Below are positions 1 through 33,474 of a stretch of 33,474 bases of DNA, piece by piece (positions within the stretch are counted from its first letter, which is position 1; every line of letters starts with the position of its first letter). Under the pieces are notes generated by a model. That model was not told the origin of the DNA. It ran no database searches and saw only the letters and a list, made by a program, of their open reading frames with translations. The translations under genes were made by a program, and so were the position numbers. This stretch comes from Lachnospiraceae bacterium (lineage in GTDB: Bacteria; Bacillota; Clostridia; Lachnospirales; Lachnospiraceae), in the NCBI GenBank assembly GCA_022797375.1, contig JAAWKM010000024.1, positions 1-33,474 of the forward strand, in the 5' to 3' direction.

Positions 1-42
1 ATTTTGTTCCAAAATCATGCAAAATGGCGCCATAAAACTCGT

Positions 43-69
43 ATTTTTGGCACAAAACATGCCAAAAAT
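43..69. repeat. Perfect inverted repeat near the window edge
   Basis: Arms ATTTTTGGCA (43-52) and TGCCAAAAAT (60-69) pair perfectly over 10 bp around a 7-nt loop. It lies about 155 bases upstream of the first glycosyltransferase. No clear T-tract follows on the plus strand. It could be a terminator for a gene left of the window or an operator; the sequence does not decide. Confidence 0.45.
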
Positions 70-136
70 CCTCGAATTTCATTGACTGTGAATAGTAACG
101 ATGTTTCCTGTCATATATTTAGCCGCTTATAGTTAC

Positions 137-165
137 TTGTTGTATTTTCTGTCTAATAATGATAA
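137..165 (+). promoter_or_regulatory. Weak candidate sigma-A promoter for the first glycosyltransferase
   Basis: TTGTTG (137-142), a 17-base spacer and TGATAA (160-165) lie about 60 bases before the start codon at 226. The spacing is ideal but the -10 is poor, so this is only a candidate. The rest of 1-225 shows no coding sequence. Confidence 0.3.
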
Positions 166-225
166 AATCAGACTGTAGCAGTTAATTAGAAATTACTTAA
201 AAATCTGTTAAAAAAGAGGTAATTT

Positions 226-1506
226 ATGAAGAAAATTGGTATTGTAATATGTAATTATAATAAAGAAGCTGACGTACTGTACTGCATCCAGAGTATACTG
301 GAGTCTAAATTCCAGGACTTTGACTTATATGTTGTAGACAATGGTTCTACAGATATGTCTGTAAAACGTATAAAAGAAACTTACCCTGGCAGGCTTGTAT
401 TAATTGAAAACCATGAAAACCTTGGCGGTTCAGGAGGTTTTAATACTGGGCTCAGGGAAGTGTATAAAAAAGGCTATCCTTACGTTATGTGTGTAGATAA
501 TGATGCACTTCTTGATGAAAACGCAATAGGCAATTTGTATAAATTCCTGGAAGAACACCCAGAAGCCGGAATGGCTGGCGCTAAGGTGTACCATATGGGA
601 AACCCTGATTATGTCCAGCAGTTCGGACAGGAAATTGATTTTAAATATTTTTGTACTGAAGCATTATATTGTAATGAATATGAAGATGGCAGTATGCCAG
701 AATTTATTTATACAGATGCTGTTGCTGCATGTTCACTTATGGTAAAAAGATGTGTTATTGATAAAATCGGCTTAATGCCAGAAGAAAATTTCCTGTACTG
801 GGATGATACAGAATGGTGCTATCTTTGCAACCTTGCAGGTTATAAAGTTGCTTCTGTAGGAAATGCAAAGGTACTTCATGCAATGGGCGCTAAAAATGAA
901 GCATATAATACATTCCCTACATACTATGCATGGCGCAACTGGATTGTATTTTTTATAAAATATGTTAAAGAAGAAGAACTTGACAGAATGGCAGAAACAT
1001 TTCTTGGCTCTGTTTTCCAGGTTGCATATGAAGGGCTTCACTCTGGAAACAGCAACCATGCCAGGACAGTAATGCTTGCATATGATGATGCAATACATGG
1101 AATTATGGGAAAAGCAGGTGAAAACAGGATATTCGGCCTGGATTTTAATAAAGAACCTTTTCTGCACCTGTTTAATGGCAAAGAAAAAATTTACCTTGAA
1201 GAAAACTACTATTTTTCTACTGCAGACTGGCTAAAGGATTTTGCAGCCTGTAACGGTTTTAATATTACATGGACAGAACAGCCACAGGAAGATGTACCTG
1301 TTATTTCCATATGTGAAAATATTTTTGAACTTGAAGATTTAAGCCGTACAAAAATTTATATTGATATTCATAGATGCATCTTTGAAACAGAAGATGACGC
1401 ATTGGATATTATTAATTATAATTACAGCAAAAGAAGTTTTATATTTGCACATAAACCGGTTTTCCTGGAATGTGCAAGGAAATTAAGGGAAAGATTATAT
1501 AAATAA
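226..1506 (+). CDS. Glycosyltransferase family 2
   Basis: Predicted cytosolic GT-A glycosyltransferase of 426 residues that transfers a nucleotide-activated sugar to a glycan or lipid-linked acceptor. The N-terminus has the family 2 opening IGIVICNYN, followed by VVDNGSTD near residues 36-43, the NLGGSGGFN segment near 66-74 and the metal-binding VDNDALL near 91-97. WDDTEWCYLCNLAGY near 193-207 matches the acceptor/ED region of rhamnosyl- and galactofuranosyltransferase-like members. The C-terminal 150 residues are not recognisable. An AGAGGT ribosome site precedes the ATG. It is the only confident plus-strand gene in the window, is monocistronic here and converges on frr. Donor and acceptor cannot be told from sequence; other envelope-glycan genes lie at 9.4-11.9 kb but are not adjacent. 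Confidence 0.88.
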   Translation: MKKIGIVICNYNKEADVLYCIQSILESKFQDFDLYVVDNGSTDMSVKRIKETYPGRLVLIENHENLGGSGGFNTGLREVYKKGYPYVMCVDNDALLDENAIGNLYKFLEEHPEAGMAGAKVYHMGNPDYVQQFGQEIDFKYFCTEALYCNEYEDGSMPEFIYTDAVAACSLMVKRCVIDKIGLMPEENFLYWDDTEWCYLCNLAGYKVASVGNAKVLHAMGAKNEAYNTFPTYYAWRNWIVFFIKYVKEEELDRMAETFLGSVFQVAYEGLHSGNSNHARTVMLAYDDAIHGIMGKAGENRIFGLDFNKEPFLHLFNGKEKIYLEENYYFSTADWLKDFAACNGFNITWTEQPQEDVPVISICENIFELEDLSRTKIYIDIHRCIFETEDDALDIINYNYSKRSFIFAHKPVFLECARKLRERLYK

Positions 1507-1532
1507 CCCTGTTTTATCTTAAATATATTTAA

Positions 1533-1564
1533 AAATGCCAGTGGCATACATTGCACTGGCATTT
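1533..1564. terminator. Bidirectional terminator between the glycosyltransferase and frr
   Basis: Perfect 11-bp arms AAATGCCAGTG (1533-1543) and CACTGGCATTT (1554-1564) around a 10-nt loop, with T-rich sequence on both outer sides. It sits between two convergent genes and can serve both. Confidence 0.75.
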
Positions 1565-1584
1565 GGCTTTTCATATTTTAATTA

Positions 1585-2139
1585 TTATACAGTCATTATT
1601 TCTTTTGACTTTTCATCAATCATTTTATCAATTTTACTTATATATTCATCAGTCATTTTCTGTATGCTTGTTTCTGCATCTTTCTGTTCATCTTCTGAGA
1701 TTTCATTAGCTTTTTGCTGCTTTTTAGCCATGTCATTTGCATCCCTGCGTATATTCCTGATTGCAATTTTGCTGTCTTCACCCTTCTTCTTGACATCTTT
1801 AACCAGCTCTTTACGCCTTTCTTCTGTAAGCTCAGGGAATGAAAGACGTATAACCTTGCCATCATTGTTAGGTGTCAGCCCGAGGTCAGATACAAGAATA
1901 GCCTTTTCAATTTCTTTAACCAGGCTTGGCTCCCAAGGCTGTATTACAAGGGTACGTGCTTCTGCTACAGAAATATTGGCAACTGACTGGAGATTAGAAG
2001 GGGTCCCGTAATAGTCTACTGTAATCTTGTCAAGCACATGGGGGTTAGCACGCCCTGCACGTATTGTAGTATAGTCATTTCCAAGATTTTCAACTGTTTT
2101 TTTCATCTTGTCTTCAAACTGCTTTAATTCAACGCTCAT
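1585..2139 (-). CDS. frr: Ribosome recycling factor
   Basis: Splits post-termination 70S ribosomes together with EF-G in the cytosol. The 184-residue product matches the usual RRF length of about 185. Family landmarks are visible: an N-terminal helix (KQFEDKMKKTVENL), the TIRAGRANPHVLDKITVDYYGTPSNL segment and the WEPSLVKEIEKAILVSDLGLTPNNDGKVIRL block, then RRKELVKDVKK in domain I. I chose the ATG at 2139: GGAG lies 6 bases upstream, and an ATG at 2151 would sit inside that ribosome site. It follows pyrH by 41 bases, the conserved bacterial pyrH-frr pair, and ends at the bidirectional terminator at 1533-1564. Confidence 0.97.
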   Translation of the reverse strand: MSVELKQFEDKMKKTVENLGNDYTTIRAGRANPHVLDKITVDYYGTPSNLQSVANISVAEARTLVIQPWEPSLVKEIEKAILVSDLGLTPNNDGKVIRLSFPELTEERRKELVKDVKKKGEDSKIAIRNIRRDANDMAKKQQKANEISEDEQKDAETSIQKMTDEYISKIDKMIDEKSKEIMTV

Positions 2140-2180
2140 ATTATTCTCCATTCTGCCGCAACCGGCCTTTTGTTTATTTA

Positions 2181-2885
2181 TTATGCAGTAACCAAGGTAC
2201 CTTTAGTCACGCCATTTACAGTATTAACAATGCTGTTTTCTTCATTAAGCCCGAAAATCATCATAGGCATATGGTTTTCCATGCAAAGAACCGCGGCAGC
2301 AAGGTCTATAACACCAAGGCGCTGGTTTATTACATCATTAATATCTATAACATCATATTTCCTGGCATCAGGATTTAATGCAGGGTCTGAATCATATACC
2401 CCGTCAATTGATTTAGCAGAAAGAATTATATCTGCTTCTATTTCAATAGCACGCAGCACCGTTGATGTATCTGTTGAAAAATATGGATGCCCTGTACCAC
2501 CTGCAAAAAATACTGCCATTCCTTTTGAAAAGTATTTATTTGCCCTGTCCTTTGAAAAGAGTTTTGTAAATGAACCACATTCAAACGGGGTAAGTACATT
2601 TGTCATAATGCCTGCTGAACGGAAAATCTCGGAAACATATATGCAGTTCATAACAGTGGCAAGCATGCCTATCTGGTCTGCTTTTGTACGGTCAATGTTT
2701 TCACTTGTACGTCCACGCCAGAAATTACCACCACCCGTAACTATTCCCACTTCTATGCCAGCGTCTGTAAGTTCTTTAACTTGTTTTGCCACGCCAAAAC
2801 AAGTAGCTTCATCAAATCCTGTCTTATTTGGCCCTGCAAGGGCTTCCCCGCTTAATTTCAATAATATCCTCTTATATTCTGCCAT
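2181..2885 (-). CDS. pyrH: UMP kinase
   Basis: Hexameric amino-acid-kinase-fold enzyme that phosphorylates UMP to UDP with ATP in pyrimidine nucleotide synthesis. The 234-residue product begins with the family start YKRILLKLSGEAL. It carries GIVTGGGNFWRGR near residues 47-59, RTKADQIGMLATVMN near 66-80, and the UMP/ATP-site segment FFAGGTGHPYFSTDTSTVLRA near 129-149. The ACAGGAGAC ribosome site is well placed before the ATG at 2885. It lies between bactofilin (47-base gap) and frr (41-base gap), so the three are very probably one operon. Length and motifs are ordinary. Confidence 0.97.
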   Translation of the reverse strand: MAEYKRILLKLSGEALAGPNKTGFDEATCFGVAKQVKELTDAGIEVGIVTGGGNFWRGRTSENIDRTKADQIGMLATVMNCIYVSEIFRSAGIMTNVLTPFECGSFTKLFSKDRANKYFSKGMAVFFAGGTGHPYFSTDTSTVLRAIEIEADIILSAKSIDGVYDSDPALNPDARKYDVIDINDVINQRLGVIDLAAAVLCMENHMPMMIFGLNEENSIVNTVNGVTKGTLVTA

Positions 2886-2932
2886 TTCTGTCTCCTGTCA
2901 GGTATTTATGTAAATACACATAAACCCTGTTT

Positions 2933-3874
2933 TTATTCTTCAAAAATCTTGTCCATGTCAACTGCAGTCTGGTAAAGTGAGCAGTAACCATCTATTACAG
3001 CACCAGACTTTATAGTAATTGTCTTAGCTTTTATGTCTCCTTTTAAAATAGCCGTAGATTCAATAACTAAAGGTCCTTCTATATCAATATTGCCTCTTAC
3101 TGCCCCTGCTATATAAGCAGATGAACCTGTAACATCACCTAAAACCACAGTACCTACACCAATCCTTACAGTGCCTTCACTGATAAGCCCTCCGTTAAGC
3201 TTAGGTGTATTTACATATATTTCAGAAGCAACTACCCCGCCTGATACTTTACCATTAATATATACTTTGCCTACACATTCAATATCACCTGTAATTGTTC
3301 CCATAACCTCAAGTGAACCATCAGATGAAATACTTCCTGTAATAGTAGTATTCTCAGTGATTACTGTAACCGTTCCATTCAGGCGTTCTTCATTCATGGC
3401 TTTCATGGCTTCATTATTCACAATATCATCATTTACAGAAATAGGTACCACTGTGTTTGGTGCAGGCTCTTCTACAGTCTTCTCCTCTGCCGGAATTCCT
3501 TCTGGCTTTACAGGTTCTTCTGGTATTTCTTCCTCTTTGGCAGGAACTTCTTCTGGTATTTCCTCTTCTGCCACCTCTTCCTGGATTTCTTCTTCCGGCA
3601 TTTCCTTATCTATCCCGGTTACAGGTTCTTCTGCCTCTCCGGTACTGGCATCATCCACTGGTACGCCGCTTGTATCCCCGTCAATATAAAATCCTTCACT
3701 GCCAACATCAAGCTGTGCATCCTCTGTTTCATCATCAGAATTATTACCATCATCGGCAAAAATCTGGTTCAGTAAATCTTTATCAATACTGTCATCACCA
3801 AAACCCTCAAGCGCACCAGCATCTAAATCCAGCCCATCTATGCCACTAATATCATCATCTTTAAATAAACCCAT
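2933..3874 (-). CDS. Bactofilin with a long acidic N-terminal region
   Basis: Polymer-forming cytoskeletal protein. The C-terminal half (about residues 160-305) is the bactofilin beta-helix: repeating six- to seven-residue strands such as GTITGDIECVGKVYINGKV and GTVVLGDVTGSSAYIAGAV. The first 150 residues are very acidic with E/P-rich imperfect repeats (EEIPEE, EEVPAKEEEIPEE), probably disordered. The start is the ATG at 3874, with AGGAGG seven bases upstream. A longer frame to 3910 would put the ribosome site inside the gene and is rejected. It is first in the operon with pyrH and frr, behind a promoter at 3959-3987. Bactofilins organise envelope or shape functions in other bacteria; the role here is inference. 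Confidence 0.87.
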   Translation of the reverse strand: MGLFKDDDISGIDGLDLDAGALEGFGDDSIDKDLLNQIFADDGNNSDDETEDAQLDVGSEGFYIDGDTSGVPVDDASTGEAEEPVTGIDKEMPEEEIQEEVAEEEIPEEVPAKEEEIPEEPVKPEGIPAEEKTVEEPAPNTVVPISVNDDIVNNEAMKAMNEERLNGTVTVITENTTITGSISSDGSLEVMGTITGDIECVGKVYINGKVSGGVVASEIYVNTPKLNGGLISEGTVRIGVGTVVLGDVTGSSAYIAGAVRGNIDIEGPLVIESTAILKGDIKAKTITIKSGAVIDGYCSLYQTAVDMDKIFEE

Positions 3875-3958
3875 TTCGCATCCTCCTAGAATATATTTTC
3901 TGTAAAGCACTACTGTTTAATACATACCACACAAAACATTACCCTGTCTGTCCTTGAT

Positions 3959-3987
3959 ATTATATCACTAATTTTTTTATCCGTCTA
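3959..3987 (-). promoter_or_regulatory. Sigma-A promoter of the bactofilin-pyrH-frr operon
   Basis: On the minus strand: TAGACG (3987-3982), a 17-base spacer and a perfect TATAAT (3964-3959), about 85 bases before the bactofilin start. Confidence 0.65.
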
Positions 3988-4007
3988 CATTAAAAAAGTT
4001 CCCACAC

Positions 4008-4139
4008 ACGTCCGTTTCATAAAAATCCCCATGCCGTGCTTTGCACGGCACAAATAGTAATGAAAAATGCTGTCTTAGAATCATTTCTCACACTATTTCC
4101 AGTTATTCTGTGTTTAGAAACGGACGCATGGAACCTGCT
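4008..4139. repeat. Dispersed intergenic repeat, copy 1
   Basis: The left edge CGTCCGTTTC (4009-4018) is the exact reverse complement of GAAACGGACG (4117-4126). Inside is a small hairpin, GCCGTGCTTTGCACGGC. The outer right edge GGACGCATGGAACCTGCT (4122-4139) recurs at 33429-33446 with 16 of 18 identical. The left edge and an internal TTTCCAGTTAT also recur at 33231-33259. It is noncoding and lies between a promoter and a terminator. The two copies differ in their interiors. Confidence 0.6.
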
Positions 4140-4146
4140 ATAATAA

Positions 4147-4182
4147 ATAACAAGGTATCCTTACATCTGGACACCTTGTTAT
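4147..4182 (-). terminator. Terminator of the flavodiiron gene
   Basis: 14-bp arms with one mismatch: ATAACAAGGTATCC (4147-4160) and GGACACCTTGTTAT (4169-4182), 8-nt loop. On the minus strand the stem is followed by TTATTATAG. It lies 38 bases past the stop at 4221. Confidence 0.7.
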
Positions 4183-4220
4183 CTTATAAACCAGCAGCAG
4201 TTCCTGCCAGCAAGCTATTT

Positions 4221-5378
4221 TTAAACCATTGCATTAACAATTTCTTCAATAGCAGCCTTATCTGCCTCTTTCATAACGGATTTAATGCTAACCCTCTTTT
4301 CACAAATTTCAATGTTTTTCATGCTTTCTAACATATCCGCCATCTTCTTTGCAGCAACTGGCGCCCATGAACCATTTTCAATAAGTGCCACTTTGCGCTT
4401 CTGGTAATTCTTGCTTTTTAAATGTGCAAGAAAATCTTCCATAACAGGGAAAAGACCTCCATCATATGTTGCTGATGCAAGTACCATACGGTCATATCTA
4501 AATGCAGCCTCAATTGCTTCTGCCATATCATCTCTTGAAAGGTCAAATAATTCCAGCTTATCTACACCTTTATTTTTAAATATTTCTGCACATTCTTTAG
4601 CAGCTTTTGCTGTATTTCCATGAATTGAAGCATATGCTACAAGCACCCCTTTATCCTCTGGCTCATAACTGCTCCATATATCATATTTATTAATATAATA
4701 TCCTAAATCTTCTTTAAGTACTGGTCCATGTAACGGGCATATTATTGCAATGTCAAGTCCTGATGCCTTTTTAAGAAGTGCCTGTACCTGTGCACCATAT
4801 TTCCCCACTATATTAAAATAATAACGTCTTGCTTCACATGCCCAGTCATCTTCTTCATCAGAATTAATTGCACCAAATTTGCCAAAACCATCAGCAGAGA
4901 ATAATATTTTCTCACTCTTTTCATATGTAACCATAACCTCTGGCCAGTGCACCATAGGTGCCATAAAGAACTGAAGTGTATGGCTTCCTATAGAAAGTAC
5001 GTCTCCTTCCTTAACTGTAACTGTCCTTTCAGATAAATCAAAATCAAAGAACTGTGGAAGCATCTGGAATGTTTTAGCATTGCCAACAAGTTTCATACCA
5101 GGGTACATCTCTGCAATCTTCTGTATATTAGCCGCATGGTCAGGCTCAAGGTGGGAAATTACAAGATATTCAGGTGACTTGTCCCCAAGTACATCTTTAA
5201 GGTTTGACACCCATTCATCAGTTGCCCTTGCATCAACAGTATCCATTACTGTAATCTTCTCATCCATAATTACATATGAATTATAGGAAACACCCTCTGG
5301 TACAACATACTGGCTTTCAAATAAATCAATATCTTTATCATCCACCCCAATGTACTTAACGCTATCAGTTACAAACAT
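4221..5378 (-). CDS. Flavodiiron protein (FprA/FDP), O2 or NO reductase
   Basis: Cytosolic enzyme that reduces O2 to water or NO to N2O through a diiron site, protecting an anaerobe. The 385 residues comprise a metallo-beta-lactamase-like domain (about 1-250) and a flavodoxin domain (about 253-385). Diiron ligands are visible: H76, E78, D80 and H81 in SHLEPDH, the histidine in MVHWPE, the aspartate in SADGFGKFG and the histidine in CPLHGPV. FMN-binding loops in the second domain include YASIHGNTAKAAK and SATYDGGLFPVMEDF. The length is that of a minimal FDP, without rubredoxin or flavin-reductase fusion. AAGGAGGA precedes the ATG. The gene is monocistronic between its promoter (5431-5458) and terminator (4147-4182). 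O2 versus NO preference cannot be read from sequence. Confidence 0.95.
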   Translation of the reverse strand: MFVTDSVKYIGVDDKDIDLFESQYVVPEGVSYNSYVIMDEKITVMDTVDARATDEWVSNLKDVLGDKSPEYLVISHLEPDHAANIQKIAEMYPGMKLVGNAKTFQMLPQFFDFDLSERTVTVKEGDVLSIGSHTLQFFMAPMVHWPEVMVTYEKSEKILFSADGFGKFGAINSDEEDDWACEARRYYFNIVGKYGAQVQALLKKASGLDIAIICPLHGPVLKEDLGYYINKYDIWSSYEPEDKGVLVAYASIHGNTAKAAKECAEIFKNKGVDKLELFDLSRDDMAEAIEAAFRYDRMVLASATYDGGLFPVMEDFLAHLKSKNYQKRKVALIENGSWAPVAAKKMADMLESMKNIEICEKRVSIKSVMKEADKAAIEEIVNAMV

Positions 5379-5430
5379 TTTAACTTCCTCCTTATATATA
5401 AATTTTTATGGTATGCTTCGTTTCCGCTTT

Positions 5431-5458
5431 ATTATACACCATAATACATACATGTCAA
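5431..5458 (-). promoter_or_regulatory. Strong sigma-A promoter of the flavodiiron gene
   Basis: On the minus strand: consensus TTGACA (5458-5453), a 16-base spacer and consensus TATAAT (5436-5431), about 50 bases before the start codon. No operator is recognised. Confidence 0.8.
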
Positions 5459-5478
5459 ATAAATTATTAATAAGAACA

Positions 5479-5520
5479 GCAAAAAACAGAAATTCCATAT
5501 TCTGGATTTCTGTTTTTTGC
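5479..5520 (-). terminator. Terminator of the GH51 gene
   Basis: GCAAAAAACAGAAAT pairs with ATTTCTGTTTTTTGC over 15 bp; the stem extends with a one-base bulge through TCCA/TGGA. It lies about 60 bases past the stop at 5581, with T-rich sequence after it on the minus strand. Confidence 0.75.
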
Positions 5521-5580
5521 ATTGTATTATTACTTCTGTTAAGTACCCTGTTTCTAAGACTTTCCAGTGTTTTTAACCCG

Positions 5581-8500
5581 CTAAAACTCTATAACTGTCA
5601 CAGAATTAGCTGGCAGCAGTACTTCTGTTTTCTGTCCGCAGACTGCAAGCTTATATTCACGCGGCTGCACATATTCACGTTTCTTTGTATTCACATTAGC
5701 ATCATGTGCATATATCTTGTCTGTCGTAAGCAGAAGTGCTTTTGCATCATATACCTGTTTATAACCATCTATGCAGATTGCAACTTTCTTAGAAACATCC
5801 GATGGGTTTACAAGTTTCGCATAAAGATGTTCACTGTCTTTTGTTACTGAGTGGTATACTGCCCTGTTATATGCTTCAAGTTTATATTCAAGCACAGCAC
5901 TGTTAAACTCTTTTCCATCAGTATATGAACATATAAGATGTTTGCTGTCATTGCCGCCATAATTAACTGTAAATGTATATTCTACGCCATTTTCCAGTTC
6001 TTCATAATTACATTCACGCAGGTTGCCAGCCGTAACACTTGATGAATAATCACCTAACTTGTACCCTTCTATACCCTGTTTAAATACCCTTATTCCTGTT
6101 GTAGTATTATACATATTTACCGCATATTCAATAACATCTTTTTTAGAGAGGTCTTCCATTTCTGTAAGCCCTGCACCAATAAATATGCCGCCATTACCGC
6201 TTATGCGTTCTGCTTTTACAATAACAGAGTAGTCCTTCCATGTTTCATTTAATATATAAATACCATTTAAACCTTTAGCAGCAGGTGTTATTATAATTCC
6301 TTTGCCACTTCTCTGGTATCCATCTGCTTTTGGTATAACCTTCCACTCTTCTGATATCTCACTAGTGAAATCCTGGAAGAAAAGCACAGACTGGTCTTTA
6401 TTTGATATTACTTTTACTTCCTTTACAAGCACCTCTGCATTGCCAGCAGCAATTTCAATGCCACCATGTGGCTCTAAACTAGTCCTCACCCCTTTCTCAT
6501 ACAATGAAAATGTTGTTTCAACTGCCTTGTCCCCAAGATGGTCTGCAAACATCTGCTGCACATAATAGTTTGGTGTACGCCATACAGAATCATTGTCAAA
6601 CCATATGGCATCAGGTGTCCAGCGGTACGTTCCATCTAAAAGTACTTTATTAAATAATGGTGCTGTTGCAGCAAGCCTTACAACATCAGCATTATTTTCA
6701 AAACCTGTCATAACTGCTGCCTCTGCAACTGCCCCTGCAAGTGTATTTTTATCAGTTGATGCATACTCGCCCACAAATACCTTAGATGTTTCATCTTCAT
6801 TAAGAGTGCCATCTGCATTATATGCACGGTAATAGTAATTATAACGGTCTGCATTTTCAAGGAGATACTGGTTTGAACGGTAATAATGTTCATCGGCAAT
6901 GGTCTCCATATAGTTATTTTCATGCTCATACCATTTTACTTCCTGTTCAAAACTCTTCTCCCCATCAGTAAATGAAACTGTTGCACCATCTGTATCCAGG
7001 TTGCCACTTAAAAACTTCCAGCCATTTTTATAAGCATCGTCATCTGCCTGTGCACCTACAGTTGATATAATTGCCAGGTTATAGCCAGGATAATTTTTCT
7101 CCATATACTGGTCAATTGCATACTTAAATGCTTCAAAACTTGCAAAGAATTCCTCTCCCCAGTTTTCATTGCCAACACCAAGAAGATGCAGTTTAAATGG
7201 CTCTGCATGCCCCATTTTTTTACGCAGCGCTGCCCATTCATTATTGTCAAAATCCGTACTTATCGCAAAATCAATTAAATCCGTAAAATTCTTTATATAT
7301 TTTTCCTGCAGGCTGCCACCAGCAGGGTCTGCATAATCAGAACGTGCCTGGCAAAGTACGCCACATGCCATAACAGGAAGCGGAAGTGCATTAAGGTCTT
7401 CTGCAAGCTGGAAATATTCCATGTATCCAAGCCCAAGTGTCATCATATAGCCCCAGACATTATAATTTTCCTTGCGGTATTCAATATCACCAACTGAGTC
7501 TTTCCAGTCATATACATTTTCCCATATATATGAACCCTCAGAAATACATCCTCCTGGAAAACGCAGGAAAGATGGATGCAGGTCGCTCATGACTTTTACA
7601 AGGTCACGGCGCAGCCTGTAATTAGGGTTACTAAGGAAGTTCTTGTGTGCAGTACCTGACCTTCTTTCTTCTTCTGACCCCCAGACTTTTGAAGGCATAA
7701 GTGAAACCATTGCAACAGACACTTTCCCTACAAATTCTAATTTAAGCTGTGCATAACCTGTCTTTGTAGCAACAAAAGTATACTTTTCCTTTTTACCGTA
7801 TTTCTTCCATTCAGTTTTACTGACCGGGATAATTACAGAATTAGCCACAGGCATATCATTTTCATCTACAAGGCTGGCTTTTAAGCCTGTACCCTTCTGT
7901 CTTACACCATCCTTAGGGACAGATTTTGCCCATACTGAGAAACCATACTCCTCTTCATCTTTCAGGTATATTGAAAGTGTTGCACCCATATCACAGAAGC
8001 CACGGTTATATATAACTGTGCCATCACCCGCTGTAATAAAATGCTCATTAGTATCAGGTTTTGTAATACCAAGATGTTCATTTAAACCATGCTGGTTTTC
8101 TACATTTACTTTGTCAAGGTCACCAAACCAGTATTTTAATGGTGTGTAATTTCTGCCTGTAGATTTGCCACATACACCTGATGAAACATCATATGTATTA
8201 TACTCAAATGCTTCAAATGAGCGGTTGCAAAGCAGTTCCGCATAAAGCCCGCCATCTGCTGCATTATTAATATCCTCATAAAACAAGCCATAGAGCGTTT
8301 TGCTCACATCAACAGTTTCCCTGTCTGCATGTATAGTCATCGTATATGGTGCTATGATTCTTGGTATTACATTTACATAAGTATCAGACCTTAATTCATG
8401 CGTACCAGTAGATAAGATTGCCGTAATCTTTATGTATTCAGGCTTTGTAAATTCACCAAGCCTCCCATCAGATGAAAGCACTTCTTCTTTTTCTGATTCC

Positions 8501-9333
8501 CAGCGCACACTGACCTTTCCCCCCATATAACTTGAAGGAAATTCTATATCCTCTGTAATTATTTTATCAGGCTTAAATAAGAAATTCTCATAAACTATTT
8601 TAAGGATTTCTTCATCAGAAATAGTTTCACATACTATATCCACTATCTCATGTTCAGACAGCACCCTGTTATATACACGGAAATCTGATATTGCCACATT
8701 AGCGTCAGGGTCTGCCTTAAACTGTGAATGCCCTATATAGTTATTGTCATAATTACCTTCTCTGGCAAGTCCTGCAAACCATTCACGCAGACGCTTATAA
8801 TTGCCACTCGCTGTCTGGCTTATTGAACCATCTGCAATCATAGTTCCATTTACGTATAAAACAGGACCAGCACTGCTTAATGTGCCATTTTTAGTGCCAT
8901 GTACAGAAACAGCCACATGCATCCACGTATTTGCAGGAAAAGTCCTGCCAGGGTCTGCTGGCAGGTCAGAGCCAGAAAAACAGCTTGCACGCAGGTTTCT
9001 TGTCAAAAATATATAAGGTCCCATATCTGACCTGCCAAAATCAAATATACGTTCCCATGCGCCAATTTCTTTGCCAAGATTCATCCAGAATGTAACACAC
9101 ATCCCGTCATCATCACTTATATCATTTAAAATACCAGCAGGAAGTTTTAAATATGAAGACCCAAAAGAGCCATCACTCTTAATGCGTACTGCATTACGCC
9201 CGCCAACTTCCTCTATAACTGGAGGGAATGTACCACATGCAGAGGCATCCCGTCCATTCTGTGAACTGTCTTTTCCTATATTACCAGGGTCGTCAAAACG
9301 GTACCACAGAGCCATGTTCTTAACATCTGACAT
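5581..9333 (-). CDS. Intracellular LamG/GH51 alpha-L-arabinofuranosidase-like enzyme
   Basis: 1250 residues. In order: a LamG/concanavalin-like jelly roll (about 5-230), an atrophied-Ig-like segment (about 245-330), a GH51 catalytic (beta/alpha)8 domain (about 335-950), a beta-sandwich insert of the 3-keto-disaccharide-hydrolase/LamG type (about 985-1150), and a C-terminal strand-rich end. Catalytic residues are evident: acid/base E723 in GVGNENWGEEF and nucleophile E856 in VFVGEYAST. GH51 enzymes release L-arabinofuranosyl residues from arabinoxylan or pectin oligosaccharides. No signal peptide or membrane segment is visible, so it should act on imported oligosaccharides. AAAGGAG precedes the ATG. 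The gap to the upstream sugar transferase is 97 bases and TATAAT-like sequence lies there, so it may have its own promoter. The exact substrate is unknown. Confidence 0.87.
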   Translation of the reverse strand: MSDVKNMALWYRFDDPGNIGKDSSQNGRDASACGTFPPVIEEVGGRNAVRIKSDGSFGSSYLKLPAGILNDISDDDGMCVTFWMNLGKEIGAWERIFDFGRSDMGPYIFLTRNLRASCFSGSDLPADPGRTFPANTWMHVAVSVHGTKNGTLSSAGPVLYVNGTMIADGSISQTASGNYKRLREWFAGLAREGNYDNNYIGHSQFKADPDANVAISDFRVYNRVLSEHEIVDIVCETISDEEILKIVYENFLFKPDKIITEDIEFPSSYMGGKVSVRWESEKEEVLSSDGRLGEFTKPEYIKITAILSTGTHELRSDTYVNVIPRIIAPYTMTIHADRETVDVSKTLYGLFYEDINNAADGGLYAELLCNRSFEAFEYNTYDVSSGVCGKSTGRNYTPLKYWFGDLDKVNVENQHGLNEHLGITKPDTNEHFITAGDGTVIYNRGFCDMGATLSIYLKDEEEYGFSVWAKSVPKDGVRQKGTGLKASLVDENDMPVANSVIIPVSKTEWKKYGKKEKYTFVATKTGYAQLKLEFVGKVSVAMVSLMPSKVWGSEEERRSGTAHKNFLSNPNYRLRRDLVKVMSDLHPSFLRFPGGCISEGSYIWENVYDWKDSVGDIEYRKENYNVWGYMMTLGLGYMEYFQLAEDLNALPLPVMACGVLCQARSDYADPAGGSLQEKYIKNFTDLIDFAISTDFDNNEWAALRKKMGHAEPFKLHLLGVGNENWGEEFFASFEAFKYAIDQYMEKNYPGYNLAIISTVGAQADDDAYKNGWKFLSGNLDTDGATVSFTDGEKSFEQEVKWYEHENNYMETIADEHYYRSNQYLLENADRYNYYYRAYNADGTLNEDETSKVFVGEYASTDKNTLAGAVAEAAVMTGFENNADVVRLAATAPLFNKVLLDGTYRWTPDAIWFDNDSVWRTPNYYVQQMFADHLGDKAVETTFSLYEKGVRTSLEPHGGIEIAAGNAEVLVKEVKVISNKDQSVLFFQDFTSEISEEWKVIPKADGYQRSGKGIIITPAAKGLNGIYILNETWKDYSVIVKAERISGNGGIFIGAGLTEMEDLSKKDVIEYAVNMYNTTTGIRVFKQGIEGYKLGDYSSSVTAGNLRECNYEELENGVEYTFTVNYGGNDSKHLICSYTDGKEFNSAVLEYKLEAYNRAVYHSVTKDSEHLYAKLVNPSDVSKKVAICIDGYKQVYDAKALLLTTDKIYAHDANVNTKKREYVQPREYKLAVCGQKTEVLLPANSVTVIEF

Positions 9334-9430
9334 ACTATTTCTCCTTTACATATTTTACATTATAGTAAATTATTTTAATTTTTTGTTTTATTCTAACACA
9401 CTTCTGTAAAAGTTCCAAGCCCTTAAACGC

Positions 9431-10834
9431 TTATTTATGTTCCTGTTTCTCCATGTCCCTATCTTCTCTGTCATCCTCTTTAAAAGCAGTTATCCATGTA
9501 TCATCAACACCTTCTGTTGCTTCTTTTTTAAGCACTATTTTCACTGTCATAAGAATAAGCTTAATATCTGTCCACATAGAATAACTTGATATATAAAGCA
9601 GGTCAAGTTTAAGTTTATCATAGGGGGTTGTATTATATTTCCCATATACTTGTGCATAGCCGGTAAGCCCTGCCTTAACCCTTGTACGGAATTTAAATTC
9701 TGGAATCTCCTTACAATACTCTTCTATTATCTCAGGACGTTCAGGCCTTGGTCCGACAAATGACATATCACCCTTTAAAATATTAAAAAGCTGTGGAAGT
9801 TCATCTATACGTGTTGCCCTTATAAAACGCCCTATAGGTGTTATCCTGTCATCATTTTCTTTAGCAAGCTTCGCAAGCCCGTCACTTTCCGCATCCACTA
9901 CCATGCTTCTGAATTTATATATTTCAAATTCCCTGTCATGCCTTGTAACACGTGTCTGCTTATAAAATACAGGCCCTCTGTCATAAAGCCAGATTGCAAC
10001 AGCTGTTAAAAGCATTACAGGTGCTGCTATTACAAGTACAGGCACAACAAGAAGGATATCTAAAAACCTCTTGGCAAAAAGCTGGTCAACACTTAATGTA
10101 TAGCCCTTGGAAAGCATAAAAGGCGTATCAAAAATATGGATTCTGTCAGTCCCCATAAGAATAATATCTGAAATCTTAGGAACTACATAAGCCCTTACCC
10201 TGTTAGCAAAACAGTACTTTAATATATCATTACGTTCTACTGCCGAAATATCACCAATAATTACAGCCTGGAAATCTTTTATCTTATTAGCAACAACATC
10301 CATTCCATCATATATATTAACTGCATCATAAATTGCATATTTATCACGTCTTGTTTCTACTTTATTAACAAGGTTCTCTGCTGGCCTGTCCCCATAAATA
10401 AGAAGTATTTTCCACGGAGGGAAAACCCTGTTGTAGATATTTATTATTATATAGCTGGCACATGATGACACAATCATCTCAACCACCATCATTATTAAAA
10501 GCATTAAAGGGTTTACAAGCCTGAACGCAAGAAGTGATATTATAAAATATATTACAAAATTTGTCAGGAAAAGGCTTAAATACTGTGACAGCATTACTTC
10601 CGCTTTTCTTAACTGGCCAATCTTTAATCCACCATACATATTTGAAAAAAACAGTAGTATAATGGCATACAGCGCAATAATCAGGTAATTTCCATTGCGG
10701 TAAAATTTAAATGAATACATTGTATTGTGGTAATATATATACCATACAAATGCAAATATAGTTGTAATTAACAGAATGTTTATTAAAGATGCAATAAAAA
10801 GAATAGTCTTTTTATATGGATCATAATTTTTCAT
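9431..10834 (-). CDS. Polyprenyl-phosphate sugar-1-phosphate transferase (WbaP/PssY-like)
   Basis: Initiating enzyme of capsule or exopolysaccharide synthesis: it moves a sugar-1-phosphate from a nucleotide sugar to undecaprenyl phosphate in the membrane. The 467-residue product has four or five N-terminal membrane helices (about 10-135), a degenerate nucleotide-binding-like domain (about 140-255), and the bacterial sugar transferase domain from KRFLDILLVV (about 258) onward. Signature blocks are KFRSMVVDAE, RATRIDELPQLFNILKGDMSFVGPRPERP and AGLTGYAQVYGKYNTTP. The ATG at 10834 has GAGG six bases upstream and is preferred to the GTG at 10846, which overlaps that site. It follows a family 2 glycosyltransferase by 84 bases. 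No flippase or polymerase is in the window, so the full pathway is elsewhere. Confidence 0.93.
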   Translation of the reverse strand: MKNYDPYKKTILFIASLINILLITTIFAFVWYIYYHNTMYSFKFYRNGNYLIIALYAIILLFFSNMYGGLKIGQLRKAEVMLSQYLSLFLTNFVIYFIISLLAFRLVNPLMLLIMMVVEMIVSSCASYIIINIYNRVFPPWKILLIYGDRPAENLVNKVETRRDKYAIYDAVNIYDGMDVVANKIKDFQAVIIGDISAVERNDILKYCFANRVRAYVVPKISDIILMGTDRIHIFDTPFMLSKGYTLSVDQLFAKRFLDILLVVPVLVIAAPVMLLTAVAIWLYDRGPVFYKQTRVTRHDREFEIYKFRSMVVDAESDGLAKLAKENDDRITPIGRFIRATRIDELPQLFNILKGDMSFVGPRPERPEIIEEYCKEIPEFKFRTRVKAGLTGYAQVYGKYNTTPYDKLKLDLLYISSYSMWTDIKLILMTVKIVLKKEATEGVDDTWITAFKEDDREDRDMEKQEHK

Positions 10835-10918
10835 AATCAACCTCACTTATCAGTTGTAATCATTACAGGCACTAATGCAACAAATAAATTATCAATTGTA
10901 CTTTTCTTGTATTTTTAA

Positions 10919-11890
10919 TTAATATAAGTTAATCCTTACCAGTATTTTAAATATTTTATTATCAAGACTGCGCTGCCTGTAAATGCTGCCAGAACTTATA
11001 AGTTTCTTTCTTGCCTTACTGTTTTTCTTTCCTTTTATAAAAAGTTTAAGCAGCTTTTCTTTTTCTTGCAAATCCTGCCTGTTTTCCAGTTCTGTTTTAA
11101 ATATTTGTAAAAATTCCAGAGCCTGTCTGCTTGAACTCTGGTTATCTTTTTTAAACTTATTAATCCTGTACTTTAATTCCGGAAGCCTGCCAGTATTTTT
11201 ACCAACTGCATTTCCACCATGCTGGCGGTAATAGATATATGGTGTTTCATCATAGTAAATTTCCCCAAAGCATGTAGCTGTAAGATACATCCACCTGTCG
11301 TGCATTGTTGCATACTCTGGTATATGGCCTGATACCATCCGCCTTAAAGTGTCATTAAATACAGTAGTACATCCTGTTACAATATTTTCTATAAGCGCAT
11401 TTCCAAACCCTGGTTTCATCTCCGGGTTATCCACATGTATGGAAACAGGGTTTAATAACTCATCTGCCAGCAAAGGACGGCAGCAGTAAAGCAGCGGGAT
11501 ACTGCCTGTACCAGTAATTTTTACACTATTACTATGTTCCTCCATCTGCTTAAGTTTTTTTATGCCTGCACTCATTTTAGAAGGCATCCAGTAATCATCC
11601 TGGTCTGCAAGTGCATAATAATCTGCTTTGCCTGCATTTGCCATTAGTGCAAAAAAACTTTGTATAACACCTTTATTGCTTCCCTGGAACCATCTTATTC
11701 TGTCTGGATATTTTTTTGAATACTGTTCCAATATTTTCTGTGTGCCATCTGTAGAACCATCATCCCTTACAAGCAGGAATAAGTCTGCAATACCACTCTC
11801 CTGGCAATCCTGCGCCATTATGGAATCTAACTGCTCTTTAATATACTTCCTGCCATTATATGATGACATCAATACCTGAAGTTTATCCAC
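10919..11890 (-). CDS. Glycosyltransferase family 2 (rhamnosyltransferase-like)
   Basis: 323-residue GT-A enzyme. The opening VLMSSYNGRKYIKEQLDSI, VRDDGSTDGTQKIL near residues 40-53, and YYALADQDDYWMPSKM near 91-106 are typical of the rhamnan or O-antigen group that includes RfbN/RgpB-like transferases. A TATMHDRWMYL-like HDRW block follows near 197. The C-terminal 70 residues are lysine-rich. The start is a GTG at 11890 with AAGG five bases upstream; no in-frame ATG fits better. It lies 54 bases past the GntR regulator and 84 before the sugar-phosphate transferase, so the three may be cotranscribed for surface polysaccharide. Donor and acceptor are unknown. Confidence 0.87.
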   Translation of the reverse strand: MDKLQVLMSSYNGRKYIKEQLDSIMAQDCQESGIADLFLLVRDDGSTDGTQKILEQYSKKYPDRIRWFQGSNKGVIQSFFALMANAGKADYYALADQDDYWMPSKMSAGIKKLKQMEEHSNSVKITGTGSIPLLYCCRPLLADELLNPVSIHVDNPEMKPGFGNALIENIVTGCTTVFNDTLRRMVSGHIPEYATMHDRWMYLTATCFGEIYYDETPYIYYRQHGGNAVGKNTGRLPELKYRINKFKKDNQSSSRQALEFLQIFKTELENRQDLQEKEKLLKLFIKGKKNSKARKKLISSGSIYRQRSLDNKIFKILVRINLY

Positions 11891-11944
11891 AAAATCCTTA
11901 CCCCTTATTTTTTATTTTAAATCCTGCCATTCCGGCACCAGGTT

Positions 11945-12634
11945 TCACATCTTCTGCATAAGCTTGTCAAGCCCCTGGTTTTTAATATTATCTATTGACT
12001 TAAAAATATGCTCATTAGCAAGACGTTCTGCCCTTGCCTCGTCTTTATCCTTAACTGACTGTAATATTGCCTTATGTTCTGCACTTGCCATACTTGCACG
12101 TTCATATGATGATAATGTATTCTTTCTTACACGTTCAACATAATGATGGTAATCTGAAAGTATATGTTCAAGTATTTTACTGCCACATGCCTCATACATT
12201 GCCAGGTGGAACCTGTTATCAAGCTCAAAAATCTGGTCCCAGTGCCCCTTTCCAATATGGAACTCACTTAGATAAATAATCTCCTCAAGATTTTCAATCT
12301 GGCTTGCAGTAATATTTCCACATGCCCATTTGGCACAAAGACCTTCCAGATATGAACGTATAACATATATATCATATATATCCTTTGATGTAATCCCATT
12401 TACATATGCACCCTTATTAGGAATAATAGAGACAAGCCCTTCCAGTTCAAGCTGCCTTAACGCCTCCCTTACAGGAGTACGTGAAACACCCATTTCCTTG
12501 CTGATTGCCGCTTCCCTCAATTCTGACTTTTCAGGGTAGTTACCTGCAAGTATATCCTCACGTATCTTATTAAACACCTTGCCACGCAAGGAATATTTAT
12601 CCATAACTTCTTTATTTACAATATAATTATCCAT
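11945..12634 (-). CDS. GntR-family transcriptional regulator, FCD subfamily
   Basis: 229-residue dimeric repressor or activator. An N-terminal winged helix (about 15-80) has the GntR signature ISKEMGVSRTPVREALRQLELEGLV. The C-terminal all-helical FCD domain (about 90-220) carries likely metal/effector residues, including the aspartate and histidine in ELDNRFHLAMYEACG and the histidine in SAEHKAILQSVKDKD. FCD regulators usually sense organic or sugar acids. AGGGAG lies 11 bases before the ATG. It has a good promoter at 12732-12760 overlapped by a palindrome that may be its own operator. Whether it controls the neighbouring glycan genes is inference. Confidence 0.93.
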   Translation of the reverse strand: MDNYIVNKEVMDKYSLRGKVFNKIREDILAGNYPEKSELREAAISKEMGVSRTPVREALRQLELEGLVSIIPNKGAYVNGITSKDIYDIYVIRSYLEGLCAKWACGNITASQIENLEEIIYLSEFHIGKGHWDQIFELDNRFHLAMYEACGSKILEHILSDYHHYVERVRKNTLSSYERASMASAEHKAILQSVKDKDEARAERLANEHIFKSIDNIKNQGLDKLMQKM

Positions 12635-12731
12635 TTCCCTGCTATCTCCCTAGAGAATAATTCTATACTATAGCGTAAAATGCGCCAGATTAAGCCTGCC
12701 AAAAAATAATAAGGCAGTTCATCTGCATATA

Positions 12732-12760
12732 ATTGTATACATTAGTACAATTAATGTCAA
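12732..12760 (-). promoter_or_regulatory. Promoter and likely operator of the GntR gene
   Basis: On the minus strand: consensus TTGACA (12760-12755), a 17-base spacer and TACAAT (12737-12732). The -10 and spacer are covered by an interrupted inverted repeat AATTGTA-8-TACAATT (12731-12752) that contains the palindrome TGTATACA. Many FCD-type GntR proteins bind TTGTATACAA-like sites, so autoregulation is plausible. Confidence 0.65.
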
Positions 12761-13504
12761 ACCTTTTCTAAAAATATTGTATTTTTAAACTTACACAAAA
12801 CCTGTTCAAAAAAATCATTATGCTATTTTATAAAATTTCTTCTTTTCACCTTATTTCTGTACTGCTTTTTGCACATAATCCAAATTTATGGGAGATAGCA
12901 CGCCAGACACAAACTTTATAGATGAAATTTATCTTTGTTGCCAGCTTGCTGGTTTTGCAAAAACCTTCCATTCTTTTACCTAAGCTTTCCATAACATATT
13001 CCACGAATATCATATACATTACAAAAAATACTCTAGGTAATTATTAATAATTAATATTGTATATTAGTACTTCACATACCTCTTTATTGGTTATAATACT
13101 AGACTTGAAATATTATTTAATAAATAATATTATTGTATTATTCACTTCAAAGGATGGTATGTTTAACTATGGGATTAATTATAGAACTTATTAATGTAAG
13201 AACAATTCAAATATTGTATAAAAAATAACAAATATGGAATTGGATAAGGATAAAATAGATTATAATAATCTACAGGTCCTAAAAATACCTGTTATTTTAT
13301 AATTTCTAGGGTAAAAAGTCAAAAAAGATAAATTAAGGAAACTTCAGCAAGAAAACATAGAGCTGTAACATTAAAAATAGAAAATACAAGATATAGGATT
13401 TTATCAAGATAAATTTTCTTTCTCCCCCCCCCTCACCATTTTTATATAACCATACAACAGATATTAATTAATTTTTGTACTTGTTCTCTTTATATACAAA
13501 TAAA
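12761..13504. other. AT-rich intergenic region without a supported gene
   Basis: About 740 bases of very low GC. It holds a perfect AT palindrome (13109-13131, 10-bp arms), a run of nine C (13424-13432) and ATTGTATATTAGTAC near 13053, which resembles the GntR promoter/operator sequence. An 11-codon plus-strand frame near 13160 has an AAAGGA before it but nothing recognisable. This starts the decayed zone that runs to 14.9 kb. Confidence 0.6.
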
Positions 13505-13961
13505 TTATCTTACCAAAGATTTATAATAACTGTTCTCTTCATTAATATATTCATATAACTGTATTTTTCCACGCACTATTGTTTTTGCAGCCATAGCAAA
13601 CATTAATGGTGCTGTAGTATCAGGGAATAAATGTATCTTTTTTCTATTTTCTTTTATATAGCCATTAATAGTTTCTCTCAAATAATTTGCTCTGTTTCTT
13701 AAGTCATCAATATTTTCTATAGTTTTCTTTTCTTGAAATAAATAGATTTTACAGTATTTCTGTCCCTGTTTTTCCAAATAAAACTTCACCGTTTCCAAAT
13801 TCTTCTTCAAACACTTCTGCACTTGCCAATTCTTCTTGTTTTAATATATCCATAAAGAAGCAGCCATCAAAAATATCTTTAAACTCCTTTTTAATAATTT
13901 TAGCTATTTCCTCATCCTTATGTGCATATGATAATGCTACCTCATAATTCTCTTTTATCAT
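13505..13961 (-). pseudogene. Broken TIR-SAVED (CBASS effector-like) gene
   Basis: Two overlapping frames hold the two ends of one gene. The first (ATG at 13961) starts MIKENYEVALSYAHKDEEIAK and continues to FFMDILKQEELASAEVFEEE, like the first half of a bacterial TIR domain, then stops at 13749. The second frame (from about 13822 to 13505) ends with KKIHLFPDTTAPLMFAMAAK, then GKIQLYEY and YYKSLV, which resembles the C-terminal end of a SAVED cyclic-oligonucleotide sensor. In intact TIR-SAVED proteins the TIR degrades NAD when the SAVED domain binds a CD-NTase signal. Most of the TIR core and the SAVED N-terminal part are missing and the frame is shifted. No CD-NTase gene is nearby. The TIR call is fairly firm, the SAVED call moderate. 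Confidence 0.55.
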
Positions 13962-14600
13962 AATTATAAACCGCCTTTCTATGAGAGCTTTCCTTAAATT
14001 ATAAAACCCTTCCAATGATAATCTTTTGATTTAAAATCAGCTTTACATATTTATAAAACTGTATCTCAAACTATTTATAGACAAGCTGTACTTTTATTAA
14101 TAGCCAGAAAACCTGTGTATCTAGCTGCTTCTGCATTTTTATTGATATGTATGGTAAGTTTTGCATATGCCTGGATTTCTGCAGCGGCTGAAAGCATAAA
14201 ATAATACCTTTTCAATTCCACCCTCTTTAAACCTTTTATGTAGAACAACAGGTTTAAAGTTCCAGATATTTTTTTCATTCATTACTTAGTTCAGTTATTG
14301 ATACTTTTTTACCTATGAAAATATCCTCAGAAATTTTTATAAAGACATTACAACATAATTTATAAATATAGTCTAGCTATTAAAAACGTGTTATGCTAGT
14401 ATGATATTAATTATTATAATTTTTTAACTATATAGAAAAAGGTTATATTATATTTGAAATAAGAAAATATTCTACAATATAGATTACTTAATCAGACTAT
14501 CTTATCAAGAAAAATAATAATTGAAAAATAGATTTTTAAAAAACCAATTGCTTTTATAAAAGTAAAAAATTAGATGAAATAGAAAAGCAAATGTATATGC
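13962..14600. other. AT-rich intergenic region, possible gene fragment on plus strand
   Basis: No intact gene is supported. A plus-strand open frame of about 60 codons ending at 14203 reads as a hydrophobic C-terminus (ARKPVYLAASAFLLICMV, then an Ala-rich end) but has no start codon with a ribosome site. A minus-strand frame at 14075-14278 lies over it and also lacks one. The remainder (14280-14600) is nearly pure AT with many stops. Confidence 0.45.
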
Positions 14601-14936
14601 TTAAATTTCTCTATCCATAAGTTCTATTACCTGATCCACGTCCTCCAAAATTCCGGTTTTGTATGTTACAATAATTACTGTCCTGTCCCTTAGTTTTTTA
14701 TTCATCAATGTGTTATTCCAACAATACCTCTGTTATAAATTCCACTAGCCCACTATCTTCACAAATAGAACGTATATCCTTATCCGCCATCCGTTTATAA
14801 AGGCAAATATTATTATGGATAGTATCATTAAACAGATAATTGCAGGCTGGACACCAGATTAGAACCTAACCATTATTGTTCTTTTATAATCTTTTAAGAG
14901 TGCAAACAATTTTTGCACTACTTCTTTATTACTCAT
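14601..14936 (-). pseudogene. Remnant of an ABC exporter following the protease
   Basis: Three pieces lie in order. (a) An ATG at 14936 overlaps the protease stop by 8 bases and gives MSNKEVVQKLFALLKDYKRT, like the N-terminus of an exporter before its first membrane helix; it stops at 14859. (b) A second frame contains YLFNDTIHNNICLYK (about 14841-14791), then a D-loop-proximal helix, ending at 14713; this is the sequence just after the Q-loop of an ABC ATPase. (c) A third frame (14705-14601) reads NKKLRDRTVIIVTYKTGILE then DVDQVIEL, the H-loop region, with Tyr where the catalytic His is expected. Walker A, signature and Walker B motifs and all membrane helices are missing. It was probably the export gene of the adjacent RiPP cluster, translationally coupled to the protease. 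Confidence 0.78.
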
Positions 14937-16320
14937 TACTTTCATCTGTCAGCAGCTCCACCATATGATGATATAAGGTGTTTATATTCTCTGTTCTGGT
15001 AAATATCATTTTTACCCTGATATGCCCATAATAATATATATCTGCCGATACCTGTCCATCTACAAGTGAAATATCAACAAACATATCTGTCCCTTTTTGT
15101 TCTGATTCACTCTCAAAAATTATAATGTCTGACTGATTGTAGTAAGTCTGCCAGTATAGGAAATCATGTAATATTTCTTTCTTATCTGCATTACATACCT
15201 CCACTGGTATATATTCCAAATCATACAAGACACTTTCCGTCCTATGGCTTATGGTATAAGCATTATATCCATCATTTCTGAAACATTCTCTTAACTGTAT
15301 AAGCCAGAACAAATCATCCAGGCTCTTATCTATTCTGAAAATGATAACCGGAATGTCTATATCTGCTTCTCTTTTTTTACTATTTGCAATCTGGATTTCC
15401 CGCTGCGCCTTACACCAAAAATGCCTGTTGGCTGCTCTATCCTCAATCAGTTCTTCCCCCAAATACACAATATGTTTATTGTAATTTCCATATAAATTAT
15501 ATTCCGCCCTGTTTTGCAATACAATCGTATCTATTTGTGCATGGCAACTCTCATACGTTCCTTTTTTCTGCGTAAAATAATAAGATGCCCTGCTAACCTT
15601 GCATGCTGACGAAAACCACGCATTTTCTATCCAATCAGGATAAACAGGATGTATATAATTTTCCGGAAACATCCTGCTCTTTATTTGGCACACATTATAA
15701 TCTGTATTTTCTGCCAATATGCTTCCAACTTTTGCCATAATGTATGGTGCTGCATAGCTGTTACTCTTTCCAAGAGTAAAAATATAATTACCAATACTTA
15801 TTTCATGTTCGGAAGGTGCAACAAATTCCACGCCTATCTGCCAATTCAAATTCATATCTATTGCATATTCTAATCCAGATGCAACACCAATAACATTAGA
15901 AAAAGAAGCTGGATAAGTCCTATATCCACTATTAGCAGTTGCAGCTACAATAACCATACCTCTGTTAGCATAATGGTTAATCACATGGCGGATAACTGTT
16001 TTATCCATAAAATGTGTTGTCCCAAAACTTAGATTTACTAACCAGATACCGTTTTGATAACAATACTCCAGTGCAGGCTGCAATTTATCTATAATACCTT
16101 TGCCATTATCTGCAAGTATTCTTATACTATGCAATACAACCTTTGGATTATATTTCTCAATAATCATTGCACAATTAGTGCCATGTATAGACTGCTGTTC
16201 ATTGAAACATAGATTGTCTGGTTCAATCTGATTGAATGCGCCTACTGTCACTTTGTCCTTTACTGGCCGCATAAGCAACCCGTTGTTTACTCCATTATCT
16301 ATAAGTGCAACTTCTACCAC
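14929..16320 (-). CDS. Cytosolic subtilisin-like (S8) protease of the RiPP cluster
   Basis: 463 residues. The N-terminal 215 residues are a subtilase domain with an intact site: D8 in ALIDNGV, H46 in IHGTNCA, oxyanion N130 in ATANSG and nucleophile S188 in GKSNSYAAPY. There is no signal peptide and no pro-domain; the catalytic Asp is at residue 8, so the enzyme should be cytosolic and active as made. The remaining 250 residues are unrecognised. The start is a GTG, the only canonical start between the in-frame stop at 16347 and the catalytic Asp; AGGGAAGG lies 12 bases upstream. It is 26 bases past the acyl-carrier-related gene and is the last intact gene of the cluster. The likely job is removing the leader of the Cys-rich peptide; this is inferred from position. 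Confidence 0.85.
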   Translation of the reverse strand: MVEVALIDNGVNNGLLMRPVKDKVTVGAFNQIEPDNLCFNEQQSIHGTNCAMIIEKYNPKVVLHSIRILADNGKGIIDKLQPALEYCYQNGIWLVNLSFGTTHFMDKTVIRHVINHYANRGMVIVAATANSGYRTYPASFSNVIGVASGLEYAIDMNLNWQIGVEFVAPSEHEISIGNYIFTLGKSNSYAAPYIMAKVGSILAENTDYNVCQIKSRMFPENYIHPVYPDWIENAWFSSACKVSRASYYFTQKKGTYESCHAQIDTIVLQNRAEYNLYGNYNKHIVYLGEELIEDRAANRHFWCKAQREIQIANSKKREADIDIPVIIFRIDKSLDDLFWLIQLRECFRNDGYNAYTISHRTESVLYDLEYIPVEVCNADKKEILHDFLYWQTYYNQSDIIIFESESEQKGTDMFVDISLVDGQVSADIYYYGHIRVKMIFTRTENINTLYHHMVELLTDESNE

Positions 16321-16346
16321 TTTCCAATCCAGCCTTCCCTTTGCAA

Positions 16347-16613
16347 TTACTCAGATACTTGTTTATCAATAACTGCATTTACCATATTGTCAAGATAATC
16401 AAACCGTTTTTCAGTAATATCCTTTTCAACAAAGATAATATCATACTTTCTCTGTAATTCAAAAAACAAAGTCAGCAAATCCCGTGGCTGTAATCCAATG
16501 GAAGCATCCAGCAGACTCTTTTCTTTGCTATAATCATTCAGTTTTTGCTGATTTATACCAATCTTTTCAGAAATCAGCCTGATAATTTCATTTTTAATAT
16601 TTTCTCTTTCCAT
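16347..16613 (-). CDS. Peptide-maturation acyl-carrier-related protein
   Basis: 88 residues, predicted four-helix acyl-carrier-like fold: IKNEIIRLISEKIGI, then LLDASIGLQPRDLLTLFFEL, then QRKYDI and a C-terminal helix. When aligned on the helix-II motif FFELQRKYDI, the position that carries phosphopantetheine serine in true carriers (DSL) falls on proline in LQPRD. It matches, as I remember it, the TIGR04069 acyl-carrier-related family that accompanies CcpM maturases. The ATG at 16613 has AAGGTGGT seven bases upstream and is preferred to a longer frame from 16649. It sits 13 bases past the TIGR04066 gene. Its role may be to present or bind the precursor without carrying an acyl group; this is inference. 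Confidence 0.75.
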   Translation of the reverse strand: MERENIKNEIIRLISEKIGINQQKLNDYSKEKSLLDASIGLQPRDLLTLFFELQRKYDIIFVEKDITEKRFDYLDNMVNAVIDKQVSE

Positions 16614-16626
16614 TTTATGTACCACC

Positions 16627-17718
16627 TTAATATGATTTAAACCGGCCATATTGCTGCAAACATCCTATCATATAGTCATATAATTCCTTACTTTCAATAC
16701 ATTCCGAATTAAAAACCTGATATTTCCCCTCTGCTATAGTCTTTCTCCTAGCAAAAGAATATGACAAATCATTTGCATTAATAGAAAGAGATATGGGAAC
16801 AAAATGAGAATTATAGAAACAGTCAATATCTATATTAAACTTATAATTACAAAGTTTTATCATTTCCTCATAAAATTCATCTGTGTATTCACCATTAAAT
16901 AAAGACATAATTGTAAAATCGGGTGAAACAGCATTAAAGATTTCAAAAGCAGGAATCCCATACCGGAATGTATGTTTATGGGTATATGGCACCAATGCAT
17001 CCGGGATACCAATAATAAACACATCTGGCTTTTCCTCTGCTTCAATGTCTTTTATAAATTGGTTTATCCTTGCAATCTTTTCCGTCTCAGGAAATGTGTT
17101 ATCATATAACGGTTCTCCCCATGTATGAAAACCAAAGAGCTGGCTGTTCTGTTTTGTTCCAATCTGACTTACTTTATAACCATTATGCAGAAGCTGGTTT
17201 CTAAAATATAGCTGCAAATCAAATTTCTGTGTCATTGGTGCAAGCCCGCAGACCGCAATAACCGGTGTATTAATCCGGTTTCTCTCTGATGGCAGTCCAA
17301 CGCTATTTAGATTGATCACCTTTTTATTTCCAACTAAGTCAAAATTATCAATCAATTTTACATCTTTCCTCTGACATAGCTTTCCAATCATTTTAGAAAA
17401 ATCATTTTCATAAGCCATATTAACCACATAGGAACACTTAGAAAGTATTTTATCTAATTCTTCTATTCTGTCTGTAATAGGTAATTTAAGTATAGATTCT
17501 GTTATTAGCAGCGTATCAATATTTGCATATTCATCATCAGCCAATTCACTTTTTATAATATAGCCGGATTTTTCATCCTGCAAATAGTATCCATCTCTTC
17601 CTGAATTTCCAAATCCCATTGGCGAAAGCAGATATACTATTTCAATATCCTTTAACATGTCCCGGTATTTAAGTGTCGAAATAAATTCAAAATCATAAGG
17701 GTATATAACTGCTTTCAT
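16627..17718 (-). CDS. TIGR04066-type peptide maturation protein
   Basis: 363 residues, cytosolic. I recognise the overall sequence as the TIGR04066 family (from memory), known only next to clostridial radical SAM peptide maturases. It has no signal peptide and no helices. Visible conserved-looking blocks are MKAVIYPYDFEF at the start, PVIAVCGLAPMTQKFDLQLY near residues 152-171, LFGFHTWGEPLYDNTFPETE near 195-214, and DVFIIGIPDALVPYTHKHTF near 232-251. The arrangement hints at a nucleotide-binding alpha/beta fold in the central part, but no catalytic residues can be assigned. The ATG overlaps the maturase stop (ATGA) and has GAGGTG before it, so the two are translationally coupled and probably act together. 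Confidence 0.8.
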   Translation of the reverse strand: MKAVIYPYDFEFISTLKYRDMLKDIEIVYLLSPMGFGNSGRDGYYLQDEKSGYIIKSELADDEYANIDTLLITESILKLPITDRIEELDKILSKCSYVVNMAYENDFSKMIGKLCQRKDVKLIDNFDLVGNKKVINLNSVGLPSERNRINTPVIAVCGLAPMTQKFDLQLYFRNQLLHNGYKVSQIGTKQNSQLFGFHTWGEPLYDNTFPETEKIARINQFIKDIEAEEKPDVFIIGIPDALVPYTHKHTFRYGIPAFEIFNAVSPDFTIMSLFNGEYTDEFYEEMIKLCNYKFNIDIDCFYNSHFVPISLSINANDLSYSFARRKTIAEGKYQVFNSECIESKELYDYMIGCLQQYGRFKSY

Positions 17719-19172
17719 CTTTTCACCTCTTTCTCAAAGTCGCAATGGTTATCACATAATACAATATAATCTTTTATATCACTTTCAATCTGGTTGCGAA
17801 GCCTATTGCAATTTGATAGTCTCCTTTTCTTTGATAATTCTCCATTTTCTTCTGCCATTGCAATACACTGGGAACATAAACGAAAACACCAGCAATTCTT
17901 ACATTCTTTTTCCGTAAGTTGTGCTACGTTTAACAACCCCGAAATCTTGTCCATATCAAAGCCATCCTCAAGATTTCCAATATAATATGTTTCAGACGCT
18001 TCATCCACTCTTTCACATGGATAAAATCTGCCATCTGCATTTACAAAAAATCTCTGCGCCCCAGGCAGACACTGCCCGCCTGGACAATCATAATTGGTCT
18101 TTGAATTTTTGGCTACCATCCGGTTATAATAAAGTTGCTTGATTCCACGAAAACGGCCATCCATAAGTGTTGGTTTATATATCTTAAATATGTCTGAACA
18201 ATAGAATAATAAAACCTTAAATTCTTCATACAATGCATCTGTTACATACTCTCTGTTGATTACAAGTTCTTCTTGTCTATTTGCATCATTTATTATATTC
18301 CCCATAACAAAAATTTCTTTTACGGTATCATATGACATAAAAAAGTCATTGGCACATCCTATATCTTTACTCAAATCAATAACAGCATTGAATGTGATTT
18401 TTTTAAGGAACTCTGGATAACAGCCCTTTATCCGCTCCAAATTCTCCATTACAATATCAAATGTCCCGCTTTCTTTATCCGCAAATACCCTGTTTCCATC
18501 TTGGATTATTTTGGGTCCATCTAAGCTGATTGAAAGATAAAAATTGTGTTCCAAAAGAAACTGTACAATTTCATCTGTAATCAATGTTGCATTTGTTGTC
18601 ATATTAAAAGATAATTTTTTACCTTTGAAAAGTTCTTCCGCATATATAACCACTTTTCTTATTAACGCAATCTCCAATAAAGGTTCTCCACCATAGAAAC
18701 CTAATGATACTTCCCTGCTATTCCTTGTATGTTCATAATAGAAGTCAACTGCTTTTTTAGCTACTTCCCATGTCATTCTCTTATTGGTATGTGTACGATT
18801 GATATAACTCCCCGAATATACACAATATTTACAACGCAGGTTACAGTTTTGTGTAACCTGTAACGTCATCAAAGACAAGTTACTACCAAACAATTCTTGT
18901 AAAATATCTGTTTCAATATGTTTTATCTGTAAATCATTATTAACTGGATGCAATAATCCCTGGTCTTCTAAATACATAATCCCTTGCTTTACTTTTTCAT
19001 TCATTGATTTCAATTTATTGTTTATCTTGAAATTATCAGAGCAATAAACTAGCTCTCTTAAAAAGATAAATACATCATCTGGAATGGAAACAATAGAATT
19101 TGTATCTACATCATATAAAAATTTTCTATCATATACTTCAAATAAATGAATATTTGGTTTTTCATTCAACAT
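17715..19172 (-). CDS. ccpM: Radical SAM/SPASM peptide maturase (CcpM-type)
   Basis: 485 residues. An N-terminal part (about 1-95) resembles a precursor-recognition (RRE-like) region. The radical SAM core (about 100-320) has the [4Fe-4S] motif C110, C114 and C117 in TQNCNLRCKYC and the SAM-binding FYGGEPLLE near 159-167. A C-terminal SPASM domain (about 350-465) is rich in Cys: CPGGQCLPG, FYPCERV, then CKNCWCFRLCSQC and a final Cys in LSNCNR, enough for two auxiliary clusters. Such enzymes install thioether or other crosslinks in Cys-rich precursors. GGAGG lies six bases before the ATG. It follows the 64-aa precursor after an 84-base gap with a strong hairpin. It fits the clostridial Cys-rich-peptide maturase family CcpM (TIGR04068, from memory). 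Confidence 0.9.
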   Translation of the reverse strand: MLNEKPNIHLFEVYDRKFLYDVDTNSIVSIPDDVFIFLRELVYCSDNFKINNKLKSMNEKVKQGIMYLEDQGLLHPVNNDLQIKHIETDILQELFGSNLSLMTLQVTQNCNLRCKYCVYSGSYINRTHTNKRMTWEVAKKAVDFYYEHTRNSREVSLGFYGGEPLLEIALIRKVVIYAEELFKGKKLSFNMTTNATLITDEIVQFLLEHNFYLSISLDGPKIIQDGNRVFADKESGTFDIVMENLERIKGCYPEFLKKITFNAVIDLSKDIGCANDFFMSYDTVKEIFVMGNIINDANRQEELVINREYVTDALYEEFKVLLFYCSDIFKIYKPTLMDGRFRGIKQLYYNRMVAKNSKTNYDCPGGQCLPGAQRFFVNADGRFYPCERVDEASETYYIGNLEDGFDMDKISGLLNVAQLTEKECKNCWCFRLCSQCIAMAEENGELSKKRRLSNCNRLRNQIESDIKDYIVLCDNHCDFEKEVKR

Positions 19173-19195
19173 CTTTTACCTCCAAGTATTCTTAA

Positions 19196-19229
19196 TAAGG
19201 TCATGTCAACACAAGCTGACATGACCTTA
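19196..19229 (-). promoter_or_regulatory. Hairpin between precursor and maturase genes
   Basis: Perfect 13-bp arms TAAGGTCATGTCA (19196-19208) and TGACATGACCTTA (19217-19229), 8-nt loop. No T-run follows on the minus strand, so it is better explained as a stabiliser or partial attenuator. It would let precursor mRNA exceed maturase mRNA. Confidence 0.65.
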
Positions 19230-19256
19230 CCTTACTCCAGCACAAAATACAATATC

Positions 19257-19451
19257 CTAAATCAAAGAAGCATTGTTAAATCCACCCTGATTAGTATTAG
19301 TAGTTACAGTTTTTAAAACAGATGAACCATTTGTCTTAAGAGTACTACCTGTACAATTAGTGCATGTCGAACAATAGCAATAGCATGTTACACATGCATA
19401 TGCCATAAATGTCCCTCTTTCAAAGGAACCCTTTTTCCCTAACTTGCTCAT
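19257..19451 (-). CDS. Cys-rich RiPP precursor peptide (Clo7bot-like)
   Basis: 64 residues. A short basic leader (MSKLGKKGSFERGTFM) leads into AYACVTCYCYCSTCTNC, where six cysteines (20, 23, 25, 27, 30, 33) fall within 14 residues with spacing CX2CXCXCX2CX2C. A 31-residue tail rich in Thr, Asn, Ser and Gly follows (TNGSSVLKTVTTNTNQGGFN) with no Cys. There is no signal peptide and no double-Gly export site. AAAGGAG lies 11 bases before the ATG. Position directly before a radical SAM/SPASM maturase, and the TIGR04066 and acyl-carrier-related partners, identify it as the substrate. It is probably of the Clo7bot Cys-rich family, but I cannot check the profile. Expected crosslinks are Cys thioethers, possibly to the Thr/Asn tail. 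Confidence 0.85.
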   Translation of the reverse strand: MSKLGKKGSFERGTFMAYACVTCYCYCSTCTNCTGSTLKTNGSSVLKTVTTNTNQGGFNNASLI

Positions 19452-19572
19452 AATTACTTTTTCTCCTTTCCTAAATTTAATGTAAAAGATTGTTAAATCT
19501 GTACATTATCTACTTTGTATTTCTATATTTCTATTCATATACCATAACTCATATTAATGTAAATAATCCTTT

Positions 19573-20190
19573 TTATATCTTCATATCCAAATTGATACCT
19601 GCAATTGCTTCTTTTTCCTTCTTGTTAATCTGGCGTTTTTCCTCAATCCCAGCTCTGCCTCTTTTCTTTTTTTCATTCTTCCTGTGGATTTTCTCTACAT
19701 TTTCGGATATAGTTTGTAAATGAGATTTTGTATTTGGATCTTTTGTAACAACTGCCCAACTGCTAATGCCCCCATCTTTATCAACTGCCCAACCTTGTGC
19801 ATCAACTCTCCAGCCACGGGCAGCCTGCATTTGCGTAAATTGTTCATCGCATCTTTGCATAGCTGCAATATTTTTTTCATATTCCGCTTCCAATTCAGAA
19901 TCATTTGCCATTTTTGTCAAAAATTGTGGGGAGATTGCAACATTTATGGTTGAATTGGAGCCATATTTCATTCCTTTAGAATAATTGGCAGATATAAAAC
20001 TGTAATTACTATATTTATTGGAAAGGTATGATAATTCATCCGCTGCTGTTTTCCTTGCCAAAGATTGTACCTCTGGACTGGTTTTATCTGTCCTACGGCT
20101 TTCTATTGCCCATTTCTGGTTATTGTTTTTCGTGACATATGCAGAATTACCAATATAACTATTATATGTGTTACTAATTTCCATCAACAT
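19573..20190 (-). CDS. DUF6033-like small protein of the agr/RiPP island
   Basis: 205 residues, no signal peptide. The sequence begins MLMEISNTYNSYIGN and includes the blocks YLSNKYSNYSFISANYSKGM, VAISPQFLTKMANDSELEAEY and RGWRVDAQGWAVDKDGGISSW. It ends in a very basic tail (KIHRKNEKKKRGRAGIEEK). I recognise this as the DUF6033-type family common in Lachnospiraceae; the number is from memory and the function is unknown. The start is the ATG at 20190, with GGAGAG seven bases upstream; a longer frame to 20253 is rejected because it lacks a ribosome site. It lies between another small gene and the RiPP precursor, with a 121-base AT-rich gap before the precursor. It may be a regulated product of the agr system rather than a maturation enzyme. 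Confidence 0.75.
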   Translation of the reverse strand: MLMEISNTYNSYIGNSAYVTKNNNQKWAIESRRTDKTSPEVQSLARKTAADELSYLSNKYSNYSFISANYSKGMKYGSNSTINVAISPQFLTKMANDSELEAEYEKNIAAMQRCDEQFTQMQAARGWRVDAQGWAVDKDGGISSWAVVTKDPNTKSHLQTISENVEKIHRKNEKKKRGRAGIEEKRQINKKEKEAIAGINLDMKI

Positions 20191-20288
20191 ATTATTGCTC
20201 TCCTTTCTCCTTAAATATCTCTGTGCAAATAGCATATAATGTACTATTCCCACAGAGATTATTCATTTAAATGCCTGTCAGCAATATA

Positions 20289-20894
20289 TTACTTGCCCAA
20301 AATTTCTTTTAGGATTTCATCCAGCCTATTGTCTATGGCACTGGTATGGGCAGTGCCTTTCAAGAAAGCTTGGTATTTCTCTTCATCTGGCTTGTAAAGA
20401 TTGTTATTAGAAAAATATGTCTGCGGTTTTTTTTCAATTAATCCCCATAGTTCTTTAACTTCTTGGCTTCCACCATCATTAACACCCTTCTTCAGAGTAT
20501 TATTCTGATATTTCACTCCTGCCAATCCTAAATTTATAGATTTTAGCAAAGAACATGCATATTCTTTTTCTCCACTTCTGTTCTGTGAATCATAAACCGT
20601 CTCTCTGAACCGCTCAAATAACTCTTTGTAACTCTTTAGCTGTGCATCAATTTCTTCACAGACTCCAGACCAGTCAGATAAACTTCCATATGCAGTTTCT
20701 ATAAATTGACTGCTTTTTGTGCTTTTGGCACTATTATAAGCCTTGGCAAAAGCATCTCTTTCCCCGCCAAAGTATTTTCCTTCTGTAAACTTATTATCAT
20801 CTTTCGGAAAAGCAACACTCCTATCAAGATTTACATCGTTTTTCCTGATGTAAACATTTGGTGGAGCCGGACTATTAATAGTTAAGCCCATCAC
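20289..20894 (-). CDS. Hypothetical 201-aa protein of the agr/RiPP island
   Basis: I do not recognise the family. 201 residues, no signal peptide, no membrane segment. The N-terminus is Pro-rich (NSPAPPNVYIRKNDVNLDR). The middle looks helical (WSGVCEEIDAQLKSYKELFERF), with two isolated cysteines. The C-terminus ends in a helix (AIDNRLDEILKEILGK). Two consecutive ATG codons start it at 20894 and 20891, with AGAGGAAGG 10-13 bases upstream. It starts 14 bases past the secreted protein's stop and 98 bases before the DUF6033-like gene, so it is in the same transcription unit. The DUF6033-like neighbour is of similar length and lacks a signal as well; the two may work together, which is inference. 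Confidence 0.7.
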   Translation of the reverse strand: MMGLTINSPAPPNVYIRKNDVNLDRSVAFPKDDNKFTEGKYFGGERDAFAKAYNSAKSTKSSQFIETAYGSLSDWSGVCEEIDAQLKSYKELFERFRETVYDSQNRSGEKEYACSLLKSINLGLAGVKYQNNTLKKGVNDGGSQEVKELWGLIEKKPQTYFSNNNLYKPDEEKYQAFLKGTAHTSAIDNRLDEILKEILGK

Positions 20895-20908
20895 TATAAT
20901 ACCTTCCT

Positions 20909-22324
20909 CTAATTAAATTCAGTAAATGATTGTTTCATGTTAAGTGATAAATGGTAATAGTTTATTTCTGTATCAATTGCCTTTCCGGTTTTAGCATCTA
21001 CATAAAACAGAATATATTCTCCATCCTCAAACGGTTGATCAATCCAATCATAGTCTGCCCCACTTCCCGGAAATCTGCAAAAATATGTGTAAACAAAGTT
21101 ATCCATGTAAACTGCTATGCAGTCACCTGAAGATACTCCCTGTGATCCACTATATTGCCCATTCTTTAAGTATCCATTTAAAAAGGATGCGTTATCATTT
21201 GGTATAACATCCTGATTTCTTGTATAATTGACGGTATAATGATAAGACCATTTCATATCTGCGGCTTTACCATTAATATATAAAGCATATGTTGTCAATT
21301 CAACAATTTGACCTGTCTTAGTAAACATCATATCTGAATAAGAAGATTTTCTCTTCATGAGCTTCAGATTATAACTTTGTGCCGTACTGTAGCCCGTTGC
21401 ACTTGCAACTTTAATATAGTATTCTCCAGCATCTAAGTTTACAGTTCCTACTTTATTTTCGCTACATGACATTCCTGCTAAGAAATTTAATGATGAATCA
21501 AATACATATAAATTATATGTACAGTCATCGGGAATATTGGACATAGAAACAATATGAGTCCCTCCAGTTGAAACTGTTAATTTAGACCAATCCTGGTCAT
21601 ACATATTATCAATTGTGTTATTAACATCTATAGAATTTGAATATTCCACAGCATATGCAGGCATATCATCTGGTTCACAAGCATCGTATTCTGTTATTAG
21701 AGAAACCATGAAAAAGTATACAGCATCTGCTTCTGTTGCTACTGTTTGCGGAACCACCCTTAAAAAATAAAACCCATTTTCACCAGCTGCACTCAAATTT
21801 TCCATAGTTGAACCAGAATAAAGTGAATACGAAATTAATGATAGAGAACCATCGTCATTATACTTATATAAATAAATATCATAATCCCCACCTGATACTG
21901 GCTGCTCTAAAACAGCAGATATCTTACATGTTTCTTCTACCTGAAAGAAATACCAGTTTTCGGAATCAGATGCCGCATCAGCCAGCACATTTCCCATATA
22001 ACTGCTATCAAGGAACAATGCTGTATCTGCTGTACTATGTCCAGAATCACTAAATGGAACAATACCATCATCATCTGGAAGAGTGACATCTTCAAAAACA
22101 TCCTTTTGACTTGCAGTTTTCGTTTTTATGGAAATCTTCTCACCCATTGAATTGTCTAACTCCGGAAATGTAGTTTTTGCATCAGTTTCAATATCTGATG
22201 CACTTTTTACAACATCTCCTATTTCCTTTTCTGCCGCAAATGACGTTGCTACAGGTCCCACTGTCCCAACTACCAGACTTAATACCAACATTGCTGCTAC
22301 GTTTTTAAAATTTCTTTTTCTCAT
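20909..22324 (-). CDS. Secreted PPC-domain-like protein behind agrBD
   Basis: 471 residues with a clear Sec signal peptide (basic MRKRNFK, hydrophobic core, cleavage after TSFAA near residue 31). After an acidic linker come two beta-sandwich repeats of the bacterial pre-peptidase C-terminal type: about 90-205 (DSENWYFFQVEETCKISAVL, GGDYDIYLYKY, GENGFYFLRVVP) and about 215-325 (YDQDWSKLTVSTGGTHIVSM, DAGEYYIKVASATGY). The last 140 residues are a separate, unrecognised domain rich in aromatic residues. There is no protease domain and no sorting signal. GAGAGGT precedes the ATG; the gene begins 29 bases past agrD. PPC domains usually accompany secreted proteases, here without one. It is a likely quorum-regulated secreted product. 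Confidence 0.75.
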   Translation of the reverse strand: MRKRNFKNVAAMLVLSLVVGTVGPVATSFAAEKEIGDVVKSASDIETDAKTTFPELDNSMGEKISIKTKTASQKDVFEDVTLPDDDGIVPFSDSGHSTADTALFLDSSYMGNVLADAASDSENWYFFQVEETCKISAVLEQPVSGGDYDIYLYKYNDDGSLSLISYSLYSGSTMENLSAAGENGFYFLRVVPQTVATEADAVYFFMVSLITEYDACEPDDMPAYAVEYSNSIDVNNTIDNMYDQDWSKLTVSTGGTHIVSMSNIPDDCTYNLYVFDSSLNFLAGMSCSENKVGTVNLDAGEYYIKVASATGYSTAQSYNLKLMKRKSSYSDMMFTKTGQIVELTTYALYINGKAADMKWSYHYTVNYTRNQDVIPNDNASFLNGYLKNGQYSGSQGVSSGDCIAVYMDNFVYTYFCRFPGSGADYDWIDQPFEDGEYILFYVDAKTGKAIDTEINYYHLSLNMKQSFTEFN

Positions 22325-22353
22325 ACTGTTACCTCTCTTTCACATATGTTTAC

Positions 22354-22494
22354 TTATTTCTGTTTCTTTTGTGGTCTCATTGGCTGATGTAGAAGCCCGC
22401 CACATAACGGCGGCCATCCACGACGATTACGAACCACCTCATTTCTTGTAGCACGTTCAACTGCCTTCAAAACCTTTTTATCCAGCTTTTTCAT
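22354..22494 (-). CDS. agrD: AgrD-like autoinducing peptide precursor
   Basis: 46 residues, too short for ordinary gene calls. Its ATG overlaps the agrB stop (ATGA) and has AGGAGGTG eight bases upstream, inside the end of agrB. The N-terminus is a basic amphipathic helix (MKKLDKKVLKAVERA). The core NRRGWPPLCGGLLHQPMRP has a single cysteine, C31. The last residues are basic (QKKQK). Position after an AgrB with its catalytic Cys and His, and the WPP-x-C-x-G / QP-x-RP pattern that I recall from Lachnospiraceae cyclic lactone peptides, support the call. The ring is probably a thiolactone from C31 to a residue four or five further on. The basic tail differs from the acidic tail of staphylococcal AgrD. 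Confidence 0.88.
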   Translation of the reverse strand: MKKLDKKVLKAVERATRNEVVRNRRGWPPLCGGLLHQPMRPQKKQK

Positions 22495-23048
22495 GCCGCT
22501 TTCACCTCCTGATGTAATATTTTAGAAATAATCAATAATATAGCACATAGCATCACTGCCGTTGCCATATAACTTATAAAAATCATTTCAACATTTAACA
22601 ATCCTGCAAAAAAAATCACAAATAGTTCTATACCTAGAACTTGTTGTGCTGTTTTTCTTGACTCTAATAGTTCTTCTTTACTCATATGTATACAAGGGTG
22701 ATTTACAGTCCCTATTAAACATATTATTACTGATGCAAGAATTACCCCCACATAAAGCACAAGACTATTTTTTACTAATATAGGATGTATGCAAAAAATA
22801 ATTATATAAGTTCCAACAGTTTCCAAATAACAGAAAAGGAATGTATTAGCATGATATCCGCCTGTTCTTTTCCTTAATCCTGTAAAAAATAACAAAAAAA
22901 GTATTGTTTGAAATAAACATTCTAAAAATATACTGATTAACAAAATACTACCTATACCAATAATTTTTTCAATATAAATTTGTAGTACATATATATAATC
23001 TTCTCTCATTTTGTCATCTATCAATTTTTCACAAACCATTTGTTCCAC
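22491..23048 (-). CDS. agrB: AgrB-like accessory peptidase, processes AgrD
   Basis: Membrane cysteine endopeptidase that cuts the AgrD tail and forms the thiolactone. 185 residues from the GTG at 23048, with about five membrane segments. Family motif RKRTGGYHANTFLFCYL holds the catalytic H66 and C73, seven apart as in AgrB. The frame stays open upstream and reads IVEKFVKNIVEQM from 23075; AgrB proteins usually begin in this way (M-x-EKF/L). A strong AAAGGAGGG ends seven bases before an ATC at 23075, while the GTG has no good ribosome site. The true start may therefore be non-AUG, adding nine residues. The stop overlaps agrD. Upstream lie the tandem repeats at 23133-23162. Confidence 0.92.
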   Translation of the reverse strand: MEQMVCEKLIDDKMREDYIYVLQIYIEKIIGIGSILLISIFLECLFQTILFLLFFTGLRKRTGGYHANTFLFCYLETVGTYIIIFCIHPILVKNSLVLYVGVILASVIICLIGTVNHPCIHMSKEELLESRKTAQQVLGIELFVIFFAGLLNVEMIFISYMATAVMLCAILLIISKILHQEVKAA

Positions 23049-23132
23049 TATATTTTTTACAAACTTTTCAACGATAATAATCCCTCCTTTATTGTTATAA
23101 TAAAATTTTTCAGTTAAAATTCAAGATAATTT

Positions 23133-23162
23133 GCAAAAAACGCATTTTTAGAGCAAAAAACG
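23133..23162 (-). promoter_or_regulatory. Tandem repeats, candidate LytTR binding sites upstream of agrB
   Basis: GCAAAAAACG occurs at 23133-23142 and again at 23153-23162, exactly 20 bases apart (two helical turns). On the coding strand this is CGTTTTTTGC twice. LytTR regulators bind direct repeats spaced by about two turns. TTGACA (23178-23173) lies just upstream and could be the -35. No good -10 is visible. The adjacent LytTR regulator is the obvious candidate protein. Confidence 0.5.
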
Positions 23163-23299
23163 GAAATGGAGCTGTCAATTTAACGAATAAAAATTTATTT
23201 GCTGCCAATATATTTGGATTGTCACTTATAGATGCAATTTTTTATTTTTGGCATAAAATATGCTCCCTCCTAAGTAACAAGTTTTATTATTTTACTTGT

Positions 23300-24646
23300 C
23301 TACCTAGAAGGGGGCATATCACTTAGTGCGGCAACCCCTTTTCTGTTTTGGGGAATAATAATTGAAAAATAAAACTCTCCATTATCTGGCTTTATCACAT
23401 AAGAACCTCCATATTTTTCTATCACATTGGTAATATTGCAAATTCCTATTCCATGTTCATCTTGTTCATTTTTTGTCGTCAAAAACATCCCATCATGTTT
23501 AACTAATGCATTTTCATATGTATTTTTCACTGAAATTATTGTTACATTTTTTTCAATAATAAATTTCAATTTTACAACTTTTTTTTCATGACATTTTTCA
23601 CATGCCTCTATTGCATTATTAAGTAAATTTGATAAAATCACCACAATATCTTCATCAGATACCGTTAATTGGGACAAATCATTTATACGAAACACAAATA
23701 TAATATTTTTTTCCATCATCTCACCATACTTGGTATTTAATATTGCATCTACTATCACATGGTTTGTACTAATATTATCTGATTCTGTTTCCAACACATC
23801 CCCAATTTGATTAATATAGCTATTTACTTCTTTTATTTTATTTCTTTTTAAAAGCGACTTTATACACACCAATTGATTTTTGTATTCATGCGACTTCCTC
23901 CGTTGTTTTTCAAGATTTTCTGAAATGGAATAATACATTTCCGTCTGATTTTTCATTTGAAGACGAAAAATTTTATCTTCATAGATCTCATTTTCTCTTT
24001 TCATAATATCGCTAATTAAATAGAATACTACTATATTCATTCCAACTAAGCCAAATGCTATCATAAAAAAAATAATATCTTTATTCTGGGGATTTGGGGC
24101 TCCCAATACAAAAATCATGCCTGCTATAGTGCAAATAGTATAAATAGGGAAAAAAATAAATTTTACCCAATCAGAATCTTTCATAATTTGTATTTCATAA
24201 TCCCCTACTGCTTTACGGATAACCAGCACAATTAAAAAAAGGAATACCTTATCAAGCAAAACTAATAAACCACCTTGAATATAATAAATATTGTCTATCT
24301 TGGCAACATTCTTAAAAACTGTTACACACAATAAAAATGTCAGATAATCTACCACAAACATAAGCCCTTCGTATAAAAAGGCCATAATCAGCGTTTTAAC
24401 GAAACTTATTTCCATAATGCAATACATCACTATAGCAATTCCGGCAACCACCATAAGCACTTTTAATAAAACCATCTGTTCAAAAAACAAAGCACTACAA
24501 AAAAATTCTACAATCAACAGAAGTATTAATATATGTTCTATCCATTCATTTTCTTTTTTTCTTTTATTTCCAAACGCTCCATAAAATATTTTACAACATA
24601 ATACTTCCAAAACAATTATCAATGCACTTTCTATATAAGCAAACAT
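23300..24646 (-). CDS. agrC: AgrC-like sensor histidine kinase
   Basis: 448 residues. Six or seven N-terminal membrane helices (about 3-215) form the peptide sensor. A coiled linker leads to the phosphoacceptor histidine (near 253) in RRKSHEYKNQL, typical of the HPK10 class. The ATPase has the N box LSNLLNNAIEAC near 344-355 and the G box EHGIGICNI near 399-407. I chose the ATG at 24646 with GGAG seven bases upstream; it overlaps the regulator stop by one base (TGATG), so the two are translationally coupled. The C-terminus carries a short extension (GVAALSDMPPSR). It should sense the peptide made from the downstream agrD and phosphorylate the LytTR regulator. About 250 bases of noncoding DNA separate it from agrB. 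Confidence 0.9.
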   Translation of the reverse strand: MFAYIESALIIVLEVLCCKIFYGAFGNKRKKENEWIEHILILLLIVEFFCSALFFEQMVLLKVLMVVAGIAIVMYCIMEISFVKTLIMAFLYEGLMFVVDYLTFLLCVTVFKNVAKIDNIYYIQGGLLVLLDKVFLFLIVLVIRKAVGDYEIQIMKDSDWVKFIFFPIYTICTIAGMIFVLGAPNPQNKDIIFFMIAFGLVGMNIVVFYLISDIMKRENEIYEDKIFRLQMKNQTEMYYSISENLEKQRRKSHEYKNQLVCIKSLLKRNKIKEVNSYINQIGDVLETESDNISTNHVIVDAILNTKYGEMMEKNIIFVFRINDLSQLTVSDEDIVVILSNLLNNAIEACEKCHEKKVVKLKFIIEKNVTIISVKNTYENALVKHDGMFLTTKNEQDEHGIGICNITNVIEKYGGSYVIKPDNGEFYFSIIIPQNRKGVAALSDMPPSR

Positions 24647-25371
24647 CACAACTCTCCTTTGTATGTCACATAATCATTCCATACCTCTTTATATCTTGCC
24701 TTTGGAACCGGAAAGTCCTTTCCATTATATAAAATAACCCTATAGCGGTAAATATTTTCAATATATTTTATATTTACTAAAAAGCTTTGATGGCATCTTA
24801 AAAATTGTCTGCTGTTAATATACCTCTCCATATTATTTAAGGTCCCATATATGGTGTAGGTAACAAATTTATCTTCCATTATATGAAATTCCAGCCTATG
24901 CTTTTTGCTTTCCACATACAAAAGACAATCTAAAGACACTGTTTTCTTTCCCTCATGAAATTCAAACTCTTTCCACGTTACATCATATTGCATTTTCTTA
25001 TATATGGCATCCATGCATTCTGCAATATGCCCCTGCATATTTCTGCTGCTCTTTAACAAAAAACGTATAGCATCCACCTTATATCCTTCCATACTATAAT
25101 CCACAAAAGCAGTAATAAAAACAATAAAGACCTCCTTATTTTGTTCCCTGATTTTTCTTGCCGTCATAAGTCCGTTTATACTATCCATATTAATATCCAA
25201 AAAAATAATCTGATATTGATTCAATTCAATACCCAAATCCAGTAATTCTTTACCTGACTGAAAAGTATCAATCTCATAAATTACTCCTTTATCTTGCATA
25301 TATTGTAGCAACATTTCTTTTATCCAATCTCTAAAAAAAGCTTCATCATCACAAATCGCTATAGTTAACAA
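24646..25371 (-). CDS. agrA: AgrA-like LytTR response regulator
   Basis: 241 residues. The receiver domain (about 1-125) begins ICDDEAFF and has the phosphoacceptor D59 in IIFLDINMDSINGL. The conserved Thr/Ser switch region is VFITAF near 89-94, and a lysine sits in IRFLLKS. The LytTR DNA-binding domain (about 135-238) contains VESKKHRLEFH, RQFLRCHQSFLVN and DFPVPKARYKEVWNDY. The start is TTG, with GGAG ten bases upstream. It is first in a two-gene unit with the sensor kinase and is regulator-first, unlike the staphylococcal agrBDCA order. It is expected to activate agrB and perhaps the whole RiPP run through the repeats at 23133-23162. Confidence 0.9.
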   Translation of the reverse strand: MLTIAICDDEAFFRDWIKEMLLQYMQDKGVIYEIDTFQSGKELLDLGIELNQYQIIFLDINMDSINGLMTARKIREQNKEVFIVFITAFVDYSMEGYKVDAIRFLLKSSRNMQGHIAECMDAIYKKMQYDVTWKEFEFHEGKKTVSLDCLLYVESKKHRLEFHIMEDKFVTYTIYGTLNNMERYINSRQFLRCHQSFLVNIKYIENIYRYRVILYNGKDFPVPKARYKEVWNDYVTYKGEL

Positions 25372-25509
25372 AATTTACTTCTCCTTAATCAAACTTGACC
25401 AATTAGTATTATAATATGTATCGACTAAAATTCTATTTTTCTACACTGTCCTTCATGTTAGCACCATAATTTTCAAATTAGATGTAGTTATATAATGCTC
25501 TATTTCTTA

Positions 25510-25734
25510 TTAAAATGTACTAAATATATAAATACTATCTCTAATTTCAGTCGTATTATCTAAAATAACAACTATCTGTTTATTATTGACTGCATTATTT
25601 TTTAGAGAGTAACCATCCAATACATTAACCCCCATGTAATTATACAAATATTGTAAAGCATAACGAATTGTATAACCGTCTCCTTTTCCTTTCAGAAAAA
25701 TCTCAATACAGTTATTGTTTTTTTGCCAATTCAT
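25510..25734 (-). CDS. Doubtful 74-aa open reading frame
   Basis: Open frame beginning MNWQKNNNCIEIFLKG and ending FSTF. No ribosome site precedes the ATG and no family is recognised. It has no signal peptide. It lies upstream of the LytTR regulator, 138 bases away. It could be a gene fragment or chance. Confidence 0.25.
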   Translation of the reverse strand: MNWQKNNNCIEIFLKGKGDGYTIRYALQYLYNYMGVNVLDGYSLKNNAVNNKQIVVILDNTTEIRDSIYIFSTF

Positions 25735-25740
25735 TAGTTA

Positions 25741-25932
25741 TTTGCGGCTAGGGGTTTTTATTATCTTAGGCTTGATACGCTGGTTATAGCAACGCCGCTT
25801 TCATGCAAATGAATTGTGGAGCAGTATGCAGTGCGGCTGGACTGGAATTACGAATTCTTGTGGACTGTTGTTTCTAAAGTAAAAGAAGCAAAGGAACTGT
25901 ATTCTTTGGAAACCCATAAATACACAATTTAA
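25741..25932 (+). pseudogene. Possible plus-strand C-terminal gene fragment
   Basis: A plus-strand frame interrupted by TGA at 25810-25812 ends at 25932 with VEQYAVRLDWNYEFLWTVV followed by SKVKEAKELYSLETHKYTI. Local GC is higher than in the island. The family is not recognised and there is no start. It may mark the right-hand edge of the inserted island. Confidence 0.3.
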
Positions 25933-25934
25933 AA

Positions 25935-25968
25935 CAGGGATACCTGGCACTAATACCAGATATCCCTG
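25935..25968 (-). terminator. Terminator of the butyryl-CoA operon
   Basis: 13-bp arms with one mismatch: CAGGGATACCTGG (25935-25947) and CCAGATATCCCTG (25956-25968), 8-nt loop. On the minus strand TTTTAAATT follows. It lies 66 bases beyond the etfA stop at 26034. Confidence 0.75.
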
Positions 25969-26033
25969 TATGTATATGCAACATTGCACATTTATGTACA
26001 TTGCATAATTTATTTTTTAATTAATATACAAGA

Positions 26034-27071
26034 TTATTTTACAACCTTCTTTAATTCCTCTGTAAGCTTTGGAACTATCTTGTTAAGGTCACCAACAACA
26101 CCATAATCAGCTATGTCAAAAATAGGAGCTGTTTCATCTTTGTTAATTGCAACAATGATATCAGACTCTTCCATACCTGCTGCATGCTGGATAGCGCCTG
26201 AAATACCAATAGCAAAATATACATTAGGACGTACTGTTTTACCTGTCTGCCCTACCTGTAATTCTTTTGGCATCCAGCCATTATCTACTACTGCACGTGA
26301 GCAGCTTACTGTACCGCCAATTACATCAGCTAAATCCTGTAAAATCTGGAAGTTTTCTTTGCTTCCAACACCACGTCCGCCTGATACAAGTATCTTGGCG
26401 TCCATGATATCTACTGTATTAGAAATTTCTTTAACTATTTCCACGATTTCAACATATTTGTCATTAGGTGTAAATCCAGGATTGTATTCTATAACTTCAG
26501 CTTTTGCTCCAGCTACAGGGTCAATCTTCTGCATAACACCAGGACGTACTGTTGCCATCTGTGGGCGGTTGTCAGGGCATGCAATAGTAGCAATTGTATT
26601 GCCACCAAATGCAGGACGTGTCATTAATAACTGGTTATGCTTCTGCTCCTGTCCTGGAATTGGATTGAGTGGGAAATCACCAATTTCAAGTACAGTACAG
26701 TCAGCTGTAAGTCCAGTTGCAACCCTTGCTGAAACCCTAGGACCTAAGTCCCTTCCGATTGCAGTAGCACCAACAAGTACTATTTCAGGCTTATACTCAT
26801 TTATAATTGAAGAAACTGCATGAGCATAAGGCTCTGTCCTGTATTCTTTTAATTCTGGGTCATCAACAACGATAACCTTATCAGCGCCATATTCAGCTAA
26901 CTGGTCTGCAAGACCTTTGATGCCAGAACCTAAAAGCATTGCTGTAACATCTGTGTTCAGGTCTTTTGCAAGTTCTTTAGCTTTTCCAAGTAATTCAAAA
27001 GCAATTCCGCTTAATTCGTTGTCTACCTGCTGTGCAAAGACATAGACACCCTTATATTCTTCTAAACCCAT
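26034..27071 (-). CDS. etfA: Electron transfer flavoprotein alpha subunit
   Basis: 345 residues. With EtfB it forms the FAD heterodimer that passes electrons to butyryl-CoA dehydrogenase; in clostridia this complex bifurcates electrons from NADH to crotonyl-CoA and ferredoxin. The N-terminal alpha/beta domain (about 5-200) is followed by the FAD-binding domain with SGGRGVGSKENFQ, AVVDNGWMPKELQVGQTGK and YFAIGISGAIQHAAGM, then VAINKDETAPIFDIADYGVVGDL. The ATG at 27071 is preferred; a GTG at 27083 would add four residues, and the ribosome site (GTGGTGAC) favours the later start but is weak. It is 26 bases past etfB and last in the operon. Confidence 0.96.
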   Translation of the reverse strand: MGLEEYKGVYVFAQQVDNELSGIAFELLGKAKELAKDLNTDVTAMLLGSGIKGLADQLAEYGADKVIVVDDPELKEYRTEPYAHAVSSIINEYKPEIVLVGATAIGRDLGPRVSARVATGLTADCTVLEIGDFPLNPIPGQEQKHNQLLMTRPAFGGNTIATIACPDNRPQMATVRPGVMQKIDPVAGAKAEVIEYNPGFTPNDKYVEIVEIVKEISNTVDIMDAKILVSGGRGVGSKENFQILQDLADVIGGTVSCSRAVVDNGWMPKELQVGQTGKTVRPNVYFAIGISGAIQHAAGMEESDIIVAINKDETAPIFDIADYGVVGDLNKIVPKLTEELKKVVK

Positions 27072-27097
27072 TTTAGTCACCACTTTTCCTTTTCTAT

Positions 27098-27883
27098 TTA
27101 GATTACATGTTTCTCTTTTAATTTGCCCATGATATATGAAACTGCACCATCTGCATCAAGGTCAGTTTTAACTTCACCTGCACCTTTTCTTACCTTATCA
27201 GAAGCTTTGGCAATCTTTGTAGGTGAACCTGCTAAACCAAGATTAGAATCGTCAACATCCTTAAGGTCTTTCCTGCCCCATACTGTAATATCAGCATCAT
27301 AAGCATCAAAAATTCCGCCAGGAGTCATATAACGTGGCTCATTTAACTCTGAAAGAGCTGTAACCAGACAAGGCATCTTAGCCTTTAATACATGATATCT
27401 GTCATCATACTGGCGCTGTACAATTACATAGTCACCTTCGATTTTGATATCCTTTGCATATGAAATAACTGGAAGGTCAAGATGCTCAGAAATCTGAGGA
27501 CCAACCTGGGCTGTATCACCATCAATAGCCTGACGGCCAGTGATAATTAAATCATAGTCAATATTCCTGAGTGCTCCAGCGATAGTTGTAGATGTAGCCC
27601 ATGTATCTGCTCCACCTAAAACCCTGTCTGTTACAAGGATTCCTTTGTCAGCCCCCATAGCCATAGCCTCACGGAGAACTTCTTCTGCTTTAGGAAGACC
27701 CATTGTAATAACAGTAACTTCTGCACCATATTCATCTTTTAATCTGAGGGCTGCTTCAAGACCTGCTTTGTCATCAGGGTTCATAATCGCAAGCATAGCG
27801 CCCCTGTCCAAAGTACCATCAGGGTTAAACTTCACCCCGCCCTTAGTATCTGGAACCTGCTTTATACATACTACTATTTTCAC
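27098..27883 (-). CDS. etfB: Electron transfer flavoprotein beta subunit
   Basis: 261 residues, partner of EtfA. The opening KIVVCIKQVPDT and the blocks NPDDKAGLEAALRLKD, VITMGLPKAEEVLREAMAMG and IITGRQAIDGDTAQVGPQ are typical; the last binds the second nucleotide (FAD in bifurcating ETFs). The start is GTG at 27883 with GGAG ten bases upstream. It follows bcd by 21 bases and precedes etfA by 26, consistent with one complex. EtfB of this group supports flavin-based bifurcation, but sequence alone does not prove it. Confidence 0.96.
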   Translation of the reverse strand: MKIVVCIKQVPDTKGGVKFNPDGTLDRGAMLAIMNPDDKAGLEAALRLKDEYGAEVTVITMGLPKAEEVLREAMAMGADKGILVTDRVLGGADTWATSTTIAGALRNIDYDLIITGRQAIDGDTAQVGPQISEHLDLPVISYAKDIKIEGDYVIVQRQYDDRYHVLKAKMPCLVTALSELNEPRYMTPGGIFDAYDADITVWGRKDLKDVDDSNLGLAGSPTKIAKASDKVRKGAGEVKTDLDADGAVSYIMGKLKEKHVI

Positions 27884-27904
27884 GGCTTTACCACTCCTTT
27901 TTAA

Positions 27905-29071
27905 TTATTTTAATAAGCTGCCTGATATTACCATACGCTGGACTTCTGAAGTTCCTTCGTAGATTTCTGTAATCTTGGCATCACGCATCATACGTTCTAC
28001 ATCGTACTCCCTGATATAACCATAACCACCATGCAGCTGTACTGCCTTTGTTGTAACTTCCATTGCAACTTCTGCAGCATACAGTTTAGCCATAGCAGCT
28101 TCTACAGAATAAGATACCTTAGCACCCTCTGCGAATTCCTGTTTCTTCATGGCAGCTTTGTATACAAGGTGTCTTGCAGCCTCTACTTTTGTAGCCATGT
28201 CAGCAAGCTGGAACTGTGTATTCTGCTGCTGTGCAATAGTACGTCCAAACTGCTTTCTTTCCTTTGTATACTCAATTGTCCTCTCTAATGCGCCTTCTGC
28301 AATTCCGAGAGCCTGTGAAGCGATACCAATACGTCCGCCGTCAAGAGTATGCATAGCAATAGGGAAACCTTTTCCCTGTGGTCCTAAAAGGGCATCCTTT
28401 GGAATACGGCAGTCCTGGAAAATCAACTCATATGTAGCAGAACCGCGGATACCCATCTTCTTTTCCTTTGTACCAAATGAGAAGCCAGGCGTTCCTTTCT
28501 CTACGATAAATGCAGAGAATGATTTAACTTTCCTTCCTCTCTTTTCAATAACATCTGTATAAGCAATTATAATGTATATATCAGCTACTTCACCGTTTGT
28601 AATGAAGCACTTGGAACCATTAAGCACCCACTCATCGCCATCGAGAACAGCTTTTGTCTGTACGCCCTGGGCATCTGTACCTGCACCTGGCTCTGTAAGC
28701 CCGAATGCACCTATTTTCTTGCCACTTGCAAGGTCAGGAAGATATTTCTTCTTCTGCTCTTCTGTACCATATGTAAGGATTGGGTCAGCACAGAGTGATG
28801 TATGTGCTGATACAACAACACCTGTTGTAGCACAAACCTTTGAAAGTTCCTCAACACACATAACATATGTTAAGATATCACAACCCTGTCCGCCATACTC
28901 CTTTGGTACAGGAATACCCATAAAGCCGTATTTTCCCATTTTCTTAACTGTGTCCATTGGGAAATGCTCAGTTTCATCAACCTCCTGAGCTAAAGGCTTA
29001 ACTTCTGTTTCAGCGAAATCTTTAAAAAGCTGTCTCGCCATCTCATGCTTTTTACTTAATGTAAAATCCAT
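27905..29071 (-). CDS. bcd: Butyryl-CoA dehydrogenase
   Basis: 388-residue acyl-CoA dehydrogenase reducing crotonyl-CoA to butyryl-CoA with EtfAB. FAD and substrate motifs are present: FGLTEPGAGTDAQG near 133-146, WVLNGSKCFITNG near 157-169, and the acyl-CoA dehydrogenase signature in QLHGGYGYIREYDVERMMRDAKI near 343-365. The catalytic base is E372 in IYEGTSEVQR. The length is usual for the family. The ATG follows AAGGTGG at 11 bases with an extra AAGAAGG closer. It lies between hbd (181-base structured spacer) and etfB. Confidence 0.97.
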   Translation of the reverse strand: MDFTLSKKHEMARQLFKDFAETEVKPLAQEVDETEHFPMDTVKKMGKYGFMGIPVPKEYGGQGCDILTYVMCVEELSKVCATTGVVVSAHTSLCADPILTYGTEEQKKKYLPDLASGKKIGAFGLTEPGAGTDAQGVQTKAVLDGDEWVLNGSKCFITNGEVADIYIIIAYTDVIEKRGRKVKSFSAFIVEKGTPGFSFGTKEKKMGIRGSATYELIFQDCRIPKDALLGPQGKGFPIAMHTLDGGRIGIASQALGIAEGALERTIEYTKERKQFGRTIAQQQNTQFQLADMATKVEAARHLVYKAAMKKQEFAEGAKVSYSVEAAMAKLYAAEVAMEVTTKAVQLHGGYGYIREYDVERMMRDAKITEIYEGTSEVQRMVISGSLLK

Positions 29072-29252
29072 GCCTTCTTATACCACCTTTCATAAATTTA
29101 TACTGGCTGTCCAGTATTCTTATATAATCCATTATAAGCCGTGCCATACCTGGCATGGCAGACACTGCCAGCAGGATGCAGCAGGCATTCCACGCTGTTA
29201 AGCCAGAAGCCATTATCTATGCTACACCCTGCCAGAAACAGTATTATTTTAA
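29072..29252 (-). promoter_or_regulatory. Structured spacer between hbd and bcd
   Basis: 181 bases without a gene. Stem-loops: ATACTGG/CCAGTAT (29100-29117, 4-nt loop), TATAAT/ATTATA (29123-29136) and TGCCAT/ATGGCA (29142-29160). No terminator-like T-run is clear. Probably RNA stability or processing signals; see findings. Confidence 0.5.
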
Positions 29253-30095
29253 TTATTTCCTGTAATCATAGAAACCAATGCCTGTCTTCATGCCAAGCTT
29301 ACCAGCACGTACCATTTTCCTAAGAAGTGTGTGTGCACGGTATTTTGAATCCCCTGTTTCATTATAAAGGACATCCATAATAGCAAGGCAGATATCAAGA
29401 CCAACTAAATCACCTAAAGCAAGAGGTCCCATTGGATGGTTTGCACCAAGTTTCATAGCTGTGTCAATGCCTTCTACAGAAGCAATGCCTTCTGCATAAA
29501 TGCCTACAGCTTCGTTAATCATTGGAATAAGAATCCTGTTTACTACAAAGCCAGGAGCTTCTTTAACTTCTACAGGAGTCTTGCCGATTGCCTTTGAAAT
29601 TTCAATTACTTTATCATTTACTTCATCAGTAGTGTTTTCTCCGCGGATTACTTCAATAAGCTTCATTACAGGAGCTGGGTTGAAGAAATGCATTCCAATT
29701 ACAGGCCTGTTTATTCCAGCGCCAATTTCTGTAACTGAAAGTGATGATGTATTTGTTGCAAAAATGCAGTTTTCATTCTTGCAGATTTCTTCTAACTCCT
29801 TAAATGTCTGCTTCTTGATATCCATAACTTCAAGTGCAGCTTCAACAATTAAATCACAGTCTGTACAAATCTCTTTTGTACCAGTTGTAATTTTTGCAAG
29901 AATAGCGTCAGCAGCAGACTGCTCCATCTTGCCTTTTGCAATTCTCTTTTCAAATCCCTTAGCAATTTTGTTTTTACCGTTTGCAGCAAACTCTTCATTA
30001 ATATCACATAAATAAACTTCGTATCCTTCTGTCTGTGCAAATGCCTGTGCAATGCCTGAACCCATTGTACCCGCGCCAATTACTCCAACTTTCAT
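29253..30095 (-). CDS. hbd: 3-hydroxybutyryl-CoA dehydrogenase
   Basis: 280 residues. It reduces acetoacetyl-CoA to 3-hydroxybutyryl-CoA with NAD(P)H. The Rossmann motif GAGTMGSGIAQAFA is at residues 7-20. The catalytic His is in MHFFNPAPVMKLIEVI near 137-152, and KEAPGFVVNRILIPMINEA near 178-196 marks the C-terminal helical domain. NHPMGPLALGDLVGLD near 224-239 is the usual dimer region. GGAGG lies seven bases before the ATG. A 167-base spacer separates it from crt, with a strong stem-loop. Confidence 0.97.
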   Translation of the reverse strand: MKVGVIGAGTMGSGIAQAFAQTEGYEVYLCDINEEFAANGKNKIAKGFEKRIAKGKMEQSAADAILAKITTGTKEICTDCDLIVEAALEVMDIKKQTFKELEEICKNENCIFATNTSSLSVTEIGAGINRPVIGMHFFNPAPVMKLIEVIRGENTTDEVNDKVIEISKAIGKTPVEVKEAPGFVVNRILIPMINEAVGIYAEGIASVEGIDTAMKLGANHPMGPLALGDLVGLDICLAIMDVLYNETGDSKYRAHTLLRKMVRAGKLGMKTGIGFYDYRK

Positions 30096-30207
30096 TTTAT
30101 AACCTCCATTTATTTATTAAAAACAACTACATGTATTGCTTAATTACTATACATTTTTATGTATACCGGCTTTACTGTTCCAATTTATCCGTAATAACCT
30201 TTTGAAT

Positions 30208-30242
30208 GGCATTCCATACTGGACTGTTACATATGGACTGCC
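30208..30242 (-). promoter_or_regulatory. Stem-loop in the crt-hbd spacer
   Basis: GGCATTCCATA (30208-30218) pairs with TATGGACTGCC (30232-30242), 10 of 11 bases, around a 13-nt loop containing CTGGACTGT. It lies 21 bases downstream of the crt stop with no T-run of terminator length. A second small stem TATACAT/ATGTATA lies near 30148. Confidence 0.55.
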
Positions 30243-30262
30243 TTATATCATAATTTTTATAA

Positions 30263-31054
30263 TTAGCAGTTCTTAAATGGAACTACTTTTAATTTCTTTT
30301 CCTTGTCTTTTTCAAGGAAATTGCCCATTCCTGCTTTCTGGTCTTCTGTCTCAAAGCAGTCACCAAAAAGTTTCTCTTCTATTACAAGTGCACTGTCCAT
30401 ATCTGTCTGGAGGCCGTCATTAATAGCCTTCTTGCAGTTACGTACTGCGATAGGGGCATTCATTGCGATTGTAGCAGCAAGTTTTTCAGCCTGTGGTATA
30501 AGTTCTTCTGCAGGATATACTGCATTAACAAGGCCAATGCGGTATGCTTCATCTGCTTTAATATTCCTTGCAGAATATATAAGCTGTTTAGCCATTCCAG
30601 GGCTTACAAGCCTTGCAAGCCTCTGTGTACCGCCAAAACCTGGTGTAATTCCAAGCCCTGCTTCTGGCTGGCCAAATACTGCATTCTCTGAGCAGATACG
30701 TATATCACAGCTCATTGAAATTTCACAGCCGCCACCAAGTGCAAATCCGTTAATTGCTGCAATTACAGGAATTGGAAATGTTTCGAGCTTACGGAACACA
30801 TCATTGCCTTTCTTGCCAAAAGCTTCACCCTCAGCTTTAGACAGTGTGCTCATCTCCCCTATGTCTGCACCTGCAACAAATGACTTGTCCCCTGCACCTG
30901 TAAGGATAAGGCATCTTACGGTATTTAAATCAACTGCATCAAGTGCTGCATCAAGTTCTTCAAGAACCTGGCTGTTTAATGCATTTAAAGCCTTTGGACG
31001 GTTAATCGTAATTGTTGCAACCATGTCCTTAACTTCATATAAAATGAATTCCAT
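30263..31054 (-). CDS. crt: 3-hydroxybutyryl-CoA dehydratase (crotonase)
   Basis: 263 residues, enoyl-CoA hydratase superfamily: dehydrates 3-hydroxybutyryl-CoA to crotonyl-CoA. The oxyanion-hole segment SFVAGADIGEM is near 60-70 and GFALGGGCEISMSCDIRI near 100-117. The two catalytic glutamates are the E in GGGCE and the E in FGQPEAGLGITPGFGGTQRL near 125-144. The start is the ATG at 31054 with GGAG eight bases upstream; a longer frame to 31114 adds 20 residues without a ribosome site. It follows thl after a 151-base structured spacer. Confidence 0.97.
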   Translation of the reverse strand: MEFILYEVKDMVATITINRPKALNALNSQVLEELDAALDAVDLNTVRCLILTGAGDKSFVAGADIGEMSTLSKAEGEAFGKKGNDVFRKLETFPIPVIAAINGFALGGGCEISMSCDIRICSENAVFGQPEAGLGITPGFGGTQRLARLVSPGMAKQLIYSARNIKADEAYRIGLVNAVYPAEELIPQAEKLAATIAMNAPIAVRNCKKAINDGLQTDMDSALVIEEKLFGDCFETEDQKAGMGNFLEKDKEKKLKVVPFKNC

Positions 31055-31091
31055 TATAATTACTCCTTTATAACCTTTATATTTTATAACC

Positions 31092-31153
31092 CAGGCTTTT
31101 AAAGCCTGCACCATATGTAATACAGATACTTTTCCTGTATGACGTTATGGTGC
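31092..31153 (-). promoter_or_regulatory. Nested stem-loops in the thl-crt spacer
   Basis: CAGGCTTT/AAAGCCTG (31092-31108) is a perfect palindrome-like stem. Beside it, GCACCATA (31108-31115) pairs with TATGGTGC (31146-31153), enclosing an inner stem ATACAG/CTGTAT. It is noncoding and lies about 50 bases past the thl stop. Confidence 0.55.
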
Positions 31154-31205
31154 ATAAATGCTGGACTGTCACTAAATTTTATACTTATACAGCACCAGTA
31201 ACGGA

Positions 31206-32399
31206 TTAGTATTTTTCAACAACTGTTGAGCAGCCCATACCGCCACCGATACAAAGAGTTGCAAGACCCCTGTTTGCCCCTGTTTTCTGCATCTCATGGA
31301 GAAGTGTAACAAGGATACGGCAGCCTGAAGCGCCTACAGGATGTCCAAGTGCAATAGCACCACCATTTACATTTAACTTGCTAAGATCAAATCCAAGGTC
31401 TTTGCCAACTGCAACAGACTGTGCAGCGAAAGCTTCGTTGGCTTCAATAAGGTCAAAATCATTAATTGCCAGGCCTGTCTTTTCAAGTACCTTCCTTGTA
31501 GAAGCAACAGGACCAACACCCATGATTGAAGGGTCAACGCCGCCAAGTGCACCTGCTACAAATGTAGCCATTGGTGTAACACCAAGTTCTTTTGCTTTCT
31601 CTTCGCTCATAACAACAACTGCAGCAGCGCCGTCATTAATGCCTGATGCATTACCTGCTGTAACAACACCGCCTTCTTTGCCAGAGCAGCATTTTAAATT
31701 GCTTAAGCCTTCAGCAGTAGTTCCAGGACGTGGGCCTTCATCCTTAGCAAACATAACAGGTTCTTTTGTCTTTCTGTCAACACCTGTCTGTACAGGAACA
31801 ATTTCATCATCAAACTTGCCTGCATTAATAGCAGCTTCGCATTTCTGCTGGCTGTTTGCAGCAAATTCATCGAGCTCTTCACGTGTAAGCCCCCACTTCT
31901 CTGCAACATTTTCTGCTGTAATCATCATGTGGTACTGGTTAAATGCATCCCATAATGCATCATTAACCATTGTATCCACCAATTTGCCATTGTTCATACG
32001 GTAACCATAGCGGCCCTGCATCATTGCATATGGAGCCATAGACATATTTTCCATACCACCTGCTACAACGATATCAGCATCTCCTGCCTGTATCATCTGT
32101 GCAGCCATGTTTACACAATTAAGTCCTGAACCACAAACAACGTTCACTGTAACTGCTGGGGTTTCAATTGGCAGTCCTGCTTTAATGGAAGACTGGCGTG
32201 CAACGTTCTGTCCAAGGCCTGCCTGTATAACACAACCCATATATACATGGTCAACCTTGTCCTTTGGTACACCAGCCCTCTTAAGAGCTTCCTCAATAAC
32301 TATAGAGCCCAGGACAGGAGCTGGAGTTTTACTTAATCCTCCACCCATTTTACCAATTGCAGTACGGCATGCGCCCGCTATAACTACTTTTTTTGCCAT
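31206..32399 (-). CDS. thl: Acetyl-CoA C-acetyltransferase (thiolase)
   Basis: 397 residues: condenses two acetyl-CoA to acetoacetyl-CoA, the first step to butyrate. The acyl-binding Cys is C89 in [12 protein letters not shown]. The thiolase signatures [20 protein letters not shown] and [12 protein letters not shown] carry the catalytic His and the second Cys near the C-terminus. The ATG at 32399 has AAGGAGGA ten bases upstream and is preferred to a longer frame from 32438. It is the first gene of the operon, behind a consensus-spaced promoter at 32564-32592. The final route to butyrate (CoA transferase or kinase) is not in the window. Confidence 0.97.
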
Positions 32400-32563
32400 A
32401 ATACTTAATTCCTCCTTATAATTGAATTCCGACAGCATAAGTAATCTGTAACCTGTACTTTTTTATGTTTCTGGTACAGATTCTGGTGTTACTGCCTTCT
32501 GCTGGATTATTTACTGCATACAGGCTGTAACGTTATTATATACTTTAGGCAATCTTCCTAAAT

Positions 32564-32592
32564 ATCATATATCAAATCTGCAAAAATGGCAA
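32564..32592 (-). promoter_or_regulatory. Promoter of the butyryl-CoA operon
   Basis: On the minus strand: TTGCCA (32592-32587), a 17-base spacer and TATGAT (32569-32564). The leader to the thl start is about 160 bases. Upstream lie TTTTTTCACA twice (32595-32604, 32626-32635) and a Rex-like inverted sequence TTTGAAATTTTTTCACAA (32619-32636). Confidence 0.65.
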
Positions 32593-32680
32593 GGTTTTTT
32601 CACATATTCTATACATAATTTGAAATTTTTTCACAAAATTTATCAAATATACACAAAACTGGATGCTTTTGGAAATTCCT

Positions 32681-33148
32681 TTATCCATTATTTTTAAGGA
32701 GTTTTCTTTTCTTTATATCAAATTCCTCCTGTGTAATAACACCATTATCCATAAGTTCTTTATATTCTTTTAACAATAAAATTGTATTTTGTTCTGGAAT
32801 TGATGTATTCTGCTGCTTAATATATTCCATGCCATATTCCCTGCTTTTACCACATCCGCATGTAGAAACAATGCTTCCATTCAGTGAATGGCAGAACGGG
32901 CATTCCCATCCATCATTGTTTAGCAGGTCTTCCTTATGTATTTTTTCTAAAAGTATGTCTTCCTGGTATGTACCGTTGTCCTTTGCTGGTTTTGACAATG
33001 CTGCTGCAAAAGCTGCCCCGCTAAAGAAAAAACCCTTCCAGAACCAGTCATCACAATAGCCTTTGTTATACATAACCCTGTTTGTAGTAATCCCCCAGAA
33101 CACTCCTTGTATGACAAATACTATAATTACAATAATAAACAATACCAT
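32681..33148 (-). CDS. Small membrane protein with zinc ribbon and SHOCT domain
   Basis: 155 residues. One N-terminal membrane helix (MVLFIIVIIVFVIQGVFWG) is followed by a short second hydrophobic patch (WKGFFFSGAAFAAAL). Then comes a four-Cys zinc-ribbon-like motif, CPFCHSLNGSIVSTCGC, near residues 80-96. The end is a SHOCT domain (LLKEYKELMDNGVITQEEFDIKKRKLL), a short oligomerisation or nucleic-acid-associated module. The ATG at 33148 has GGGAGGG seven bases upstream; the frame extends to 33283 without a better start. No operon partner lies inside the window. The function is unknown. Confidence 0.75.
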   Translation of the reverse strand: MVLFIIVIIVFVIQGVFWGITTNRVMYNKGYCDDWFWKGFFFSGAAFAAALSKPAKDNGTYQEDILLEKIHKEDLLNNDGWECPFCHSLNGSIVSTCGCGKSREYGMEYIKQQNTSIPEQNTILLLKEYKELMDNGVITQEEFDIKKRKLLKNNG

Positions 33149-33230
33149 TTTACACCCTCCCTTAATGTTTATTTTAAACACATTATATAAAAATACTATA
33201 AACCCGTCAAGAATAATCAGGATAACTGGC

Positions 33231-33446
33231 ACGTCTATTTCATAAAATTTCCAGTTATCTTGAGTTTGTGTAAAAACGGACACAGGGTTTCTGTGTCCAG
33301 CTAAATTATTCCATTCCAGGGCACGTTCGCACTACGTTGGCATACGCAGCGGCGCATAAAATCCCAAAGTACGGAATTTAAACGCCGGCGATGCCAAAGT
33401 GCACCTGTCATGGAATAATGTTTAGCCTGGACACATGAAACCTGCT
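33231..33446. repeat. Dispersed intergenic repeat, copy 2, with MITE-like core
   Basis: It starts with ACGTCTATTTCATAAAA, as in copy 1 at 4008, and ends with GGACACATGAAACCTGCT (33429-33446). The interior 33293-33434 (142 bp) is a long imperfect inverted repeat: GTGTCCAG-CTAAAT-TATTCCAT on the left and ATGGAATAATGTTTAGCC then TGGACAC on the right. Inside, GTTGGCAT and ATGCC/CGCCGGCG arms are also complementary. A stem GACACAG/CTGTGTC (33279-33297) precedes it. It holds no open reading frame of note and is GC-richer than its surroundings. Confidence 0.6.
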
Positions 33447-33474
33447 GTCTTCTGGCAGACCCATAATTATAACT

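Follow-up and report, generated by a model that had tools for sequence, protein, structure and literature searches.

A probable agr circuit linked to a CcpM-type RiPP operon in Lachnospiraceae

Introduction

CcpM-type gene clusters occur widely among Clostridia, and for one of them an antimicrobial product is on record; in the passages of that report at hand, a Paenibacillus polymyxa cluster with CcpM, TIGR04066 and TIGR04069 genes and a CLI_3235-family precursor gave rise to antimicrobial activity after cloning into Bacillus subtilis (PMC10731318). For agr, the available part of a study of Staphylococcus aureus describes direct repeats upstream of the promoters, centered near -60, and a suboptimal spacer between -35 and -10 (PMC4227749), and excerpts of another describe CA_C0082 of Clostridium acetobutylicum as an agr-associated LanM-like protein, some homologs of which lie within lanthipeptide clusters (PMC10301443). 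In a literature search in which subscription journals were scarce and papers were available in part, we found no paper joining agr with CcpM clusters and no account of what switches on CcpM-type clusters in gut-type bacteria. A streptococcal radical SAM RiPP, tryglysin, is reportedly under quorum sensing, and that streptococcal circuit consists of an Rgg receptor and an SHP peptide, not AgrC and a thiolactone.

Here we analyze a 33,474-nucleotide stretch of DNA (the window) in which an agr module directly precedes a CcpM-type cluster. The source bacterium belongs to the Lachnospiraceae, a family common in guts.

Results

The genes form an unbroken minus-strand run, as an earlier note on this DNA had described, with every named gene open between 25371 and 14929 (all features below are on the minus strand). 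The four-base overlaps that it reported between regulator and AgrC, AgrB and AgrD, and CcpM and TIGR04066 follow from the gene coordinates. Its "short gaps elsewhere" holds in part, as the gaps are unequal, agrB being preceded by about 224 nt, the DUF6033 gene by 98 nt, the precursor by 121 nt and CcpM by 84 nt containing a 17-bp hairpin; the TIGR04066 gene shares 23 bases with the ACP-like ORF.

The run opens with an AgrA-like LytTR response regulator (24646..25371; LytTR 2.8e-17 and Response_reg 5.1e-16 by HMM), whose LytTR part matches the solved S. aureus AgrA structure (E about 7e-5) and which scores 65 bits with the NCBIfam AgrA equivalog against a cut-off of 400. It is followed by an AgrC-like sensor kinase (23300..24649; GHKL HATPase, HATPase_c_5, 1e-29) that is 45-49% identical to full-length AgrCs adjoining other CcpM clusters, and the AgrC kinase and LytTR regulator pair that marks an agr system is therefore present. 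In AgrB (22491..23075; PF04647 1e-27), aligned to five relatives, H74 and C81 are invariant, and these we take to be the catalytic His and Cys. The conserved agrB start position reads ATC in the window, the next usual start codon being GTG at 23048. Overlapping agrB is a 46-aa ORF (22354..22494) with the motif PPLC-GGLL-HQP, 45-54% identical to AgrD ORFs adjoining related AgrBs; NCBIfam and Pfam HMM searches returned no match, and we call it the putative AgrD signal-peptide precursor from its position, size, motif and likeness to the relatives' AgrDs. A Cys, four residues and HQP are common to the relatives, and the predicted ring is C-G-G-L-L.

The three accessory genes of the earlier note are present and can now be specified by HMM search as a secreted PPC-domain protein (20909..22324; PF04151 1.9e-7), a 201-aa protein (20289..20894) without a match at E up to 1 in NCBIfam or at E up to 0.1 in Pfam, and a DUF6033 protein (19573..20190; PF19498 4.8e-18). 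Directly before CcpM lies a 64-aa precursor ORF with six Cys in its core (19257..19451), 92% identical to the precursor of locus L083; its TIGR04065 score of 22.4 bits is below the curated cut-off of 26, hence the name "Clo7bot-like". The CcpM radical SAM/SPASM maturase (17715..19172; TIGR04068, 515.3 bits, cut-off 500) also has matches, short of the respective cut-offs, to the RumMC and PapB models, and is followed by the TIGR04066 peptide maturation protein (16627..17718; 244.3 bits, cut-off 200), a TIGR04069-like acyl-carrier-related (ACP-like) protein below its cut-off (16347..16649; 46.7 vs 70 bits) and an S8 (subtilisin-type) protease with a TIGR04066-like tail (14929..16320; Peptidase_S8 1.3e-9). 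The protease, which has a QhpE-like match of 77 bits, below the cut-off of 165, is probably the leader peptidase. A strong RNA hairpin is predicted before the DUF6033 gene (20200..20285; -27.5 kcal/mol, z -5.8), as is the 17-bp hairpin between precursor and maturase (19165..19262; -32.3 kcal/mol, z -5.4), which has counterparts at the equivalent place in L083 (z -2.3), L075 and L081.

In relatives an ABC exporter comes after the S8 gene. The window copy is a remnant (14601..14936) with large internal deletions, matching residues 1-23, 263-275, 419-459 and 508-539 of the L075 exporter by tblastn, and of the other ABC proteins in the genome the top-scoring one shares 26% identity with the relatives' exporter. 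Because the neighboring exporter is a remnant, release of the peptide by this strain is doubtful, and given the remnant and the unusual agrB start the window copy may be impaired.

To place the arrangement among genomes, we related AgrB loci to TIGR04066 clusters. The search of other Lachnospiraceae that the earlier note had proposed found non-random linkage, with AgrB within 10 kb of 7 of the 20 sampled family clusters (0.32 expected), 6 of 19 when the window is removed (0.30 expected) and 7 of 21 when G304 is added. The arrangement was new to that note's author, and the pairing turns out not to be confined to the window, there being five close cases and one distant case in the sample. Outside the family, the proportions of clusters with AgrB within 10 kb (1/31) and 15 kb (2/31) are not above chance, ruling out an association general in Clostridia. 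The earlier note would have given up its reading had homologous CcpM clusters never carried agr and an unrelated agr locus lain elsewhere; linked cases exist, and agr loci elsewhere do exist as well, a profile search finding three further AgrB loci above cut-off in the same genome.

These counts leave out 13 of the 30 family genomes with a TIGR04066 match (all matches <100 bits), weaker second TIGR04066 matches in the genomes kept and, in the class search, G471, G804, G544, G546, G631 and G711 (<100 bits). G304 (103.5 bits) was overlooked in the 20-cluster count and enters only the 7/21; its locus L187 has no AgrB by profile from 12.8 kb before to 6 kb after the TIGR04066 match. Two of the weak matches left out, on G804 contig 8 and G347 contig 2, lie within 7 kb of AgrB. 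Duplicate genomes G423 and G424 were uncounted, TIGR04066 hits no more than 25 kb apart were treated as one cluster, fragmentary AgrB matches (G302 C30, G000 C78, G479 C19 and one G559 piece) were left out and two AgrB pieces in G298 were counted as one; the best four to five TIGR04066 candidates were scored per genome, and further loci may be missed. Arrangements vary: in G171 the CcpM operon sits upstream of agr; near CcpM in L170 (G479) and L171 (G493) the agr types are different ones, and neither locus yielded a box; in L038, CcpM is preceded by a distant LytTR/kinase pair (25-26% identity), and a profile search of the locus detected no AgrB.

Upstream of agrB in relatives lies a direct repeat, TTTTCTGC, with a period of 20-21 bp. 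With a matrix learned from the agrB upstream regions of ten loci, the window not included, sites were found before seven of the eight CcpM operons in five agr-linked genomes (G302, G294, G056, G171 and G347); in the eighth operon, in G347, CcpM follows agrD by about 450 nt, behind the agrB site only. Promoter spacing is not included in the matrix, and TTG falls exactly 8 bp downstream in 23 of 31 sites (no other offset occurs more than three times), with a -10-like hexamer at 16 bp in 17 of those 23. Genome-wide, the share of core-pattern matches within these loci is 6/6 in G294, 6/8 in G302, 7/11 in G056, 2/2 in G171 and 0/0 in G347, the reversed control giving two matches across all five. 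A refined pattern is present in 11 of 13 genomes with a regulator of at least 48% identity vs 17 of 384 others, a partly circular count whose threshold was chosen after the data had been inspected. Twelve further loci from other families have no site above 18 bits, and G198 carries two sites of a stricter pattern, neither at its 48%-identity regulator.

The window contains a single, variant repeat, which lies ahead of agrB (23133..23164; period 20 bp), is the only exact match in its genome and appeared in none of 100 shuffles of the window. It ends 8 bp before TTGAAT, the -35 of a putative agrB promoter (23097..23124) with a 16-bp spacer and the -10 TATTAT, spaced as at most of the relatives' sites. 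Its score with the relatives' matrix is 20.2 bits, where the chance range reaches 23.4 bits in ten CcpM loci without nearby agr, and the putative call of a regulator box is made from position, perfect repeat and spacing. Promoter and terminator scans of the window were uninformative; sigma-70-like sites numbered 62 vs 64 expected by chance, so that the promoter scan is unable to judge internal promoters.

The agr module and the cassette have discordant histories. Cassette DNA in the window is 77-85% identical to the cassettes of G294 and G302, with 68-92% identity at the protein level, unlike the agr modules, which diverge (regulator 52-54% identical). The DUF6033 gene is the first of the cassette common to all three, DNA similarity to L083 and L075 starts at about 20193-20205, and the upstream box region of the cassette is not conserved between the window and G294/G302. 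In trees with long branches, linked agr modules as one clade (AU p 1e-6) and linked CcpM genes as one clade (AU p 7e-7) were both rejected, a pattern of which repeated loss of the linked partner is a possible source. In the regulators, a change of a LytTR-domain Leu beside the conserved His to Lys or Arg accompanies a change of the box from TTTTCTGC to TTTTTTGC, and this pairing suggests that regulator and box may co-evolve and may keep circuits apart. The suggestion is weak: 14 Leu regulators go with the C form and three basic ones with the T form (Fisher 0.0015, made post hoc), in a table of 17 of 31 regulators plus the window box whose Leu rows include the near copies G367 and G417 and G290 with two mismatches. 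The 14 regulators left out, which had no clear box or gave a tie, include the basic-residue G040, G160 and G387 and the Leu case G121.

Discussion

We consider it likely that a complete agr circuit directly controls the CcpM-type RiPP operon. AgrB would turn AgrD into a signal closed by a five-residue thiolactone ring, the AgrD-derived peptide would be sensed by AgrC, and the LytTR regulator would bind the direct repeat before agrB and activate the promoter. Most RiPP operons of relatives would respond through a box of their own; in the window the sole box precedes agrB, so the accessory, precursor, CcpM, TIGR04066, ACP-like and protease genes would be transcribed by read-through, presumably on one transcript from the agrB promoter through the cassette, although the 98-121 nt between some of the genes are wide enough to hold internal promoters. 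The hairpin after the precursor may set precursor vs enzyme level. CcpM would form thioether links from core Cys, as in a ranthipeptide or sactipeptide, and the leader would be cut off by the S8 protease; by analogy with the published CcpM-type peptide SacP23, a bacteriocin would be the likeliest product.

The neighborhood may instead carry no regulation, agr and RiPP genes being common cargo of low-GC islands and agr controlling nothing beyond the agr operon and secreted proteins encoded close by. The island has a GC content of 0.25-0.35 vs 0.38-0.43 in the flanking 26-33 kb, for 13 of the 20 family clusters AgrB is absent from the surrounding 10 kb, and related agr modules adjoin different cargo, in G223 for example a VWA/DUF3289 protein. 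This explanation is nonetheless improbable, as in relatives the box stands before both agrB and RiPP operons at a fixed promoter spacing, whereas ten CcpM loci without agr score at best 23.4 bits and the twelve further loci from other families have nothing above 18. More improbable still is that the modified Cys-rich peptide serves as a signal in its own right, with agr merely regulating its synthesis, since a complete agrBD pair is already in place and, in the passages available, the CcpM-type product SacP23 is antimicrobial (PMC10731318).

A stronger case, at somewhat under even chances, can be made for a decaying copy, in which the module is functional in relatives and production or export of the peptide has been lost in the window copy, a reading compatible with direct agr control in those relatives. 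The exporter deletions, the 26% identity of the top-scoring other ABC protein, the ATC at the conserved agrB start and a broken SAVED-domain gene just downstream all point this way. Against it, precursor, CcpM, TIGR04066, protease, AgrC and regulator genes are all open, the cassette proteins keep their high identity to those of G294 and G302, and the exporter remnant is possibly a draft-assembly error. The earlier note's suggestion of a Cys-rich peptide made at high cell density is partly supported: density control appears the best reading because linkage is above chance and the putative box occurs at both agrB and RiPP operons in relatives; for the window it is tempered by the exporter remnant.

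Tentatively, and with rather less confidence than in agr control itself, we propose that Lachnospiraceae hold an exchangeable system in which agr modules and CcpM cassettes may have been re-paired repeatedly, the cassettes being wired to the box of the resident regulator. The discordant pairing of regulator and cassette amounts to an experiment of nature on the way new outputs come under quorum-sensing control, and a predicted signal peptide together with a defined promoter box would offer a means to switch on such clusters and find their products.

Among known systems, the SacP23 cluster of P. polymyxa resembles the window in its Cys-rich precursor, CcpM (TIGR04068), TIGR04066, TIGR04069 and ABC transporter; it differs in that the available passages name a sigma-24 gene and no agr gene, and in that antimicrobial activity is demonstrated, the window product being a predicted one (PMC10731318). 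A sactipeptide-like cluster of Roseburia intestinalis L1-82, also Lachnospiraceae, shares CcpM, TIGR04066, TIGR04069, a subtilase and an ABC transporter, but no precursor was recognized there according to the portion at hand, and the word agr occurs zero times in the paper (PMC4573289). CA_C0082 is likewise a RiPP-enzyme-like gene adjoining and controlled by agr, as far as the excerpts describe, and unlike CcpM it is LanM-like, without catalytic residues, and not a radical SAM protein (PMC10301443). The agr system of S. aureus has the same AgrB, AgrD, AgrC and LytTR regulator, and the window repeat, centered at about -58 with a 16-bp spacer, compares with repeats near -60 in the sections available (PMC4227749). 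Gene order and repeat differ from those of S. aureus, and the outputs here would be RiPP operons. In that respect the proposed circuit is like the quorum-sensing controlled radical SAM RiPPs of streptococci, which also place quorum sensing over a radical SAM RiPP.

Gene Content and Genomic Linkage

The minus-strand gene run described in the earlier note, leading from an agr module into a Clo7bot/CcpM-type cluster, is present, with open frames of matching families from 25371 to 14929. In order, these encode a LytTR response regulator, a GHKL kinase, AgrB, an AgrD-like ORF, a PPC-domain secreted protein, an unknown 201-aa protein, a DUF6033 protein, a six-Cys Clo7bot-like precursor, the radical SAM/SPASM maturase CcpM, the maturation protein TIGR04066, an acyl-carrier-related ORF, and an S8 protease with a TIGR04066-like stretch near its tail. 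The first genes are an agr system by the tests applied, except for the AgrD-like ORF, which had no HMM match and owes its assignment to a motif. The cluster belongs to the CcpM type: CcpM and TIGR04066 pass curated HMM cut-offs; the precursor reaches 22.4 of the required 26 bits and the acyl-carrier ORF 46.7 of 70.

The search for agr near CcpM-type clusters in other Lachnospiraceae that the earlier note proposed found that the linkage recurs. TIGR04066 matches were obtained in 30 of 397 family genomes, AgrB positions were taken for 22 genome handles (2 duplicates), and clusters with TIGR04066 of at least 100 bits were counted (n = 20), the expectation being calculated from genome sizes and AgrB numbers. 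AgrB lay within 10 kb of 7/20 clusters vs. 0.32 expected, and of 6/19 with the window excluded (0.30 expected, Poisson p = 8e-7); adding the G304 cluster, which exceeds 100 bits but was omitted from the 20-cluster count by mistake and has no AgrB in its stretch, gives 7/21. The linked cases are five relatives (genomes G302, G294, G056, G347, and G171), the window, and a distant one in G114. A class search covered 391 genomes, 22 with a TIGR04066 match; setting aside G000 and G347 left 20, of which 16 were searched for AgrB. Outside the family, AgrB occurred within 10 kb of 1/31 clusters (at least 100 bits), no excess over chance. Set against the family count, this makes the linkage a family trait and not one of CcpM clusters in general. 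In another genome, G590, one CcpM cluster in stretch L182 has DUF6033-like genes on both sides, five in all (3521–5471 and 12545–13880), and the AgrBs are far away; DUF6033 may be a partner of CcpM clusters.

A Putative Regulator Site in Related Loci

In related modules, agrB is preceded by a direct repeat, approximately TTTTCTGC twice with a period of 20–21 bp, hereafter the box. A matrix from ten agrB upstreams (window and stretch L080 excluded), scanned over 26 loci, found pairs above 28 bits in loci with this agr type; the best pair in ten CcpM loci without agr scored 23.4 bits, and twelve loci of other families had no pair above 18 bits. Six agr-CcpM genomes contain 31 counted sites, four being agrB sites used in training. 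TTG occurs exactly 8 bp past the repeat in 23/31 (every other offset, ≤3), with a -10-like hexamer at spacing 16 in 17 of those 23, a promoter spacing that the matrix does not include. Across the five relatives a site lies upstream of 7/8 CcpM operons, in one case with a DUF6033 gene in between and a gap of 211 nt from that gene to CcpM (L074 at 15870). In G347, CcpM starts ~450 nt past agrD and the sole upstream site is that of agrB, much like the window. G056 carries an ECF-type sigma factor gene directly after agrD (L084 16402–17076), which could relay agr output.

Genome-wide, matches to the exact core, TTTCTGCN{13,14}TTTCTGC, fell inside these loci in 6/6 (G294), 6/8 (G302), 7/11 (G056), and 2/2 (G171) cases, and one of the two other G302 matches is next to an AgrC-like fragment that lies where a contig ends (L180). 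The exact core had zero matches in G347 and in the window genome, and the reversed control gave 2 across the five relatives. In each of eight CcpM genomes lacking this agr type the core matched 0–6 times, never within the CcpM stretches examined. A stricter pattern matched 28/397 genomes, including 11/13 with a regulator of at least 48% identity vs. 17/384 others (Fisher 2e-12, a value too small because the threshold was placed at a gap already visible in the data and the pattern had been trained on several of those loci). Among genomes outside the training set, G143 and G277 carry a site next to the regulator; in G198 both sites are elsewhere, one of them preceding a different regulator (41% identity). 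In G223 (L124 2954–6535) this agr type, with its box, precedes a 1193-aa VWA/DUF3289 protein in place of a RiPP.

The Window Box and a Regulator Residue

The window has a single repeat, TCCGTTTTTTGC followed 20 bp later by TGCGTTTTTTGC (23164–23133, minus strand); 8 bp further along comes TTGAAT, separated from TATTAT by a spacing of 16. The repeat is the sole exact match in the 3.94-Mb genome, and none of 100 shuffles reached one match; allowing three mismatches adds two matches, the reversed control giving three in all. The relatives' matrix gives it 20.2 bits, no higher than background, owing to a T at the fifth core base (T form), which is C in the relatives (C form). Among the loci scanned, the T form is found elsewhere only on G114 contig 4, where the agr is followed, after agrD, by a 621-aa TIGR04066-like protein and a CcpM-like protein (L139 9898–13433). 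Long TIGR04066-like frames of this kind (~560–650 aa) also occur in other genomes.

The window and G114 regulators have Lys at a position that is Leu in 14 regulators with the C form. This position adjoins a His that, in the LytTR domain structure solved for Staphylococcus aureus AgrA, aligns with the Lys-Ser-His-Arg stretch; we take this AgrA His to contact DNA. Adding G290 (Arg, imperfect T form) brings the residue-box table to 14-0-0-3, a pattern noticed after the fact and with 14/31 regulators excluded.

Histories and State of the Window Copy

Tree tests rejected a single clade both for the six CcpM-linked modules (regulator-plus-kinase tree, p = 1e-6) and for nine linked CcpMs (CcpM tree, p = 7e-7), with long branches in both trees. 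At the DNA level, the window DUF6033-to-acyl-carrier cassette shares 77–85% identity with its G294 and G302 counterparts, the similarity fading 5' of DUF6033, where the relatives' box sits; the regulators are only 52–54% identical. The simplest account of these comparisons is that the same cassette has been coupled to different agr modules; the alternative is repeated loss of a linked partner instead of such re-coupling.

After the S8 gene, four related stretches (L075, L081, L083, and L084) have an open ABC exporter. The window has only pieces there (14936–14601), matching four separated parts of that exporter, and the top-scoring ABC protein elsewhere in its genome is 26% identical to it. 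Window agrB has ATC where AgrB homologs start, the next usual start being GTG at 23048. The pieces and the ATC could reflect decay or draft error. Two short minus-strand ORFs (13505–14015) adjoining the island appear to be what is left of a CBASS-type effector gene; the one at 13505–13822 matches the final part of a SAVED domain (PF18145, 1.4e-6; PADLOC SAVED-type effectors).

A 17-bp hairpin separates precursor and CcpM in the window (z -5.4), with counterparts in L083 (z -2.3), L075 (z -5.3), and L081 (z -3.5, different sequence) and none in the 43 nt tried in L084; it could set the precursor level above that of the enzyme. A second, very stable hairpin lies in the DUF6033 leader (20200–20285, minus strand, z -5.8).

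Proposed Mechanism and Known Systems

Judged from sequence, direct activation of the RiPP genes by the agr circuit is the most likely reading. Our literature search, within the text available to it, found no account joining agr with CcpM clusters. A CcpM-type cluster has been described in Roseburia intestinalis (PMC4573289), and one from Paenibacillus polymyxa conferred antimicrobial activity once cloned in Bacillus subtilis (PMC10731318). The closest regulated case to the window cluster, as far as the accessible text goes, is Clostridium acetobutylicum, in which a LanM-like protein is under agr control (PMC10301443).
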